Made by a program: the position numbers and the translations under genes. 64,000 nt of DNA from Rhizobium ecuadorense (GTDB taxonomy: Bacteria > Pseudomonadota > Alphaproteobacteria > Rhizobiales > Rhizobiaceae): positions 1 to 64,000 of the forward strand of contig NZ_LFIO01001790.1 of NCBI RefSeq assembly GCF_001187535.1, read 5' to 3'. The stretch's first letter is position 1. Each line of letters opens with the position of its first letter. Shown here piece after piece: positions 1 to 64,000 of the stretch. Below the pieces are notes generated by a model. The model had not been told where the DNA came from, did no database searches, and saw nothing but the letters and a program-made list of their open reading frames with translations.

Positions 1-2
1 TC

Positions 3-992
3 GACCATGCCGGCGACCTCGTCACCGAGGCCGCCAATGAGGGGACCGACACGGTGCAGACGACATTGGCGGCCCACACATTGGCGGCCAATGTCGAGAA
101 CCTCACCTACATCGGCACGGCAGCCTTTGCCGGGACCGGGAATTTGCTCGACAACGTTATCACAGGTGGTGTTGGCGCTGACACCCTCACGGGGGCTGCG
201 GGCAACGACACTTTGATCGGCGGGGGTGGCTCCGACAAGATGTCAGGTGGGATAGGCGACGACGTCTACGTCGTCGACATCGCGACCGATCTGGTGATCG
301 AGAATGTGAACGAAGGGACGGACACGGTCCGGACGGCGCTTGCAAGCTATACGCTCGGCAACAATGTCGAGAACCTGACCTACACGGGATCCGCCAGCTT
401 CAGCGGCGCCGGCAATGCGCTGGCCAACACGATCACCGGCGGCGCCGGCAATGACACGCTGAACGGCGGGGCAGGTGCGGATACCTTGATCGGTGGTGCG
501 GGCAACGACACCTACATCGTCGATAATGCCGGCGACCTCGTCACCGAAGCCGCCAATGAGGGGATCGACACGGTTCGCACGAACCTGGCGAGCTATACGC
601 TTGCCGGCAATGTCGAGAACCTGAGCTTTGCCGGCACTGGGACGTTTGCCGGAACGGGGAATGCGCTGAACAACGTTATCGTCGGCGGCAGTGGTTCCAA
701 TACGCTAACGGGTGGCGGCGGCAATGATACGATCACTGGTGGAGCGGCAGCCGACGTCTTCGTTTATTTGACGAACTGGGGCCATGATACGATCACAAAC
801 TTCGTGGCAGCCGGCTCGGCACATGACGCGATCTCGATCGATCACAGCATTTTCGCCGACTGGGAATCGCTTTTTGCGGCAACCGCGCAGTCCGGGAATG
901 ATACAATTATTACAGCCGATTCCGACAACACCATAACGCTTACGAATGTTGCTGTTTCAAGCCTTCAATCTTGGGACTTCCTGTTTGCATAA
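3..992 (+). CDS. RTX-type calcium-binding repeat protein, C-terminal part (5' end outside window)
   Basis: The open frame runs in from the left edge, so the start is not seen; 329 codons are visible. It contains about three copies of a roughly 100-residue unit. Each unit has a glycine/aspartate-rich stretch of nonapeptides (GGAGNDTL-like, near bases 165-270, 430-520 and 670-750) followed by a segment with the pattern EGxDTVRTxLASYTL and NVENLTYxG. This is the hemolysin-type calcium-binding architecture, in which the nonapeptides fold as a parallel beta roll that binds Ca2+. The C-terminus (TNWGHDTITNF, then SWDFLF) resembles the C-terminal secretion region of type I-exported RTX proteins. The catalytic or adhesive part, if any, lies upstream, so the specific role cannot be named. 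Export by a type I ABC system is expected from the family but no exporter gene is visible here. Confidence 0.9.
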   Translation, partial: DHAGDLVTEAANEGTDTVQTTLAAHTLAANVENLTYIGTAAFAGTGNLLDNVITGGVGADTLTGAAGNDTLIGGGGSDKMSGGIGDDVYVVDIATDLVIENVNEGTDTVRTALASYTLGNNVENLTYTGSASFSGAGNALANTITGGAGNDTLNGGAGADTLIGGAGNDTYIVDNAGDLVTEAANEGIDTVRTNLASYTLAGNVENLSFAGTGTFAGTGNALNNVIVGGSGSNTLTGGGGNDTITGGAAADVFVYLTNWGHDTITNFVAAGSAHDAISIDHSIFADWESLFAATAQSGNDTIITADSDNTITLTNVAVSSLQSWDFLFA

Positions 993-1147
993 TTTTTGCT
1001 CGGACTCTCGGCATATTTTTTGCCGCGAGTCCGAGATCGGGAAACGCACGTGCGACCTCCCACTGCAGCAATGAAAGCCGGGATCCTATCGATTGGATGG
1101 AACCCATGCCGTCTCGCGCCGTTCTCCAAGTTAACGGGAGAATATGC

Positions 1148-1585
1148 ATGTCGAAAACCCTTCTCTACGGCGCGACCAAGATTGACGAGACGAACAGCGC
1201 CTATGCGCCGGTCGAAAGCCTGGCGGCCTTCCAGTGGAAGAACCGCGTCTTCGTCGTGTTTGCCGACAGGGACAATGCCCGCGCCGCCCGCCAGGAAAAT
1301 CAGCTTTTGACAGACCGTTCAGCCCTCGACGAGCGTGATCTGGTTGTGCTCAAAATCTCAGGTGCAACTGTCCGGCCGCTCTTCGGTGCGGCGGACGGTC
1401 TTGACGGCGAAGCGATCCGCCGCGATCTCGAGGCGTTGGAGATTGGGGAATTCGCCGCCTTCCTTGTCGGCAAGGACGGCACGGTGAAGCTCAAGGTCAG
1501 CGAGCCGATCACCGATGGCGAGCTTTTCGCCATCATCGACAGCATGCCGAGGCGCGCTGCCGAATCGCTGAAGCCGGACAAGTAA
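1148..1585 (+). CDS. DUF4174-like small protein
   Basis: Encodes 145 residues. The ATG at 1148 is preferred because GGGAG lies 8-12 bases before it; an in-frame start at 971 would overlap the RTX gene end. The protein resembles the DUF4174 family of about 110-150 residues: a thioredoxin-like fold is suggested by the core RVFVVFADRDN near residue 33, then a region with RDLVVLKISG, and FAAFLVGKDGTVKLK near residue 110, where redox proteins carry the second half of the fold. No CxxC motif is present, so thiol redox activity is not supported. There is no signal peptide with this start. Its function is unknown. It is followed by a short proline-rich gene on the same strand 48 bases downstream. Confidence 0.75.
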   Translation: MSKTLLYGATKIDETNSAYAPVESLAAFQWKNRVFVVFADRDNARAARQENQLLTDRSALDERDLVVLKISGATVRPLFGAADGLDGEAIRRDLEALEIGEFAAFLVGKDGTVKLKVSEPITDGELFAIIDSMPRRAAESLKPDK

Positions 1586-1633
1586 CCCCGGCCCAACGTC
1601 AGTTTGTTCCAGCATCATGAAAGGGAGGCGGTC

Positions 1634-1801
1634 ATGTCCGTGCCCAACGAACCCATTCCCGATCAGCCGCCGATGCCGGCGCCCGGCTGGAAGCCGGTGC
1701 CGCCGATTACCGAACCGGAGCCGGACAGGCTCCCCGACGAGGCGCCGGTTCCCAATCCAGACGAGAACGACGAGCCAGCGAAGCACGTCTCCGAAAATTA
1801 A
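1634..1801 (+). CDS. small proline-rich hypothetical protein
   Basis: A 55-residue protein starting MSVPNEPIPDQPP, preceded by a clear AAGGGAGG ribosome binding site. About one quarter of the residues are proline, and aspartate/glutamate are abundant (repeated PxPD/E segments), so it is likely intrinsically disordered and acidic. No domain, signal peptide or membrane segment is visible. Its stop overlaps the stop end of the convergent LysR gene by 4 bases. The function is unknown. The good ribosome binding site and position behind the DUF4174 gene favour a real gene, but this is moderate evidence only. Confidence 0.55.
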   Translation: MSVPNEPIPDQPPMPAPGWKPVPPITEPEPDRLPDEAPVPNPDENDEPAKHVSEN

Positions 1802-2679
1802 AGGAAGATCTGCCGTTCGGCGCTGACGAGTTCCTGCAGGAAATCGACGACGCTCCTGACGCGTACGAGGTCGCGCGCCGTTTCGTGATAGGTCGTCCAG
1901 TAGGCACGCCGGATCGAAACCTCCGGCAGAATGCGCTGGAGCTCCGGATATTGCCGGGCGATATAATCGTGCAGAATGCCGATGCCGGCGCCCGATCGCA
2001 CCGCTTCAGTCTGCCCGATCGCGGTCGAAATCTCGAAGCTTGCATCCCAGCTTCGCATCACCTCGCCGGAGAAATTCAGCGAGGCGGTGAAGATCAGGTC
2101 TTCGACATAGCCGATGCGCGGATGCGCCTTCAGCGCCTCGATATCACAGGGTGTGCCCCGGGAGGTGAGATAATCGCGCGAGGCATAGAGACCGAGCGTA
2201 TAGTCGGTGAGCTTGGAGGACACGAGCCGGCCCTGTTCGGGCCGTTCCAGCGTAATGGCGATATCCGCCTCGCGCTGCGACAGCGAAAACGAGCGCGGCA
2301 CCGGGACAAGCTGGATTTTCAGCGCCGGATGGCGCTCGATCAGCCGGCCCATGCGCGGCGCAAGAAAGGAAACGCCGAAGCCGTCAGGCGCGCCGACGCG
2401 CACCGTCCCGGCAATCGCCGTATCGGTGTGGCCGAGGCTGGCCTGTGCTGCGAGCATTTCCGTTTCCATCCGCTCGGCGGATGCCAGGAACACTTCGCCT
2501 TCGGCAGTCAACTCGCAGCCATTGGTGCGGCGGATGAAAAGCCGCGTCTTCAGCGCCTCCTCCAGCGAGGTCAGCCGGCGCGAGAGTGTGGCGTGATTGA
2601 GCCCCAGCCGCTTCGAGGCGGCAAGAATCTGCCCGGTACGGGCGACGGCAAGGAAAATCCGGACGTCGTCCCAGTTCAT
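1798..2679 (-). CDS. LysR-family transcriptional regulator
   Basis: Encodes 293 residues of normal LysR length. The N-terminal winged helix-turn-helix covers about residues 1-60 (MNWDDVRIFLAVARTGQ, then LGLNHATLSRRLTSLEEAL). The effector-binding domain follows from about residue 90 (GTVRVGAPDGFG). The ATG overlaps the TGA of the upstream monooxygenase gene (ATGA), so the two are translationally coupled and co-transcribed. LysR proteins often control neighbouring genes; here the candidates are the monooxygenase itself and mmsA, which is divergently transcribed from the same intergenic region. That target assignment is inference. The ligand is unknown. Confidence 0.93.
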   Translation of the reverse strand: MNWDDVRIFLAVARTGQILAASKRLGLNHATLSRRLTSLEEALKTRLFIRRTNGCELTAEGEVFLASAERMETEMLAAQASLGHTDTAIAGTVRVGAPDGFGVSFLAPRMGRLIERHPALKIQLVPVPRSFSLSQREADIAITLERPEQGRLVSSKLTDYTLGLYASRDYLTSRGTPCDIEALKAHPRIGYVEDLIFTASLNFSGEVMRSWDASFEISTAIGQTEAVRSGAGIGILHDYIARQYPELQRILPEVSIRRAYWTTYHETARDLVRVRSVVDFLQELVSAERQIFL

Positions 2680-2990
2680 GGCTTGGCCCGCATTGAGATC
2701 GGATCGACCTCAATCAGCGTCAGCGATGTCACCATGCCGGCCGTCTCGCTCTTGTATTTGAGGAAATGCGGTGTCCGCAGATGGGCTTCGTAGGCCCCCT
2801 TGTCGGCATAGACCTCAAGAATGCGGATCCGGTTGGGGGCGTCCCTGATGGAAACAGCACTCAGAGAAAGGACGCCGACTTCCAGCCTGACGGATGCCTC
2901 GATTTCCTCAGTGAGCAATGCGCGATAGGCGTCGAGCCTATCCGGATCGATCTCCAGCTCCGCCATTCTGACGACAGGTTTGCGGCTCAT
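2676..2990 (-). CDS. antibiotic biosynthesis monooxygenase (ABM) domain protein
   Basis: Encodes 104 residues from the ATG at 2990, which has a purine-rich GGAGAGG upstream on the minus strand; a longer in-frame start at 3065 lacks support. The chain MAELEIDPDRLDAYRALL, a central VLSLSAV and HFLKYKSETAGMV match the dimeric alpha-beta ABM/YgiN-like fold of about 100 residues, including the conserved HLxTPHF segment. Members are cofactor-free monooxygenases or quinol/heme-active enzymes, so the substrate cannot be predicted from the domain. The gene overlaps the following LysR gene by 4 bases and is divergent from mmsA. Confidence 0.85.
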   Translation of the reverse strand: MSRKPVVRMAELEIDPDRLDAYRALLTEEIEASVRLEVGVLSLSAVSIRDAPNRIRILEVYADKGAYEAHLRTPHFLKYKSETAGMVTSLTLIEVDPISMRAKP

Positions 2991-3168
2991 CGGCTTGACC
3001 TCTCCGGGATTTGACTTGTCCGCGTGCCGTTCCAAGTTTGGGAGCAGCAGCAACGCCTGACGCAATGGCAGCGCTATAATTTACGCACAACCGTTACTTA
3101 TATCAGCGCATTGATTTGTGCAAATTGAAGTGCGATTGTAGGCCATCCAAAAAACAGGAGGAGCATCC

Positions 3169-4665
3169 ATGCGTGAGATCGGTCATTTCATCGGCGGCAA
3201 GCAAGTCGCCGGCACCAGCGGCCGCGTGAGCAATGTCTATAATCCGGCAACCGGCGAAGTGCAGGCGACGGTCGCGCTCGCAAGCGTCGAAGAACTGCGC
3301 GCCGCCGTCGAGAACGCCAAGGCAGCGCAGCCGAAATGGGCCGCCACCAATCCGCAGCGCCGCGCCCGCGTCTTCTTCAAGTTTGTCGAACTCCTGAACA
3401 AGCACATGGACGAGCTTGCCGAAATGCTCTCCAAGGAGCACGGCAAGACGATCGAGGATGCCAAGGGTGACGTCATCCGCGGCCTCGAAGTCTGCGAATT
3501 CGTCTGCGGCATTCCGCATCTCGCCAAGGGCGAGTTCACCGAGGGCGCGGGCCCGGCGATCGACATGTATTCGATCCGCCAGCCGGTCGGCATCGGCGCC
3601 GGCATCACCCCCTTCAACTTCCCCGGCATGATCCCGATGTGGATGTTCGCGCCGGCAATCGCCTGCGGCAACGCCTTCATCCTGAAGCCCTCCGAGCGCG
3701 ATCCTTCCCTGCCGATCCGTCTTGCCGAACTGATGATCGAGGCCGGTCTTCCCGCCGGCATCCTCAATGTCGTCAATGGCGACAAGGGCGCCGTCGATGC
3801 GATCCTCACCGATCCCGATATCGGTGCCGTCTCCTTCGTCGGTTCGACGCCGATCGCCCGTTACGTCTATGGTACTGCGGCGATGAACGGCAAGCGCGCC
3901 CAGTGCTTCGGCGGCGCCAAGAACCACATGATCATCATGCCGGATGCCGATATGGATCAGGCCGTCAATGCGCTGATGGGCGCAGGCTACGGCTCGGCCG
4001 GCGAGCGCTGCATGGCGATCTCGGTTGCCGTTCCGGTCGGCGAGGACACCGCCAACCGCCTCGTCGAGAAGCTGATCCCGAAGATCGAATCGCTGCGCAT
4101 CGGCCCCTACACCGACGATCAGGCCGATATGGGCCCGCTGGTCACCAAGGACGCCTATACCCGTGTTCGCAGCCTGATCGACCGCGGCGTCGAGGAAGGC
4201 GCCAAGCTGCTCGTCGACGGCCGCGACTTCAAGCTCCAGGGCTATGAAGACGGCTATTTCGTCGGCGGCTGCCTGTTCGATCACGTCACACCCGAGATGG
4301 ATATCTACAAGACCGAGATCTTCGGACCTGTCCTTTCCGTCGTTCGCGCCGAGAATTACGAAGAGGCGCTGTCGCTGCCGATGAAGCACGAATATGGCAA
4401 CGGCGTTGCGATCTACACCCGTGACGGCGATGCGGCCCGCGATTTCGCCTCGCGCATCAATATCGGCATGATCGGTATCAACGTTCCGATCCCGGTTCCG
4501 CTCGCCTACCACTCCTTCGGCGGCTGGAAGGCCTCGAGCTTCGGCGACCTCAACCAGCACGGCACGGATTCGATCAAGTTCTGGACGAAGACCAAGACCG
4601 TCACCGCCCGCTGGCCCTCAGGCATCAAGAGCGGCGCCGAATTCGTCATGCCGACGATGAAGTGA
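3169..4665 (+). CDS. mmsA: CoA-acylating methylmalonate-semialdehyde dehydrogenase
   Basis: A 498-residue aldehyde dehydrogenase family protein with a strong AGGAGGAGC ribosome binding site. The family oxidises methylmalonate semialdehyde and malonate semialdehyde with NAD+ and CoA to propionyl-CoA and acetyl-CoA, the last steps of valine and of myo-inositol catabolism (mmsA/iolA). MmsA-type hallmarks are visible: the early ITPFNFPGMIPMWMF segment, GSTPIARYVY in the NAD site, and catalytic Cys281 in GSAGERCMAI; the glutamate used by hydrolytic ALDHs is replaced at GGAKNHM. It stands alone here: no mmsB, iol or acyl-CoA genes flank it. A strong terminator follows. Control by the divergent LysR is possible but unproven. 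Confidence 0.95.
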   Translation: MREIGHFIGGKQVAGTSGRVSNVYNPATGEVQATVALASVEELRAAVENAKAAQPKWAATNPQRRARVFFKFVELLNKHMDELAEMLSKEHGKTIEDAKGDVIRGLEVCEFVCGIPHLAKGEFTEGAGPAIDMYSIRQPVGIGAGITPFNFPGMIPMWMFAPAIACGNAFILKPSERDPSLPIRLAELMIEAGLPAGILNVVNGDKGAVDAILTDPDIGAVSFVGSTPIARYVYGTAAMNGKRAQCFGGAKNHMIIMPDADMDQAVNALMGAGYGSAGERCMAISVAVPVGEDTANRLVEKLIPKIESLRIGPYTDDQADMGPLVTKDAYTRVRSLIDRGVEEGAKLLVDGRDFKLQGYEDGYFVGGCLFDHVTPEMDIYKTEIFGPVLSVVRAENYEEALSLPMKHEYGNGVAIYTRDGDAARDFASRINIGMIGINVPIPVPLAYHSFGGWKASSFGDLNQHGTDSIKFWTKTKTVTARWPSGIKSGAEFVMPTMK

Positions 4666-4691
4666 TTTTCACGACAGATCGATCTGCAATT

Positions 4692-4715
4692 CGGGGGCCT
4701 TGTGGCCCCCGTTTT
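4692..4715 (+). terminator. rho-independent terminator after mmsA
   Basis: An 8-bp perfect GC-rich stem (CGGGGGCC / GGCCCCCG) with a TTGT loop is followed directly by TTTT. It lies 27 bases after the mmsA stop. Confidence 0.85.
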
Positions 4716-4819
4716 CGATTTCAGGTTGTCGATTTCTTCGCGTTTTGCTTTTCTGTCGGTGCGCTCGACGCGTGATTCTCATCATGCTGTCGGGCAATGT
4801 GCTGGGGGAAGCAGAGATC

Positions 4820-5902
4820 ATGGATAACAGAGTGTCCGCGGGCTCCGCGGCGAACGCGTTTGAACGTGCCCGGTTCACCGGCACGGCATCGGAATATTTC
4901 GGTATCTGGATCGTCAATGTCCTTTTGACGATCGTAACGCTCGGCATCTATTCCGCCTGGGCGAAAGTGCGGCGCAATCGCTATTTTTATGGCAACACCG
5001 TCCTGCTCGGCCGTGCTTTCGAATATCACGCCACCGGCAAGCAGATTTTCATCGGCCGCCTGATCGTCTTCGCCTTCCTTGTCGTGGCCAACATTCTAGC
5101 GGCGATCCATCCGCTGTTCTCGCTGGTGACCACGGTCCTGGTGCTCATCGCTCTTCCGTGGCTGATCGTCAGAGGCCTTCGTTTCAACACTCGCGTGACC
5201 AGCTATCGAAATGTGCGATTTGATTTCACCGGCACGGCCGGCGGCGCCTTCGTCTGCGTGATGCTTGGAGGTCTCGTCGCTTTCCTGTCGCTGGGTCTGC
5301 TTGCGCCCTTGGCCAGCCGTTGGCTCAACCGCTATATCTTCAACAATCTCCGCTACGGCAATCGGCCTTTCGATACCGATCCCAAGATTGGCACGCTCTA
5401 CCGCGCGCTTCTCATCCCGGCCCTGATGGTCGTGCTGGGCCTGGTCGTTCTCGCCGGGTTGGTTGCGATCGCGGTCGTCGGGATGCAGGCCAATGACCCC
5501 GGCGCATTCGAGCATGATGCCGCTATGTTGATGATAGTGTGGGGAATGTATCTTGTCGTTTTCGGCCTGATCATCGTCTATGGCCTTGCAGGCCTCATAT
5601 ATCGGGCCGCCGTCCATAACATCGTCTGGTCGTCGACCCGCATCGACGGCCAGCATCTCCTGCGCAGCGATCTTTCCCGTGCACGCTATGCCTGGATCGC
5701 CATATCGAACGTCGTGGTGACGATGCTTACCCTCGGCTTGATGCGCCCCTGGGCGGCGGTTCGTCTGGCACGCTATGTGGCCGAGCACACGGCGATCCGC
5801 ATCGAAGGCGAAATCGGCGAGGTTTTTACGCAGTTTCAAACGACTGGCGCCGCCGTCGGTGCGGAATATATGAGCATGGAAGGGATCGATTTTGGTTTCT
5901 GA
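4820..5902 (+). CDS. YjgN-like (DUF898) polytopic membrane protein
   Basis: Encodes 360 residues from the ATG at 4820, chosen for the GGGGGAA upstream and because the conserved family start (FERARFTGTASEYFGIW) follows soon after; an in-frame ATG at 4700 would run through the mmsA terminator. The protein has two related halves, each with the pattern GIWIVNVLLTIVTLGIYSAWAKVR or WIAISNVVVTMLTLGLMRPWAAVR, with hydrophobic helices near residues 25-45, 75-120, 135-165, 200-240 and 290-315. This is the DUF898/YjgN inner-membrane family, whose function is not established. The stop overlaps the start of the M48 protease gene by 11 bases, so the two products are probably made together. Confidence 0.88.
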   Translation: MDNRVSAGSAANAFERARFTGTASEYFGIWIVNVLLTIVTLGIYSAWAKVRRNRYFYGNTVLLGRAFEYHATGKQIFIGRLIVFAFLVVANILAAIHPLFSLVTTVLVLIALPWLIVRGLRFNTRVTSYRNVRFDFTGTAGGAFVCVMLGGLVAFLSLGLLAPLASRWLNRYIFNNLRYGNRPFDTDPKIGTLYRALLIPALMVVLGLVVLAGLVAIAVVGMQANDPGAFEHDAAMLMIVWGMYLVVFGLIIVYGLAGLIYRAAVHNIVWSSTRIDGQHLLRSDLSRARYAWIAISNVVVTMLTLGLMRPWAAVRLARYVAEHTAIRIEGEIGEVFTQFQTTGAAVGAEYMSMEGIDFGF

Positions 5903-6941
5903 CGCAGAGACCATCGCCAAAGGGGAATGGTATCCGCCGCATTCGAGCGGCTCCGTTCCCGCACGCCTGCTGTCGCGCGGCGGGCGCCTGCTCGCCGTAA
6001 CCGACGAGGATGTCGCCCTTTCGGATAGCGCTGCCGGAGAGCTCTCCTTCACGCCGCGCGTCGGGTCGATCCCCCGACGCGCCGTCTTTGCCGACGGCTC
6101 GGTCTTCGAGAGCAGCGACAATGATGCAATCGATGCCTTTCTTCGCGGCGGCGGCAGAAGCGGCTGGGTACATCGGCTGGAGGAATTTCACCCCCGCATC
6201 TTCGTCTTCGCGGTCGCGGTCGTTCTGCTCGCCGTCGGAATCTATCGTTACGCGCTGCCGGCGCTCGTCGAAGTTGCCGTCTTCGTGACGCCGCCTGTTG
6301 TTTCCGAGGCAATGTCCTACAGCGCTCTCAACACGCTCGACAGGACTGCGCTGTCCGCCAGCCAATTGGACGAAGCCCGGCAAGCCGAAATCGCCGATCG
6401 CTTCCGCCAGGTCGCTGCCAATGCCGAAGGCGGCGCCGGCCGTTATGTGCTGAATTTCCGCGATGGCGGCGTGATCGGTCCCAACGCTTTCGCGCTTCCC
6501 GACGGCAATATCGTCATCACCGACCAGCTGGTGGAACTGGCGGGCGGCGACGATGAGATGATAACCGGGGTTCTCGCCCACGAGGTGGGCCATGTCGAAT
6601 ACAAGCACAGCCTCCGGCAGCTTTATCGCGCCGCAGGTGTCGCCGGCCTCGTCATGCTGATTGCCGGTGATATCGGCTCTGGCGTCGAGGATATCCTGAC
6701 GCAGGGTGGCGGCCTGCTGGCATTGTCCTATTCACGCAGTGCAGAGGCCGAGGCCGACCGACGCTCGGTGGAACTGATGCGCAAGGCCGGCATGGATCCT
6801 GTTGCGATCGCCCGTTTTTTCGATGTCCTGGAAGCCAAGCTCGGCGATCATTCCAGCACCAGCATGCTCTCCACCCATCCGGGCACGCCCGAGCGCAAGC
6901 AGGCGATCCTGGATTATGCCGGCGCTCTGCAGCAAGATTGA
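5892..6941 (+). CDS. membrane-anchored M48-family metalloprotease
   Basis: Encodes 349 residues from a TTG start at 5892 that overlaps the end of the DUF898 gene by 11 bases. The zinc-binding HEXXH motif is present (LAHEVGHVEYKH, His230-His234) with the downstream glutamate ligand region SAEAEADRRSVEL near residue 285 and the C-terminal STHPGTPERKQAI typical of the M48 (HtpX/Oma1/BepA) family. The N-terminal ~95 residues look cytoplasmic. A single membrane helix (FVFAVAVVLLAVGIY, about 102-120) would put the protease in the periplasm. Pairing of a DUF898 membrane protein with an M48 protease suggests envelope quality control, but the substrate is unknown. Confidence 0.9.
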   Translation: MVSDAETIAKGEWYPPHSSGSVPARLLSRGGRLLAVTDEDVALSDSAAGELSFTPRVGSIPRRAVFADGSVFESSDNDAIDAFLRGGGRSGWVHRLEEFHPRIFVFAVAVVLLAVGIYRYALPALVEVAVFVTPPVVSEAMSYSALNTLDRTALSASQLDEARQAEIADRFRQVAANAEGGAGRYVLNFRDGGVIGPNAFALPDGNIVITDQLVELAGGDDEMITGVLAHEVGHVEYKHSLRQLYRAAGVAGLVMLIAGDIGSGVEDILTQGGGLLALSYSRSAEAEADRRSVELMRKAGMDPVAIARFFDVLEAKLGDHSSTSMLSTHPGTPERKQAILDYAGALQQD

Positions 6942-6991
6942 CGTCGCGGCATTTGGCCTCATAAGCTGAATGCGAATTTCATATTTTGGAA

Positions 6992-7020
6992 TTGTTCAAA
7001 ACTACCAAACCGCCTATATA
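6992..7020 (+). promoter_or_regulatory. candidate promoter of rirA
   Basis: TTGTTC (6992-6997) and TATATA (7015-7020) are separated by 17 bases, ending 31 bases before the rirA ATG. This is a pattern match only; no transcript start is known here. Confidence 0.35.
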
Positions 7021-7051
7021 GGTCTGAACAGGCACGAGTCAGGAGAATGGC

Positions 7052-7534
7052 ATGCGGTTGACGAAGCAGACCAACTATGCGGTTCGCATGTTGATGTATT
7101 GTGCTGCCAACGACGGGCACCTGAGCCGGATTCCGGAAATCGCCAAGGCTTACGGCGTTTCCGAGCTGTTTCTTTTCAAGATCCTCCAGCCGCTGAACAA
7201 GGCGGGCCTTGTCGAAACCGTGCGCGGTCGCAATGGCGGCGTGCGGCTCGGCAAGCCGGCGGCCGACATCACGCTCTTCGACGTCGTCCGGGTGACGGAA
7301 GACAGTTTCGCCATGGCCGAATGCTTCGAGGATGACGGCGTGGTCGAATGCCCGCTGGTTGACAGCTGCGGCCTGAATTCGGCGCTGCGCAAGGCGCTCA
7401 ACGCCTTCTTCGCGGTGCTGTCCGAATATTCGATCGACGACCTCGTCAAGGCGCGTCCGCAGATCAATTTCCTTCTCGGAATTACCGGCGAGCAGCCCTA
7501 TCGTAAACCCGCGATCGTTGCGCCTGCCGCCTGA
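7052..7534 (+). CDS. rirA: Rrf2-family iron-responsive regulator RirA
   Basis: A 160-residue Rrf2 protein. The winged helix (MRLTKQTNYAVRMLMYCA, then IAKAYGVSELFLFKIL, with wing VRGRNGGVRLGKP) is followed by three clustered cysteines (about residues 91, 100 and 106 in ECF...VECPLVDSC) that in this family hold an iron-sulfur cluster. In rhizobia RirA, not Fur, is the main iron-dependent repressor of uptake genes; loss of the cluster under iron limitation relieves repression. The N-terminal sequence and C-terminal extension match RirA better than the cysteine-desulfurase regulator IscR. A good AGGAGA ribosome binding site precedes the ATG, and a terminator follows the stop, so the gene is monocistronic. 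Confidence 0.95.
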   Translation: MRLTKQTNYAVRMLMYCAANDGHLSRIPEIAKAYGVSELFLFKILQPLNKAGLVETVRGRNGGVRLGKPAADITLFDVVRVTEDSFAMAECFEDDGVVECPLVDSCGLNSALRKALNAFFAVLSEYSIDDLVKARPQINFLLGITGEQPYRKPAIVAPAA

Positions 7535-7560
7535 ATTTAACGAGCAGCACAGACTTGTGA

Positions 7561-7596
7561 AACCGCGGTTGCCCCGGCAATCGCGGTTTTTGTTTT
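7561..7596 (+). terminator. rho-independent terminator after rirA
   Basis: The hairpin AACCGCGGTTGCC / GGCAATCGCGGTT has one G-T mismatch and a short C-rich loop, and is followed by a T-rich tail. It sits 27 bases past the rirA stop. The rest of the 363-base gap up to dppA holds no recognisable gene; it is AT-richer toward 7680-7800 and probably carries the dpp promoter, which I could not define. Confidence 0.85.
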
Positions 7597-7897
7597 GTGC
7601 GGCGTCTCCCCGGCTCGGCAAGAGACAAACATCCCACGCGCAGCAAGCGAATCCGATCGATCGCGACACGCTTAAGAGGCGCAATTATCCAAAATACGAC
7701 GAAATCCCGGTCATTTTTATCCAAATATGTCCGATTGAGGCCGATTTTTGACTGAAAATTTCTAAAATTGTCCAACTGGAAAAATTTTCTCCGTAGCCCG
7801 TTGCTTTCAGTAGATAAATGTCGTTCCATCGACCGTCGATCGGGATGCATATCTGCGGTCTCCAGACATCAAAAAAGAACAACCGGGAAACAATATT

Positions 7898-9493
7898 ATG
7901 AAAAAGATCTCTGTCATGCTGGCAGCGACGGCCCTGATTTCGGTCATGGCGACGTCGGCCTGGTCCAAGACCCTTGTTTATTGCTCCGAGGGCTCGCCGG
8001 AAGGCTTCGACCCGAGCCTCTATACGGCAGGCACGACCTTCGACGCCTCGTCGCGCACGGTCTATAGCCGCCTGGTCGAATTCAAGCATGGCGGCACCGA
8101 GATCGAACCCGGCCTCGCCGACAGCTGGAGCGTTTCGGCCGATGGGACGGAATACACCTTCAAGCTTCATCCCGGCGTCAAGTATCAGACCACCGACTTC
8201 TTCACGCCGACGCGCGATTTCAACGCCGACGACGTCGTGTTCTCCTTCGAGCGCCAGCTGAAGGCCGACAATCCGTGGAACAAATATGTCGAGGGCGGTT
8301 CCTACGAATACGCCGCCGGCATGGGCTTCCCGGATCTGATCAAGTCGATCGAGAAGGTCGACGACCTCACCGTCAAGTTCACGCTCAACCATCCCGAAGC
8401 GCCGTTCCTCGCCGATCTTGCGATGGACTTCGCCTCGATCGTCTCCAAGGAATATGCCGATAAGCTCGCCGCCGACGGCAAGATGGCGCAGCTCAACCAG
8501 CAGCCGCTCGGCACCGGCCCGTTCACCTTCGTCGCGTACCAGCCGGATGCCGTCATCCGCTACAAGGCCAACGAAACCTATTTCAAGGGCAAGGAAAAGA
8601 TCGACGATCTGGTTTTCGCCATCACTTCTGATGCCGCCGTTCGCGCTCAGAAGCTGAAGGCCGGCGAATGCCACCTGATCCCCTATCCGAATGCGGCCGA
8701 CGTTCCCGAACTGAAGAAGGACGGCAATCTGACGGTGATGGAACAGGCCGGCCTCAATGTCGGCTTCCTCGCCTACAACACGCAGATGGCCCCGTTCGAC
8801 AAGCCGGAAGTTCGCCGCGCGCTCAACATGGCGATCAACAAGCAGGCGATCATCGACGCCGTCTTCCAGGGTGCCGCGGCCGTTGCCAAGAACCCGATCC
8901 CGCCGACGATGTGGTCCTATAACGACGCCGTTCAGGACGACAAGTACGATCCGGATGCCGCCAAGAAGGCTCTCGCCGATGCCGGCGTCAAGGATCTCAG
9001 CATGAAGGTCTGGGCGATGCCGGTGTCGCGTCCCTACATGCTGAACGCGCGCCGTGCCGCCGAACTGATCCAGGCCGATTTCGCCAAGGCCGGCGTCAAG
9101 GTCGAGATCGTCACCCATGAATGGGCCGAATATCTGAAGCTCTCCTCCGACGTGAAGCGCGACGGCGCCGTCATCCTCGGCTGGACCGGCGACAACGGCG
9201 ATCCGGATAACTTCATGGATACGCTGCTCGGCTGCGATGCCGTCGGCGGCAACAACCGCGCCCAGTGGTGCAACAAGGAATATGACGACCTGATGACCAA
9301 GGCCAAGCTGACCGCCGATGTCGGCGAGCGCACCAAGGCCTATGAGCAGGCGCAGCTGATCTTCAAAAAGGAAGCCCCCTGGGCGACCCTCGATCACTCG
9401 CTCGTCTTCGTTCCGATGAGCAAGAAGGTCTCCGGCTTCTTCATGGATCCGCTCGGCATTCACCGCTTCGACGGCGTCGACGTATCCGAATAA
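7898..9493 (+). CDS. dppA: periplasmic dipeptide-binding protein DppA
   Basis: A 531-residue family 5 extracellular solute-binding protein. An N-terminal signal peptide (MKKISVMLAATALISVMA, cleavage probably after AWS, near residue 23) precedes the mature start KTLVYCSEGSPEGFDP, which closely follows enterobacterial DppA. Other DppA features include ADDVVFSFERQL, APFLADLAMDFAS, KNPIPPTMWSYND and GWTGDNGDPDNFMD; the last aspartate region contacts the peptide amino terminus in DppA. It delivers di- and tripeptides, and in R. leguminosarum delta-aminolevulinate, to the membrane complex encoded by the next four genes. A strong hairpin separates it from dppB, fitting the need for excess binding protein. 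Confidence 0.95.
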   Translation: MKKISVMLAATALISVMATSAWSKTLVYCSEGSPEGFDPSLYTAGTTFDASSRTVYSRLVEFKHGGTEIEPGLADSWSVSADGTEYTFKLHPGVKYQTTDFFTPTRDFNADDVVFSFERQLKADNPWNKYVEGGSYEYAAGMGFPDLIKSIEKVDDLTVKFTLNHPEAPFLADLAMDFASIVSKEYADKLAADGKMAQLNQQPLGTGPFTFVAYQPDAVIRYKANETYFKGKEKIDDLVFAITSDAAVRAQKLKAGECHLIPYPNAADVPELKKDGNLTVMEQAGLNVGFLAYNTQMAPFDKPEVRRALNMAINKQAIIDAVFQGAAAVAKNPIPPTMWSYNDAVQDDKYDPDAAKKALADAGVKDLSMKVWAMPVSRPYMLNARRAAELIQADFAKAGVKVEIVTHEWAEYLKLSSDVKRDGAVILGWTGDNGDPDNFMDTLLGCDAVGGNNRAQWCNKEYDDLMTKAKLTADVGERTKAYEQAQLIFKKEAPWATLDHSLVFVPMSKKVSGFFMDPLGIHRFDGVDVSE

Positions 9494-9532
9494 CAAGAAA
9501 AATGTAAGAATGCCCGGCAGAGCTGGGCGCAG

Positions 9533-9561
9533 CCGGCGGTCAGGCACCCCCTGACCGCCGG
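9533..9561 (+). other. intercistronic hairpin between dppA and dppB
   Basis: A 12-bp perfect inverted repeat (CCGGCGGTCAGG at 9533-9544, CCTGACCGCCGG at 9550-9561) has a 5-base loop. There is no T run after it, so it is more likely an mRNA-stabilising or attenuating element that raises dppA message over the permease genes than a full terminator. Confidence 0.75.
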
Positions 9562-9580
9562 AAACTATTGGATATCTGCC

Positions 9581-10585
9581 ATGTTGCGTTTTTTCATCGG
9601 CCGCCTCGCGGTGCTGATCCCGACATTCCTCGGCGTTTCCCTTATTGCCTTCTCGTTCATCCGCATGCTTCCCGGCGATCCCGTCATGCTCCTGTCGGGT
9701 GAGCGCGTGATGGCGCCGGAACGGCACGCCCAGATCATGCACGATCTCGGTTTCGACCGGCCGATGTATGTGCAGTATTTCGATTATCTCGGAAAAGTAC
9801 TGCAGGGCGATCTCGGCACCTCGATCGTCACCAAGCGGCCCGTTCTCGGCGAATTCCTGACGCTGTTTCCGGCGACGCTGGAACTTTCCTTCTGTGCCAT
9901 CATCCTCGCGGTCTGTCTTGGCGTGCCCGCCGGCATCTTTGCTGCCGTCAAGCGAGGCACCTGGTTCGATCAAAGCGTGATGGGTGTCGCCCTGATCGGC
10001 TATTCCATGCCGATTTTCTGGTGGGGCCTGCTGCTGATCATCTTCTTCTCCGGCTATCTCGGCTGGACGCCGGTTTCCGGCCGCATCTCGCTGATGTATT
10101 TCTTCAAGCCGGTCACCGGCTTCATGCTGATCGACAGCCTGCTGTCCGGCCAGAAGGGCGCGTTTTCCTCCGCCGTCAGCTATCTCATCCTGCCGACCAT
10201 CGTGCTGGCGACCATCCCGCTTGCCGTCATCGCCCGTCAGACGCGTTCGGCGATGCTCGAGGTTCTGGGCGAGGATTATGTCCGCACCGCGCGCTCGAAA
10301 GGGCTGAAGCCGCTGCGCGTCGTTGGCGTGCATGCACTGCGAAATGCGATGATCCCCGTCATCACCACCATCGGCCTGCAGATCGGCGTTCTTCTGGCCG
10401 GCGCCATCCTCACCGAGACGATCTTCTCCTGGCCGGGCATCGGCAAATGGATGGTCGATTCGGTCTTCAAGCGCGATTACGCCGTGGTCCAGGGCGGGCT
10501 TCTGCTGATCGCCGGCGTGATCATGATGGTCAACCTGATTGTTGATGTCCTCTATGGCTTCATCAATCCGCGCATTCGTCACTAG
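9581..10585 (+). CDS. dppB: dipeptide ABC transporter permease DppB
   Basis: A 334-residue inner-membrane permease of the BPD family with about six helices, starting MLRFFIGRLAVLIPTFLGVS. It has the DppB/OppB N-terminal signature IRMLPGDPV and the cytoplasmic EAA-type loop DYVRTARSKGLKPLRVV (near residue 230), which docks on the ATPase subunits. The end (DVLYGFINPRIRH) matches DppB. Second gene of the dpp operon; dppC begins 9 bases after its stop. Confidence 0.95.
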   Translation: MLRFFIGRLAVLIPTFLGVSLIAFSFIRMLPGDPVMLLSGERVMAPERHAQIMHDLGFDRPMYVQYFDYLGKVLQGDLGTSIVTKRPVLGEFLTLFPATLELSFCAIILAVCLGVPAGIFAAVKRGTWFDQSVMGVALIGYSMPIFWWGLLLIIFFSGYLGWTPVSGRISLMYFFKPVTGFMLIDSLLSGQKGAFSSAVSYLILPTIVLATIPLAVIARQTRSAMLEVLGEDYVRTARSKGLKPLRVVGVHALRNAMIPVITTIGLQIGVLLAGAILTETIFSWPGIGKWMVDSVFKRDYAVVQGGLLLIAGVIMMVNLIVDVLYGFINPRIRH

Positions 10586-10594
10586 GAGCGGTTC

Positions 10595-11485
10595 ATGAGC
10601 ACCGTCACCGTCAAGACTGGCCAGCCATCCGCCGCTGCGGAATTCTGGCACTATTTCTCCCGCAACAAGGGCGCCGTTATCGGCCTCGTCGTTTTCATCG
10701 TCATCCTGGTCGTCGCAGTCTTCGCGCCGATCTTTGCGCCGCATGCGCCGAACGAGCAGAACCGCCAGGCGCTGCTGGCCGTGCCATCCTGGATGGAGGG
10801 CGGCAGCATCGCGTTTCCGCTCGGAACGGATGCCGTCGGCCGCGATATCCTCTCGCGCCTGATCTACGGCGCGCGCTTCTCGCTCTTCATCGGCGTCGTC
10901 GTCGTCACGCTTTCGGTCGTATGCGGCGTCCTGATCGGCCTCGTCGCCGGCTATTTCCGCGGCAAGATCGATACGGCGATCATGCGACTGATGGACATCA
11001 TCCTGGCCTTCCCGTCGCTGCTGCTCGCTCTCGTGCTGGTGGCGGTGCTTGGCCCCGGACTTACCAATGCAATGATTGCGATCTCGCTGGTCAACCAGCC
11101 GCATTTCGTCCGGCTGACCCGCGCCTCCGTCATCACGGAGCGCGAGAAGGAATATGTGATCGCCTCGCGTGTCGCCGGTGCCGGCACCTTCCGCCTGATG
11201 TTCAAGACCATCCTGCCGAACTGTCTTGGGCCGTTGATCGTCCAGGCAACGCTCGCCTTCTCGGCGGCGATCCTCGATGCCGCCGCCCTCGGCTTCCTCG
11301 GCATGGGCGCTCAGCCGCCGACACCCGAATGGGGCACGATGCTCGCCGAATCCCGCGAGTTCATCTCGCGCGCCTGGTGGGTCGTAACATTCCCGGGTCT
11401 TGCTATCCTCATCACCGTTCTCGCCATCAACCTGATGGGTGACGGCCTGCGCGATGCGCTTGACCCCAAGCTGAAGAGGTCGTGA
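10595..11485 (+). CDS. dppC: dipeptide ABC transporter permease DppC
   Basis: A 296-residue permease partner of DppB with an AGGAG ribosome binding site. It has the OppC-type N-terminal helix (AVIGLVVFIVILVVAVFAPIF), the conserved FPLGTDAVGRDILSRLIYG segment and the ATPase-docking loop KEYVIASRVAGAGTFRL near residue 190. The C-terminal signature LMGDGLRDALDPKLK is typical of DppC. Its stop overlaps the start region of dppD (GTGATG), which indicates translational coupling. Confidence 0.95.
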   Translation: MSTVTVKTGQPSAAAEFWHYFSRNKGAVIGLVVFIVILVVAVFAPIFAPHAPNEQNRQALLAVPSWMEGGSIAFPLGTDAVGRDILSRLIYGARFSLFIGVVVVTLSVVCGVLIGLVAGYFRGKIDTAIMRLMDIILAFPSLLLALVLVAVLGPGLTNAMIAISLVNQPHFVRLTRASVITEREKEYVIASRVAGAGTFRLMFKTILPNCLGPLIVQATLAFSAAILDAAALGFLGMGAQPPTPEWGTMLAESREFISRAWWVVTFPGLAILITVLAINLMGDGLRDALDPKLKRS

Positions 11486-12497
11486 TGCCGCTCCTCGAAA
11501 TCGAAAATCTGACGGTCGAATTCCAGACCTCTTCCGGTCTCTTCCGCGCCGTCGACCGCGTATCACTTGCCTGCGACAAGGGTGAGATCCTGTCGGTCGT
11601 CGGCGAATCCGGCTCGGGCAAATCCGTTGCCATGCTGGCGCTGATGGGGCTCCTGCCCTGGACGGCGAAGATCACCGCCGACCGCCTGCAGTTCGACGGC
11701 CAGGATCTGCGGGGGATCTCCGGACGCCAGCGCCGCAGGATCGTCGGCAAGGATATGGCGATGATATTCCAGGAGCCGATGTCGAGCCTCAATCCGTGCT
11801 TCACCGTCGGCTTCCAGCTCGGCGAGACCCTGCGTGTCCATATGGGTCTCAACCGCAAGGAGCGCCGCGAGCGTTCGATCGAACTCTTGAACCTCGTCGG
11901 CATCCCGGCGCCGGAAGACCGGCTGTCGAATTTCCCGCATCAGATGTCGGGCGGCATGAGCCAGCGCGTCATGATCGCCATGGCGCTCGCCTGCAATCCG
12001 AAGCTCCTGATCGCCGACGAGCCGACGACTGCGCTCGACGTGACGATCCAGGCGCAGATTCTCGATCTGCTCGTGCGCCTGCAGAAAGAGCAGGGCATGG
12101 CGCTGGTGCTGATCACCCATGACATGGGTGTCGTCGCCGAAACCGCCGAGCGCGTGCAGGTGCAATATGCCGGCCAGAAGGTCGAGGAGCAGCCGGTGAA
12201 GGCGCTGTTCCGCGATCCGCATCACCCTTATACCGCAGCCCTGCTCGCCGCCCTGCCGGAACGCGCTGAGGTCGGTCAGCGTCTTCCTTCGATCGCCGGT
12301 GTCGTTCCCGGCCAGCACGGCCGCCCGACGGGCTGTCTTTTCGCGCCGCGCTGCGGCTACGCCACGGTCGAATGCGACCGCGGCGTTGTTCGCCAGGGGC
12401 CGGAGCTTGGGCTGGCGCTGTGCAACTATCCTTTGAAGGACGGCAAGCCGCTCGGGCATCCCGGTGTCATGGCCGTTGAAACTGCAGGAGACCTGGT

Positions 12498-12501
<4 letters not shown>
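11482..12501 (+). CDS. dppD: dipeptide ABC transporter ATP-binding protein DppD
   Basis: A 339-residue ABC ATPase; the GTG at 11482 or the ATG at 11485 may start it. Walker [12 protein letters not shown] (near residue 44), signature MSGGMSQRV and Walker [13 protein letters not shown] are all intact. The C-terminal oligopeptide/dipeptide transporter domain (oligo_HPY) includes [15 protein letters not shown], whose cysteines in this family can carry an iron-sulfur cluster. It energises peptide import together with DppF. It overlaps dppC at its start and dppF by 4 bases (ATGA) at its end. Confidence 0.95.
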
Positions 12502-13451
<950 letters not shown>

Positions 13452-13479
13452 GCGGGAACATCAAGCGTTAGGAGAAGCC

Positions 13480-14019
13480 ATGCCGGGCGAGCGGATGAAG
13501 GAAGCCCATGCGATCATCGTCATGGGGGTTAGCGGCTGCGGCAAATCCTCCGTCGGCGAGACGCTCGCGGCAGCCCTGCACCTTGCCTTCGTCGAAGGCG
13601 ATGCGCTGCATCCGGCCGCCAATGTCGAGAAGATGTCGAAGGGCATTCCACTGACCGACGAGGACCGGATGCCTTGGCTGGATCGCATCGGCGAAGACAT
13701 CAAGGCCTCGCTGGAGAAAGGCGAGGGCATCATCGTCTCCTGCTCGGCGCTGAAACGCGCCTATCGCGACAGGCTGCGGGCTGCTGCCGGCGGTAGTCTG
13801 TTCTTCGTCTATCTCGAAGGTTCGAAGGCGCTCCTGACACGGCGCATGGGCGAGCGCAAGGGCCATTTCATGCCGATCTCGCTGCTCGAAAGCCAGCTGG
13901 CGACGCTGGAGGTGCCGACAGGCGAGGCGGGCGTCGTCACCGTCGATATCGACGATACGATCGACGGTATTGCGGCAACGGCGCTCAAGAGCCTTGCCTC
14001 GCTCGGCGTCACGGGTTGA
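13480..14019 (+). CDS. gntK: gluconokinase (GntK family)
   Basis: Encodes 179 residues from the ATG at 13480, chosen because of the AGGAG just upstream; an in-frame ATG at 13426 lies inside dppF. The protein phosphorylates D-gluconate to 6-phosphogluconate in the cytoplasm, feeding the Entner-Doudoroff and pentose phosphate routes. The P-loop GVSGCGKSSVGE (about residue 16), the substrate-region FVEGDALHPAANVEKMSKG, and the CSALKRAYRDRLR and GHFMPISLLESQLATLE segments are all typical of GntK. Its stop overlaps the convergent flavoprotein gene by 11 bases. Confidence 0.92.
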   Translation: MPGERMKEAHAIIVMGVSGCGKSSVGETLAAALHLAFVEGDALHPAANVEKMSKGIPLTDEDRMPWLDRIGEDIKASLEKGEGIIVSCSALKRAYRDRLRAAAGGSLFFVYLEGSKALLTRRMGERKGHFMPISLLESQLATLEVPTGEAGVVTVDIDDTIDGIAATALKSLASLGVTG

Positions 14020-15256
14020 AACGCTCAGGCGAATAGGCCGCAATATCGATAAACGGTTTTTCGCCGGTGATGAGCTCGGCCAGCACGCGGCCGGTCACCG
14101 GCCCGAGCGTCAGTCCGTGATGAGCATGGCCGAAGGCAAACCACAGGCCTTGGTGGCGCGGTGCCTTGCCGATAACAGGCATCATGTCGGGTGTGCAGGG
14201 ACGCGCGCCCATCCACGGTTCGGGATCGAGCCTGTCGCCGAGCGGGAAGATCGTCCGGGCCACGGCCTCGGCCCGGTCGAGCTGGACCGGCGTCTTCGGC
14301 GCATCGAGCGTTGCGAACTCCGCTCCTGTCGTCAGCCGGATCCCACGGCGCATCGGCGCCAGGAGATAGCCGCGTTCGGCATCGAGCATCCAGTTGTTGA
14401 GCACGGCATCGCCCTTGGCGGCATAATGCATGTGATAGCCGCGCTTGACGCCGAGCGGCAAGGAATAGCCGAGCCGGCGCGTTGCGAGCGCCGCCCAGGG
14501 GCCGAGCGCCAGAACCGCGTCGTCGGCTTCGAGCGCGCCTTCCGCAGTCATGATCTTCCAGCCCGAACCGAATGGGCCGAATGAGGCGGCGTCGCCTGTG
14601 ACGAAGCGGCCGCCGAGGCTTTCGAAATAGCCGCGATAGGCTGAGGTCAGCGCATGCGGGTCGAGCACCGACCAAGGATCGCGCCAGCGGATACCGCCGG
14701 CAAAATCGCCTGTCATGTCGGGCTCGATGCGGGCGATATCGGCCGACGTCAGGCTGTCATAGTCCACCCCGAATTCACTCTGCCAGAGTGCGGCCTCTGC
14801 TAAGGCCTGATCGCGCTTGGCTTCCGTGCGGAAGATCTTCATCCAGCCATCCCTGCGGATCAGTGCTTGCGCCTGCGCGGCCTCGATCAGATCCTTGTGT
14901 TCGGCAATCGAATTTTCGATCAGCGGTGCATAGGCCCGGGTGATGAGCGTGTGGCGCCGCGCATTGGAATTCCACCAGTAGCGGGCGAGAAAGGCGAGCT
15001 GGCTTGGCAGCGCGCGCAGGTGGTAATGCGCGTCGATGCGGTTATTCAGCGCATAGCGCATGAGAAGACCGAGCTGCTGGGGAAAGCCGTAGGGCGCAAC
15101 ACCTTCGCGCTGGATCAGGCCGGCATTGCCGAAGGAGGTTTCGTTGCCCGGATCCTTGCGGTCGATCAGCGTCACCTGCCGGCCGCGCCGCTGAAGATGG
15201 ATAGCCACCGACACGCCGACGATGCCAGCGCCGAGCACGATTGCGTTTTTCGTCAT
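14009..15256 (-). CDS. dadA: FAD-dependent D-amino acid dehydrogenase-like oxidoreductase
   Basis: Encodes 415 residues. The N-terminal dinucleotide-binding fold AIVLGAGIVGVSVAIHLQRRG (Gly9-Gly14 region) is followed by TLIDRKDPGNETSFGNAGLIQ, a segment closely matching DadA-type D-amino acid dehydrogenases; the C-terminal FAFGHAHHGLTLGPVTGRVLAELITG completes the DAO fold. The family deaminates D-amino acids to 2-oxo acids and passes electrons to the respiratory chain. The gene follows the polyketide synthase/methyltransferase pair on the same strand after 73 bases and might be co-transcribed. The substrate is not proven, and the symbol reflects family resemblance. Confidence 0.8.
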   Translation of the reverse strand: MTKNAIVLGAGIVGVSVAIHLQRRGRQVTLIDRKDPGNETSFGNAGLIQREGVAPYGFPQQLGLLMRYALNNRIDAHYHLRALPSQLAFLARYWWNSNARRHTLITRAYAPLIENSIAEHKDLIEAAQAQALIRRDGWMKIFRTEAKRDQALAEAALWQSEFGVDYDSLTSADIARIEPDMTGDFAGGIRWRDPWSVLDPHALTSAYRGYFESLGGRFVTGDAASFGPFGSGWKIMTAEGALEADDAVLALGPWAALATRRLGYSLPLGVKRGYHMHYAAKGDAVLNNWMLDAERGYLLAPMRRGIRLTTGAEFATLDAPKTPVQLDRAEAVARTIFPLGDRLDPEPWMGARPCTPDMMPVIGKAPRHQGLWFAFGHAHHGLTLGPVTGRVLAELITGEKPFIDIAAYSPERFNP

Positions 15257-15329
15257 TCCCCTGCATTCCGCTTTGTTATCGAGGTGAAAATGCCCCTGCC
15301 GATACCGCGGCGCAAACGAAAAATCGCGC

Positions 15330-15833
15330 TCATTTCAAAATCATTGCGCTTTTCAGTGCGGCATTTTCGGCCTTCATGCGGACGTAGAGGACGCAGGCGT
15401 TGAGCAGCGAAAAGCCGATCGCGTAAAGGGGGAGGCCGAAGGCGAGAGGAAGGGCGGCGATCTCGCCGACGACGATCGCGTAGTTCGGGTGCCGGAGGAA
15501 GCGATAGGGACCCGATGTGACCAGCGGCGCGCCGGGCAGGATGATGATGCGCGTCGTCCAGCGGTCTTTCAGCGTCGCCAGCACCCAAAGCCGCAACGCC
15601 TGCAGCCCGAGGAAGACGGCAAACCAGAAGGGCTCGACCGGCCTGCCGGGCGCCAGCAGCCACAGGCCGATGATCCATCCGGCATGCAGCGCTACCATGG
15701 TGGGATAGTGCTCCGGTGCCACTTCCCTGGCGCCTCTGGCAAGAAGGGCAGCGGTGTTGCGCCGGGCAAGCACGAGTTCGCCAAGCCGCTGCAGCGTCAC
15801 GAAGGTAAGAAGCGCGATCGACGGCCACATCAT
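15330..15833 (-). CDS. isoprenylcysteine carboxyl methyltransferase (ICMT)-like membrane methyltransferase
   Basis: A 167-residue integral membrane protein with four or five helices. The ICMT/PEMT-type signature GPYRFLRHPNYAIVVGEI lies at about residues 107-124, and the conserved RxxxEN end appears as VRMKAENAAL. In bacteria, such proteins encoded next to type III polyketide synthases (for example BpsB with BpsA in Bacillus, SrsB with SrsA in Streptomyces) O-methylate the alkylpyrone or alkylresorcinol product. Here the start codon overlaps the polyketide synthase stop by 4 bases, supporting the same partnership. The exact product is unknown. Confidence 0.88.
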   Translation of the reverse strand: MMWPSIALLTFVTLQRLGELVLARRNTAALLARGAREVAPEHYPTMVALHAGWIIGLWLLAPGRPVEPFWFAVFLGLQALRLWVLATLKDRWTTRIIILPGAPLVTSGPYRFLRHPNYAIVVGEIAALPLAFGLPLYAIGFSLLNACVLYVRMKAENAALKSAMILK

Positions 15834-16882
15834 ACCAGCCTCCGGAGCGTCACGCAGCTCGCCGAAAAACCCGGCCCCATGGCGACCATCGCCGAGCGCT
15901 CCGGCAACCCGGCACGGATCGCCCGCTCCAGCACGAACAGTATGGTCGGTGAGGACATGTTGCCGTAGTCGGCCAGCACGCCGCGCTCGTGATCGAGGGA
16001 GCCCGGCGTCAGCGACAGCGCGCTTTCCATCGCGGCCAGCACTTTCGTGCCGCCGGGATGGCAGATGAAGCGGCCGATATCGTCAGGTGTCAGTCCGTTT
16101 CGCGCCAGAATGGCCGTCACCGCCGGGCCGAGCTCCTTTTCGGCAAAGGGCGGCAGCGATTGCGCCAGCACGATGCCGAAGCCGCCGTCGTCGATCTTCC
16201 AGCCCATGATATCGAGCGTGTCGGCAAAGAGATGCTCGCCGGTCGATTCCACTTCCGCCAGCCCGCCTTCGCCCGATCGCAGCACGCAGGCGGCAGCGCC
16301 ATCGCCGAAAAGCGCCGTCGCGATGATGTTCGGCCGCGTTAGCTCGTCCAGCCGGAAGGCCAGCGTGCAGAGCTCGATCGAGACGAAGAGCACGACGGCG
16401 CCCGGCCGGCTTCGCGCCAGCCGCGAGGCGATCGCAAAGCCCGAGACCCCGGCCGCACAGCCGAGCCCGAAAACCGGCACACGCTCGATATCGGCCCGGA
16501 AGCCCATCCGGCGGGCCATCTGTGCATCGAGGCTCGGCGTCGTAAAACCGGTCGACGACACCGTCACGACGCAATCGACATCGCCGGCATCAAGCCCTGC
16601 CTGGCGAAGGGCAGAGGTTGCGGTCTCGACGAAGAGCGCGCCTGCCACTTCCGCATAGGCCTGCATCCGATCCTGCCAGCCATGCGGCTCGTCGAACCAG
16701 GCCAGCGGCCGCGCCGCATGGCGCTTTTGGATGCCGGCGCTGTCGAAGACGCGGGCAAGATGGCGGAAATCCTCGAAACGGTCGGCAAACAGCCGGCCGG
16801 AGGCTTCGATCGCCTCTTTCTGGAAAATGACATGTTCGGGTGCGGCGACGGCGAGGCTGACGAGTTTGACGCTATCTGTCAC
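15830..16882 (-). CDS. type III polyketide synthase (chalcone synthase-like)
   Basis: A 350-residue homodimeric ketosynthase of normal length. The catalytic triad is visible: Cys142 in GLGCAAGVSG, His275 in FICHPGGTK and Asn308 in DYGNMSSPT. Family members condense an acyl-CoA starter with malonyl-CoA units to give alkylpyrones, alkylresorcinols or related phenolic lipids, often membrane-associated. The overlapping downstream ICMT-like gene implies that the product is methylated in the membrane. The starter chain length cannot be read from sequence by eye. The 169 bases upstream, facing the TPR gene, should hold its promoter. Confidence 0.93.
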   Translation of the reverse strand: MTDSVKLVSLAVAAPEHVIFQKEAIEASGRLFADRFEDFRHLARVFDSAGIQKRHAARPLAWFDEPHGWQDRMQAYAEVAGALFVETATSALRQAGLDAGDVDCVVTVSSTGFTTPSLDAQMARRMGFRADIERVPVFGLGCAAGVSGFAIASRLARSRPGAVVLFVSIELCTLAFRLDELTRPNIIATALFGDGAAACVLRSGEGGLAEVESTGEHLFADTLDIMGWKIDDGGFGIVLAQSLPPFAEKELGPAVTAILARNGLTPDDIGRFICHPGGTKVLAAMESALSLTPGSLDHERGVLADYGNMSSPTILFVLERAIRAGLPERSAMVAMGPGFSASCVTLRRLV

Positions 16883-17051
16883 GAAATTCTCCTTGTCGTT
16901 CCCGGCGTAACGTTGAGAACACTCGGTTTCGACGATCTATTCGGCCTCGGTGGCTTCACGAAGCCGTGATGACGAAAATAGAGAGCCTGCCGAATAAAGC
17001 TCGGCCCAGCGGTGTTTTCTCCTCGCAACGTCACCTTCGAGGAGTTTTCCG

Positions 17052-17588
17052 ATGACGATCATGACAGTCCGTTTTGCCTCCATCCTTCTCGGCGGCTGCC
17101 TTGCCGCTTCCCTCTTCTCCGGCCCGGTCTTTGCGGTCGGCAATGACAACAGCACGATGCCGACCTGCAAGAAGGGCGAGATCTACGACCAGAAAACCAA
17201 GAAATGTGTCAAGCAGCAGAGCGCCAACGTCTCGGACGAGAACCGCACTGATTATGCCTATTCGCTGGCCAAAGCCGGCCGCTATGAGGAGGCGCTTGCC
17301 ATGCTCGACACGGTCAAGGACCAGAACGCCGCCGAGGTGCTGAATTATCGCGGTTACGCCACACGCAAGCTCGGCCGCACCGACGAGGGCATCTCCTATT
17401 ACCTCCAGTCGGTGAAGACGGATCCGCACTATGCCAAGGTCCGTGAGTATCTCGGCGAAGCCTATGTCATCAAGGGTCGGCTCGATCTCGCCAAGGACCA
17501 GTTGAAGTCAATCAAGGCGATCTGCGGTACCGCCTGCGAGGAATATCAGGACCTGAACGCGGCCATCCTCGATCCGTCGAAGATCTGA
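17052..17588 (+). CDS. secreted tetratricopeptide repeat protein
   Basis: A 178-residue protein preceded by GAGGAG. An N-terminal signal peptide (hydrophobic SILLGGCLAASLFSG, cleavage probably after VFA near residue 31) directs it to the periplasm. A short cysteine-containing stretch (MPTCKKGEIYDQKTKKC) is followed by about three TPR-like helical hairpins: YAYSLAKAGRYEEALAML, LNYRGYATRKLGRTDEGI, and VREYLGEAYVIKGRLDLA. The C-terminus has a second cysteine pair (AICGTACEEY). It is probably a protein-interaction module. It lies just upstream of the sigma/anti-sigma pair on the same strand, which may or may not be functionally meaningful. Confidence 0.85.
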   Translation: MTIMTVRFASILLGGCLAASLFSGPVFAVGNDNSTMPTCKKGEIYDQKTKKCVKQQSANVSDENRTDYAYSLAKAGRYEEALAMLDTVKDQNAAEVLNYRGYATRKLGRTDEGISYYLQSVKTDPHYAKVREYLGEAYVIKGRLDLAKDQLKSIKAICGTACEEYQDLNAAILDPSKI

Positions 17589-17628
17589 TTGACCGGCATG
17601 GGCGGGAAGATGGAAGCACGAAAGGGAT

Positions 17629-18240
17629 ATGAGAATGTCGGTCGCGCGCGCTCCCTTTCCTGCCTATAGTCGCGCGGGAAAGGAATCGCCGGTTCATCCG
17701 GCGGTTCCGAAAAATGCAGGATCGTCGGAGGCGGCCATCGCGAGCGCAGCGGATATCAGGAGCGGCCTGACGGAAAATCTGGCAAGGCTCTGGCGTTATG
17801 GTCTCGTTCTCTCGCATCAGCGCGATGTCGCCGACGATCTGGTGCAGGCGACCTGCCTTCGCGCGCTTGAACGTGCCGATCAGTTCCTCGCCGGCACCCG
17901 GCTCGACCGCTGGCTGTTTTCGATCCTGTATTCGATCTGGCTGAACGAGATCCGCTCCCGCCGGGTGCGTGAAGGCCGGGGTTTCGTCGACGCCGGGGAG
18001 GCGCTGACCTTCGATGGCGCGCACGACACTGAAACGCATGTGATGGCGAGCCAGGTGCTCAAACGGGTGAATGCGCTGCCCGAAGCGCAGAGGACGGTGG
18101 TCTTCCTCGCCTATGTCGAAGGACTTTCCTACCGCGAGGTTGCGGGCATACTGGATATTCCGATCGGAACCGTGATGAGCCGGCTGGCGGCTGCCCGCGC
18201 CAAGCTCGCCAGTGACGAGCGGGAAGGGGGACGGCAATGA
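17629..18240 (+). CDS. ECF-type RNA polymerase sigma factor
   Basis: Encodes 203 residues; the start may be the ATG at 17629 or at 17635, both behind AAAGGGAT. Sigma region 2 is seen in VADDLVQATCLRALERADQF (about residues 65-85) and the -10-recognising WLFSILYSIWLNEIRSR. Region 4 is seen in AQRTVVFLAYVEGLSYREVA and IPIGTVMSRLAAARAKL (about 150-190). About 40 extra N-terminal residues precede region 2. The stop overlaps the anti-sigma start by 4 bases (ATGA), the usual arrangement for ECF pairs. The signal and regulon are unknown. Confidence 0.92.
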   Translation: MRMSVARAPFPAYSRAGKESPVHPAVPKNAGSSEAAIASAADIRSGLTENLARLWRYGLVLSHQRDVADDLVQATCLRALERADQFLAGTRLDRWLFSILYSIWLNEIRSRRVREGRGFVDAGEALTFDGAHDTETHVMASQVLKRVNALPEAQRTVVFLAYVEGLSYREVAGILDIPIGTVMSRLAAARAKLASDEREGGRQ

Positions 18241-19040
18241 ACACGAAGCACACCATTCCCTCCGACGAGGACCTCACCGCCTTCATCGACGGCGAACTGA
18301 CGGCTGAAGAGGCCGCGCGCATCGAAACCCTGGTGAACCAGGACAAGGCTGTCGCCGAACGGCTGGAATTCCTGGCGCGCGCCAGCCTGCCGTTCGAACA
18401 AGCCTTTGCCCCGCTGCTGTCGCGGGCCCCGCGCGAAAAACTGGAGACGATGCTCGCCGCCATCCCGGCGCGTGAGGACGCTAAATCGCGCTCGACGCCT
18501 GTATTTACCAGCCGCCGCCGCCTCCTCGGCGCGCTGGCCGCCTCGCTGGTTGCCGGCATCGCGATCGACCGCGCCGTGCTCGGCATCACCAAAGGCTTTT
18601 GGGCGAAGGACGAAAACAGTGAATGGCGCGCCGTGGTCGCCGACTATATCTCGCTCTATACGCCGGAAACGCTGGCCGGCCCCGTGCCCGCAAGAGACGT
18701 CCAGGCCGCCCAGCTCGGCTCGCTCGACGAAAAGCTCGGCCTGTCGCTTTCCCCCGAAGCCGTCGCGCTTCCGGCCATCGATTTCAAACGCGCTTTGCTG
18801 CTGCAATATGACGGCAAACCGCTCGCCCAGATCGCCTATCTCGATCCCGAAACCGGCCCGATGGCGCTCTGCATCGTCCGTTCCGATGCCGGCCCCAAGG
18901 CGCCGGACCTCGAAAGCCGCAAGGGCATGAACGTCGTCTACTGGTCGAACGGCACACACGCCTTCATGCTGATCGGCCATGCGGCGGCCGACAGGATGAC
19001 GGCGATTGCGGATGGGGTGAGGGAGAGGGTGCAGCTTTGA
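18237..19040 (+). CDS. membrane anti-sigma factor
   Basis: A 267-residue partner of the upstream ECF sigma factor, translationally coupled to it. The N-terminal domain (PSDEDLTAFIDGELTAEEAARIE) is the start of the anti-sigma domain fold, but the zinc-coordinating HxxxCxxC motif is absent. A single membrane helix (about residues 98-117, LLGALAASLVAGIAIDRAVL) precedes a periplasmic domain of about 150 residues ending HAFMLIGHAAADRMTAIADGV. The topology supports transmembrane sensing. The ligand is unknown. Confidence 0.88.
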   Translation: MNTKHTIPSDEDLTAFIDGELTAEEAARIETLVNQDKAVAERLEFLARASLPFEQAFAPLLSRAPREKLETMLAAIPAREDAKSRSTPVFTSRRRLLGALAASLVAGIAIDRAVLGITKGFWAKDENSEWRAVVADYISLYTPETLAGPVPARDVQAAQLGSLDEKLGLSLSPEAVALPAIDFKRALLLQYDGKPLAQIAYLDPETGPMALCIVRSDAGPKAPDLESRKGMNVVYWSNGTHAFMLIGHAAADRMTAIADGVRERVQL

Positions 19041-19311
19041 GGACGAAGCAAGGGGATTGAACTGCACCATTTTTTCCGGCAATTGAGGTGATCAAGATTT
19101 GGCTCTGCCCTCCGTCGCTGGTGGGATCGAGCCCGGTGATGAAACTTAATTTGGCTGATCCGCAGAAAAAAATATCAAACACCAGCGCCTCGCAGTGGCC
19201 CGTGCCATTGCTTGCGGCTTTGAGCAATTTTTGACAATCGGCGATTGTGCGCATGAGGTGCTTGTACGGCCACAAGCGCCTCCTCTCCATTCGGTGATAC
19301 GGGATGAACTC

Positions 19312-20394
19312 ATGAATTTAAACGTCAAACGGCTTTTGTTTTTCTGCGTATTGCCATTGGCCGCTTTTTGTCTTGTTGTCGGATGGATTTATAGTGGAGC
19401 ACCGGGGTTTCCCGCACCCAGCTTGAAGCGGATAGCTGTCGCTCCTTGGCAACCGCGCGACTCGGCTGGAGAACTCGTGTATCACGACAAGCTTTGGCTC
19501 CTAGGTGGCTGGAAAACAAAGCCGACAGAGTTGCTTAGGGATGTCTGGAACTCAACGGATGGCGTCAAGTGGGATCTAGTCCAGCCGGAGCTACCCTTCC
19601 ATTATACCGACTTGCCAATGACGATCGTGTTCAAGGATCGAATATGGGTAATGGGTGGGACCACACTCTCGGATCCAGATCATCCTGCCACCAATTCCGT
19701 GTGGAACTCCGATGACGGGATTCACTGGAACAACGTGCAAGCAACGGCTTCATGGAGCCCAAGAACAGCTACGCCAATTGTGATGCTAAATGGCAAGCTG
19801 TGGATTCTCGGGGGGCTTGAGTGGGTTGATGGCAAGCAGACCCTTAAGAACGACGTGTGGAACTCCAGCGATGGTATCAATTGGACTAAAGTGACAGAGC
19901 ACGCGGCATGGCAGCCACGCGCGTATCACGCAGCGGTCGCTTATCACGGAAAACTGTGGGTTCTTGGCGGCGGATCATATCATCCAGACTACATCGCCTT
20001 GAACGACGTTTGGAACTCTGAAGATGGTATCAATTGGAAAAAAGTATCCAATGCGCCGTGGAGCGGACGGATCTGGTTCTCGGCGTCAGAGTACCAAGAC
20101 CGCATGTGGGTGATTGGTGGCTGGAGCAAAGACACGCTCAACGTCGGCGGAATTTGGTTCACGGACAACGGCATTGATTGGAGGCGATTGCCAGTATCTG
20201 ACAGCTGGCGACCAAGGCATGAACAATCGGCTTATGTTGTGGGCGATAAGATGATCATCGCTGCTGGGCATGCCGACCCAATCACAAATGAGGTGTGGGA
20301 GCTGAGAGTTCCTCCGCTATGGCTGGAGTTCGATCGCCTCGTCCATCAGGTGCTGCCTCTCGTGAACGGGCGAACGGATGGCAGGGCAGACTAG
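19312..20394 (+). CDS. kelch-like beta-propeller protein with N-terminal membrane anchor
   Basis: Encodes 360 residues from the ATG at 19312 (GGGATGA upstream). The N-terminus has one hydrophobic helix (LLFFCVLPLAAFCLVVGW, residues 8-25), acting as an anchor or uncleaved signal. The rest is built of about five kelch-type blades of 50-60 residues, each with a VWNSxDGxxW strand and a paired hydrophobic LWxLGG or MWVIGG strand. Such propellers bind proteins or glycans; some (NanM, galactose oxidase) are enzymes, but no catalytic residues are assignable. It is the first gene of the AT-richer polysaccharide region. Its role there is unknown. Confidence 0.8.
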   Translation: MNLNVKRLLFFCVLPLAAFCLVVGWIYSGAPGFPAPSLKRIAVAPWQPRDSAGELVYHDKLWLLGGWKTKPTELLRDVWNSTDGVKWDLVQPELPFHYTDLPMTIVFKDRIWVMGGTTLSDPDHPATNSVWNSDDGIHWNNVQATASWSPRTATPIVMLNGKLWILGGLEWVDGKQTLKNDVWNSSDGINWTKVTEHAAWQPRAYHAAVAYHGKLWVLGGGSYHPDYIALNDVWNSEDGINWKKVSNAPWSGRIWFSASEYQDRMWVIGGWSKDTLNVGGIWFTDNGIDWRRLPVSDSWRPRHEQSAYVVGDKMIIAAGHADPITNEVWELRVPPLWLEFDRLVHQVLPLVNGRTDGRAD

Positions 20395-20697
20395 CCCCGA
20401 TAGGGGGTCGTTAGAGACCAACCTGATGCATCAAACCCTCGCAGATCCGCGGTCGACATTGTGTCTACCGTGGGTAGTCGATGGGAAATGAACTGGATGT
20501 GCTTCTCGGCGCGACGAATATGATCTCAACATTTCGACCCAAAATCATTGCTTGAGTTGGCTCCCTACGTGTATTCGGAAAACCAGGGAAATTCGATCAG
20601 ATTTTGAGCGTCACAGTTCGGTCGATCGAGTTTAAGAAGTTGCTGCCTCAGAGCCTGGAATTGGTCTGTAAGGCAATTCCAGAAGGTGGAGGCATGA
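20395..20697 (+). other. 303-base intergenic region without a recognisable gene
   Basis: It holds only short frames with no family resemblance and a small inverted repeat (GAATTG...CAATTC near 20660-20682). A GGAGG ribosome binding site at its right end belongs to the next gene. Confidence 0.5.
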
Positions 20698-22275
20698 ATG
20701 TTCTCGCGGAACCGAATGACAAGCAGCCTAACAATTAAGGTGGATCGATTGTCGCGAGTTGAGTTGTTCACTTACCCTCTCATTATTTGTATCCATGCCT
20801 ATGCCTTAGTAGTCTTCGGGGCGACGTATTGGATCGATTCACGCGACTATGTATCATTGGCCACTGCCATGTCTTCGCCTAGCGGGTTGCAGCTGTTTTA
20901 CCAAACAACAGGTCAATGGATATTTAGCCATCTCGGGCCTGGCGTGCCGGGAGCCTGGCTCTTGCTCAGCGAGTTGCCGGTCTCCTGGCAATGGCCGGCG
21001 CTCGCAATATTCCAGCACATGGTGGCTGCAGGGGCACTCATTTTCGCATTTCGGACGGTTTATCGCCTTTGGCCATCGCCCGTGCACATGATTTTTGTGC
21101 TGTTGCTGTTACTGCTGCCAGCGTATCAGGCATTTCATAATTCACTTCTGACCGAATCGTGCACTTCATCTTTCGTTCTGATTGGGTTTTCGTGTTGTTT
21201 AAGGATAGCGCGGGGGAATCGGTCTGTCGGTAGTTGTGTTGTTGGGGCGCTTATAGTGATCGCGTGCGTGACCCAGTTTAGAAGTTACTGGGGAGTTATA
21301 GTCGCGTTAATGTTATTCTACGCACTTATTTCCCGCACATTTCTTATTTCTAGATGGATGGTTGTCCTTTTTGCGGTGTCGGCTAGCTCGGCCCTAGCGT
21401 TTCCGACATACAGATATCTGCAGGACGGGCAATTTTTTCTTCCAGCTGGCGGTATCAACCTTCTAATATCGGCGTCGCAGGCTAATCCACACCCCTCGTC
21501 GACAGTGAATACGCTCCTTAACGTGGCAGGGTTTCCGGATACTTTGACGCATAGCGGTATCACAATGTCCGACGCGCTATTAATCGCTGAAAAGTGGAGA
21601 GCTGAAGGACGCTCCAATAGCGAGATCAACGAAAAGGCAGAGGAACTCGCCAGTGCGCTACGCTCGGATGGGGCGAGTGTTCAATTGAACCGGTTCTTAT
21701 ATGCCATGGCCTCAATCGGAGCGATCTTGCCGTCGGCCGTAGTTCCGCAAACACATGAAGTCTTTCCGGGATACTCTCCCAGGAATTTTCTCGATCATCT
21801 TTACGGCTATTATCGTTGGCAAAGCTGGGCATCATCGGAGGACTATCGGTCTGCATTCGACCGTTTTTTTGGGCCGCAAGCAGCCTCAGACGCGGCAGTT
21901 TTTCCGTTCGCGGTTCTATCAAACGCTAAGATCTATGCAGCATTCCATCCGTACATTTCGACCTTCGGAGTGGCGCTTCGTGACCCAATAAATATAGGTG
22001 TTCTGCCGCCCGACCTTTGGCTTTTGTTGGCTTTGCTGGCTGCTGCATTTTTGACGGTACAAGCGAAGGAGGTAACAATATTGTTTCTTTGTTCGTTGGC
22101 GACAGCCTTTGCTGTCGCGTATGCGTTTCCTCTCGGAAACCCACGCTATTCAGTACCATCGCTTCCATTATATTTTTTCGTCATTTCGATCGGGGTGGCT
22201 CACCTCATCGCACGGTCGCGACTTTCGAGAGTCCATCAAAGGAGAGCCGCAAAAATATCATCCCATGTAGACTAG
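20698..22275 (+). CDS. polytopic membrane protein, candidate GT-C-type glycosyltransferase
   Basis: A 525-residue protein with about ten or more hydrophobic helices (for example 28-45, 95-115, 128-145, 180-220, and several from 420 to 510). The ATG at 20698 follows GGAGG by six bases; an ATG four bases earlier is in a frame that closes after 14 codons. Just after the first helix is DSRDYVSLATAM, an acidic DxxxYxxxA pattern in the position where polyprenyl-phosphate-dependent GT-C transferases keep their catalytic acid. A soluble-looking loop of about 150 residues (about 270-400) is present. Location in the polysaccharide locus fits a GT-C enzyme or O-antigen modifier, but I do not recognise the family with certainty. 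Confidence 0.6.
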   Translation: MFSRNRMTSSLTIKVDRLSRVELFTYPLIICIHAYALVVFGATYWIDSRDYVSLATAMSSPSGLQLFYQTTGQWIFSHLGPGVPGAWLLLSELPVSWQWPALAIFQHMVAAGALIFAFRTVYRLWPSPVHMIFVLLLLLLPAYQAFHNSLLTESCTSSFVLIGFSCCLRIARGNRSVGSCVVGALIVIACVTQFRSYWGVIVALMLFYALISRTFLISRWMVVLFAVSASSALAFPTYRYLQDGQFFLPAGGINLLISASQANPHPSSTVNTLLNVAGFPDTLTHSGITMSDALLIAEKWRAEGRSNSEINEKAEELASALRSDGASVQLNRFLYAMASIGAILPSAVVPQTHEVFPGYSPRNFLDHLYGYYRWQSWASSEDYRSAFDRFFGPQAASDAAVFPFAVLSNAKIYAAFHPYISTFGVALRDPINIGVLPPDLWLLLALLAAAFLTVQAKEVTILFLCSLATAFAVAYAFPLGNPRYSVPSLPLYFFVISIGVAHLIARSRLSRVHQRRAAKISSHVD

Positions 22276-22485
22276 CGCTTTCAATTCCACCCCGTGTCAG
22301 CGTGGCCGCGTGGGTTTGGAAAACTAAGAGTACGTGGGTTTGCTGCCAGTGATGAAGATTGACTTTTTTGGCGAGAACACCCAATGAGGCCTAATCATTC
22401 CTGTCCGCGCGAGTCCCACATGGCAATTGTGCGGTCGCCGATAAAACCGGGTGCCTCCGGTCATGCCACGGGTGCACAAGCAAAT

Positions 22486-22653
22486 ATGAGAAGTCTTCCA
22501 AAAAAAATCATTGCTGGCCATACCGGTATAGTGGGTTCGACCGTTGAACGACGCTTGATCGCGGAAGAGTGTCCGGCTAGCTCAGGGGATGTCAATGTGA
22601 ACCGCCAAATGATTTTGGGCGGCGGATACTGTCGCGCGGGGAGAAGCTCTTGA
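22486..22653 (+). pseudogene. decayed N-terminal fragment of a GDP-L-fucose synthase (fcl) gene
   Basis: A short frame reads LPKKIIAGHTGIVGSTVERR, then LIAEEC, and later DVNVNRQMIL. It lines up with the start of the intact fcl product encoded at 40932 (LPNKKIWVAGHRGMVGSALV, RRLQSEDC, EVDLKRQ, IILAAAKVGG), keeping the GHxGxVGS nucleotide-binding loop. About 15 residues appear deleted and the frame then ends, so it cannot make an enzyme. The surrounding 374-base gap (22276-22649) holds nothing else recognisable. It is probably a remnant of recombination or gene replacement within the polysaccharide locus. Confidence 0.65.
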
Positions 22654-23714
22654 TAAAATTCGCTATTGTTGGGTGCGGACGCATTGCTAAAAGACATTCC
22701 GAACTGTTGGGCTTGTCACAGATAAACGGGGCGTCGCTAGTCGCAGTTTGTGACGTGGTGGAGGAAAGGGCAAAGGAGTTCGGAGAAAGGTTCGGCGTTC
22801 CTCACTATCAGTCCATCGACGAAATGCTCCAGAACACGGACGCCGACGTCGTATCGATATTGACGCCAAGTGGCATGCATGCAGAGCACGTCATAACTGC
22901 TGCAAAATACAAACGGCACATCGTGGTTGAAAAGCCAATGGCGCTGACTTTGACCGACGCTGAAGCGATGATCAAGGCGTGTGATGACAACAACATTCGC
23001 CTTTTTGTCGTCAAACAAAACCGGTTTAACGTCCCGGTCCTGAAAGCGCGCGAAGCTCTTGATGCGGGCCGCTTCGGTAAGCTTGTGCTCGGGACGGTCA
23101 GGGTACGATGGTGCCGCGATCAGAGTTACTATGATCAGGATAACTGGCGCGGCACCTGGCAATATGACGGCGGTGTCCTTGCCAATCAGGCAAGTCATCA
23201 TATCGACATGTTAACTTGGTTCATGGGTGATGTCGAAAGTGTTCACGCGCGGGCGGCGACAGCGTTGGTGGATATCGAGGCGGAAGACACTGCCGTAGCC
23301 ACACTGAAGTTCCGCAACGGTGCTCTCGGCATTATAGAAGCCACCGCAGCAACGCGACCCAAGGACATTGAAGGATCGATTTCGATACTTGGAGCTGGGG
23401 GCTCTGTTGAGATTGCGGGCTTTGCGGTGAACAAGATCCGCACCTGGCAGTTCGGCGACCATGACTTAGGCGATGAGCAAGTTATGGAGAAGTACTCTGT
23501 TAATCCTCCGAACGTTTATGGTTTTGGTCATCAGGCTTATTACGAACATGTCGTCGATTGCCTAGTGAACGATACAAAAGCCATCGTTGATGGTCATGAG
23601 GGGCGCCAGAGTCTTGAGCTGATCTCCGCGCTTTACGAATCAATCGCTTCCAATCAGGAAGTGAAATTGCCTTTGGAAGTGAAACATTCGAAACTGGGAC
23701 GATCTTCGCAGTGA
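22650..23714 (+). CDS. wbpB: Gfo/Idh/MocA oxidoreductase, WbpB/WlbA-like UDP-GlcNAcA 3-dehydrogenase
   Basis: A 354-residue NAD(P)-dependent oxidoreductase starting with TTG behind GGGGAGAA. It has the Rossmann loop IVGCGRIAKRH, the catalytic-lysine motif VVEKPMALT (near residue 92) and the substrate-domain signature VVKQNRFNVPV, followed by GTWQYDGGVLANQASHHIDM with the expected histidine. WbpB/WlbA oxidise the C3 hydroxyl of UDP-N-acetylglucosaminuronic acid, the first committed step to UDP-2,3-diacetamido-2,3-dideoxy-glucuronic acid. The next two genes encode the matching acetyltransferase and aminotransferase, which supports this substrate. Confidence 0.88.
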   Translation: MIKFAIVGCGRIAKRHSELLGLSQINGASLVAVCDVVEERAKEFGERFGVPHYQSIDEMLQNTDADVVSILTPSGMHAEHVITAAKYKRHIVVEKPMALTLTDAEAMIKACDDNNIRLFVVKQNRFNVPVLKAREALDAGRFGKLVLGTVRVRWCRDQSYYDQDNWRGTWQYDGGVLANQASHHIDMLTWFMGDVESVHARAATALVDIEAEDTAVATLKFRNGALGIIEATAATRPKDIEGSISILGAGGSVEIAGFAVNKIRTWQFGDHDLGDEQVMEKYSVNPPNVYGFGHQAYYEHVVDCLVNDTKAIVDGHEGRQSLELISALYESIASNQEVKLPLEVKHSKLGRSSQ

Positions 23715-24196
23715 CCGACGGCTCCCCCACGCTCTGGAAGGCGCAGGTCAGAGACGTCGTTTGCGGCGCTCGGGTGAAAATCGTTGAGCCCGCCAATGTC
23801 TATGAATGCGAACTTGCGGATGATTGTTTCGTCGGTCCGTTCGTCGAAATCCAGAAGGGCGTGAAGATCGGGCCGCGCACAAAGATACAGTCACACAGTT
23901 TCATATGCGAACTTGTGGAGATTGGTGAGGATTGTTTCATCGGACATGGGGTTGTTTTTGTGAACGACCTTTTTTCGGGAGGTGGACCTGCGCGGGGAAA
24001 CCGCGCGCTCTGGAAGGAGACCCGGATCGGCAACCGAGTTTCGATCGGCTCAAACGCTACGGTCCTGGCAGTTCGGATATGCGACGATGTTGTCATCGGC
24101 GCAGGCGCGGTTGTAACCCGGGATATCACCGTTTCTGGCACCTATGCCGGCAACCCCGCCCGGCCTTTAACTCGTTCGGCAAGGAATGAGGTTTAG
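23711..24196 (+). CDS. wbpD: WbpD/WlbB-like sugar-nucleotide N-acetyltransferase
   Basis: A 161-residue left-handed beta-helix acetyltransferase. The GTG start overlaps the wbpB stop by 4 bases. Hexapeptide repeats run through ADDCFVGPFVEIQKGVKIG, TKIQSHSFICELVEIG and RIGNRVSIGSNATVL, ending with IGAGAVVTRDITVSGTYAG and NPARPL. WbpD N-acetylates the 3-amino group of UDP-GlcNAc(3NH2)A using acetyl-CoA, after the WbpE transamination. The 222 bases before wbpE contain a CCCCTT/AAGGGG hairpin near 24271-24290 but no recognised gene. Confidence 0.87.
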   Translation: MTDGSPTLWKAQVRDVVCGARVKIVEPANVYECELADDCFVGPFVEIQKGVKIGPRTKIQSHSFICELVEIGEDCFIGHGVVFVNDLFSGGGPARGNRALWKETRIGNRVSIGSNATVLAVRICDDVVIGAGAVVTRDITVSGTYAGNPARPLTRSARNEV

Positions 24197-24418
24197 GTTT
24201 GTCCCGGGAAGGTCGTCGTTGGAGGACAACGTCGGTACATGCCCCAGGCTTTGCAGCTTCTCGCCGTCAGCCCCCCTTGGGAAGGGGTGTTGGCCTTAGC
24301 CTTTCGCGAAGGGTTGTTCAGCGTTGAGCCGATGCTTGGCTGAATTTCATTTTTAGTTGGCGCATATGGCGGCGCCGGCGCATACGGAAATCATCGCAAT
24401 TTACCGAGAGCAGGTTTC

Positions 24419-25522
24419 ATGAAAGTTCCTTTCGCCGATCTTCATCTCCAATATCTCTCGCTAAAGGAGGAGATCGATGCTGCAATTGCTTCGGTCATCC
24501 GCTCTTCCTCGTTTATCAGGGGGCCATTCGTCCAGAAGTTCGAGGACGAATTTGCCGCCGCCGTCGGCGCCCCTTATTGCATCTCATGTGCGAATGGAAC
24601 GGATTCGCTCTTCATCGCCATGCGCGCGCTAGGCGTCAAACCCGGGGATGAAGTTATTACGACTGCCCATTCGTGGATTTCAACTACCGAGACCATTTCA
24701 CAGGCCGGCGGCAATGTTGTCTTCTGCGACACCGACGCTTCGACATACACCATCGATCCTGTTCAAATCGAAGCGAAGATCACGCCTAGAACGGTTGGCA
24801 TCATCCCGGTTCATCTCTATGGCCAACCGGCCGATATGACTGCGATCATGGCTATCGCCCGGAAGCACGGTCTCTGGGTCATAGAGGATTGTGCCCAATC
24901 CCATCTGGCTGAGGTTGATGGGCAGGTCGTCGGGAGTTTCGGGGATGTCGCTTCCTATTCTTTCTACCCGGGAAAGAACCTTGGCGCGATGGGCGACGCA
25001 GGCGCCATTACCTGCAAGGACAAATCACTTGCTGATCGGATGGCAATGTTTGCGCGGCATGGCGGACTTTCAAAGGGCGACCACCAGATCGAAGGCATAA
25101 ATAGCCGCCTCGACGGACTGCAGGCCGCGATCCTGTCGGTGAAGCTGCCGCGTCTGCCTGAATGGACTGCAAAGCGGCAGGAATGGGCGAGACGCTATGT
25201 GCGCGCCCTCGAAGATATTGGTGGGCTGGAACTGCCTGAAACGGCAGCCGGGCGAAATCACGTCTATCACCTGTTTGTGATCAAGCACGAGCGGCGCGAT
25301 GCCCTGGCCGCCCACCTCAATCATGCCGGCATCCAAACCGTGGTCAACTATCCGATATCGCTGCCGTTCCTGCCGGCTTACGAACGCCTTGGGCATCGGC
25401 TGGAAGATTTTCCCAACGCGTTTGGAAATCAATCCAGGATTCTTTCAATTCCGATTTTCCCTGAAATGACAGAAGCTCAACTCCTGTACGTCGCAGATAT
25501 GATCAGGGGCTTCGCCGAGTGA
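24419..25522 (+). CDS. wbpE: DegT/DnrJ/EryC1 aminotransferase, WbpE-like
   Basis: A 367-residue PLP-dependent sugar aminotransferase of normal length. The PLP lysine is Lys186 in SFYPGKNLGAMGDAG; the PLP-binding aspartate lies in VIEDCAQSH and the substrate region starts MKVPFADLHLQY, as in WbpE/WlbC. It would transfer an amino group from glutamate to the 3-keto sugar made by WbpB. It overlaps the wzx start by 4 bases. Unlike its neighbours it is separated from wbpD by a 222-base gap, so it may have an additional promoter. Confidence 0.9.
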   Translation: MKVPFADLHLQYLSLKEEIDAAIASVIRSSSFIRGPFVQKFEDEFAAAVGAPYCISCANGTDSLFIAMRALGVKPGDEVITTAHSWISTTETISQAGGNVVFCDTDASTYTIDPVQIEAKITPRTVGIIPVHLYGQPADMTAIMAIARKHGLWVIEDCAQSHLAEVDGQVVGSFGDVASYSFYPGKNLGAMGDAGAITCKDKSLADRMAMFARHGGLSKGDHQIEGINSRLDGLQAAILSVKLPRLPEWTAKRQEWARRYVRALEDIGGLELPETAAGRNHVYHLFVIKHERRDALAAHLNHAGIQTVVNYPISLPFLPAYERLGHRLEDFPNAFGNQSRILSIPIFPEMTEAQLLYVADMIRGFAE

Positions 25523-27114
25523 GTGACGAACGCCCGGAGAGCCATGGAAGGCGCAGCAATCTTCTTGGAAACTCAGGCTGGAATTTTGCGGGTTTCCTTT
25601 TTACGCTGATTGCTAATCTTGCCACGGTGCCGTTCGTCGTGCGCTGGATTGGACTGCAGGCACTGGGAAGCGCAGGCATAGTGATCGCTATCGCAGCTCC
25701 CGTGACGCTGATCGGCACGGTGCTCGGGCAGGCCGTTGTCAGGGAAATTTCCGCGCGGATTGGACGTGGCGAGGAGCATGCCGCCGCCCGTATTGCTATC
25801 GTCGGATTGAAAATCTGCCTGATCGCTTCGGCGGTGGCTTGGCTAGGGATCGTGCTTGCCGGTCCATGGATCATGACCGGCATCGCCGGTGCGTCTCTTC
25901 CATTACAGAATCTCACCGTCTCCTTCCTCATTGTCGCAACCGGCATCGTGGCGCAGCAGTTCTCGTTTGTCCTGCAAGGTATTTGCGTGGGAAAGCAAAA
26001 TTTTCGATTGGTGGCCAAAGCATCAGCGTGGAGTTCATTCGCAACCATCATCGTGACCTTGGGATGCACGTGGTCCTTTCCAGTGCTGAATGGCTATTTG
26101 CTCGGATTTGCTGGAAGTCTTGTATTCTCGACTGCAGGATGGATATGGGTTACATCCTCGGAATTCCGTGAGAGCGGCAGATTGATCTCGTCGTCTCCCG
26201 ACGAACTGAAATCATTGCTTCATTTTGGAAAATGGCAAAGCCTCTCTCAGCTTGCCGGAATCTTTGGCAACCAGATTGACCGCTACGTTCTGGCTTCGCT
26301 CGCGCCGTCTGCCGTTGTCGGCCAATATAACGTGTGCAATCGCCTCCAGGAGGCCGCTTACATCGCGGTCATACGTATTTGTGAAGTCCTGTTTCCTCGA
26401 TTTGGCAACATGTCGAACAGCCGCGAAGAGGAGCGGCATGATTTCTTCATGCTCGCTTCATGGGGCAATTCGGCTTTCGGAGCCATCGTACTCTCGCCAA
26501 TCGCGGTTCTCTCTAGGCCGCTGTTGACGGTTTGGGTCGGCGAAGAAACCGCTGCAGGCGGCACGCATCTGCTCCAGATACTCATTCTCGGCGGCATCGT
26601 CGGGTGCGGTTCGAATGTATTCCAGTATTACGCCATGGGAATGGGCAGAAACGCGCCGGCCGCATATACTTCGCTTGCGTATTCGGTGATGACTGTTGTT
26701 TTTTCTTTCGTTTCCATTTGGTTTTACGGTCCCTACGCTGCTGGAGCAGGTTTGCTTGCTGCCAGCCTTGTAAGAGTACCTCTGGCGCTTTTGGTGACAC
26801 GCAATTGCTTCTTTCGCACTTTCAGCGCGGAGCAAATGTTTGCCTGTACAGTTGCTCCTATCTTGGTTGGCATCTGCATTGTTGTCGGATCTCTGGGCCT
26901 GAATTTCACCTGGATCAATGGCTGGCTGTCCCTCGCTCTCGCGTATGTCTGTTCTGTCTGCGTTGTCTCCGCCGCGATCGCAGGCGTGGCGATGACGACG
27001 AAAACCGGGAGCATTATCTTGTCCCGTATCTATGGGTCCGTTAGAACGGCTTTGTCCGAGAGACGCCTGATTGGATGGAATAACCATCTTGTGAAACGCA
27101 AGAGAGGGTTTTGA
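25519..27114 (+). CDS. wzx: Wzx-type polysaccharide flippase
   Basis: A 531-residue polytopic protein of the MOP/PST family with about 12-14 helices, starting with GTG overlapping wbpE. The N-terminal NSGWNFAGFLFTLIANLATV with VVRWIGLQALGSAGIVIA resembles Wzx/oligosaccharide flippases. It would move undecaprenyl-diphosphate-linked repeat units across the inner membrane for polymerisation by Wzy. Its stop abuts the GTG start of the glutaminase gene. Confidence 0.88.
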   Translation: MSDERPESHGRRSNLLGNSGWNFAGFLFTLIANLATVPFVVRWIGLQALGSAGIVIAIAAPVTLIGTVLGQAVVREISARIGRGEEHAAARIAIVGLKICLIASAVAWLGIVLAGPWIMTGIAGASLPLQNLTVSFLIVATGIVAQQFSFVLQGICVGKQNFRLVAKASAWSSFATIIVTLGCTWSFPVLNGYLLGFAGSLVFSTAGWIWVTSSEFRESGRLISSSPDELKSLLHFGKWQSLSQLAGIFGNQIDRYVLASLAPSAVVGQYNVCNRLQEAAYIAVIRICEVLFPRFGNMSNSREEERHDFFMLASWGNSAFGAIVLSPIAVLSRPLLTVWVGEETAAGGTHLLQILILGGIVGCGSNVFQYYAMGMGRNAPAAYTSLAYSVMTVVFSFVSIWFYGPYAAGAGLLAASLVRVPLALLVTRNCFFRTFSAEQMFACTVAPILVGICIVVGSLGLNFTWINGWLSLALAYVCSVCVVSAAIAGVAMTTKTGSIILSRIYGSVRTALSERRLIGWNNHLVKRKRGF

Positions 27115-27726
27115 GTGATCACTGTGGTAGACTATGGCGTCGGGAATATCGGCGCAATTACCAATATGGCGGAGTATCTGGGGATCGATGCTCGGCCAAG
27201 CGGTGATCCCAAGGAGATCGAAAGTGCCGCGAAGCTCATTCTTCCAGGGGTCGGTGCGTTTGACAAAGCAATGGCCACGTTGAGAAACAGAAAATTAGTC
27301 GATCCACTGAATCACGCAGTGCGCGAACGGAGGGTTCCTGTTCTCGGCATATGTCTCGGTATGCAGTTGTTGGCGCGATCCAGCGAGGAAGGCTCGGAAC
27401 CGGGACTCGGCTGGATAAATGCGGATGTGAAGCGCATCAGGCTGCCGGCAACATCATCCCTTAAAGTTCCTCATATCGGCTGGCTTGAGATAAGGCCGCG
27501 CCGAGAAAGCGCTCTGTTCGACAGGTCCAACCGGAGGGAGCGCTTTTATTTCGACCACAGCTATTTTGTCGATTGCGATGATCCGAATGACGTTACCGCC
27601 GTCATCGACTACGGCGAGGAGCTATGTTGCGCAATGAGTTCGAACAATGTCAGCGGCGTACAATTTCATCCTGAAAAAAGCCACCGCTTCGGGATGCGGG
27701 TTCTTGAAGCATTCGGAAAGCTTTGA
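27115..27726 (+). CDS. hisH: HisH-like glutamine amidotransferase subunit of the sugar amidination system
   Basis: A 203-residue class I glutaminase starting with GTG (MITVVDYGVGNIGAI). The nucleophilic Cys in LGICLGMQLL and the His/Glu pair in GVQFHPEKSHRFG are intact, so ammonia production from glutamine is expected. Sequence alone resembles the imidazole glycerol phosphate synthase subunit HisH. Its place between wzx and a WbpG-like gene, with no other his genes, matches the HisH2/HisF2 duplicates of Pseudomonas aeruginosa O5, which supply ammonia for forming an acetamidino group on a diacetamido uronic acid. It overlaps hisF by 4 bases. Confidence 0.88.
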   Translation: MITVVDYGVGNIGAITNMAEYLGIDARPSGDPKEIESAAKLILPGVGAFDKAMATLRNRKLVDPLNHAVRERRVPVLGICLGMQLLARSSEEGSEPGLGWINADVKRIRLPATSSLKVPHIGWLEIRPRRESALFDRSNRRERFYFDHSYFVDCDDPNDVTAVIDYGEELCCAMSSNNVSGVQFHPEKSHRFGMRVLEAFGKL

Positions 27727-28481
27727 TGAGAAAAAGGCTTATACCCGTCCTGCTGGTCGATCAGAAGCGTCGGCTGGTGAAAACGATAGAGTTTGGTGAG
27801 CGCACCTACGTCGGCGATCCCTTCAATGTTGTGCGCCTGTTCAACGAAAAGGAAGTCGACGAGATCTGCATTCTCGATATCGACGCCACGCGTACGGGGC
27901 GAGGTCCTGACCTCGGCTTCGTTCGCGAACTCGCAACCGAATGTTTCATGCCTTTGGCATATGGCGGCGGCATCACCGAGCTTAAGCAGTGCGAGGAACT
28001 TAACCGCTCTGGCGTCGAGAAGTTTGTACTCGGTCAAGGCGCGCGCAATTCGCAACTGGTGGGAGCGATCGCTGCCGATATGGGCAGCCAGGCTCTGGTT
28101 GCCTGTGTCGACGTTGACGGTCGCGGTGCGGCGGCGAGCTGCTACGCTTCAAGTGGTGTGAGGCAAGAGCCGATAGAATTCTGCCTGAGGCTGCAGGATG
28201 CCGGTGTTGGCGAAATAATTCTTCAGTCGAAAACTCTCGACGGCACGCGCAACGGGTATGATCTTGAGTTGATCCAGTCGATTAGCCGACAGCTGAGCAT
28301 TCCGGTCGTTGCCTTGGGTGGCGCCGGAAACGTCGCCCACCTGGAGGAAGGCCTTCATGCTGGCGCTTCCGCCGCGGCCTCGGGGAGCGCCTTCACCTTT
28401 ATCGGTCGGCTAAGGGCAGTCCTCATAAGCTACCCTGCACCAGAAATTTTGGAGGAGGCGGAGCAAGGTGCTCATGGATAA
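27723..28481 (+). CDS. hisF: HisF-like cyclase subunit of the sugar amidination system
   Basis: A 252-residue (beta/alpha)8 barrel starting MRKRLIPVLLVDQKRRLVKT. It retains CILDIDATRTG, AYGGGITELKQCEEL and ALGGAGNVAHLEEGL, with phosphate-binding loops typical of HisF. The classical second catalytic aspartate region (LNSMDRDG in housekeeping HisF) reads LQSKTLDGTRNGYDL here: the aspartate-glycine is kept, but the motif is altered. This fits HisF2-type paralogues that channel ammonia rather than make histidine. It overlaps the WbpG-like gene by 14 bases. Confidence 0.87.
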   Translation: MMRKRLIPVLLVDQKRRLVKTIEFGERTYVGDPFNVVRLFNEKEVDEICILDIDATRTGRGPDLGFVRELATECFMPLAYGGGITELKQCEELNRSGVEKFVLGQGARNSQLVGAIAADMGSQALVACVDVDGRGAAASCYASSGVRQEPIEFCLRLQDAGVGEIILQSKTLDGTRNGYDLELIQSISRQLSIPVVALGGAGNVAHLEEGLHAGASAAASGSAFTFIGRLRAVLISYPAPEILEEAEQGAHG

Positions 28482-29634
28482 CGCGTCGCGAGTTTGCTCA
28501 TTTTGCGCCATGGACAATTCCAACCCGTCGATCGTGTTTGACGCAAACGGCCAATGTAACTGCTGTCGGGATGCGCTGAATCGCAAACCGCACGAGTGGT
28601 GGACTGGCCCGGAAGGCGATATTCGAATGCGGCGATTGATCGCCACATTGAAGGAAGAAGGCGCAGGTAAGCCATACGATGCGATGGTCGGGCTTAGCGG
28701 TGGAATTGACAGCGCGTTTCTTGCGCATCTCGCCGCCCGAAAGCATGGTCTTCGTCTTCTGGCGGTCCATGTTGACGGCGGTTGGAATTCCGAGCCCGCC
28801 GTCCACAATATTGAAATTCTTGTCCGAAAACTCGATCTCGACCTTCACACCTATGTAATCGAGTGGCAGGAGATGCGCGATCTGCAGATCGCGTTTATGA
28901 AGGCTTCTGTCCTCAATCAGGACATCCCGCAAGATCATGCATTCTTTTCCACCCTCTATAGGACAGCAGCTAAATTCGGCATTCGTCACTTCCTCAGCGG
29001 CGTAAACTTCGCGTCAGAATCGGTGATACCCCGCGGCTTTGGCTATCCCTCGATTGACGGAACGCATGCGAGCGCGATTCAAAAACGCTTCGGCTCCTTG
29101 AAGCTCACGACCTACCCCTTCATGAGCCCTCTTGAGTATATTTGGCTTACCCGCGTCCGCCGGCAACTCACCATTCACCGTCCGCTCAACTACATCGACT
29201 ACAATAAGGAAGAGGCGCGCACTGAGCTTCAGCGCGAATATGGGTGGCGTGACTACGGTGGCAAACACAGTGAATCCAGATTCACAAAATTCTATCAGGA
29301 TATCTATCTTCCGAAAAAATTTAACTTTGACAAAAGACGGCTTCACCTTTCAAGTTTGATTGTTGCTGGACAAATGACACGGGAGGAGGCGCTGCGCGAA
29401 ATTTCAAAGCCCATCATCTCCGTTCAGGATGCCCGCAGGGAAACAAAGTTCGTGGCCAAAAAACTGGGATTGAAGCCGGAAGAGCTCCAATCGTATATCG
29501 AGGCACCGCCAGTACCGCACAGCAATTATCCGAACGGCATGTGGCTTCATAAAGCGCTTTTGCGCCTGCGTAACATGACACGGACACTCCTGCCGACACG
29601 TAACGCAGCCGCAGAGGCAGCAGATGTCGACTAG
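28468..29634 (+). CDS. wbpG: WbpG-like N-acetyl sugar amidotransferase
   Basis: A 388-residue PP-loop (adenine nucleotide alpha-hydrolase) enzyme; GTG at 28468 or ATG at 28474 starts it, behind GGAGGAGG. The N-terminal cysteines (CSFCAMDN and QCNCC) look like a metal-binding knuckle. The ATP-pyrophosphatase loop VGLSGGIDSAFLAHLA is at about residue 73, and LAVHVDGGWNSEPAV follows. WbpG/PseA-type enzymes adenylate an acetamido oxygen and, with ammonia from HisH/HisF, convert it to an acetamidino group. All three partners are adjacent here. It overlaps the wzy gene by 11 bases. Confidence 0.9.
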   Translation: MLMDNASRVCSFCAMDNSNPSIVFDANGQCNCCRDALNRKPHEWWTGPEGDIRMRRLIATLKEEGAGKPYDAMVGLSGGIDSAFLAHLAARKHGLRLLAVHVDGGWNSEPAVHNIEILVRKLDLDLHTYVIEWQEMRDLQIAFMKASVLNQDIPQDHAFFSTLYRTAAKFGIRHFLSGVNFASESVIPRGFGYPSIDGTHASAIQKRFGSLKLTTYPFMSPLEYIWLTRVRRQLTIHRPLNYIDYNKEEARTELQREYGWRDYGGKHSESRFTKFYQDIYLPKKFNFDKRRLHLSSLIVAGQMTREEALREISKPIISVQDARRETKFVAKKLGLKPEELQSYIEAPPVPHSNYPNGMWLHKALLRLRNMTRTLLPTRNAAAEAADVD

Positions 29635-30982
29635 CCTCGTCTTTGCCATGGCTGTTACATGGTCGGTGGCGTTCTACATCTGGAGGGTGGGGATCAATCT
29701 GACGCTTTCGTCAGTTTTTTTAGGTCTCATGCTCGCGCTTCATGGGCCCATGTATCTCTATTACACTCGAATATGGGGTATACAGACTAAGTTTTTTGAG
29801 ACAATTTTGTCTTCTGCTCCTTATACCGATGCTATCGGCGCACTGGATCTCTCCCTTGCCCTTTCATTTGTTTGCATCACTATCGGCATAGCAGGAGCGG
29901 ATTTCGCGTTCGGTGTTAACCATCAACAGATCCAGGCGGCACTGCATTCCTGGCGCACTCAGCCTGTCCGGATAGCCAGTGGTGTCGCTCAACGACTCAA
30001 AATAATCTCGGCCATCGGCTTCTTTATCATTCTCGCCTTTATTATTGTCGAAAACAAAATCCCCCAAATTATTGTCTACTTCATTTCCGACGCAAGCGAA
30101 GTCGCGAAGATTGCGATGCGGCGCGAGTCGGGTGGAAGCCGCTTTTATCTCTTCAATCTCCTGGTCTCCAACCTATTTCCCTTCTCTGCTTTTTGCTGTT
30201 TTATAGCTTTAAGACAGCGGTCAATGAAACTGCCAGCGATCGCGTGGGCTTTTATCGTTGCCGTCATGGTGGCCAAGGCCTCGACTTTGAGCAAGGCGCC
30301 ATTGGCGATATTTGTACTGCAGTTGATAGTCGTGGAACATCTTCGAAAATCTTTGGATCTGCCATTGGGGATGGCGATTAGGTTTATTTCGTTTTGTGTT
30401 CTTTTGTTTGGTGCGATGGTACTTGTTGCCATTCGTGAATTGCATGGTGTCGGCGACGCGCTCGATTTTCTATTTTATCGTGTATTCATGATCGCAAACG
30501 AAAGTTTGCTTGAGTATTATGCCGCAATTCCAAGTGTTCTCCCCTATGGTTGGGGTAGTAAGTTCAGTTGGCTGGTAGGCTCTCTGACCGGTCAACCCAG
30601 TCAACCTACCTATGTACTGGTCGGCGCCGTCCATCGCGGCATGGAGGGTTCCACCTCGACAGCGATGTTTATCGCCGATGCCTGGGCCGACTTCTCTTGG
30701 GTGGGTGTGTTTCTATTTTCGCTATTCGCCGGATTTTTTATCCGCTTGCTGGATATCCAGCTAATAGTGAAACGAGGGAAGACCGTCGCAACGATTGCGG
30801 GGCTGGCTCTCGGCCACTATGGAATATTCGTGATGCTTTCGACCGCACTTCAAACTGCGATGATGACCGGCGGTTTGTTTTTGATTGTTCCATTAGTGCT
30901 GGCGCTGTCCAGCTCGCTGAAATGGGTGCCAGATAAGAACGACGGTGGACAAGAGCATCTTGTCCAGCTCGGACGGGTATAG
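29624..30982 (+). CDS. wzy: Wzy-like O-antigen polymerase
   Basis: A 452-residue membrane protein with about 10-12 helices and a large periplasmic loop near residues 290-350 (VLPYGWGSKFSWLVGSLTG and TSTAMFIADAWADF). The EGSTSTAMFIADAWADFSW pattern followed by a helix is common in OAG_pol/Wzy proteins. It is expected to polymerise lipid-linked repeat units in the periplasm. Wzy sequences diverge strongly, so the call rests on topology plus position between wzx/wbpG and the glycosyltransferases. Base composition is clearly more AT-rich than the core genome. Confidence 0.78.
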   Translation: MSTSLVFAMAVTWSVAFYIWRVGINLTLSSVFLGLMLALHGPMYLYYTRIWGIQTKFFETILSSAPYTDAIGALDLSLALSFVCITIGIAGADFAFGVNHQQIQAALHSWRTQPVRIASGVAQRLKIISAIGFFIILAFIIVENKIPQIIVYFISDASEVAKIAMRRESGGSRFYLFNLLVSNLFPFSAFCCFIALRQRSMKLPAIAWAFIVAVMVAKASTLSKAPLAIFVLQLIVVEHLRKSLDLPLGMAIRFISFCVLLFGAMVLVAIRELHGVGDALDFLFYRVFMIANESLLEYYAAIPSVLPYGWGSKFSWLVGSLTGQPSQPTYVLVGAVHRGMEGSTSTAMFIADAWADFSWVGVFLFSLFAGFFIRLLDIQLIVKRGKTVATIAGLALGHYGIFVMLSTALQTAMMTGGLFLIVPLVLALSSSLKWVPDKNDGGQEHLVQLGRV

Positions 30983-30990
30983 AATCCAAT

Positions 30991-32082
30991 ATGCGCGTTT
31001 TTCAAAATTCCGGGGTATATGCTGCTTATATGCGGCGGCTTGATATACTCGCAGTTGATGCGAGAAGTTTTTCAGACAGATTGTCTCATTTTCTGGATGA
31101 TCGCTATGGCGCTTGCCACATACTGAACCCGGTGATGGAGGCCTCTCCAGATACCTTCTTTACGAACGGCGATGACGAGATACTTCAACGATACTGGGCG
31201 GTAGAAAACGGTTTGCCCGCCACCTCCGACATGGAGCAGATCTTGCTGAGCCAGATCGAACATCACCGCACCGAGATATTTTATAATTCGGATCCGATGC
31301 GATACGGGAACGATTTCGTCCGCAAACTTCCTGGCTGCGTGCGGAAGTCAATCATGTGGCGAGCGGCGCCTTCCGGCAATACCGACTTCGGCGCCTACGA
31401 TTTGATCGTCTGCAACTTTCCTACCATATTGGAAGGTTATCGGAAGCTTGGCTGGCGCGCGGAATATTTTGCACCAGCCCATGATCCGGCAATGGATAGC
31501 TATGCCGAAAATCGAGACCGGCCAATCGATGTGCTTTTTGTCGGAGGCTATAGCCGTCACCATCGTCGGCGTGCAGAGATACTGCAAGCCGTGTCGGCTA
31601 TTCGAAGGGATTTTAAAGTTCGTTACCATCTTGATCGGTCGCGATTGACTAGGCTTGCTGAGAGCCCGATTGGCTGGCTTCTGCCGCTTGGGAAGCACAG
31701 ACGTCCGAAGAATATTCGCGCAGTGTCCCGTACCCCTCTTTTCGGACGCGAGCTTTATGAAGCGATTTCGCAGGCGAAAATTGTTCTAAACGGCGCCGTG
31801 GATATGGCGGGAACGGACAGGGGAAATATGCGATGCTGGGAGGCGCTAGGATGCGGTGCGCTAATGGTCTCGGACTCCGGTGTTTATCCCGAGGGGATGG
31901 TCAATAATATCAGCATGGTAACATATGAAGATGCGGAATCCGCGGCGCGGACAATTGTAAATCTGCTTCGGGAACCGGGGCGCCTCCAGGCGTTAGCCAA
32001 CGAGGGAACCCGTACTGTGCGAACCGTGTACAACAAGCGTGCCCAATGGCTCAACTTCCAGCGGCTGGCTGCAAGCGCATGA
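30991..32082 (+). CDS. CgeB-like glycosyltransferase
   Basis: A 363-residue GT-B-like protein starting [18 protein letters not shown]. The C-terminal half carries the CgeB/YkvP-type signature: [51 protein letters not shown], and an [11 protein letters not shown] end. The conserved glutamate in [10 protein letters not shown] is the nucleotide-sugar contact in this family. The donor and linkage are unknown. The stop overlaps the acyltransferase start by 4 bases, tying it into one operon with the next four genes. Confidence 0.82.
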
Positions 32083-32672
32083 AGCTTAGCCTGACCACGA
32101 TCGCAAACATGGCGGCGGGATGGTTGGCCCGCAAGCGGAGCAAATTTCTCGTCGGGAGTGGTAGCAATGTCCGTTGGCTGGCGTTGCGATCCATTCGCGG
32201 AGGCAATGTGAAGGTCGGCGAGAACTGTATCATCAATTGCAATATCAGCTTCGATGATCCCCGCGGCCGCATCAGCATTGGTGATCGCTGCTATATTGGT
32301 GCCAGTCACCTGGTATGCCATTCCGGAATTACGATTGGAAACGATGTCATCATCTCATGGGGAGTGACAATCGTCGATCATGATTCTCATTCTCTCGACT
32401 GGGAATTGCGCAAGAGCGATGTGACCGATTGGGGCTTGGGAAGGAAGGATTGGACGGGGGTTTCCATCAAGCCGGTGTTTATTCAGGAGAAGGTGTGGAT
32501 TGGTTTTGGCGTGAGTGTCCTGAAGGGGGTGACAGTCGGCGAAGGGGCAGTTATTGGAGCCCATGCTGTTGTCACGCGCGATGTCCCCCCTTACACCGTC
32601 GTCGCCGGTAACCCCGCTCGCATAATTCGGAATCTCAAGCGGACGCAAAAAGAGACAGAAGGTCAACCATGA
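32079..32672 (+). CDS. hexapeptide-repeat O-acetyltransferase (WcaF/maltose acetyltransferase type)
   Basis: Encodes 197 residues from the ATG at 32079, which overlaps the upstream stop (ATGA); an in-frame ATG at 32046 would lie inside the previous gene. Left-handed beta-helix repeats are seen in [36 protein letters not shown] and [19 protein letters not shown], with the catalytic-type histidine in [10 protein letters not shown]. The C-terminus [20 protein letters not shown], followed by AGNPARI, is diagnostic of LbetaH acetyltransferases. It probably acetylates a sugar of the repeat unit. Confidence 0.87.
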
Positions 32673-33511
32673 CGGCAACAAAGTTGGACACGTGGGAAGC
32701 AGCCGTCCAGTGGCTTCGGCAACAGCCTGACCAGCAAAAGCTGGTGCTCGATGCCTACTACGACGATCCGATTCTGCAGGCGGCCGAGCGGTATTGGCGG
32801 AGCGGCGAGTGGGGTGCCATTCGCGAATTTCTCCCGCAGGCGCCAGGAACTGCAGTCGATATCGGCGCCGGTCGTGGTATTGCCAGCTATGCTCTGGCAA
32901 AGGAAGGTTTTGAAGTAACGGCACTGGAGCCCGACGCGAGCGACCTCGTGGGTGCTGGTGCAATTCGTGCCCTTTTCAATGAAGTTCATCTTCCCATTTC
33001 GATCGCCGAGGAGTTTTCCGAAAAGCTCCCATTCTCCGACAATGCCTTCGATGTGGTCTTTGCCAGAGCCGTTCTGCATCACACCTCCGATCTGTCGGCC
33101 GCGTGCCGCGAATTCTTTCGAGTGCTCAAGCCCGGCGGGCGCTTCATCGCAGTTCGCGAACATGTGATATCGAGCGAACGCGATTTGCCGATCTTTCTGG
33201 ATCGCCATCCCCTGCACAAACTCTATGGAGGGGAAAACGCCTTTCTTCTGAAGGAGTATCAGAACTCTATTGTTTCGGCCGGTTTCACGATGGACAAGCT
33301 CCTTATGCCGCTGGAGAGCGAGATCAACTTCGCCCCCTACACTCGGGCGGAGTTGAAGGCGCAGATTGCCAAGCGATTGCCGCTCTTCGCAAGAGCCGTT
33401 CCAGCGCTTTTGAATTCTCGGTCGGTCTGGACGATCTTCTCGCATATCGCAGCAAAGTTCGATCGGCGGCCGGGCCGGCTATATTCGTTCGTCGCCACGC
33501 GACCCCAATAA
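32669..33511 (+). CDS. class I SAM-dependent methyltransferase
   Basis: A 280-residue protein coupled to the previous gene by a 4-base overlap. Methyltransferase motif I is [16 protein letters not shown] (about residue 69), followed by the acidic VTALEPDAS that binds the SAM ribose and by [19 protein letters not shown], as in the Methyltransf_11/UbiE group. The position among glycosyltransferases suggests O-methylation of a sugar, but a target cannot be named from sequence. Confidence 0.87.
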
Positions 33512-33520
33512 AGAAAAAGA

Positions 33521-34471
33521 ATGGCTCGTATACTCATCACAGGTGCTCACGGATTTATCGGAAGATATCTGGCAAAGTCGCTTGCACTTGCCGGGAACTC
33601 CGTTTTCGGCCTTGGGCACGGTACCTGGTCACCACTTCACGCCCAGCGCTGGGGGCTAGTCTCTTGGCATAACGGCGAGGTCGATATCCCCAATCTCCGG
33701 TTGATTCAACAGCAGTTTGGGACGGTGGACATTGTGTACCATCTTGCGGGGGGCTCGTCGGTCGGAGCAGCAATCGCAAATCCTCGCGAAGATTTCCACC
33801 GCACGGTCAGCTCGAGCATTGAACTGCTTGAATGGATGAGACTGGAGGCCCCTAAAAGCAGCTTAGTGGCGGTTTCTAGTGCTGCTGTTTACGGGGCAGG
33901 GCACACAGGTCAGATAGCTGAAACGGCGAAACCCAACCCCTTCTCTCCCTACGGTCATCACAAGCATATAATGGAATCTCTCTGCATCTCCTATTGCGAG
34001 AGTTACGAGTTAAAGGTCGTGATCGGTCGTCTGTTTTCAGTTTATGGGGAGGGATTACGCAAGCAATTGCTCTGGGACGTTTGCTCCCAGCTCGAGGTTC
34101 ATCCTGAGCGACTCCTTCTCGGTGGCAGTGGCAACGAGCTTAGAGACTGGACGGCGGTGACCGACGTCGCGCGCGCGCTGTCGCTTATCCACACCGAGGC
34201 GAGCCCCTCGCCAAAAGTTATCAATATCGGCACCGGCCGCGGCACCAATGTTCGTGCGATCGTTGAAGGTATTGCCCAAGCATGGGCGGTCGATACCAAT
34301 TTGGAAGCCAGGATTGAATTTTCGGGTAAAGCAAGAGCTGGCGACCCTCAAAGCCTGATAGCCCAGTCCGAGCAGCTCGCAGCCCTCGGGTTCGAGTGGC
34401 AAAAGGATTTGATGGAAGGCCTCTCAGGCTATGTCAGGTGGTTTCGATCGGAATCCGGTGTGAGATCATGA
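33521..34471 (+). CDS. extended SDR NAD-dependent sugar epimerase/dehydratase
   Basis: A 316-residue Rossmann enzyme. The NAD-binding loop is ITGAHGFIGRYLA (residue 6 on), the VYHLAGGSSVG loop follows, and the catalytic set is Ser-Ser in AVSSAAVYG with YGHHKHIME as the YxxxK motif (about residue 147). It resembles NDP-sugar 4-epimerases or reductases, so it likely makes or interconverts a sugar for the repeat unit; the substrate is unclear. It overlaps the following GT4 gene by 4 bases. Confidence 0.85.
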   Translation: MARILITGAHGFIGRYLAKSLALAGNSVFGLGHGTWSPLHAQRWGLVSWHNGEVDIPNLRLIQQQFGTVDIVYHLAGGSSVGAAIANPREDFHRTVSSSIELLEWMRLEAPKSSLVAVSSAAVYGAGHTGQIAETAKPNPFSPYGHHKHIMESLCISYCESYELKVVIGRLFSVYGEGLRKQLLWDVCSQLEVHPERLLLGGSGNELRDWTAVTDVARALSLIHTEASPSPKVINIGTGRGTNVRAIVEGIAQAWAVDTNLEARIEFSGKARAGDPQSLIAQSEQLAALGFEWQKDLMEGLSGYVRWFRSESGVRS

Positions 34472-35640
34472 CCCGTATTGCCTTTACGATGATCGGCGGG
34501 AAAAACTGGACCGGCGGTTATAACTATCTGATAAATCTCGCCAGGCTGCTGTCCGCTGATCAGAGCAGAGCTCTTACGCCGGTTATGTTCTTTGGAACCG
34601 ACGTCGATGAAGAAGATATAACTCCATTTGCGGCTCTCAATTGCGTTGAGGTGGTCCGTAGCCCGCTCTTTAACAGATCCAGGAGCTTTAGATCTCTGCT
34701 CACCGGTCTTGTCACCGGCGCCGACTGGCGTGTGCGTAAGCTGTTTAGAACTCACCGGATAGATGTCGTGTTTGAGGTGGCACAATTTTTTGGTTTCAAT
34801 CTCGGCATCCCCGCTATTGCCTGGATCCCAGATTTCCAGCACCGCTTCCTCCCCCATCTCTTCAGTAAGCTTGGCTACTGGAAACGCGATATAGGGTTTA
34901 GAATTCAGGTCCTGGGAAAACGCGAGATCATGTTGAGCAGTGAAGACTCGCGCGTCTCGTGCGAAGTTTTCTATCCGTCCTCCCGGGGGCGCACACACGT
35001 CGTCAGGTTTGCGGTGCCGCCCAAGGTAGTGATTGTTCCTGCGGCTGCTCGTGCTCTTGCCGACAAATATGGACTGCCTGAGCGATATATCTTCCTTCCC
35101 AACCAGTTCTGGCAGCACAAGAACCATCTTCTTGTCGTGGAGGCATTGACGATCCTCCGCCGCCGCGGTCAAGACGTTACTATCGTAGCATGTGGCAGCC
35201 AGTCTGATCCGCGCGACCCCTCTTATTTTCCGCGTGTGAAGGCTGCTATCGACGGTTCCGGTCTCTCCTCAAACTTCATTCTTCTCGGTCTTATCCCATA
35301 TGGCGATCTTGCTCCACTCGCAACCGCTAGTATGGCCTTGCTGAATCCATCTCTCTTCGAAGGATGGAGCACGACGGTCGAAGAGGCCCTGTCGTGGGGC
35401 GTGCCGTTGATTTTGTCGGATTTGGACGTCAACAGGGAACAGGCGGGCGAAGTGGCCGTATTTTTCGACCGCCATGACGCGCAGGCGCTTGCAGACGCAC
35501 TTGCTTCGGCAAATCTGTCTTCGCCGGATATTCTGTTCGAACGGGCGGCGAAGGCACAGGCCATCGCGAATGAACGCGTCGACCGCTTCATCACTGATTT
35601 CCATGCGCTTGTTCAACGGGCTGCCACCGAACGCCGGTAG
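34468..35640 (+). CDS. GT4-family glycosyltransferase
   Basis: Encodes 390 residues from the ATG at 34468 (ATGA overlap with the epimerase stop). It is a GT-B protein with a donor-binding C-terminal half: RYIFLPNQFWQHKNHLLVVEAL (the start of the glycosyl-transferase 1 domain, near residue 207), ILLGLIPYGDLAPLATAS and LFEGWSTTVEEALSWG with the conserved EX7E-type glutamates. It ends the run of overlapping genes; the GT2 gene starts 62 bases later. The acceptor and donor are unknown. Confidence 0.88.
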   Translation: MTRIAFTMIGGKNWTGGYNYLINLARLLSADQSRALTPVMFFGTDVDEEDITPFAALNCVEVVRSPLFNRSRSFRSLLTGLVTGADWRVRKLFRTHRIDVVFEVAQFFGFNLGIPAIAWIPDFQHRFLPHLFSKLGYWKRDIGFRIQVLGKREIMLSSEDSRVSCEVFYPSSRGRTHVVRFAVPPKVVIVPAAARALADKYGLPERYIFLPNQFWQHKNHLLVVEALTILRRRGQDVTIVACGSQSDPRDPSYFPRVKAAIDGSGLSSNFILLGLIPYGDLAPLATASMALLNPSLFEGWSTTVEEALSWGVPLILSDLDVNREQAGEVAVFFDRHDAQALADALASANLSSPDILFERAAKAQAIANERVDRFITDFHALVQRAATERR

Positions 35641-35702
35641 CAAACCACAGTAGAAGGCCGGGGGACCTCGCCTCTACCCACCAGCTATGAAAGTAAGTGT
35701 GA

Positions 35703-36479
35703 ATGCGCGAACCGAAAATTTCAATCATCACCGTTGTCTTCAATAACGAAGCCACGATTGCTGATACGATCGAATCCGTTCGCGCTCAAAACTATCCGAA
35801 TATGGAGTATATCGTCGTCGACGGACTCTCAAAGGACCGCACGCTTGATCGGATCAACGAACGCCGCGATGTTATCACGCGCCTGGTTTCCGAAGAGGAC
35901 TTCGGCATCTATGATGCTATGAATAAAGGAATAAGTCTTGCGACCGGCGATGTTATCGGCTTCATCAATGGAGACGACTTCTACATGCCGGGCGCTGTGG
36001 CAAAGGTCGCGGAGGCGTTCCGGGATCCGGCCTTGGACGCATGTTACGGGGATCTCTGCTATGTTCGGCAAGACGATACCTCAAAGATCGTGCGCGACTG
36101 GCGCTCTTCGCCTTTTGTACCTCGGGCTTTCGAAGAAGGCTGGTGCCCGCCTCATCCGACCTTCTTTGTTCGGCGCGAGGTCTACAAGCGCCTTGGGTCA
36201 TTTGACCTCCGTTATGGGATTGCTGCTGATGTAGAATTAATGATGCGCTTTCTGGAACGCCACCGTATCAAGTCGAAATACCTGCCCGGCATTATGGTGA
36301 AGATGCGAATGGGCGGCACGACAAATCGCAGCTGGAAGAATATCCTGCAGCAAAACAAAGAAATTCTACTTGCGCTTGAAACTCACGGGTTGAGAGCCAG
36401 CCCAGTACATTTCTTCTCTAAGAAGCTTGTATCGCGGGGCATGCAGGTACTTCGTGCGGCCTTGCTCAGGGTGCGCTAA
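35703..36479 (+). CDS. GT2-family glycosyltransferase
   Basis: A 258-residue GT-A enzyme of the WcaA/WcaE type. The nucleotide-binding start ISIITVVFNNEATIADTIES, the VDGLSKDRT segment and the metal-binding motif IGFINGDDFYMPGA (DD near residue 90) are present, followed by GWCPPHPTFFVRREVY, typical of colanic-acid-like GT2 enzymes. It is last in the rightward gene set. Only 4 bases separate its stop from that of the convergent Wzz-like gene. Confidence 0.9.
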   Translation: MREPKISIITVVFNNEATIADTIESVRAQNYPNMEYIVVDGLSKDRTLDRINERRDVITRLVSEEDFGIYDAMNKGISLATGDVIGFINGDDFYMPGAVAKVAEAFRDPALDACYGDLCYVRQDDTSKIVRDWRSSPFVPRAFEEGWCPPHPTFFVRREVYKRLGSFDLRYGIAADVELMMRFLERHRIKSKYLPGIMVKMRMGGTTNRSWKNILQQNKEILLALETHGLRASPVHFFSKKLVSRGMQVLRAALLRVR

Positions 36480-36483
36480 CGCA

Positions 36484-37308
36484 TTAGCCGTTCGACCGGC
36501 TACGGCGATTTCGCTGCATGAGGTATGCGCTTTTAAGGATGTTGACCAGAACGCCGATAACGAACCCGACAAAGAGACCTGCAGTCAGAATAGTTATCTT
36601 GGTCGGGGAGACGGCATTTGATGGAGCGTAAATTGGGGTAAGCAGAGTTGCAGACTTGCTTAATTCTAGTTTACCCGTCAAGTCGGCAATGTCCTTACGC
36701 AATGCGATCGCATCGTCGCGTGTCGCGAGATATATTGCCTGCTGCCATCCGGAATCCTGCGCCTCCTTCAGGAGCTTCGAATTTTCCACGAGTTGATCCT
36801 GCAGTGACTTGATTTGAGATTTCAGATGTTCCGAGCTGGTGGAGGCAACCAACGTCTGCTGTTCTTGAACCCCCCGCACGATCGCGGCGACGCACTGCCG
36901 CGCCAATTCAGCGGTTGGGGCAGTAAAGGAAATTGCGATGATGTCATTGGGAACTGATGGTGCCGTCACCCTCACATTTTGCGAAATCTGTTCGGCGGTT
37001 ACCGGGCCGCCGTCGGAGCACGCGGAGACGATCTGCTGATCGAAAGCTGATGGAGATCGCAGACGAAAAGTAACATGCTCACGAGGCTCCACAAGAGCGA
37101 CGGCATCAGGATCGAGCTGTGTCGGAGCCGACGTGGTTGCGAGCACTAGTTGCGCTGAGGCTTGATAGTAAGGTTGGCTACGCCAGAGGAACACGCCTGC
37201 CAGTGCAACTCCAATGGAGCAGCACACAATTATGATGGCCATGCCACGTCTTAGAAAGGAAACAACAGAGAATAGATTAATTTCCTCGTCAAATAATCTT
37301 TTTTCCAT
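36484..37308 (-). CDS. wzz: Wzz-type polysaccharide chain-length determinant
   Basis: Encodes 274 residues from the ATG at 37308 (MEKRLFDEEINLFSVVSFL); an in-frame ATG at 37350 adds 14 unlikely residues. Two membrane helices (about 26-43 and 240-260) flank a periplasmic domain with a coiled-coil-prone stretch (LKSQIKSLQDQLVENSKLL). This is the Wzz/PCP fold, with no C-terminal tyrosine kinase domain, which points to O-antigen chain-length control rather than capsule or exopolysaccharide export. The second helix lacks an obvious proline-glycine pair except in the lead-in (YAPSNAVSPTK). It is transcribed opposite to wzx/wzy. Confidence 0.82.
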   Translation of the reverse strand: MEKRLFDEEINLFSVVSFLRRGMAIIIVCCSIGVALAGVFLWRSQPYYQASAQLVLATTSAPTQLDPDAVALVEPREHVTFRLRSPSAFDQQIVSACSDGGPVTAEQISQNVRVTAPSVPNDIIAISFTAPTAELARQCVAAIVRGVQEQQTLVASTSSEHLKSQIKSLQDQLVENSKLLKEAQDSGWQQAIYLATRDDAIALRKDIADLTGKLELSKSATLLTPIYAPSNAVSPTKITILTAGLFVGFVIGVLVNILKSAYLMQRNRRSRSNG

Positions 37309-37529
37309 GATCGCAGCTTTCAGAATCCGCCATAGGCTCCAATTTAGCAAAGAATTTCATAGCAGCTGGGAGCCTAATGACGCTTCAATCCTATCGGACC
37401 TTCAATGTCAATCGTCAAAAGACTGCAACCTGGGCTTATCACGATGCCTGATGGGATCCCGTTAACCGCACGGCTATGCAGATCTTCGCCGGCCTCGTCG
37501 CGGTGATTTTACGGACTCCGCAGCCACGT

Positions 37530-39524
37530 TCACGCCGCCGTATTGGTTTCTACGCCGACCAAAGCAAAATCCGAGACCTCACCTGTCGAAGAATAGCCGG
37601 AAACAAGCTCAGCCAATGTTGCACGTGCAGCGATCATGTCGTTGCGATCCAATGCCGCATTGAGCGCGTTGAGCTTTTTCAAAAGCTCCGGCCAGAACAG
37701 GAAATCCTCACGTGCCTTCATGATCCGGGGATGTTCGGTTGTCTCAGGATTATCGCCGATCAGCAGCTCTTCATAGAGCTTCTCGCCGGGCCTGAGACCG
37801 GTCACGGAAAGCTCGATATCCCCTTCGGGACTGTTCTCGTCGCGGACGGTCAATCCGGACAGCTCCACCATCTTGCGGGCGAGATCGGCAATGCGAACCG
37901 GTTCTCCCATATCGAGCAGGAAAACATCGCCGCCCTCGCCCATCGCGCCGGCCTGGATGACCAGCTGCGAGGCCTCCGAAATGGTCATGAAATAGCGGGT
38001 TATCTCGCGATGTGTCAGGGTAACGGGGCCGCCTTCCTTGATCTGCTGCCGGAACAGCGGCACGACGGATCCGGAGGAGCCGAGGACGTTTCCGAAGCGG
38101 ACCATGGAAAAATTCGTTCGCGTTCTGTCGGTCGCCGATTCTGCCGCGAGCGCCTGCAGAACCATCTCCGCCAGCCTCTTGCTGGCACCCATTACATTTG
38201 TCGGACGCACAGCCTTATCCGTACTGATCAGCACGAAATTCGAGACGCCGTATTTATGCGCCGCGCGTGCCGCAACAAGCGTCCCCATGACGTTGTTCTT
38301 GATGCCTTCGACGGCATTGTGTTCGACAAGCGGCACATGCTTGTAGGCGGCGGCATGATAAAGCGTCTGCGGGCGCCAGCTCTGGATGATGTGCTCCATG
38401 CGATCCTGATCGCGGACGGAACAGAGGATCGGAACGATCTGCAGATTTTCATGCTCGTAGAGTTCGGCCAGCTTCCGCAATTCGGCATCGATATTATAAA
38501 GCGCAAACTCGTTCTGATCGATGAGGATCAGGCTGGAAGGCGCGTTGCGCAGAATCTGGCGGCATAACTCGCCACCGATCGAGCCGCCGGCGCCGGTGAC
38601 CATCACCACCTTGTTGCGCATCGCCTTGTCGAGCAGCTCCTGGCGCGGCGCCACCGCTTCTCTGCCCAGCAGATCTTCGATCTCCAGCTCACGAATGTCG
38701 GAGACGGCGACCCGTCCCTGAGCAAGCGCCGTGAGATCCGGCAATGTGCGAACATTCACCCTGGCCTTGCGGATATGCTCCAGGATTTCGTTGCGCCGCT
38801 GCCGGGAGGCAGATGGCAGCGCCAGAAGCACATTGTGCACGCCAAGGGCTTCGGCAAGCACCGGAAGATCCGAGGGGTCATAGATCGGCAAGCCACCCAT
38901 GACGCCGCCCTTGAGGCGCGGATCATCATCCAGATAGCCGACGACTTTGAGTTCGGCGCTGTTCGTCAGGGCAGCCGCCAGTTGCCGCCCGGCCTTCCCG
39001 GCCCCATAGATCAGCACCTTCGCGAGCATATTCTGGTGAAGGATACGCTGGTAGGCATCCCCGAGCCAATAGCGGATACCCAACCGCGACAGCCCGATCC
39101 CGATCAGCAGCAGGAAAGGCTGGAGAATGCCGACGGTTCTCGGAACACCCGGCACGCTGAGAGCGGTAAATATCGTCATGAAGGCGAAGCCGTAGATCGC
39201 AATCGCCTTTAAAACAGTAATGAACGCAGCCAGATTGGCATAACGGAAGATCGCCCGATACATGCCCATGACGATGAAGATGGGAAGGGCCATGCACAGC
39301 GAAACGAAAACCGGCAGCCACTGCACGCCGGTCAGCACCGTCCATTCGTTCAGCCGGAAGCAATAGGCCAGCCAGATCGTCAGAACACAAAAGCTGGAAT
39401 CCACCAGCAAAGCCAGAGCGCGTTTGGCAACCCGCGGCATCGCCAGCAAAGGGGCGACGAGCGCTTGCATCGGCACCAACAACCATCGTGAGCGCGATGT
39501 CTCAGAGGAAGAATTTTCGGGCAT
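37530..39524 (-). CDS. capD: WbpM/CapD-type membrane nucleotide-sugar 4,6-dehydratase
   Basis: A 664-residue protein: four N-terminal helices (about 25-140), a Rossmann-like CoA-binding domain (VLIYGAGKAGRQLAAAL, about 167), then the catalytic extended SDR domain with VMVTGAGGSIGGELCRQIL (about 307) and LISTDKAVRPTNVMGASK. The usual catalytic tyrosine is methionine (VMGASK), as in WbpM-type enzymes. These dehydrate UDP-GlcNAc to the 4-keto-6-deoxy sugar on the way to QuiNAc or FucNAc. In R. etli a related enzyme (WreV) makes the O-antigen QuiNAc precursor; correspondence to this gene is inferred. It is divergent from gmd. Confidence 0.92.
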   Translation of the reverse strand: MPENSSSETSRSRWLLVPMQALVAPLLAMPRVAKRALALLVDSSFCVLTIWLAYCFRLNEWTVLTGVQWLPVFVSLCMALPIFIVMGMYRAIFRYANLAAFITVLKAIAIYGFAFMTIFTALSVPGVPRTVGILQPFLLLIGIGLSRLGIRYWLGDAYQRILHQNMLAKVLIYGAGKAGRQLAAALTNSAELKVVGYLDDDPRLKGGVMGGLPIYDPSDLPVLAEALGVHNVLLALPSASRQRRNEILEHIRKARVNVRTLPDLTALAQGRVAVSDIRELEIEDLLGREAVAPRQELLDKAMRNKVVMVTGAGGSIGGELCRQILRNAPSSLILIDQNEFALYNIDAELRKLAELYEHENLQIVPILCSVRDQDRMEHIIQSWRPQTLYHAAAYKHVPLVEHNAVEGIKNNVMGTLVAARAAHKYGVSNFVLISTDKAVRPTNVMGASKRLAEMVLQALAAESATDRTRTNFSMVRFGNVLGSSGSVVPLFRQQIKEGGPVTLTHREITRYFMTISEASQLVIQAGAMGEGGDVFLLDMGEPVRIADLARKMVELSGLTVRDENSPEGDIELSVTGLRPGEKLYEELLIGDNPETTEHPRIMKAREDFLFWPELLKKLNALNAALDRNDMIAARATLAELVSGYSSTGEVSDFALVGVETNTAA

Positions 39525-39631
39525 CGCTTACCAGCGTCTCGCAGATCTACAGACAACCACCTTCTTGTCGCTTTCTGCAACGAGCGCAACTGAAATAATC
39601 GGAAATCAAGGTCTTCCGCACCGCTTATCTA

Positions 39632-39667
39632 TCAGAAGTAGGTAGCCTAATGCCTATTACCTTCTGA
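39632..39667. promoter_or_regulatory. imperfect inverted repeat in the capD-gmd intergenic region
   Basis: TCAGAAG (39632-39638) and CTTCTGA (39661-39667) flank further partly matching bases around CCTAATG. It is a plausible operator between divergent promoters. The rest of the 345-base gap (39525-39869) contains no gene that I can recognise. Confidence 0.4.
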
Positions 39668-39869
39668 CAAATACCTTGCCGCTGCTGCTGGAGTCAGGCT
39701 GGCGGAGCGCGGGGGAGAGAGCTTAGTCTCGTTGTCGCAGTCTCACGTCAACCGAAGAGATCGACGATGCCCATTTCGCCGGCCCGGCCGAAGTTACATG
39801 GGGGTTGCACTCGTTCGGCCGTTTCCATAAACACGATCCAAAGATTGTATCGAAAGACGATGTGAAAAA

Positions 39870-40931
39870 ATGACAAAAACCGCGCTGATTACTGGGGTGA
39901 CTGGTCAGGATGGTGCCTATCTGGCCGAATTGCTTCTGAGCAAGGGCTATACGGTGCACGGTATCAAGCGGCGGTCCTCGTCTTTTAATACCGGCCGCAT
40001 CGAACACATCTATCAGGATCCGCATGAGACACATCCTCGCTTCATTCTCCACTATGGCGATATGATCGACTCGACCAACCTGTTGCGGATCGTGCAGCAG
40101 ACGCAGCCTGACGAAATCTATAATCTTGCCGCACAAAGCCATGTGGGTGTCAGCTTCGAAACGCCTGAATATACGGCGGATGCCGATGGCGTCGGGACGT
40201 TGAGGTTGCTCGAAGCGATCCGTATCCTGGGGCTGCAGGAAAAGACTCGGTTCTACCAGGCATCGACCTCGGAGCTCTACGGTCTTGTGCAGGAAGTGCC
40301 GCAGAGCGAAAAAACGCCGTTTTATCCGCGTTCTCCCTATGCGGCAGCCAAGCTCTATGCCTATTGGATCGTCGTGAATTATCGCGAGGCCTATGGCATG
40401 CACGCATCCAACGGCATTCTTTTCAATCACGAAAGCCCGCTTCGTGGCGAAACCTTCGTCACTCGCAAGATCACGATGGCAGTGGCTGCCATCCATCTGG
40501 GTCGGCAGGATAAGCTTTTCCTCGGCAATCTCGACGCCAAGCGTGACTGGGGCCACGCGCGTGAATATGTCGAAGGCATGTGGCGCATGCTGCAGCAGGA
40601 CACGCCGGATGACTACGTCTTGGCGACGGGTGAGACCACGAGCGTCCGCCAGTTTGTCGAGTGGGCTTTTGCCGACGTGGGCATTGCATTGGAATGGAAG
40701 GGGTCCGGCGTCGACGAAAAGGGTTATGACTCCGCGTCCGGTGCGTGCCTCGTCGAAGTCGATCCTCGTTATTTCCGCCCGACGGAAGTTGACCTTCTGC
40801 TGGGTGATCCGACCAAGGCACGCCAGAAGCTGGGCTGGCAGCACAAGACCCCCGTTCGTGAACTCGCCGCCGAAATGGTGCGCGAGGATGTCAAGCACTG
40901 GAAGGCTCTAACCGGCCGGAAAGAGATCTGA
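39870..40931 (+). CDS. gmd: GDP-mannose 4,6-dehydratase
   Basis: A 353-residue enzyme converting GDP-D-mannose to GDP-4-keto-6-deoxy-D-mannose. The NADP-binding loop is [19 protein letters not shown], the family motif [16 protein letters not shown] follows, and the catalytic residues are in [10 protein letters not shown] and [15 protein letters not shown] (YxxxK). The C-terminal [20 protein letters not shown] is typical of Gmd. fcl begins at the base after its stop, so the two form an operon for GDP-L-fucose, a sugar reported in rhizobial O-antigens and Nod factors. Confidence 0.97.
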
Positions 40932-41882
40932 GTGTACGATTTGCCCAACAAGAAGATCTGGGTTGCCGGTCATCGCGGTATGGTCGGCAGTGCTCTTGTG
41001 CGCCGGCTTCAATCCGAAGACTGCAACGTCATCACGGCCACGCGCCGTGAGGTCGACTTGAAGCGGCAGGACGAGGTCGAGAAATTTGTTGAAGCAAACC
41101 GACCCGACGCGATCATTCTCGCCGCTGCCAAGGTTGGCGGTATCCTCGCCAATGACAGCTACCCCGCAGAATTCATCTACGACAATCTGATTATCGAAGC
41201 GAATATCTTCGAAGCTGCCCATCGGGGCGGAGTGGAACGGCTGCTGTTCCTGGGGTCGAGCTGCATTTATCCCAAGCTCGCCCCGCAGCCGATTCCCGAA
41301 GAAGCTCTGTTGACCGGTGAGCTCGAGCCGACCAACGAATGGTACGCGATAGCCAAGATCGCCGGTATCAAGCTCGCGGAAGCCTATCGTAAGCAATATG
41401 GTCGCGATTATATTTCGGCCATGCCGACCAATCTTTATGGCCCGGGCGATAATTTCGACCTGAATACCAGCCACGTGCTGCCGGCGCTTATCCGCAAGGC
41501 GCACGCTGCGAAACTTCGCAAAGACCCGCACATGGTGGTCTGGGGCACGGGAACCCCGCGCCGCGAGTTTCTGCACGTCGACGACTGCGCCGACGCTCTG
41601 GTGTTTCTTCTCAAGACATATTCGGGCTCGCAGCACGTCAATGTCGGCTCGGGGACAGATCTCGAAATTATCGAATTGACGCGTTTGGTCTGCCGCGTTG
41701 TCGGTTACGAGGGGGAGATCATTCATGATCTTTCCAAGCCCGACGGCACGCCGCGCAAGTTGATGAGCAATCAGAAACTGCAGGACATGGGCTGGAAGCC
41801 GCGCATCTCGCTCGAGGATGGCATTGCAGCCACTTACGCCTGGTTTCTGGAATTCGAAAATACATCCGACCCGGCGGTCTGA
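40932..41882 (+). CDS. fcl: GDP-L-fucose synthase
   Basis: A 316-residue SDR epimerase/reductase starting with GTG (MYDLPNKKIWVAGHRGMVG), immediately after the gmd stop. It converts GDP-4-keto-6-deoxy-mannose to GDP-L-fucose with NADPH. Signatures are AGHRGMVGSALVRRL, LFLGSSCIYPKLAPQPIPE, and the catalytic EWYAIAKIAGIKLAEAY (YxxxK), followed by MPTNLYGPGDNFD. A truncated relative lies at 22486, suggesting a past duplication or exchange. Confidence 0.97.
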   Translation: MYDLPNKKIWVAGHRGMVGSALVRRLQSEDCNVITATRREVDLKRQDEVEKFVEANRPDAIILAAAKVGGILANDSYPAEFIYDNLIIEANIFEAAHRGGVERLLFLGSSCIYPKLAPQPIPEEALLTGELEPTNEWYAIAKIAGIKLAEAYRKQYGRDYISAMPTNLYGPGDNFDLNTSHVLPALIRKAHAAKLRKDPHMVVWGTGTPRREFLHVDDCADALVFLLKTYSGSQHVNVGSGTDLEIIELTRLVCRVVGYEGEIIHDLSKPDGTPRKLMSNQKLQDMGWKPRISLEDGIAATYAWFLEFENTSDPAV

Positions 41883-42113
41883 TATCAGGCCGGGGGAACC
41901 AGTATTTATTCCTGGGTCGATCTCCGCGACACAGACGGTGTCGACGGGCCGGCGCCCGGGCAGCATAGGGGTGAGAAGATTGCCGCTATGTCGGGAGGGA
42001 TCCATCAGCCCATTGACGGCAGCACGTTTCCTGTCCAGAGCCGCTCGAACACGGCAAGCCGCCCGGGAAATCTTCGCCGCCTGGATTCAATAATGCTCGA
42101 TCAGTGAAATTGT

Positions 42114-42187
42114 TGGCTGGGGAACCTGGACTCGAACCAAGATTAACGGAGTCAGAGTCCGTCGTTCTACCATTGAACTATTCCCCA
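42114..42187 (-). tRNA. tRNA-Gln (anticodon CTG)
   Basis: Read on the minus strand, the 7-bp acceptor stem TGGGGAA / TTCCCCA, D arm, anticodon loop CTCTGAC, T arm GGTTCGAGTCC and encoded CCA end are all present. Anticodon CTG reads CAG glutamine codons. Its 3' end faces the polysaccharide locus. No gene is seen in the 231 bases between fcl and the tRNA, nor in the 243 bases after it. Confidence 0.95.
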
Positions 42188-42430
42188 GCAGTTGCCGCCG
42201 AAGCATGGCTTGGCTGCTGTGCGGCGCTTATAACCAAAAGCGGGCGGATTGCAAATACCCGTTTTGAAAAAATTCAGTGCTGTCGCGGAAGAGGTGAAAC
42301 GGTCCGCAAAACCCCGTCCAAAAAAGAATTTGGCGATTTCGGCGGGCGCTGATATTCTTGCCGCAACGCAAAAATCGAATGAGCGCCTGCTGCATACCTC
42401 AGGACTTGCGCGGCGCGATGGAAAGATAAC

Positions 42431-43993
42431 GTGGAAGACCCCGAAGGCGGCGCAAAGCCGCAATTTGACGGGGCGTCGGCGGCAGGGCGCAAGGACGGCA
42501 AGAAGTCCAGGCGCCGCAAGGGCAAGCGTGGCGGGCAATCCCGCAACGCGGCTCATCCCGCTTCGCATGAGCTTTCCGGCAATGCCGGGCAGTCTGCGCG
42601 CCCGATGGAAGATGCGGCCGGAAATCCGGCCCGCAAGCGAAAGCGTCGCCGTCGTGGCGGCCAAGGCGCTGCGCAGGACGGTTCCCTTCAAGCCCATGCA
42701 ATGGAGCAGACCCAGGCAGCGAGCAGTGCTGCTCGGGCCGAAGGTGATTCCACGCCGAACCGGCGCAACCGCCGCAAACATCGCGGCAAGCGCGGTCTTC
42801 AGGGCCGGCCGCTGACGACGGCAAAACCATCCCCGCCGCAGCAGGAGCGCCGCGCCGAAGAGACGGTGCAGCGCGCCGAGCCGCGGGAGGCGCAGACCAG
42901 CGCCAATGCCGGCCGCAGGGGGCGCCAGGATGGTCACGCCCATTCCGGTTATCAGGGCGATCGCCAGGCCGGCGAACACGCATGGCCCGACGAACTCTAT
43001 GCCGCTCTCGACCTCGGCACCAACAATTGCCGGCTGCTCATCGCCCAGCCGACCCGCCCGGGTCAGTTTCGGGTGGTCGACGCCTTTTCCCGCATCGTGC
43101 GCCTTGGTGAGGGCCTTGCGGCCAGCGGCCGTCTGTCCGACGAGGCGATGGAGAGGGCAGTCGACGCGCTGAGGATCTGCGCCTCCAAGCTCAGAAACCG
43201 CGAGATCCGCCGCATGCGGCTCATTGCGACCGAGGCCTGCCGCCAGGCGGTCAATGGTGAGGAGTTCCTCGCCCGCGTCGTTGCCGAAACCGGCCTGGCG
43301 CTCGAGATCATCGATCGCGAGACCGAAGCACGGCTCGCCGTCTCCGGCTGCTCCTCATTGGTCGGGCGCGAGACCCGCTCCGTCGTGCTTTTCGATATCG
43401 GCGGCGGCTCGTCGGAGATCGCCGTCATCCGCATCGGCGACAATCGTTACAGTCGCCTCGCCAATCACATCACCCACTGGACCTCGCTGCCGGTCGGCGT
43501 CGTAACGCTGTCGGAGCGTCATGGCGGGCGTGACGTCACGCCGGAAGCTTTCGAAGGCATGGTCCGCGAAGTCGGCGGCATGCTCGAAGGCTTCGATTGC
43601 CCGGAGATCGAGGTCGCCCAGACCGGCGACTTCCATCTGATCGGCACATCGGGCACCGTGACGACGCTTGCCGGCGTCCATCTCGACCTGCCGCGATATG
43701 ACCGGCGCAAGGTCGACGGCATCTGGCTGTCCGACGACGAGGTCTCCGCCATGCAGGCAAAACTGCTCTCCTGGAATTTCGAAAGCCGCGCCGCCAATCC
43801 CTGCATCGGGCCGGATCGGGCCGATCTGGTGCTCGCCGGCTGCGCCATCCTCGAGGCGATCCGCCGCCGCTGGCCGAGCCCGCGCATGCGCGTTGCTGAT
43901 CGCGGCTTGAGGGAAGGGCTGCTCACCGACATGATGGCCGATGACGGCGTGTGGCGGCGCAACCGCAACCGCCGCGGCCAGCGAGCCAGATAG
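42431..43993 (+). CDS. Ppx/GppA-family phosphatase with long basic N-terminal extension
   Basis: A 520-residue protein from a GTG start. The C-terminal two-thirds (about residue 190 onward) is an ASKHA-fold exopolyphosphatase/guanosine pentaphosphate phosphatase: [18 protein letters not shown] (phosphate 1), [27 protein letters not shown] (phosphate 2) and [15 protein letters not shown]. The first ~185 residues are low-complexity and strongly basic ([34 protein letters not shown]), probably disordered and nucleic-acid or polyphosphate binding. It is encoded just before the 23S rRNA methyltransferase rlmE. Confidence 0.9.
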
Positions 43994-44003
43994 GGAAAAA
44001 GGC

Positions 44004-44723
44004 ATGACCAAAGCACCGATCGCGGGAAACCGCACCGGCCGCAAGCTCGGCCAGCGCGTCAAGAACAAAAAGATGAAGGCCTCTTCCCGGCAATGGCTGC
44101 AGCGCCACATCAACGATCCCTATGTCCAGCGCGCCCAGCTGGAGGGCTATCGCGCCCGTGCCGCCTTCAAGCTTTTGGAGATCGACGAGAAGCACCATAT
44201 CCTGCGCGGCGCCAAGCGCATCATCGATCTGGGGGCAGCCCCCGGCAGCTGGTCGCAGATCGCCGCCAAGGTCACCGGCTCGACCGATGAGGACATCCGC
44301 GTGGCCGCGATCGATTTTCTCGAAATGGCCCAGCTGCCCGGCGTCAAGATCCTGCAACTCGATTTCCTCGATCCCAGTGCGCCGGAAAAGCTGCTGGAGG
44401 CCGTCGGCGGCACGCCCGATCTCGTCATCTCCGATATGGCGGCACCCACCACCGGCCACCACCGCACCGACCATTTGCGCACCATGCATCTCTGCGAAGT
44501 CGCGGCCCAATTCGCCGTCGAGGTGCTGGGGGAGGGCGGGCATTTCCTCACCAAGACCTTCCAGGGCGGCACCGAACGTGAGCTGCTCGCCATGCTGAAA
44601 CAGAACTTCCGCCAGGTCGTCCACGTCAAGCCGAACGCGTCGCGCGCCGAATCGGTCGAGATGTTTTTGCTGGCCAAGGGCTTCAAGGGCCGCAAGGCAG
44701 AAGGTGAAGCAGAGCAAGCTTGA
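44004..44723 (+). CDS. rlmE: 23S rRNA (uridine-2'-O)-methyltransferase RlmE
   Basis: Encodes 239 residues from the ATG at 44004, ten bases after the phosphatase stop; the basic N-terminus ([17 protein letters not shown]) leads into the FtsJ fold. SAM motif I is [18 protein letters not shown] (about residue 73); the catalytic K-D-K-E set is visible around [32 protein letters not shown] and a later glutamate in [16 protein letters not shown]. It methylates U2552 in 23S rRNA late in 50S assembly. Confidence 0.95.
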
Positions 44724-44778
44724 TCTTGGGCCGGTCCCGGCCGATGATGGCAACATCAAGAGCTGAGCTGCTGGTCCC

Positions 44779-45162
44779 ATGCTTCTCTACGTCACGCTCG
44801 GAACCAATGATCTTTATCGCGCCGGACATTTTTATGATGCCGTGCTGCCTCTGCTCGGCTATCGCCGCCAGCATTATTCGGAAGAGGAGGTCGGCTATTC
44901 CGCCGAAAGCGATACGCGCTGCCGCTTCTGGGTGGTGACGCCCTTCAATCGCCGCCGGGCGGCTGCCGGTAACGGCACCATGGTGGCGTTCGCGGCCGAA
45001 ACGCGGGCCGCTGTCGATGCCTTCCACGCGGCTGCGATTGCCGCAGGCGCCATCGATGAAGGCGGGCCGGGCCTGCGCTCCTACCACGCCCATTTCTATG
45101 CCGCTTATGTGAGGGATCTCGACGGCAACAAGCTCTCGGCCGTCTGCGAAAACCCCGAATAG
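44779..45162 (+). CDS. VOC-family (glyoxalase/bleomycin resistance-like) protein
   Basis: A 127-residue single-module vicinal oxygen chelate protein starting MLLYVTLGTNDLYRAGHFYD. The paired beta-alpha-beta-beta-beta halves are seen, with the second half ending YAAYVRDLDGNKLSAVCENP, the common VOC C-terminus. The usual metal-ligand histidine at the start reads Val-Thr here, but His in YHAHFY remains. The substrate is unknown. It is probably not co-regulated with rlmE, although it lies 55 bases after it. Confidence 0.85.
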   Translation: MLLYVTLGTNDLYRAGHFYDAVLPLLGYRRQHYSEEEVGYSAESDTRCRFWVVTPFNRRRAAAGNGTMVAFAAETRAAVDAFHAAAIAAGAIDEGGPGLRSYHAHFYAAYVRDLDGNKLSAVCENPE

Positions 45163-45164
45163 CT

Positions 45165-45207
45165 TACAGCGCCGCGCGTCTTTTGAGGCGCGCGAGGGAC
45201 GCTGTAG
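45165..45207. repeat. Rhizobium-type palindromic intergenic repeat (copy 1)
   Basis: An imperfect palindrome between the convergent VOC and MFS genes has end arms TACAGCG and CGCTGTA with inner arms CGCGCGTC / GGCGCGCG. A related element lies at 52545-52588. It may also act as a bidirectional terminator. Confidence 0.65.
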
Positions 45208-45217
45208 CGGCTTGAGC

Positions 45218-46642
45218 CTATTTCACCGCCGGCTGCTCGGTGTCGATCGGAGACTGCGTCACCGCCTTCGCGCGGTGGCCGGAAACGAGTGCGCCGGCGT
45301 TGCGGTCCATTCTGACGAAGGGAATGGTGGCGATGACGGTCAGTCCGGCGATGATGTAGAAGGCGAGATGGAAATCGGCGACCTGCAATGCTTCGCCCCT
45401 GATATAGATCGAACTTTCCAGGATCGCCGCGGCGACCGCAACGCCGAGCGCCAGGCTGATCTGCTGCATCACCGAACTCATCGATGTCGCTTGGCTCGCT
45501 TGCGCATCGTCGATATCGGCGAAGGCAAGCGCATTGACGCCGGTGAACATGAAGGAGCGGGAGAAGCCGCCGAGCAACAGCACGCCGATGATGACCAGAT
45601 GCGGCGTTGCCGGCGTGAACAGGCCGGTGACGACGGTCACGAGCGTCGTCACCATGGCGGCGCAAAGCAGCGTCGTGCGGAAGCCGGCGGCCGCAAAGAC
45701 GCGCTTTGCCATGAATTTGGTGGTGATCGCCCCGATCGCCCCGGCAAAGGTGATCATGCCGGATTGGAACGGCGTCAGCCCGAAACCGAGCTGCAGCATC
45801 AGCGGTGTCAGGAAGGGCATGGCGCCGACGCAGATGCGAAACAGTGTGCCGCCGAGCGTCGAGGCCCGGAACGTCGGGTTCTTGAACAGGTCGAGGTTGA
45901 GGATCGGCGCCGGGTGGCGCCTGGCATGACGGATATAGAGGACGCTGCAGACGAGGCCGATCACGGTGGCGGTGACGCCGATGATCGGCGGCAGGGCGGG
46001 CAGGCTGACCACCGACAGACCGAAGACGACGCCCGCGGCCGAAAACGAAGTGAGCACGAAACCGGTGAAATCGAGCCTCGGCGGCGCCGTCGCCTCGACC
46101 TCCGGCAGGAAGATCGTCGCCAGCCAGATGCCGATGACGCCGACCGGCACGTTGATCAGGAAGATCCAGTGCCAGCTGAAATAGGTGGTGATGAAACCGC
46201 CGAGCGGCGGGCCGGTGAGCGGGCCGACCAGCGCCGGGATGGTGAGCAGCGCCATGGCCGAAACCAGATCGCTGCGTTTTGTCGTGCGCACCAGCACGAG
46301 ACGGCCGACCGGCGTCATCATCGCCCCGCCCATGCCCTGCAGGAAGCGGGCGAAGACGAATTCGACGAGGTTGGACGAGATGGCGCAGAAGATCGAGCCG
46401 ATGACGAAGACGGAAATGGCAAGGCGGAAGATGTTCTTGGCGCCGAACCTGTCGGCCATCCAGCCGCTGACCGGGATGAACACCGCCAGCGCCACCATAT
46501 AGGAGGTCAGCGCCAGCTTCAGCGTGATCGGCCCGACATTAAGATCCGCTGCGATTGCCGGCAGCGCGGTTGCAATGACGGTGGAGTCCATCTGCTCCAT
46601 GAAAAGAGCGACGGCGAGGATCAGCGGAACGATGCGGTTCAT
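45218..46642 (-). CDS. DHA2-type MFS drug exporter (EmrB/QacA family)
   Basis: A 474-residue transporter with about 14 helices. Features include the N-terminal motif MEQMDSTVIATALPAIA (DHA2 motif D1), SGWMADRFGAKNIF (motif A after helix 2), the RFLQGMGGAMMTPVGR segment (motif B) and LVGPLTGPPLGGFI (antiporter motif C). These support proton-coupled efflux of small compounds. No paired membrane-fusion protein is adjacent. The substrate is unknown. Confidence 0.92.
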   Translation of the reverse strand: MNRIVPLILAVALFMEQMDSTVIATALPAIAADLNVGPITLKLALTSYMVALAVFIPVSGWMADRFGAKNIFRLAISVFVIGSIFCAISSNLVEFVFARFLQGMGGAMMTPVGRLVLVRTTKRSDLVSAMALLTIPALVGPLTGPPLGGFITTYFSWHWIFLINVPVGVIGIWLATIFLPEVEATAPPRLDFTGFVLTSFSAAGVVFGLSVVSLPALPPIIGVTATVIGLVCSVLYIRHARRHPAPILNLDLFKNPTFRASTLGGTLFRICVGAMPFLTPLMLQLGFGLTPFQSGMITFAGAIGAITTKFMAKRVFAAAGFRTTLLCAAMVTTLVTVVTGLFTPATPHLVIIGVLLLGGFSRSFMFTGVNALAFADIDDAQASQATSMSSVMQQISLALGVAVAAAILESSIYIRGEALQVADFHLAFYIIAGLTVIATIPFVRMDRNAGALVSGHRAKAVTQSPIDTEQPAVK

Positions 46643-46867
46643 AGGCGGGAGGCCTTGATGGGCTGCAGAGCTGGAAGGCTCGTGCTGTTTAGTCCCACTT
46701 CAGAAGCCTGCCAATCCCTCAATCCGCCTCGACGACAGGTTTGCTTCACGTCTGCGTGAGACGGGTTGTCCGACAACGTCGGGTGGCAAGATTGAGATAT
46801 AAATCCGGCTGGAACCGACATCGGGGGCCGTGCGGCGACGCACCGCACCTCATGGGAGGATAGACAT

Positions 46868-47860
46868 ATGGCAATTTCGTCGGGAATAAAGCGGCGCACC
46901 CTTTTTGCCGCAGGCCTCAGCCTGCTCGCAGCGCCGGTCATTTTAAGAAAGACGGCCGAAGCGGCCGCGACTGGAGAAAGCAATAAAATGGATTTAACGC
47001 CTTTGCCCGAAATCAATCAATTCAAGCTCGGCTCCTATAAGCTCACCGTCGTCCGCGACGGCATCAACATTTCCGAAAAGCCTCATGAAACCTATGGCAC
47101 AAATCAGGACCCCGATGCGGTCAGGGCATTGCTGACCGCAAACTTTCTGCCGGCCGACAAGCTCGTGAACGGCTATGCGCCGGCTCTGATCGATACCGGT
47201 TCGGATGTCATTCTCGTCGATACCGGCTTCGGCGCTGGCGGTCGTCCACGCGGCGCCGGAAAGCTCCTCGAAGGCCTGAAGGCCGCGGGATACTCGGCCG
47301 ACGACGTCACCGTCGTCGCGCTCACCCATCTGCATGGCGACCATATCGGCGGGCTGATGGAAAACGGCGCGCCCGCCTTCAAGAATGCCCGTTATATCAT
47401 CGGCCAGGCCGAATATGATTTCTGGTCGAACAAGGCGCGGGAGGGCACGCCCGCCGAGGGCGGCCATAAGGCCGTGCTCGCCAATGTGACGCCGCTCGTC
47501 GAAAAAGCCACCTTCATCAAGGATGGCGACAGCGTCGCGCCCGGCATGACGGCGATGCTGGCAGCCGGTCACAGCCCGGGGCACATGGTGTTCCACGTCG
47601 AATCGGAAGGAAAGCGCCTGGTTCTCACAGGCGATACGGCCAATCACTATATTCTGTCGCTGCTGCGCCCGGATTGGGAAGTGCGCTTCGACATGGACAA
47701 GGCGCAGGCAGCGATCGCCCGCCGCAAGGTCTTCGACATGATCGCGACCGAGAAGATCGCCTTCCTCGGCTATCACATGCCGTTCCCGGCGGTCGGTTTT
47801 GCCGAGAGGCAGGATGGCGGCTATCGCTTCGTTCCGAAGACCTATCAGTTCGACATCTGA
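46868..47860 (+). CDS. Tat-exported metallo-beta-lactamase-fold hydrolase
   Basis: A 330-residue protein with GGGAGGA upstream of the ATG. The twin-arginine signal (KRRTLFAAGLSLLAAPVIL) indicates Tat export of a folded metalloenzyme, with cleavage near residue 36. The catalytic metal motif THLHGDHIGG (about residue 155) and later GHSPGHM and TGDTANHY complete the MBL dinuclear site. The PLPEINQFKLGSYKLTVV start resembles the quorum-quenching lactonase/alkylsulfatase-like MBL group, but the substrate is not assignable. Divergent from the MFS gene. Confidence 0.9.
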   Translation: MAISSGIKRRTLFAAGLSLLAAPVILRKTAEAAATGESNKMDLTPLPEINQFKLGSYKLTVVRDGINISEKPHETYGTNQDPDAVRALLTANFLPADKLVNGYAPALIDTGSDVILVDTGFGAGGRPRGAGKLLEGLKAAGYSADDVTVVALTHLHGDHIGGLMENGAPAFKNARYIIGQAEYDFWSNKAREGTPAEGGHKAVLANVTPLVEKATFIKDGDSVAPGMTAMLAAGHSPGHMVFHVESEGKRLVLTGDTANHYILSLLRPDWEVRFDMDKAQAAIARRKVFDMIATEKIAFLGYHMPFPAVGFAERQDGGYRFVPKTYQFDI

Positions 47861-47923
47861 TCTACCGCATGTCGCCCGGAAGTGTGCGGCGGTTCCGGGA
47901 TTACGACATGCGCAAACAAAGAG

Positions 47924-47967
47924 CTAAAGCGCGTCGCATCAACCAAGTTTGACGCGATGCGCTTTAG
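47924..47967. repeat. palindromic intergenic repeat (AAAGCGCGTCGC family)
   Basis: CTAAAGCGCGTCGCATCAA and TTGACGCGATGCGCTTTAG form a near-perfect inverted repeat around a short centre. The pattern is a common rhizobial intergenic palindrome as far as I know. Confidence 0.65.
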
Positions 47968-47986
47968 ATGCATGGCACCCATGACG

Positions 47987-48012
47987 AGCCCGGCGGACAG
48001 GCCGGGCTTTTT
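47987..48012 (+). terminator. rho-independent terminator before guaB
   Basis: AGCCCGGC and GCCGGGCT (8 bp) form a stem with a GGACAG loop, followed by TTTT. It ends the metallo-hydrolase transcript upstream of guaB. Confidence 0.85.
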
Positions 48013-48128
48013 GCTATTTCCTTCCTGTCATAGACGTGTTACCAGCCCTCGCCAACTTCCAAGCAATCTCATGCACACCGCCGGGGCGGACGATTCGTTT
48101 CCGGGCCAGGTTGCATTTTCTTAAATGA

Positions 48129-49625
<1,497 letters not shown>

Positions 49626-49627
49626 TC

Positions 49628-50182
49628 ATGAAAGCGGGCAGCGCAATTCCGTTTTGGATCGTCGCGCTGCTCGCAGCCCTCTGCCTTGCCGTGCTCGCCT
49701 GGACCACCTTCGGCTTCGTCGTGCCGTTCAAACATGAGACCGGGCAGGCGGTGCTCGATACCTATTTCGCCGGTTACGACGAAGCGGCCGTCTTCCACAT
49801 GCAGAAGCTGCTCGATGAGAACGAGACGGCGACCCGGCTGCTCAGAGCCATGTATTTCGGGCCGGAACTGATCTTTCCGGCCCTGCTGACGGCGCTGCTG
49901 TTCCTCGCCTTCGTCAAGCTTGGTCCCGCAGGCGCGTGGTTCGGCCGATCGGAACATCCGCTCGCCGCCAAGGTGGCCTACCTGCTGCCGTTCCTCTACG
50001 GCATTGCCGACTATGGTGAGAATATTGCCAGCCTGATCGCCTTCGGCGACAGTGGATCCGCAAATCTCGCAGCCGAGCTGCTGCCGTGGATGACACGGCT
50101 GAAATTCGCAAGTCTCGCCATCTGCTTCATCCTTATCGCCCGGCTTTCCATCCTCCGCTGGCTGTCGCCAGGCCGGGATTGA
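49628..50182 (+). CDS. hypothetical four-helix membrane protein
   Basis: A 184-residue protein starting 2 bases after the guaB stop, so probably co-transcribed with it. About four hydrophobic segments are seen (10-32, 78-98, 115-133, 160-178). The region FGFVVPFKHETGQAVLDTYF with FAGYDEAAVFHMQKLLDE looks soluble. No recognised family motif or catalytic residue can be assigned. It may be one of the conserved hypothetical membrane proteins of rhizobia. Confidence 0.75.
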   Translation: MKAGSAIPFWIVALLAALCLAVLAWTTFGFVVPFKHETGQAVLDTYFAGYDEAAVFHMQKLLDENETATRLLRAMYFGPELIFPALLTALLFLAFVKLGPAGAWFGRSEHPLAAKVAYLLPFLYGIADYGENIASLIAFGDSGSANLAAELLPWMTRLKFASLAICFILIARLSILRWLSPGRD

Positions 50183-50189
50183 AGCGGCG

Positions 50190-51107
50190 TCAGCTCCTCC
50201 TCCGCCAAACCGGATTTGACAGTCTCGCCATCATGAAATCGGCAAGGACGTCGACCTTCGCTGGCCGGCTCCGAGCCGAAGGTGTGACGAAATACAGTGC
50301 GCCGGTCGCCAGCGTCCAGTCGGGAAGGATTGGCGTCAGTTGGCCGTCGACGAGATAGTCATGCGCGAGAAATTCGGGTAGTTCGATGATCCCGAGGCCC
50401 CGTAGCGCCATTGGCACCAATGCTTGCGAACTGGTGGACCTGAGAGAGCCGCTTGGCACGATGACCTCCTCCTTGCCTTCGCTATTGCGCAGGCGCCAGA
50501 CATCCTGTCGCGCCCTGTAGGCGTATCCAAGGCAGTGGTGAGCCGTTAGCTCGCGGGGATGTTCCGGCACGCCGTACTGTTCCAGGTATGCGGGTGCCGC
50601 GAGAATGAAGCGATCCACCGGCGCCAGCCTGCGCGCGACCAATGACGAATCCGGCAGGACCGCGATTCTGAGTGCCGCATCGAAGCCGTCGCCCACGATA
50701 TCGACGACGGCATCGCTCATGTGCAGGTCGATGGAAATCTCCGGAAAGAGCTCGAAAAAGTCAGGCAGGATCGGCGCCAGCCAGCGTGTCCCGAAGTCCA
50801 TCGGCGCGGCAAGCCTGATGAGCCCCTTCGGCCGGGTCGCAAGCTCCCGGGCGGCGTCCTCTGCCATCTCTGCCTCAGCATAGATCCGTGCGGCGCTGTC
50901 GACCAGTCGCAGGCCGAAATCGGTCAAAGCGAGCTGTCGAGAGGTGCGGTTGAAGAGCCTTGCGCCCAGCCTCTGCTCAAGGCGGCTCACGGCTCGCGAA
51001 ACCGTCGGCACCGACACGCCGAGCGTCTGCGCAGCCCGCACGAAGGAACGCTCCTCGGCGACCTTTGCGAACATCGCCAGGCCTTCGAAATCGGGAAACT
51101 TAGTCAT
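50190..51107 (-). CDS. LysR-family transcriptional regulator
   Basis: Encodes 305 residues from the ATG at 51107, the usual LysR start (MTKFPDFEGLAMFAKVAEE); an ATG at 51206 would overlap the divergent SDR start. The HTH is SFVRAAQTLGVSVPTVSR, with SRLEQRLGARLFNRTSR next. The effector domain starts RPKGLIRLAAPMDFG. It is transcribed divergently from an SDR gene 92 bases away, so regulation of that gene is likely by the usual LysR logic. The ligand is unknown. Confidence 0.93.
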   Translation of the reverse strand: MTKFPDFEGLAMFAKVAEERSFVRAAQTLGVSVPTVSRAVSRLEQRLGARLFNRTSRQLALTDFGLRLVDSAARIYAEAEMAEDAARELATRPKGLIRLAAPMDFGTRWLAPILPDFFELFPEISIDLHMSDAVVDIVGDGFDAALRIAVLPDSSLVARRLAPVDRFILAAPAYLEQYGVPEHPRELTAHHCLGYAYRARQDVWRLRNSEGKEEVIVPSGSLRSTSSQALVPMALRGLGIIELPEFLAHDYLVDGQLTPILPDWTLATGALYFVTPSARSRPAKVDVLADFMMARLSNPVWRRRS

Positions 51108-51199
51108 TTCATTCCTGAAACAATGGCTTTCAATTCTTTCTATTTCGAAACGATAGCCTCGTCCATATCTCAGCTTCGGTCGAACCAAAGGAGACGACA

Positions 51200-51955
51200 A
51201 TGACACAAAGATTGAATGCGAAGACTGCGGTTATCACCGGCGCCACCTCCGGCATTGGCCTTGCAGCAGCGAAGCGCTTCGTGGTCGAGGGCGCACGGGT
51301 TTTCATCACGGGCCGTCGCAAGGACGTTCTCGACGCAGCAATCGCTGAAATCGGCGGCGGAGTTGTGGGAATTCAGGCTGATTCAGCCAATCTCGCCGAC
51401 CTCGATCGCGTCTATGAGAAGGTCAAGGCCGAGGCAGGAGGAATTGACGTGCTCTTCGTCAACGCAGGCGGCGGCTCCATGTTGCCCCTCGGCGAAATCA
51501 CGGAAGAGCAGTATGACGACACATTCGATCGAAACGTGAAGGGGGTTCTCTTCACGGTGCAGAAGGCCTTGCCGCTGCTCTCTCGAGGAGCATCGATCAT
51601 CTTGACGGGATCAACAGCAGGCTCGAGCGGCACTCCCGCCTTCAGCGTCTACGCCGCATCGAAAGCCGCCTTGCGCAGCTTTGCGCGCAACTGGATCCTC
51701 GACTTGAAGGATCGCGGCATTCGGATCAACACGCTCAGTCCTGGCCCCACGGAAACGACCGGACTGGTCGAATTGGCGGGTAAGGATCCAGCCCAACAGC
51801 AGGGTTTGCTCGATGCCCTGGCGGCTCAGGTGCCAATGGGCAGGGTTGGCCGTGCCGAGGAAGTTGCCGCTGCCGCACTCTTCCTCGCCTCGGATGATTC
51901 CAGCTTCGTTACCGGGGCCGAACTCTTCGTCGATGGCGGCAGCGCCCAGGTGTAA
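51200..51955 (+). CDS. short-chain dehydrogenase/reductase (FabG-like)
   Basis: A 251-residue classical SDR with GGAGACGAC upstream. The NAD(P) loop is VITGATSGIGLAAAKRF, the adenine motif is VNAGGGSM, the catalytic triad is Ser in ILTGSTAGSSG and Tyr/Lys in FSVYAASKAALRSF, and the C-terminus has NTLSPGPTETTGL. It would oxidise or reduce a small alcohol/ketone, but the substrate is unknown. The adjacent divergent LysR is the likely regulator. Confidence 0.94.
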   Translation: MTQRLNAKTAVITGATSGIGLAAAKRFVVEGARVFITGRRKDVLDAAIAEIGGGVVGIQADSANLADLDRVYEKVKAEAGGIDVLFVNAGGGSMLPLGEITEEQYDDTFDRNVKGVLFTVQKALPLLSRGASIILTGSTAGSSGTPAFSVYAASKAALRSFARNWILDLKDRGIRINTLSPGPTETTGLVELAGKDPAQQQGLLDALAAQVPMGRVGRAEEVAAAALFLASDDSSFVTGAELFVDGGSAQV

Positions 51956-52062
51956 AGACAATATCGGGTTTGAGGATGCCAGCGGCGAGCCGCCCCTGGC
52001 ATCCGCTTAACCTTTCCGCTAATGCTCCTCGCGACATGCGAAAGCGGAAAGGAAGTGCCGAA

Positions 52063-52479
52063 ATGACCGGCTATGAAATCTTCTGGCCACTCCTTGCCCA
52101 TGTGGCGCTGGTCTACGGTCTTTATGCGCTTCTTGGGCAGCGGCGCGCAAAAATGGTCCGCGCCGGCAGCATCGCAAAATCGGATTATCGCGAAAATCGC
52201 GGCGAGCCGACCGAAAGCCTCGTCGTCAAGAATTGCCTCGCCAACCAGTTCGAATTGCCGGTGCTCTTCTATGCCTGCTGTATTCTTCTCTATGTCACCG
52301 AGGCCGATAATATCGTCGCCGTCGGCCTCGCCTGGCTCTTCGTCGCCCTGCGTTATGCCCATGCCGCCGTCCATGTGACCAGCAACGACCTCCGCTACCG
52401 CAGCCCGCTCTTTGCCGCAGGCTATCTCGTGCTCGCCGCCATGTGGGTCTGGCTCGCCGCCTGGATGGCAATGGGATAG
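52063..52479 (+). CDS. MAPEG-family membrane protein
   Basis: Encodes 138 residues from the ATG at 52063 (AAAGGAAG upstream; an in-frame ATG at 51970 has no such site). About four helices with the MAPEG signature: conserved NCLANQFELPVLFYACCIL and later ALRYAHAAVHVTSNDLRYR. Eukaryotic members are glutathione transferases or leukotriene enzymes; bacterial members are of unclear role, sometimes glutathione-linked. Confidence 0.86.
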   Translation: MTGYEIFWPLLAHVALVYGLYALLGQRRAKMVRAGSIAKSDYRENRGEPTESLVVKNCLANQFELPVLFYACCILLYVTEADNIVAVGLAWLFVALRYAHAAVHVTSNDLRYRSPLFAAGYLVLAAMWVWLAAWMAMG

Positions 52480-52544
52480 CACGCTATTGCGCAACCTTGG
52501 ATCGGAATCGGTTCAAGGGCAAAATTATCCAGCAATTCAGAATG

Positions 52545-52588
52545 TTACAGCATCCCCCGCGCGTCTGAAAAGACCCGCCGTGCTGTAG
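52545..52588. repeat. Rhizobium-type palindromic intergenic repeat (copy 2)
   Basis: TTACAGCATCC...TGCTGTAG arms with an inner CGCGCGTCTGAAAAGAC match the copy at 45165-45207 in layout. It lies in the 284-base gap between the MAPEG and autotransporter genes. Confidence 0.6.
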
Positions 52589-52763
52589 TCTGCCGACAAT
52601 GTAGTCATGCGCAACAGCGTCGGTTCACAAGGGTGGACAGGCTGGGAAAACCGCTCTTCTTCTGCGCCCGAAGAACAATGTCAGGAACATGGTTACCAAT
52701 ATTTAAATTGATTGGCCTATTTCTACGCGAGCGAATAGTGGCGGGGACGATTTGCGAGCGAAG

Positions 52764-55700
52764 ATGGACGAGAAGACAGGCGGAGCGGCAACTCATCGGA
52801 GGGCCATGCTGCGACTTGCGGGATCGGCGAGCAGCGCGGCGCTGGCGCTGATGCTGGCAGCAGAGCCGGGATCGGCGCAGCAGGTCATCGGCGGCAGCGA
52901 CACGGAGATCGTCGACGGCAACGACCCGGGCGGCACCGGCCCGGGCACGCAACCGAGCCCATGGACGATCAATGACGATCTCGTCATTGGCGATCAGAAC
53001 GGCGACGATGCGACCCTGATCATCCGTAACGGTGGCACGGTCAGCAATGACACCGGCGTGCTCGGCGTCGATCCCGGCGCCAGCGGCACGGCGACGGTCA
53101 CGGGCTCGGGCTCGAGCTGGAGCAATTCCAACGACCTTTACGTCGGCCATGAGGGCGCCGGCACGCTGACCATCGACGACGGCGGCGCCGTCGACAATAC
53201 AATCGGCCACATCGGCTATTTCTCCGGCGCCAGCGGCACGGTGACGGTCACAGGCAACGGCTCGACCTGGACGAATTCTCAGGAACTCACTGTCGGCGAC
53301 AGCGGCACCGGCACGCTGACCATCTCAAATGGCGGGACGGTCAGCAGCACATTCGGCTATATCGGCAACGATATCACGGCTGTCGGTGCGGTGGTCGTCA
53401 CGGGAGCAAACTCGCTCTGGAGCAATACCGATGATGTCTCGGTAGGTGAGGTAGGCGCGGGATCGCTGACCATTTCGAACGGCGGCACTGTCACCGGCAG
53501 CTTTGCTTACGTCGGCTTCAGTACGGACGGCAGCGGCGTGGCCAGCGTGACCGGTGCGGGGTCGAGCTGGATCAATTCCAATGAGCTATCTGTGGGCGAA
53601 TTCGGCTCGGGCAGCGTGACGATCGAGAACGGCGGCCTGATTTCGGCTTCCGGGGTCGTCATCGCCGACGATTCGGGTGCGACGGGAACGGTGAACATCG
53701 CCGGAAGCGCCGGAAACGGGCGTGGCGTCCTGGAGACCGGTTATATCGACAGCGGCGCCGGTGATGCCAGCCTCGTCTTCGATGGCGGTATTCTGCGCGC
53801 AACGAGCAATGAGGCAAATTTCCTCGGCGGTTTCAGCGCCGGCGAGGTCATCTTCGATGCCGGCGGTGCCTTTATCGACACCAACGGCTTTGCCATCGGC
53901 ATATCAACGGATCTGCAGGGGACCGGCGGCCTCACCAAGCAGGGCGCCGGCACCCTGACGCTTTCCGGCACCAACATCTACACCGGGGTGACCACGGTCG
54001 AGGCCGGCACCCTGCTGGCGGGCAGCGCCGGCGCCTTCGTGCAGAACGGCGCCTATGCGGTCAACGGCGGTATCCTCGATCTCGGCGGCTTCGACCTGAC
54101 CACGGGGCAGCTTTCGGGAAGCGGCGGCGAGATCGCGATCGGCAGCGCCGACTTGACCATCGACCAGGCGAGCGACAGCATCTATGGCGGCATATTCTCC
54201 GGCAGCGGCGACCTGACCAAGCTCGGCAGCGGCACCTTGCGCCTGACCGGCAACAGTTCGGCCTTTACAGGCACGACCACGGTTTCGGGTGGCCGCCTCA
54301 TCGTCAACGGCAGCCTTGGCGGCATCCTCACGATGACCGGTGGCAGGCTGGGCGGGTCTGGTGATGTCGGTGCGCTGAGCGCCGGCGCCGGCGTCACCAT
54401 TGCGCCCGGCAACTCGATCGGGACCTTGACGGTCGGCGGCAACCTCACTTTCGATGCGGGCGCCACCTATGAGGTCGAGGTCGATCCAGCCGGCACCGCC
54501 AGCGATTTGATCTCGGTCACCGGCACCGCGTTTCTGAACGGTGCCACCGTTAGCCACATCGGCATGAATGGTGACTACAAGCCGTTCTCCACCTATACGA
54601 TCCTCACCGCGAGCGGTGGGATCAGCGGGACATTCGGCGCCGTCACCTCCAATTATGCCTTTCTGGATGCCGACCTCTCCTACGATCCGAACAATGTCTA
54701 TCTGGAAATCGCACGCAACGATGTGCGCTTCAGCGACATGGCGGCGACACGCAACCAGTTTGCCGCGGCGCAGGCTGCCGAAGCGCTCGGCTTCGGCAAC
54801 GACATCTATGATGCCATTGCCAGCTTGCCCGACGACGAGCCCCAGGTCCAAGCGAGCTTCGACGCGCTTTCCGGCGAAATCCACGCCTCGATCAAAACGG
54901 CGATGATCACGCAGAGCCTGTTTGTCCGCGAGGCCGCCAACGAACGCCTGCGGTCGGCTTTCGCCAATGCCGGCGCCACCGCGGTCCCGATCCAGGCCTT
55001 CTGGCCGGGCGCGCCGGAACTCACCGCCGCCGATGCTTCCGACGCGCCGGTTTTCTGGAGCACGGCCTTCGGCGGCGGGAGCGAGATACGCACGGATGGC
55101 AATGCCGCCACCCTCAACCACCAGACCGGCGGTTTTCTCGCCGGCGTCGACACCGGCTTCGATGACATCCGGTTCGGCCTGATGGCCGGTTACAGCAATT
55201 CCGGCTTCGACCCGCGCCACCGCGCGTCCTCGGGATCGAGCGACGATTATCACCTCGGTCTTTACGCCGGCACGCAATGGGGCGATCTCACCTTCCGCTC
55301 CGGCCTGGCGCACACCTGGCATCAGATCGACACCAGCCGCCGCGTCGCCATCGGCAGCTTCGAGGACAGGCTGGAAGCAAGCTACGATGCCGGCACGTTG
55401 CAGGCCTTTGCGGAGCTCGGCTACCGGTTTGAGACTGCGGCGGCCGCCTTCGAGCCCTTCGCCAATCTCGCTCATGTCGGTGTTCGAACGGCGGGTTTTA
55501 CCGAAGAGGGCGGGGCCGCCGCGCTCGACAGCGCCGGCCGCACGACCAGCACCACCATAACAACGCTCGGCCTGCATACCGAAATGGAAATCCGCCTGGG
55601 CCGGACGAACGCCACCCTGCGCGGCATGACAGGCTGGCGGCATGCAGCCGGCGACATCGTTCCAGTATCGACGCAGGCTTTCGCAGGTGGAGAGGCGTTC

Positions 55701-55862
55701 ACCGTCGCCGGCGTGGCGCTGGCGGAGAACGCCTTCGTTCTCGATGTCGGGCTCGACTTCGACCTCAGCGAGGGCTCTGCCCTTGGCATCGGCTATTCCG
55801 GCCAGGTCGCCGATAATGCGCAGCAGCATGGGGTCAGGGCGGCCTTGTCGATGAAATTCTAA
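52764..55862 (+). CDS. type Va autotransporter with repeat passenger
   Basis: A 1032-residue protein; the ATG at 52764 is preferred over an upstream TTG at 52752, and an ATG at 52806 is also possible. The signal peptide (SASSAALALMLAAEPGSA) ends near residue 40. The passenger has about five copies of a ~42-residue unit with the pattern VTGxGSSWxNSxxLxVG and GTLTIxNGGTVxxxxxYIG, a repeat known from T5SS and PEP-CTERM proteins. It then has autotransporter-associated beta-strand repeats (GTGGLTKQGAGTLTLSG, GSGDLTKLGSGTLRLTG). The C-terminal ~260 residues (from VFWSTAFGGGSEIRTDGN) form the outer-membrane beta-barrel ending in VRAALSMKF. It is probably an adhesin or surface structure; no protease motif is seen. 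Confidence 0.92.
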   Translation: MDEKTGGAATHRRAMLRLAGSASSAALALMLAAEPGSAQQVIGGSDTEIVDGNDPGGTGPGTQPSPWTINDDLVIGDQNGDDATLIIRNGGTVSNDTGVLGVDPGASGTATVTGSGSSWSNSNDLYVGHEGAGTLTIDDGGAVDNTIGHIGYFSGASGTVTVTGNGSTWTNSQELTVGDSGTGTLTISNGGTVSSTFGYIGNDITAVGAVVVTGANSLWSNTDDVSVGEVGAGSLTISNGGTVTGSFAYVGFSTDGSGVASVTGAGSSWINSNELSVGEFGSGSVTIENGGLISASGVVIADDSGATGTVNIAGSAGNGRGVLETGYIDSGAGDASLVFDGGILRATSNEANFLGGFSAGEVIFDAGGAFIDTNGFAIGISTDLQGTGGLTKQGAGTLTLSGTNIYTGVTTVEAGTLLAGSAGAFVQNGAYAVNGGILDLGGFDLTTGQLSGSGGEIAIGSADLTIDQASDSIYGGIFSGSGDLTKLGSGTLRLTGNSSAFTGTTTVSGGRLIVNGSLGGILTMTGGRLGGSGDVGALSAGAGVTIAPGNSIGTLTVGGNLTFDAGATYEVEVDPAGTASDLISVTGTAFLNGATVSHIGMNGDYKPFSTYTILTASGGISGTFGAVTSNYAFLDADLSYDPNNVYLEIARNDVRFSDMAATRNQFAAAQAAEALGFGNDIYDAIASLPDDEPQVQASFDALSGEIHASIKTAMITQSLFVREAANERLRSAFANAGATAVPIQAFWPGAPELTAADASDAPVFWSTAFGGGSEIRTDGNAATLNHQTGGFLAGVDTGFDDIRFGLMAGYSNSGFDPRHRASSGSSDDYHLGLYAGTQWGDLTFRSGLAHTWHQIDTSRRVAIGSFEDRLEASYDAGTLQAFAELGYRFETAAAAFEPFANLAHVGVRTAGFTEEGGAAALDSAGRTTSTTITTLGLHTEMEIRLGRTNATLRGMTGWRHAAGDIVPVSTQAFAGGEAFTVAGVALAENAFVLDVGLDFDLSEGSALGIGYSGQVADNAQQHGVRAALSMKF

Positions 55863-56129
55863 AATCGGCTGAACCCGTCATTCCTTCGCAACGAAGGGTA
55901 GCGACGTCTGCACCTTTCCAGCCCGGAATTTCGCAACCATTTACCGCTTCGGGATGTAAATGCAACTCAGCGGAGCACGCCTAGAGTCCCGTTTTTTATA
56001 CGCTTTTGCCGGTCGTTAAAATGCGGGCGTTTTCATTTACGACTGATGAAGACCTGCAATGTCATACCCGCCCGACGCGCTGATTTGGCATGATGCCTGC
56101 CCCGCGCGAACGATAAGAATGGGAACGAC

Positions 56130-56771
56130 ATGGGCGTGGAGAGCATGGATCGGATCGGCTTGCGCAGGCAGCCGAAGCAGGAGCGCAGTATCCAGAGGCT
56201 GGACGTCATTCTCGCTGCCGCCGCCAGGATCATTGCCGAAAAGGGCGTCAGCGCCATGCGGATGACGGAGCTTGCCGTCGCCGCCAAAGTGCCGATCGGC
56301 TCGGTTTACCAGTATTTTCCCGAAAAGGCGGCGATCGTCAAAGCCCTGTTCGACCAGCACGCCTCGGCGATCCAGACGAAGACGGCGGCGATGTTTGCCG
56401 ACGTTCAGACGCTCGACCAGGCGCTCGACCTCGTCTGCGGCATGATCGATTGGTATTACGAGTCCTACCACGATGATCCCGTCTATCTCGGCGTCTGGAT
56501 GGGAACAGAGACCGACCAGGATCTGCTTCAGCTGAACATCGAGCATAGCGGCCGCGTTGCCGGCATTTTTCATGAGGCCGTGCGCAAGCTGGCGCCCGAT
56601 CTTTGCGACGAAGAGATGTATGCGCGCACTTACCTGTTCAGCCACCTGATCGGCGCCGTCATCCGGCTTGCCGCCGTCAGCGAGGAAGCCCTGGCGCGAC
56701 GCATGCTCGATGAGTGGAAACGCGTCATCCGCGCTTCCCTTTTTGCCGCGACCGCGAAGCGCGCCGCCTGA
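56130..56771 (+). CDS. TetR-family transcriptional regulator
   Basis: A 213-residue regulator; ATG at 56130 or 56145. The TetR DNA-binding helices are RLDVILAAAARIIAEKGVSA, MRMTELAVAAKVPIGSVYQ and YFPEKAAIVKALFDQH (residues about 22-70). The C-terminal ligand domain is unassigned. The upstream 267 bases after the autotransporter (55863-56129) contain a short CCTTCG/CGAAGG hairpin near 55885 but no other gene. The target is unknown; the autotransporter or the adjacent LysR are possibilities only. Confidence 0.9.
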   Translation: MGVESMDRIGLRRQPKQERSIQRLDVILAAAARIIAEKGVSAMRMTELAVAAKVPIGSVYQYFPEKAAIVKALFDQHASAIQTKTAAMFADVQTLDQALDLVCGMIDWYYESYHDDPVYLGVWMGTETDQDLLQLNIEHSGRVAGIFHEAVRKLAPDLCDEEMYARTYLFSHLIGAVIRLAAVSEEALARRMLDEWKRVIRASLFAATAKRAA

Positions 56772-56791
56772 GGGCGCTTACCTCTTCCTTC

Positions 56792-57748
56792 TTACCAGCT
56801 CGGCACCATATTGGCGGCCTTCAGCCGCGGATAAAGGCGGGCCTGAGCGGATTTGACATCGGCCTCCAGCGTGTCGTCGACGACGGCAGGCGTGATGTTG
56901 TCGAGGCAGGCGGTGATATGCGCGGTGATCGCGTTCATCAACGAGAGCGAAACCCCCGGCCGCTTCATGATGCCGATCTGCACAGGCGGCAGCGCCGGAA
57001 AGCCGTCCGCCTGGCTCAGCACCTTCATGCCGGTACGCAGCGCCGATTCAGGCATGACCGAGACCGCCATGCCGGCAAGCACGGCGGCGGCAACGACGGT
57101 GCAGGACCAACTGGTGAACAGGATCTGGTGTTCGCGTCCCACCGCATCGAGCGCCGAGCAGGCAAGCTGGCGCCACTGGCAATCGCGCCGGCCGACGGCA
57201 AGCGGCACCGGCGCGTCGTCGCGGATCGGATGGTTGGCCGAGCCCACCCAGCAGAGCGGCTCGGTTCTGACCACATCGGACATGCGCTCGCGCGGATTGT
57301 GGGTAACGAGGGCGATGTCGAGCTCGCCCTTGTGCATGCGCTCGGCCAGATCGACCGACGGCTCGCAGACGATGTAGAGTTCGACATTCGGATGCGTCTT
57401 GGCGAAGCGGCCGATGATTTCGGGCATGTAGCGGTCGGCATAATCATCAGGCGTGCCGATGCGCAGCGTCCCCTCCAGCCTGTTGTCGTCGAAGGCCGCG
57501 ATCGCCTCATTGTTGAGGCGGATGATGCGCCGGGCATAATTGAGAAGTTTTTCACCCTCGACCGTCAGTCGGTTGCCGCGTCCATCCTTGATGAACAGCT
57601 GCTTGCCGATGCGCTCTTCGAGACGGCGCATCTGCATGGAGACGGCCGATTGGGTCTTGTAGACCCTGTCGGCCGCCTTGGTGAAGCTGCCGGAATCGAC
57701 GATGGCGATGAAAGTCTGCAACTGGTCGAGATCAAGAGGCGCGGACAT
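56792..57748 (-). CDS. LysR-family transcriptional regulator (LrhA-like)
   Basis: Encodes 318 residues from the ATG at 57748 (MSAPLDLDQLQTFIAIVDSG). The HTH is SFTKAADRVYKTQSAVSMQM, the linker is RRLEERIGKQLFIKDGRG, and the effector domain begins LEGTLRIGTPDDYADRYMP, the form seen in LrhA/HexA-type regulators. It is convergent with TetR and divergent from the DUF1127 gene 202 bases away, which is a plausible target. The ligand is unknown. Confidence 0.92.
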   Translation of the reverse strand: MSAPLDLDQLQTFIAIVDSGSFTKAADRVYKTQSAVSMQMRRLEERIGKQLFIKDGRGNRLTVEGEKLLNYARRIIRLNNEAIAAFDDNRLEGTLRIGTPDDYADRYMPEIIGRFAKTHPNVELYIVCEPSVDLAERMHKGELDIALVTHNPRERMSDVVRTEPLCWVGSANHPIRDDAPVPLAVGRRDCQWRQLACSALDAVGREHQILFTSWSCTVVAAAVLAGMAVSVMPESALRTGMKVLSQADGFPALPPVQIGIMKRPGVSLSLMNAITAHITACLDNITPAVVDDTLEADVKSAQARLYPRLKAANMVPSW

Positions 57749-57950
57749 GGTGTCACCCATAAAGATAGCTGATGATAATCATTAGAAACATTCGTTGGAC
57801 TGATCAATAGCTCTTTGGCATCTTCGGGATGCAAATCAAGCAAAGTGAAGGACAGACACCCTGCCTGTCCAAGCAGAATTCAGCCTTATCCCTTCCCGCA
57901 CGACCTCGCGGGAGGGGTGGGTTGTTGCGTGCCCGAGAAAGGAGAGTTCG

Positions 57951-58250
57951 ATGCACACGACAGAACGAACACTAGAACTCGACTGCAGCAAGCTTACCCC
58001 GACGCTTTTCCAGCGTCTGGCGGCAGGCCTCGCTCCGCTGGTCTCCCTCTTTCGCGGGTTCCGCAATCGCATGGAGATCAACACGCTGCACGATCTGAAT
58101 GACAGTCAGCTGAGAGATATCGGCCTGAGCAGGGCCGACCTGACCTCCGCGTTCCTGGCCTCGACCTTTTTCGAGGACCCTTCGGAACATCTGACGCGCT
58201 CGGCGCGCAATCGCTGGCGCCTGCAGCTCTTCCGCTCCTACAACGAATAG
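57951..58250 (+). CDS. DUF1127 small protein
   Basis: A 99-residue protein with GAAAGGAGAG before the ATG. The DUF1127 core (LHDLNDSQLRDIGLSRADL, about residues 44-62) is intact, with an upstream arginine-rich LFRGFRNRMEINT. Short DUF1127 proteins in alphaproteobacteria have been linked to RNA binding and to phosphate or nutrient responses. The function of this longer member is not known. Downstream it has a hairpin terminator and is possibly LysR-regulated. Confidence 0.87.
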   Translation: MHTTERTLELDCSKLTPTLFQRLAAGLAPLVSLFRGFRNRMEINTLHDLNDSQLRDIGLSRADLTSAFLASTFFEDPSEHLTRSARNRWRLQLFRSYNE

Positions 58251-58298
58251 GCGCGTCGAGTTTCCCCGCAGGGTGATAGCCAATAGCCCTGCCGCTTG

Positions 58299-58339
58299 AC
58301 CCGGTGATCGGCTTTCCCAAGCAATCTCCGGGTTTTTTT
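58299..58339 (+). terminator. terminator after the DUF1127 gene
   Basis: ACCCGG (58299-58304) pairs with CCGGGT (58328-58333), followed by a run of T. The loop is long (23 bases) but contains no competing stem. A second smaller hairpin (GCAGGG/CCCTGC) lies at 58268-58292. Confidence 0.6.
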
Positions 58340-59201
58340 ATGCCTTGGTTTCAGGCGGCTTCGGCCGATAGGTTTCGAAGATCGCTTCCAGGTTCCTCTG
58401 GTAGGTCTTCTGCACTTCCAGCCCGCTATCGAACATGGCGTTCAGTATCTCGGTATAGCTGTCGGCATTGACCTTCGTCTCTTCCTTCGGCGCCTCGGGC
58501 GTCTTGGCAGCCGGCTGCTTGGCCGCCGGCGGTTGCCCAAGCCCGGCCATCATTTCCTGGAAGGCCTTGGCGAAGGGATTGTCGAGGAAGGGGTTCGGCT
58601 GAGGAGCCGGTGCGGCCTTCGGTACCGAAAACATCTGCTGCATCGCCTGGGTGAAGGGATTGTCGAAGATGCTCGGCTGCGCGGCTTTCTGCTTCGGTGC
58701 GAAGCCGGTGCTTTCGAGCCATTGCTGGATGGTCTCGCCCATTGCCTTGTTGACGAAGGGGTTGACCGGCGAGGCCATCTGGCCGGTCGTCTGCTTGAAG
58801 AGCCCGCCCATCAGCGTATCGGCCAGCACCGGCAGCATCCGCTTGTAAATATCCTGGCCGATGCCGGTCATCTGTGCGGCCTGGGCGGCGACCGCGCGCG
58901 AAACCTCCTTCGAACCGAAAAGCTGAGCAAGGATATTGTTGCCGTCGGAAATACCCTCCGGCGTGAAGGCCCGGCTCATATCCTCGAAATAGCGCGCATA
59001 ATTGCCTGAGGAGACGGCCTGCATCAGCCCGACGAAATCGTAAGGGTTGCTGGTGCTGCGTTTCAGGCCGGCTGAGAAGGCCGGCATCAGCGCCGCCATC
59101 GCCTTGGTCGCCTGTTCCTGCGCGAGGTTGAACTGGCGGGCGATCGCCTCCATCGCCGCGCCGTTCTGCGCCTGCATCATCATGTCGAAGAGTGGCAGCA
59201 T
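58338..59201 (-). CDS. DUF937-domain protein
   Basis: A 287-residue cytoplasmic protein. The core (ILAQLFGSKEVSRAVAAQAA, TGIGQDIYKRMLPVLADTLMG, about residues 88-135) matches the DUF937 family. The second half is rich in alanine, proline and glutamine (KAAPAPQPNPFLDNPFAK), with repeated NPFxxAMQ/NPFAKAFQ segments, and then KQPAAKTPEAPKEETK. A helical end (YTEILNAMFDSGLEVQKTYQ) resembles phasin-type helices. No function is established for the family. Confidence 0.8.
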   Translation of the reverse strand: MLPLFDMMMQAQNGAAMEAIARQFNLAQEQATKAMAALMPAFSAGLKRSTSNPYDFVGLMQAVSSGNYARYFEDMSRAFTPEGISDGNNILAQLFGSKEVSRAVAAQAAQMTGIGQDIYKRMLPVLADTLMGGLFKQTTGQMASPVNPFVNKAMGETIQQWLESTGFAPKQKAAQPSIFDNPFTQAMQQMFSVPKAAPAPQPNPFLDNPFAKAFQEMMAGLGQPPAAKQPAAKTPEAPKEETKVNADSYTEILNAMFDSGLEVQKTYQRNLEAIFETYRPKPPETKA

Positions 59202-59349
59202 GGAGGTCCCTTTCCCCGAGTCGTGACGCGTGTAACGCCACTATATCCGGAAACGATAATGTGCAAACGGCTTTTTGCCATAAGAACTTAAAGCCCTTCC
59301 GGCAAAAGTGCCGGACGGTTTTCCGAATTGGAGCGAAATCGGCGCAGGC

Positions 59350-60723
59350 TCAGTACTGATAGTCCTCGAACACCGGCTCGACGGAGCCGTTCCAGCGGCC
59401 GTGATAGAGCGACAGCAGATCCTCGGCGAGCGTCGCCTTCTTGGCAAGCACCTCGTCGAGCGGCGCCAGGAAGATCGTCTCGTCCTGGCCTTCGCGATTG
59501 AGCTTGCCGCGCGCCTTGAGGCCGGCCTTTGATATGCCGATCACTTCGCGCGCGGTGTCGAAGAGCGGATGCCCGCGGAACTCGGCCTTCAGCCCTTGCG
59601 CCGGAACGGCATTGCGCAGGGCCTCGACCTCCGCAAAGCCCCAGTCTTTCGTCAGTTCGTCGGCGGCGTCGAGTGCGGCATCGTCGTAGAGCAGGCCGAC
59701 CCAGAAGGCCGGCAGCGCACAGATGCGCCGCCATGGGCCGCCGTCGGCGCCGCGCATTTCGAGGAAACGTTTCAGCCTGACGTCGGGGAAGAGCGTCGAA
59801 AGATGGTTCGTCCAGTCGCCCATCGTCGGCGCCGGATCGGCGACCTCGCCCTTCAATGCGCCATTCATGAACTGACGGAAGGTGACGTGGGTACAGTCGT
59901 GATAGCGGCCGCCGCGGACGATGAAATACATCGGCGCGTCGAGCGCCCATTCGGCATAGTCGCGGAAACCGAAGTCGTCGCGGAAGGTGAAATCGAGCAG
60001 GCCGGCGCGCCGGTTATCGACATCGCGCCAGATATCGCCGCGCCAGGAGAGCAGCCCGTTCGGCTTGCCCTCGGTGAAGGGCGAGGATGCGAAGAGGGCG
60101 GTCGCCAGCGATTGCAGCTTCATCGAGACGCGCATCTTCTGGCGCATGTCGGCTTCGGAGGAGAAATCGAGGTTCACCTGGATCGTGCAGGTGCGGTACA
60201 TCATGTCGAGACCCTGGCTGCCGACCTTCGGCATATAGCGGGTCATGATCTCGTAGCGCGATTTCGGCATTTGCGGGGTTTCCGCATAGGTCCATTTCGG
60301 ACTGCCGCCGATGCCGAGGAAGCGGATGCCCATCGGTTCGGCGATTTCACGCACCGTCGTCAGGTGCTGGTTCGATTCCCTGCAAGTTTCGTGGATCGTT
60401 TCGAGCGGCGCGCCTGAGAGTTCGAACTGGCCGCCGGGCTCGATCGAGATCGCCCCCATGCCGTTCTGCTCGGCAAGGCCGATGATGTTGCCGCCGTCGA
60501 TGATCGGCTCCCAGCCGCTTTTCGCCTGCAGGCCGGTCAAAAGGGCCGAAATGCTGGCATCACCGAAATAGGGAACCGGACTGTTGTCGGCACGGAAGAA
60601 GGCAAATTTCTCGTGTTCGGTGCCGATCCGGAAGCGCTCCCGCGGCTTGTTGCCGGCGGCGATATAATCGGTCAGATCCTGAACCGAAGAGAGCGGCGTC
60701 TGGTCGGTGGTGTCGCGGGCCAT
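59350..60723 (-). CDS. gshA: glutamate-cysteine ligase
   Basis: Encodes 457 residues from the ATG at 60723 (MARDTTDQTPLSSVQDL), the normal start for plant/alphaproteobacterial-type GCLs; in-frame ATGs further upstream add nothing conserved. It joins L-glutamate and L-cysteine with ATP to gamma-glutamylcysteine, the first step of glutathione synthesis. Family motifs include RIGTEHEKFAFFRAD, GNIIGLAEQNGMGAISIEPG, GQFELSGAPLETIHETCRE and PKWTYAETPQMPKSRY. In rhizobia, glutathione is needed for symbiosis and stress tolerance. The upstream neighbour is rsmE on the same strand. Confidence 0.95.
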   Translation of the reverse strand: MARDTTDQTPLSSVQDLTDYIAAGNKPRERFRIGTEHEKFAFFRADNSPVPYFGDASISALLTGLQAKSGWEPIIDGGNIIGLAEQNGMGAISIEPGGQFELSGAPLETIHETCRESNQHLTTVREIAEPMGIRFLGIGGSPKWTYAETPQMPKSRYEIMTRYMPKVGSQGLDMMYRTCTIQVNLDFSSEADMRQKMRVSMKLQSLATALFASSPFTEGKPNGLLSWRGDIWRDVDNRRAGLLDFTFRDDFGFRDYAEWALDAPMYFIVRGGRYHDCTHVTFRQFMNGALKGEVADPAPTMGDWTNHLSTLFPDVRLKRFLEMRGADGGPWRRICALPAFWVGLLYDDAALDAADELTKDWGFAEVEALRNAVPAQGLKAEFRGHPLFDTAREVIGISKAGLKARGKLNREGQDETIFLAPLDEVLAKKATLAEDLLSLYHGRWNGSVEPVFEDYQY

Positions 60724-60871
60724 GCGGGGTACCTGCATTCGAAAAAGGCGCCCAGGGGGCCGGGCAGCTGGAAGGGTGATTAGGACCCAAGCCACGTATG
60801 TTGCAAGTGAAATTCTTTCAATGACGCATCAAAAAAATAACAGCAATTTCCGTGTCCACCCGTTTCGCTCT

Positions 60872-61609
60872 TCAGCTCCAGTCGCCGATCGCCGCCTGGA
60901 CCACGGCGAGTGCCGCAACGGCTGCCGTATCGGCCCTCAGGATGCGCGGTCCGAGCGGAATGGCGGTGACGAAATCGAGGCTTCGAAGCCGCGCCCTTTC
61001 CTCTTCCGAAAAGCCGCCTTCGGGCCCGACTAGCAGCGCGAGATGCCTTTCCTTGATTGACGACAGCACCGGCAGCGGGTTTTGCCCGGCATCACCCTCG
61101 TCGCAATAGATGATGCGGCGCTCTTTCGGCCAGCGGTCGAGCAGATCGAGAAGCCGCACCGGCTCGGCCACCTCGGGAATGCCGAGAACGCCGCATTGCT
61201 CCGCCGCCTCGACGACATTGGCACGCAGCTTGTCGAGATTGGTGATCTTGCCCTGGACGTGCTGGGTCATGACCGGTTGCAGCAGTCCGGCGCCCATTTC
61301 AACTGCCTTCTGCACCAGATAATCCATGCGGCCGACCTTGAGCGGCGCAAAGAGATAATGGAGGTCGCAGGGCGCCGGCTGCGGCCGCGTCTCTTCGATT
61401 GCTCTCAGTTGAATGCGTTTGCGCGTGGGGAAGGTCAGGGTCGCCTTCCACTCGCCGTCACGGCCGTTGAACAGCAAAACCTCTCCACCTTCCTCCATCC
61501 TCAGCACATTGGCGAGATAGTTGAACTGGTCGGCATTCACCTCAAGGGCGGCGCCGGCAGAAAGCGGCGCGTCGACGAAAAGCCGTTGCATGCGGAAATT
61601 GGCGCGCAT
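60872..61609 (-). CDS. rsmE: 16S rRNA (uracil-1498-N3)-methyltransferase RsmE
   Basis: A 245-residue SPOUT methyltransferase. The N-terminal PUA-like part ([37 protein letters not shown]) precedes the knotted domain with [47 protein letters not shown] and [20 protein letters not shown] (the SAM knot). It acts on 16S rRNA in assembled 30S subunits. It is followed by gshA on the same strand. Confidence 0.95.
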
Positions 61610-61627
61610 TTAAAACTCACGGGGTTC

Positions 61628-61678
61628 AGAGCACGATGCCGAAAAGCGGTGAGCGGTTTTCGGACGGCATCCTGTTCT
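61628..61678. repeat. rhizobial intergenic repeat (GATGCCGAAAA family)
   Basis: GATGCCGAAAA and TTTTCGGACGGCATC form an imperfect inverted repeat inside a 51-base element that matches, from memory, a very common intergenic palindrome of Rhizobium and relatives. It lies between the rsmE start and the pit stop. Confidence 0.7.
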
Positions 61679-63179
61679 AGACGAAGAGCGCGAACATAAC
61701 CCAATAAATCCCCGCCGCAAGCGCTGCCGAAACCGGCACCGTGACGATCCAGGCAGCGACGATGGTCATGAAATGCGAGCGGCGCACGAGATAGCGTCGC
61801 CGGGTCTCGTGGACGTTCGGCTCCTCCGGCTCGTCGATATCGAAGCTCTCGACCCTGCGCCTGATATAGGCGATGCGGCGCTTCGAATGGCGCGTATACC
61901 ATTCGCGAAAGAAACCGACGCCGAAGACGGAACCGACGGCGATATGCGTGGTGCTGACCGGCAGGCCGAGCCAGGAGGCGACGATGACGGTGAAGGCGGT
62001 CGACAGCGCGACGCAATAGGCGCGCATCGGATTGAGTTTGGTGATTTCCTCGCCGACGAGGCGGATGAGGCGCGGGCCGAACAGCAGCAGGCCGACGGAG
62101 ATGCCGAAGGCGCCGATCAGCATCACCCAGAGGGGCGGATGCCCGACGCTGCCGTCACCGCCGCCGACGCCGACCGAGTGGACGATCGCCGAAAGCGGCC
62201 CGACCGCGTTCGAAACATCGTTTGCGCCATGCGCGAAGGAAAGCAGTGCCGCCGAGCCGATGAGCGGCAGCCGGAACAGCACCCGCAGCGAGCTGTTGCG
62301 GTTTTCGAGATCGCGCGCCTGGGCGAGCACGAGCGGCCGGGCGATAAGCCAGCTGACAAGCCCGATGCCGATGCCGATGAGGATGATGGTGAAAGACGGA
62401 AATTTGCCGGTGGGCGACAGCTGCAGCACCATATAGGCCATGAAGCTGCCGGTCATCACCGCGACCAGCACCGGCACCCAGCGCCGAGCCGCCGCGATCT
62501 TGTCGTCGCGATAGATGATCAGCGTCTTGACGAGGTAGAGCAGCCCGGCCGCGATCAGCCCGCCGATCAGCGGCGAGGTGATCCAGCTCGAGGTGATTTC
62601 CACCATCACCCGCCAATTCACCGGTTCCGGCCCGACGGCTGCGATGCCGGCGCCGATCACCGCGCCGACGATCGCATGGGTGGTGGACACCGGGGCGTTC
62701 ATCCAGGTCGCGAGATGGATCCAGAGGGCGGCCGCCATCAGCGCCGCCATCATGATCCAGCCGAGTGCCGCCTGCGGCACCTGGACGGCGTCGACGATGT
62801 TGGAGGAAATCGTCCTGACGACCTCGCCGCCGGCGATCGTCGCGCCGAGAACCTCAAAAATCGCGGCGATAACAAGCGCCTGGCCCATCGTCATGGCGCG
62901 CGCGCCGACGGCCGCGCCGACATTGTTGGTCACGTCATTGGCGCCGATGTTCATCGCCATGTAGCCGGCAAGGGCTGCCGCCGCCACGATGAGCACCGCT
63001 CCCGGCCGGTCGAACACATAGACGCCGGCAAAAAGCATGGCGAGACCGACGAAGATCAGCCCGAGACCGGGCGCCACCAGCCGCCGCAGGACATGCTTCG
63101 CCGCGTCCTCGGCATGGGTGATCTTGGCGAGGTCCTTATCGAGCGTGCGTTTCGTGAGGACTGTGGGACGTGGCGGCAT
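61677..63179 (-). CDS. pit: Pit-family inorganic phosphate permease
   Basis: A 500-residue membrane protein with about 10-12 helices. The duplicated PHO4 signature is present: MNIGANDVTNNVGAAVGARA (about residue 96) and SFAHGANDVSNAVGPLSAI, plus two VSTTHAIVGAVIG / VSTTHIAVGSVFG segments. Metal-phosphate or proton-phosphate symport is expected. The N-terminus (about 45 residues) is charged. No pho box or PhoU-like partner (DUF47) is adjacent. Confidence 0.93.
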   Translation of the reverse strand: MPPRPTVLTKRTLDKDLAKITHAEDAAKHVLRRLVAPGLGLIFVGLAMLFAGVYVFDRPGAVLIVAAAALAGYMAMNIGANDVTNNVGAAVGARAMTMGQALVIAAIFEVLGATIAGGEVVRTISSNIVDAVQVPQAALGWIMMAALMAAALWIHLATWMNAPVSTTHAIVGAVIGAGIAAVGPEPVNWRVMVEITSSWITSPLIGGLIAAGLLYLVKTLIIYRDDKIAAARRWVPVLVAVMTGSFMAYMVLQLSPTGKFPSFTIILIGIGIGLVSWLIARPLVLAQARDLENRNSSLRVLFRLPLIGSAALLSFAHGANDVSNAVGPLSAIVHSVGVGGGDGSVGHPPLWVMLIGAFGISVGLLLFGPRLIRLVGEEITKLNPMRAYCVALSTAFTVIVASWLGLPVSTTHIAVGSVFGVGFFREWYTRHSKRRIAYIRRRVESFDIDEPEEPNVHETRRRYLVRRSHFMTIVAAWIVTVPVSAALAAGIYWVMFALFV

Positions 63180-63242
63180 TCTTTTCCCGGGCTATGAAAT
63201 CTGCTTCTACGCCACTTTTCTAGCAGCGCAAGATGGCAGGAT

Positions 63243-63785
63243 TCATTCCGCCGGAATTTGCTTTCCTGCCAGTCCCTGCTTTATCGCTTTGGCCGAAAGC
63301 CTCTCGGTCATCTTTCGCTTGAAGGCCAGCAAAAGGCCGCGCAGCTCCGGCTCGCGCACGCGCCCGGCCGCCTCGTCGAAGGAGACCCATTCGATGCGGC
63401 GTTCGCCCTTTTCCTTGAAATTCTTCGCGATGTCGGTGACTTCGAGCGCATAGACCTGCACCTTGCAGGCCACCTGCACGCCGTCGCGCAGGACTTTCGA
63501 ATAGCTGTAAGCGCCGAGCGTTTCCGTCTCGACCGCGCCGCGGACGCCGGCTTCCTCGAAGGCTTCCTGTGCGGCGACCTCATGGGCGCATTTGCCCGTC
63601 ATCGGCCAGCCCTTGGGAATGACCCAGCGGCCGGTATCGCGGCTGGTCATCAACAGCACCTCGACCTCACCGCTCTTCTTCTTCACCCGATAGCAGATCG
63701 CACCATATTGCTGTCGCGGCGGACGCCGGAACATCAGCTGCACATCGGATGCCAATCGGGCGAGAAGAGTCAATGGTCGGGTCAC
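63243..63785 (-). CDS. NUDIX hydrolase
   Basis: A 180-residue hydrolase; the Nudix box is GKCAHEVAAQEAFEEAGVRG, where the usual Arg of REUxEExGU is Gln (QEAFEEAG) while the metal-binding glutamates are kept. The start PRQQYGAICYRVKKKSGEVEV with LLMTSRDTGRWVIPKGWPM is typical of diphosphoinositol-polyphosphate-like or (p)ppGpp-type NUDIX proteins. The substrate is unknown. The 215 bases to the right window edge hold no recognisable gene. Confidence 0.92.
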   Translation of the reverse strand: MTRPLTLLARLASDVQLMFRRPPRQQYGAICYRVKKKSGEVEVLLMTSRDTGRWVIPKGWPMTGKCAHEVAAQEAFEEAGVRGAVETETLGAYSYSKVLRDGVQVACKVQVYALEVTDIAKNFKEKGERRIEWVSFDEAAGRVREPELRGLLLAFKRKMTERLSAKAIKQGLAGKQIPAE

Positions 63786-64000
63786 CTTCGCAGTGGTTGT
63801 TAGGAATCACTCATATACGTGTATCACGAAAAGCTTACACAATCCAAAAGCCGCGGACGCTCCGAAACGCGACTGGATCGCCGTTCCTTAAGGGAAATCG
63901 AGCTGGGGCAGGCTCAGAAATCCGTCATGTCCTGTCTCGAATGCGTCACATTGCACAGCTGTACAATATGGCGTGGTCTTGCCTTTCCTTCAATGGCAAG

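Follow-up and report, generated by a model that had tools for sequence, protein, structure and literature searches.

In Pseudomonas aeruginosa, the Wbp pathway (WbpA-B-E-D-I) leads to UDP-ManNAc3NAcA and is accompanied by the amidination module HisH2/HisF2/WbpG (PMC10622841). In rhizobia, an amidinated sugar acid, rhizoaminuronic acid, was reported from Rhizobium leguminosarum 3841 (now R. johnstonii) by Forsberg and Carlson in 2008 (cited in PMC4881576). The title of the 2008 paper gives this sugar as a 3-acetimidoylamino-3-deoxy form, with nitrogen at C3 only. The O-polysaccharide of Shewanella japonica KMM 3601 contains beta-D-GlcpA3NAc (PMC3210612), which would correspond to the non-amidinated form; the likeness concerns the sugar alone, and that residue carries no amidine. 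Finally, cluster B for the cell-associated polysaccharide of Sphingomonas sp. LM7 encodes a nucleotide-sugar dehydrogenase, an aminotransferase, an acetyltransferase, an MviM dehydrogenase, WbuX, HisF2 and HisH, and all these genes were hit by transposons, with effects on colony morphology (PMC11340318). LM7 cluster B resembles the locus described below in its gene table, although it serves a different polysaccharide and includes an extra exosortase-associated amidotransferase.

Here, we analysed a window of 64,000 nucleotides from Rhizobium ecuadorense (contig NZ_LFIO01001790.1, positions 1 to 64,000), in which a sequence-only reading had proposed a complete amidino-sugar cassette of the P. 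aeruginosa O5 type. Judging from its genes and from its counterpart in strain 3841, this cassette very probably supplies the O-antigen, like that of 3841, with rhizoaminuronic acid, which it would make in the UDP-activated form (UDP-3-acetimidoylamino-3-deoxy-D-glucuronic acid).

Results

The cassette lies in a low-GC stretch of the window (0.50-0.58 over about 19-41 kb, versus about 0.60-0.65 on either side). Profile searches with Pfam and NCBIfam confirmed all the genes that had been proposed, at the same positions and on a single strand (plus). The first encodes a WbpB/WlbA-like Gfo/Idh/MocA sugar 3-dehydrogenase (22650-23714; 96% identity to 3841), a proposed UDP-GlcA 3-dehydrogenase. It is followed by a short left-handed beta-helix acetyltransferase with hexapeptide repeats (WbpD-like; 23711-24196), the proposed UDP-3-amino-3-deoxy-GlcA N-acetyltransferase, and by a DegT-family aminotransferase (WbpE-like; 24419-25522; DegT_DnrJ_EryC1, 369 bits), the proposed 3-keto-UDP-GlcA aminotransferase. 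A Wzx-type O-unit flippase (25519-27114; Polysacc_synt) separates this triad from a HisH2 glutaminase subunit (27115-27726; HisH model, 213 bits), a putative HisF2/AglZ-type ammonia-channelling barrel (27723-28481; NF038364) and an N-acetyl sugar amidotransferase of the WbpG/WbuX family, whose PP-loop reads SGGIDS (28468-29634; TIGR03573, 250 bits, cut-off 203). Neighbouring genes overlap or abut, except that 222 bases separate the acetyltransferase gene from the aminotransferase gene.

Further genes on the plus strand encode a Wzy O-antigen polymerase (29624-30982; TIGR04370, 40.6 bits, at the cut-off), a glycosyltransferase (30991-32082; Glyco_trans_1_2) and a hexapeptide O-acetyltransferase (32046-32672; best NCBIfam model WbbJ, below cut-off; 94% identity to 3841), a candidate for O-acetylation of deoxytalose. 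Next to them are a SAM methyltransferase (32669-33511; Methyltransf_11; 98% identity to 3841) and an SDR epimerase/reductase (33521-34471; Epimerase, 163 bits; 98% identity to 3841), which, going by the published sugar, may act as the 3-O-methylase of 6-deoxytalose and as the GDP-6-deoxytalose-forming reductase, respectively. Two glycosyltransferases, of GT4 type (34396-35640; Glycos_transf_1) and GT2 type (35703-36479; Glycos_transf_2), follow on the same strand. Beyond these lie a WbpM/WreV-like nucleotide-sugar 4,6-dehydratase on the minus strand, assigned to the quinovosamine part (37530-39524; Polysacc_synt_2, 410 bits), and, again on the plus strand, gmd for GDP-mannose 4,6-dehydratase (39870-40931; TIGR01472, 618 bits, over cut-off) and fcl for GDP-L-fucose synthase (40932-41882; NF047922, 538 bits, over cut-off).

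The block is colinear with 3841 in each of its 14 genes, starting at wbpB and ending at position 36479 (86-98% identity). Their counterparts belong to the O-antigen (LPS) cluster of that strain (about RL0811-RL0826), where they occur in the same order, and the WbpM-like dehydratase is conserved as well (94% identity). The single TIGR03573 (WbuX/WbpG) match in 3841 falls inside the counterpart block, and the only one in the R. ecuadorense genome is likewise that of the block itself. Since the block is the counterpart of one whose amidinated sugar acid is known, its product is probably the 3841 sugar rather than a new one. The methyltransferase, acetyltransferase, gmd, fcl and WbpM-like dehydratase are consistent with the other published sugars. 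The sequence-only reading had predicted an acetamidino-uronic acid in the O-antigen, and this colinearity, together with the sugar published for 3841, supports it. The further remark, that such a sugar was not known to be described from a rhizobial O-antigen, needs correction, as an amidino-uronic acid was published for 3841 in 2008.

The two strains could nevertheless share the precursor sugar and differ in the O-antigen built from it, through another linkage or through partial or no amidination. Wzy has diverged furthest (87% identity to 3841, versus 94-98% for most other genes), so that the linkage may differ. Moreover, gmd and fcl are upstream of wbpB in 3841 and downstream of the block here, with only 65% and 54% identity, and amidination has been lost in a related lineage (G424), where hisF2 and most of hisH2 and wbpG are missing. 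On the other hand, hisH2, hisF2 and wbpG are intact in R. ecuadorense, with 97-98% identity to 3841, and we regard such a divergent O-antigen as unlikely.

A second alternative follows the original proposal, in which a 2,3-diacetamido (acetamidino) uronic acid would be made from UDP-GlcNAc via WbpA, B, E and D (and I) with HisH2/HisF2/WbpG. The P. aeruginosa pathway indeed has a homologous C3 dehydrogenase and aminotransferase, the same amidination module (PMC10622841) and an acetyltransferase that shares its fold with the one found here. The Rhizobium locus differs from it in the absence of a linked WbpA, in the absence of WbpI from the genome and in the clades of its D and E proteins. The nearest solved structures of the WbpB-like protein are 3q2k (E value 3e-95; 44.5% identity) and 3q2i (4e-90), far ahead of the next best (5e-29), and they speak for this alternative. 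We take both to be WlbA, their file labels being oxidoreductase/dehydrogenase. In the corresponding tree, the WbpB-like protein also groups apart from the solved 2,3-diacetamido enzymes, and residue differences were found between the two WbpB groups; because this tree contains long branches (L027, L117), we place no weight on its deep forks. The aminotransferase shares 43.6% identity with P. aeruginosa WbpE, yet belongs to a different clade, with 28 rows (support 100/98) apart from the WbpE clade (100/99). Similarly, the acetyltransferase (33% identity to the solved chain 3mqg) lies outside the clade of that chain, its own clade and that of WbpD/WlbB each receiving 100/100 support. Membership of the acetyltransferase clade was dropped as proof of substrate, given stand-alone members in Klebsiella, Rahnella and Salmonella records; one member in Azospirillum is located beside neuB and not a WbpB.

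The source of the substrate bears on the same question. No match to the UDP-GlcNAc 2-epimerase family of WbpI (PF02350), which a manno product would require, was obtained in the R. ecuadorense genome, whereas 11 of 14 controls gave one, and none was obtained in 3841 either. Such an absence would be expected if the product is a gluco sugar that lacks an amino group at C2. However, a gluco-configured 2,3-diamino sugar needs no WbpI, so that the absent epimerase does not by itself exclude a 2,3-diamino product. WbpA, the UDP-GlcNAc 6-dehydrogenase, was not found within the locus, but a WbpA-like gene elsewhere in the genome (contig C1304) could be a source of UDP-GlcNAcA. The value of this gene as a sign of a 2,3-diacetamido pathway is weakened by its matches in 148 of 148 genomes of the genus, most of them without the cassette. 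Neither WbpA nor WbpI was found near any of 26 comparable B-D-E triads, and in one such triad (L152) a UDP-glucose dehydrogenase gene (best PDB match 6e-142) is directly upstream. The R. ecuadorense genome also contains UDP-glucose dehydrogenase genes (L007, L008). Taken with the nitrogen at C3 only in the published sugar of the syntenic strain, the differing D and E clades and the missing WbpI disfavour the O5-type product, which we consider improbable. The cassette can be called complete only for a pathway starting from UDP-GlcA; for the Pseudomonas pathway, it lacks WbpA and WbpI.

The amidination module is distinct from the enzymes of histidine synthesis. A housekeeping hisH-hisA-hisF group, whose absence would have counted against the sequence-only reading, is present on another contig (C1060). 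HisH2 retains the GICLGMQ nucleophile loop and the HPEKS motif and shares 33% identity with the housekeeping HisH. For HisF2, the best NCBIfam model is NF038364 (AglZ/HisF2; 292 bits, below its cut-off of 310), versus 147 bits for the HisF model, and alignment with the housekeeping HisF shows that the catalytic Asp11 is replaced by Leu. That the HisH and HisF of the block serve histidine synthesis has practically no probability, even though the former passes the cut-off of the HisH model for IGP synthase, given the C1060 set, the lost Asp11 with the better AglZ/HisF2 score, and the amidotransferase partner adjoining hisH2 and hisF2.

Discussion

Our preferred reading, a pathway to UDP-rhizoaminuronic acid, combines the genes, their relatives, the synteny and the absent 2-epimerase with the sugar reported for 3841. 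With the substrates that we infer for each enzyme, a housekeeping UDP-glucose 6-dehydrogenase would supply UDP-glucuronic acid, the WbpB-like enzyme would oxidize it at C3, the WbpE-like enzyme would aminate the same position, and the beta-helix acetyltransferase would N-acetylate the 3-amino group. Amidination, which we place at the level of the UDP-sugar, would use ammonia released from glutamine via HisH2 and channelled by HisF2; WbpG would activate the oxygen of the 3-acetamido group with ATP and swap in nitrogen to give an acetamidine. The amidino residue would then enter the O-unit, to be flipped by Wzx and polymerized by Wzy. The end state would be a single sugar with a carboxylate and an amidinium, in line with the zwitterionic charge suggested in the sequence-only reading.

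The Rhizobium cassette may also belong to a wider group. We give an even chance to a separate Wbp branch in Pseudomonadota and Bacteroidota that would make 3-amino-3-deoxyglucuronic acids from UDP-GlcA with optional amidination; the product of its Rhizobium member would be one already known from chemistry. By losing the amidination module, the Rhizobium lineage G424 (L083) would have made an originally zwitterionic residue acidic. Such cassettes should not be annotated as 2,3-diacetamido pathways.

The locus provides a genetic basis for a sugar described chemically in 2008, along with a pathway that can be tested. In a transposon study of 3841, RL0813, RL0815, RL0818, RL0822, gmd (RL0825) and fcl (RL0826) were essential for root colonisation (PMC11103875). 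Counting genes from gmd, RL0818 would be wbpG and RL0822 would be wbpE; with this numbering, the amidino sugar would be linked to colonisation. Because some natural loci carry the amidotransferase and others lack it, they would be useful for testing whether the positive charge matters.

Gene content of the cassette

The seven genes named in the sequence-only reading (WbpB-, WbpD- and WbpE-like proteins, Wzx, HisH, HisF and WbpG) are all present according to family and structure matches. The WbpB-like dehydrogenase (22650-23714) matches the solved chains 3q2k (E 3e-95) and 3q2i (E 4e-90), both of which we take to be WlbA; the next structure follows at 5e-29. HisH (27115-27726) matches the NCBIfam HisH model, and WbuX/WbpG (28468-29634) reaches 250 bits with TIGR03573 (cut-off 203). 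The HisF2-like protein (27723-28481) is nearest to the NCBIfam AglZ/HisF2 model, at 292 bits against a cut-off of 310, with 147 bits for ordinary HisF. In structure searches, the aminotransferase matched Pseudomonas aeruginosa WbpE at 2e-78, with three other DegT chains scoring better, and the acetyltransferase gave a weak match (6e-12) to 3mqg, an annotated LPS acetyltransferase. The block also encodes Wzy, three glycosyltransferases, an O-acetyltransferase, a methyltransferase, an SDR enzyme, gmd-fcl and, on the opposite strand, a WbpM-like dehydratase. It lies inside a low-GC stretch (about 19-41 kb of the window), at the edge of which a Kelch-repeat beta-propeller protein is encoded (19195-20394); a relative (38-43%) occurs at 12277-13058 of a distant cassette locus, L016.

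The sequence-only reading had placed this hisH and hisF outside histidine synthesis, provided that housekeeping copies exist elsewhere in the genome. They do: hisF and hisA lie on another contig, C1060, with hisH immediately upstream. Moreover, the catalytic Asp of PCLDVKDG in the housekeeping HisF, Asp11 in HisF numbering, aligns with a Leu in the window HisF2 (PVLLVDQKR). The sequence-only reading thus withstands the refuting condition it had set.

Identity of the sugar

What weighs most for the identity of the sugar, more than the trees, is the correspondence with R. johnstonii (leguminosarum) 3841, a strain of defined chemistry: rhizoaminuronic acid, a 3-acetimidoylamino-3-deoxy sugar acid, was reported from it in 2008 (cited in PMC4881576). 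The stretch from wbpB to position 36479, 14 genes in all, is colinear throughout with its counterpart in 3841, at 86-98% identity, and among named genomes WbpG is 97-99% identical in 3841, R. lentis, R. phaseoli ATCC 14482 and Rhizobium sp. WYCCWR10014. The only WbuX/WbpG family member of 3841 lies within this block, leaving one candidate catalyst of that family for its amidine. The abstract of the 2008 structure paper on the 3841 sugar reportedly also describes fucose, a 2-O-acetyl group and a residue without an amino group at C2. The published sugars agree with what the block encodes, namely an amidination module, acetyltransferase, methyltransferase, SDR enzyme, gmd-fcl and WbpM-like dehydratase. 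The amidino-uronic acid can very probably be equated with rhizoaminuronic acid, a sugar already known. The gmd-fcl pair itself (39870-41882) is downstream of the block here and upstream of wbpB in 3841, whose gmd and fcl are no more than 65% and 54% identical; these GDP-fucose genes appear to have been swapped or moved independently of the remaining block.

The alternative, a 2,3-diacetamido uronic acid, would be made from UDP-GlcNAc by WbpA, B, E, D and I, with a 2-epimerase as the last step (PMC10622841). In contrast to this P. aeruginosa-type pathway, which ends with WbpI, the window's genome has no match to the PF02350 2-epimerase family, nor has 3841 (11 of 14 controls were positive), and WbpA was not found in the locus. 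Contig C1304 carries a WbpA-like gene, unlinked to the block, its closest solved relative being a UDP-ManNAcA dehydrogenase; it has a match in 148/148 genomes of the genus, about 100 of them sharing at least 84% identity, and the majority of the 148 lack the cassette. Of the sequence-only reading, the amidino-uronic acid is supported; its 2,3-diacetamido type is improbable, and the sugar is very probably one already described.

Separation from the canonical Wbp branch

In maximum-likelihood trees, the clade that holds the acetyltransferase has 31 rows (support 100/100), none of them WbpA- or WbpI-linked; 3mqg lies in a separate 11-row clade (100/100) containing WbpA-linked loci. The aminotransferase belongs to a 28-row clade (100/98), with WbpE elsewhere in an 8-row clade (100/99); WbpB also splits off, its deep forks being less well supported and some of the branches long. 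Rows are related to one another, and their counts are not independent events. Within the fetched stretches, WbpA or WbpI was found near 0/26 window-type triads (dehydrogenase, acetyltransferase and aminotransferase) and near 6/9 loci whose acetyltransferase is of the canonical type (G384 entering the count once), in a set gathered via WbpG or WbpB and hence biased towards carrying them. At locus L152, the dehydrogenase adjoining the triad upstream resembles UDP-glucose 6-dehydrogenase (6e-142; nearest UDP-ManNAcA type 1e-43), pointing to UDP-GlcA as the substrate.

Members of the acetyltransferase family occur on their own as well, in Klebsiella, in Rahnella and on conjugative plasmids from Escherichia and Salmonella; in the three regions inspected they have no sugar genes around them. 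The clade thus excludes WbpD orthology, yet is no proof of substrate. Stand-alone beta-helix acyltransferases 51-62% identical to the window protein (23711-24196) occur on about 350 plasmids, the majority of them conjugative plasmids from Escherichia (298) and Salmonella, for example at 7995-8447 of L171 (Salmonella Milwaukee pIncFII.1).

Distribution and loss of amidination

WbpG matches occur in 18/148 genomes of the genus. Five besides the window's reach 97-99%, including G300, where the gene is positioned as in 3841, and three reach 80-81% with gene order kept (L074-L076); the rest are matches of 39-46% in different loci and three short or weak ones. One homologue (L067, genome G425) contains an in-frame TGA and may be broken or mis-sequenced.

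Genome G424 (L083, 9384-14075) retains the dehydrogenase, acetyltransferase and aminotransferase at 83-87%, as well as wzx and wzy; hisF2 is gone, hisH2 and wbpG are reduced to fragments, and two short scars remain. This lineage is a natural loss of amidination and should carry the acetamido form of the sugar. The better Rhizobium candidate for a 2,3-diacetamido amidino sugar is G384 (L077, 7642-19310), which encodes WbpA-B-D-E, a WbpI-type 2-epimerase, HisH2, HisF2 and two WbpG proteins. Five further genomes (L078-L082) share another locus type, with B and D 68-70% and E 50% identical, two HisH/HisF pairs, WbpG at about 40% and an FnlC-kind epimerase, probably for a different polysaccharide with the same 3-amino sugar.

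Possible relevance to root colonisation

In a transposon study of 3841, RL0813, RL0815, RL0818, RL0822, gmd (RL0825) and fcl (RL0826), enzymes of one LPS cluster, were essential for root colonisation (PMC11103875). The gene order of the 3841 region (fcl, gmd, wbpB, wbpD, wbpE, wzx, hisH2, hisF2, wbpG) suggests by counting that RL0822 is wbpE and RL0818 wbpG, if locus tags are gapless. Within the literature library searched, no publication assigning genes to rhizoaminuronic acid was found. The sugar is already known, and very probably the product of this cassette; what appears to be new is the gene assignment, together with the split from the canonical branch of Wbp enzymes and a lineage in which amidination was naturally lost.
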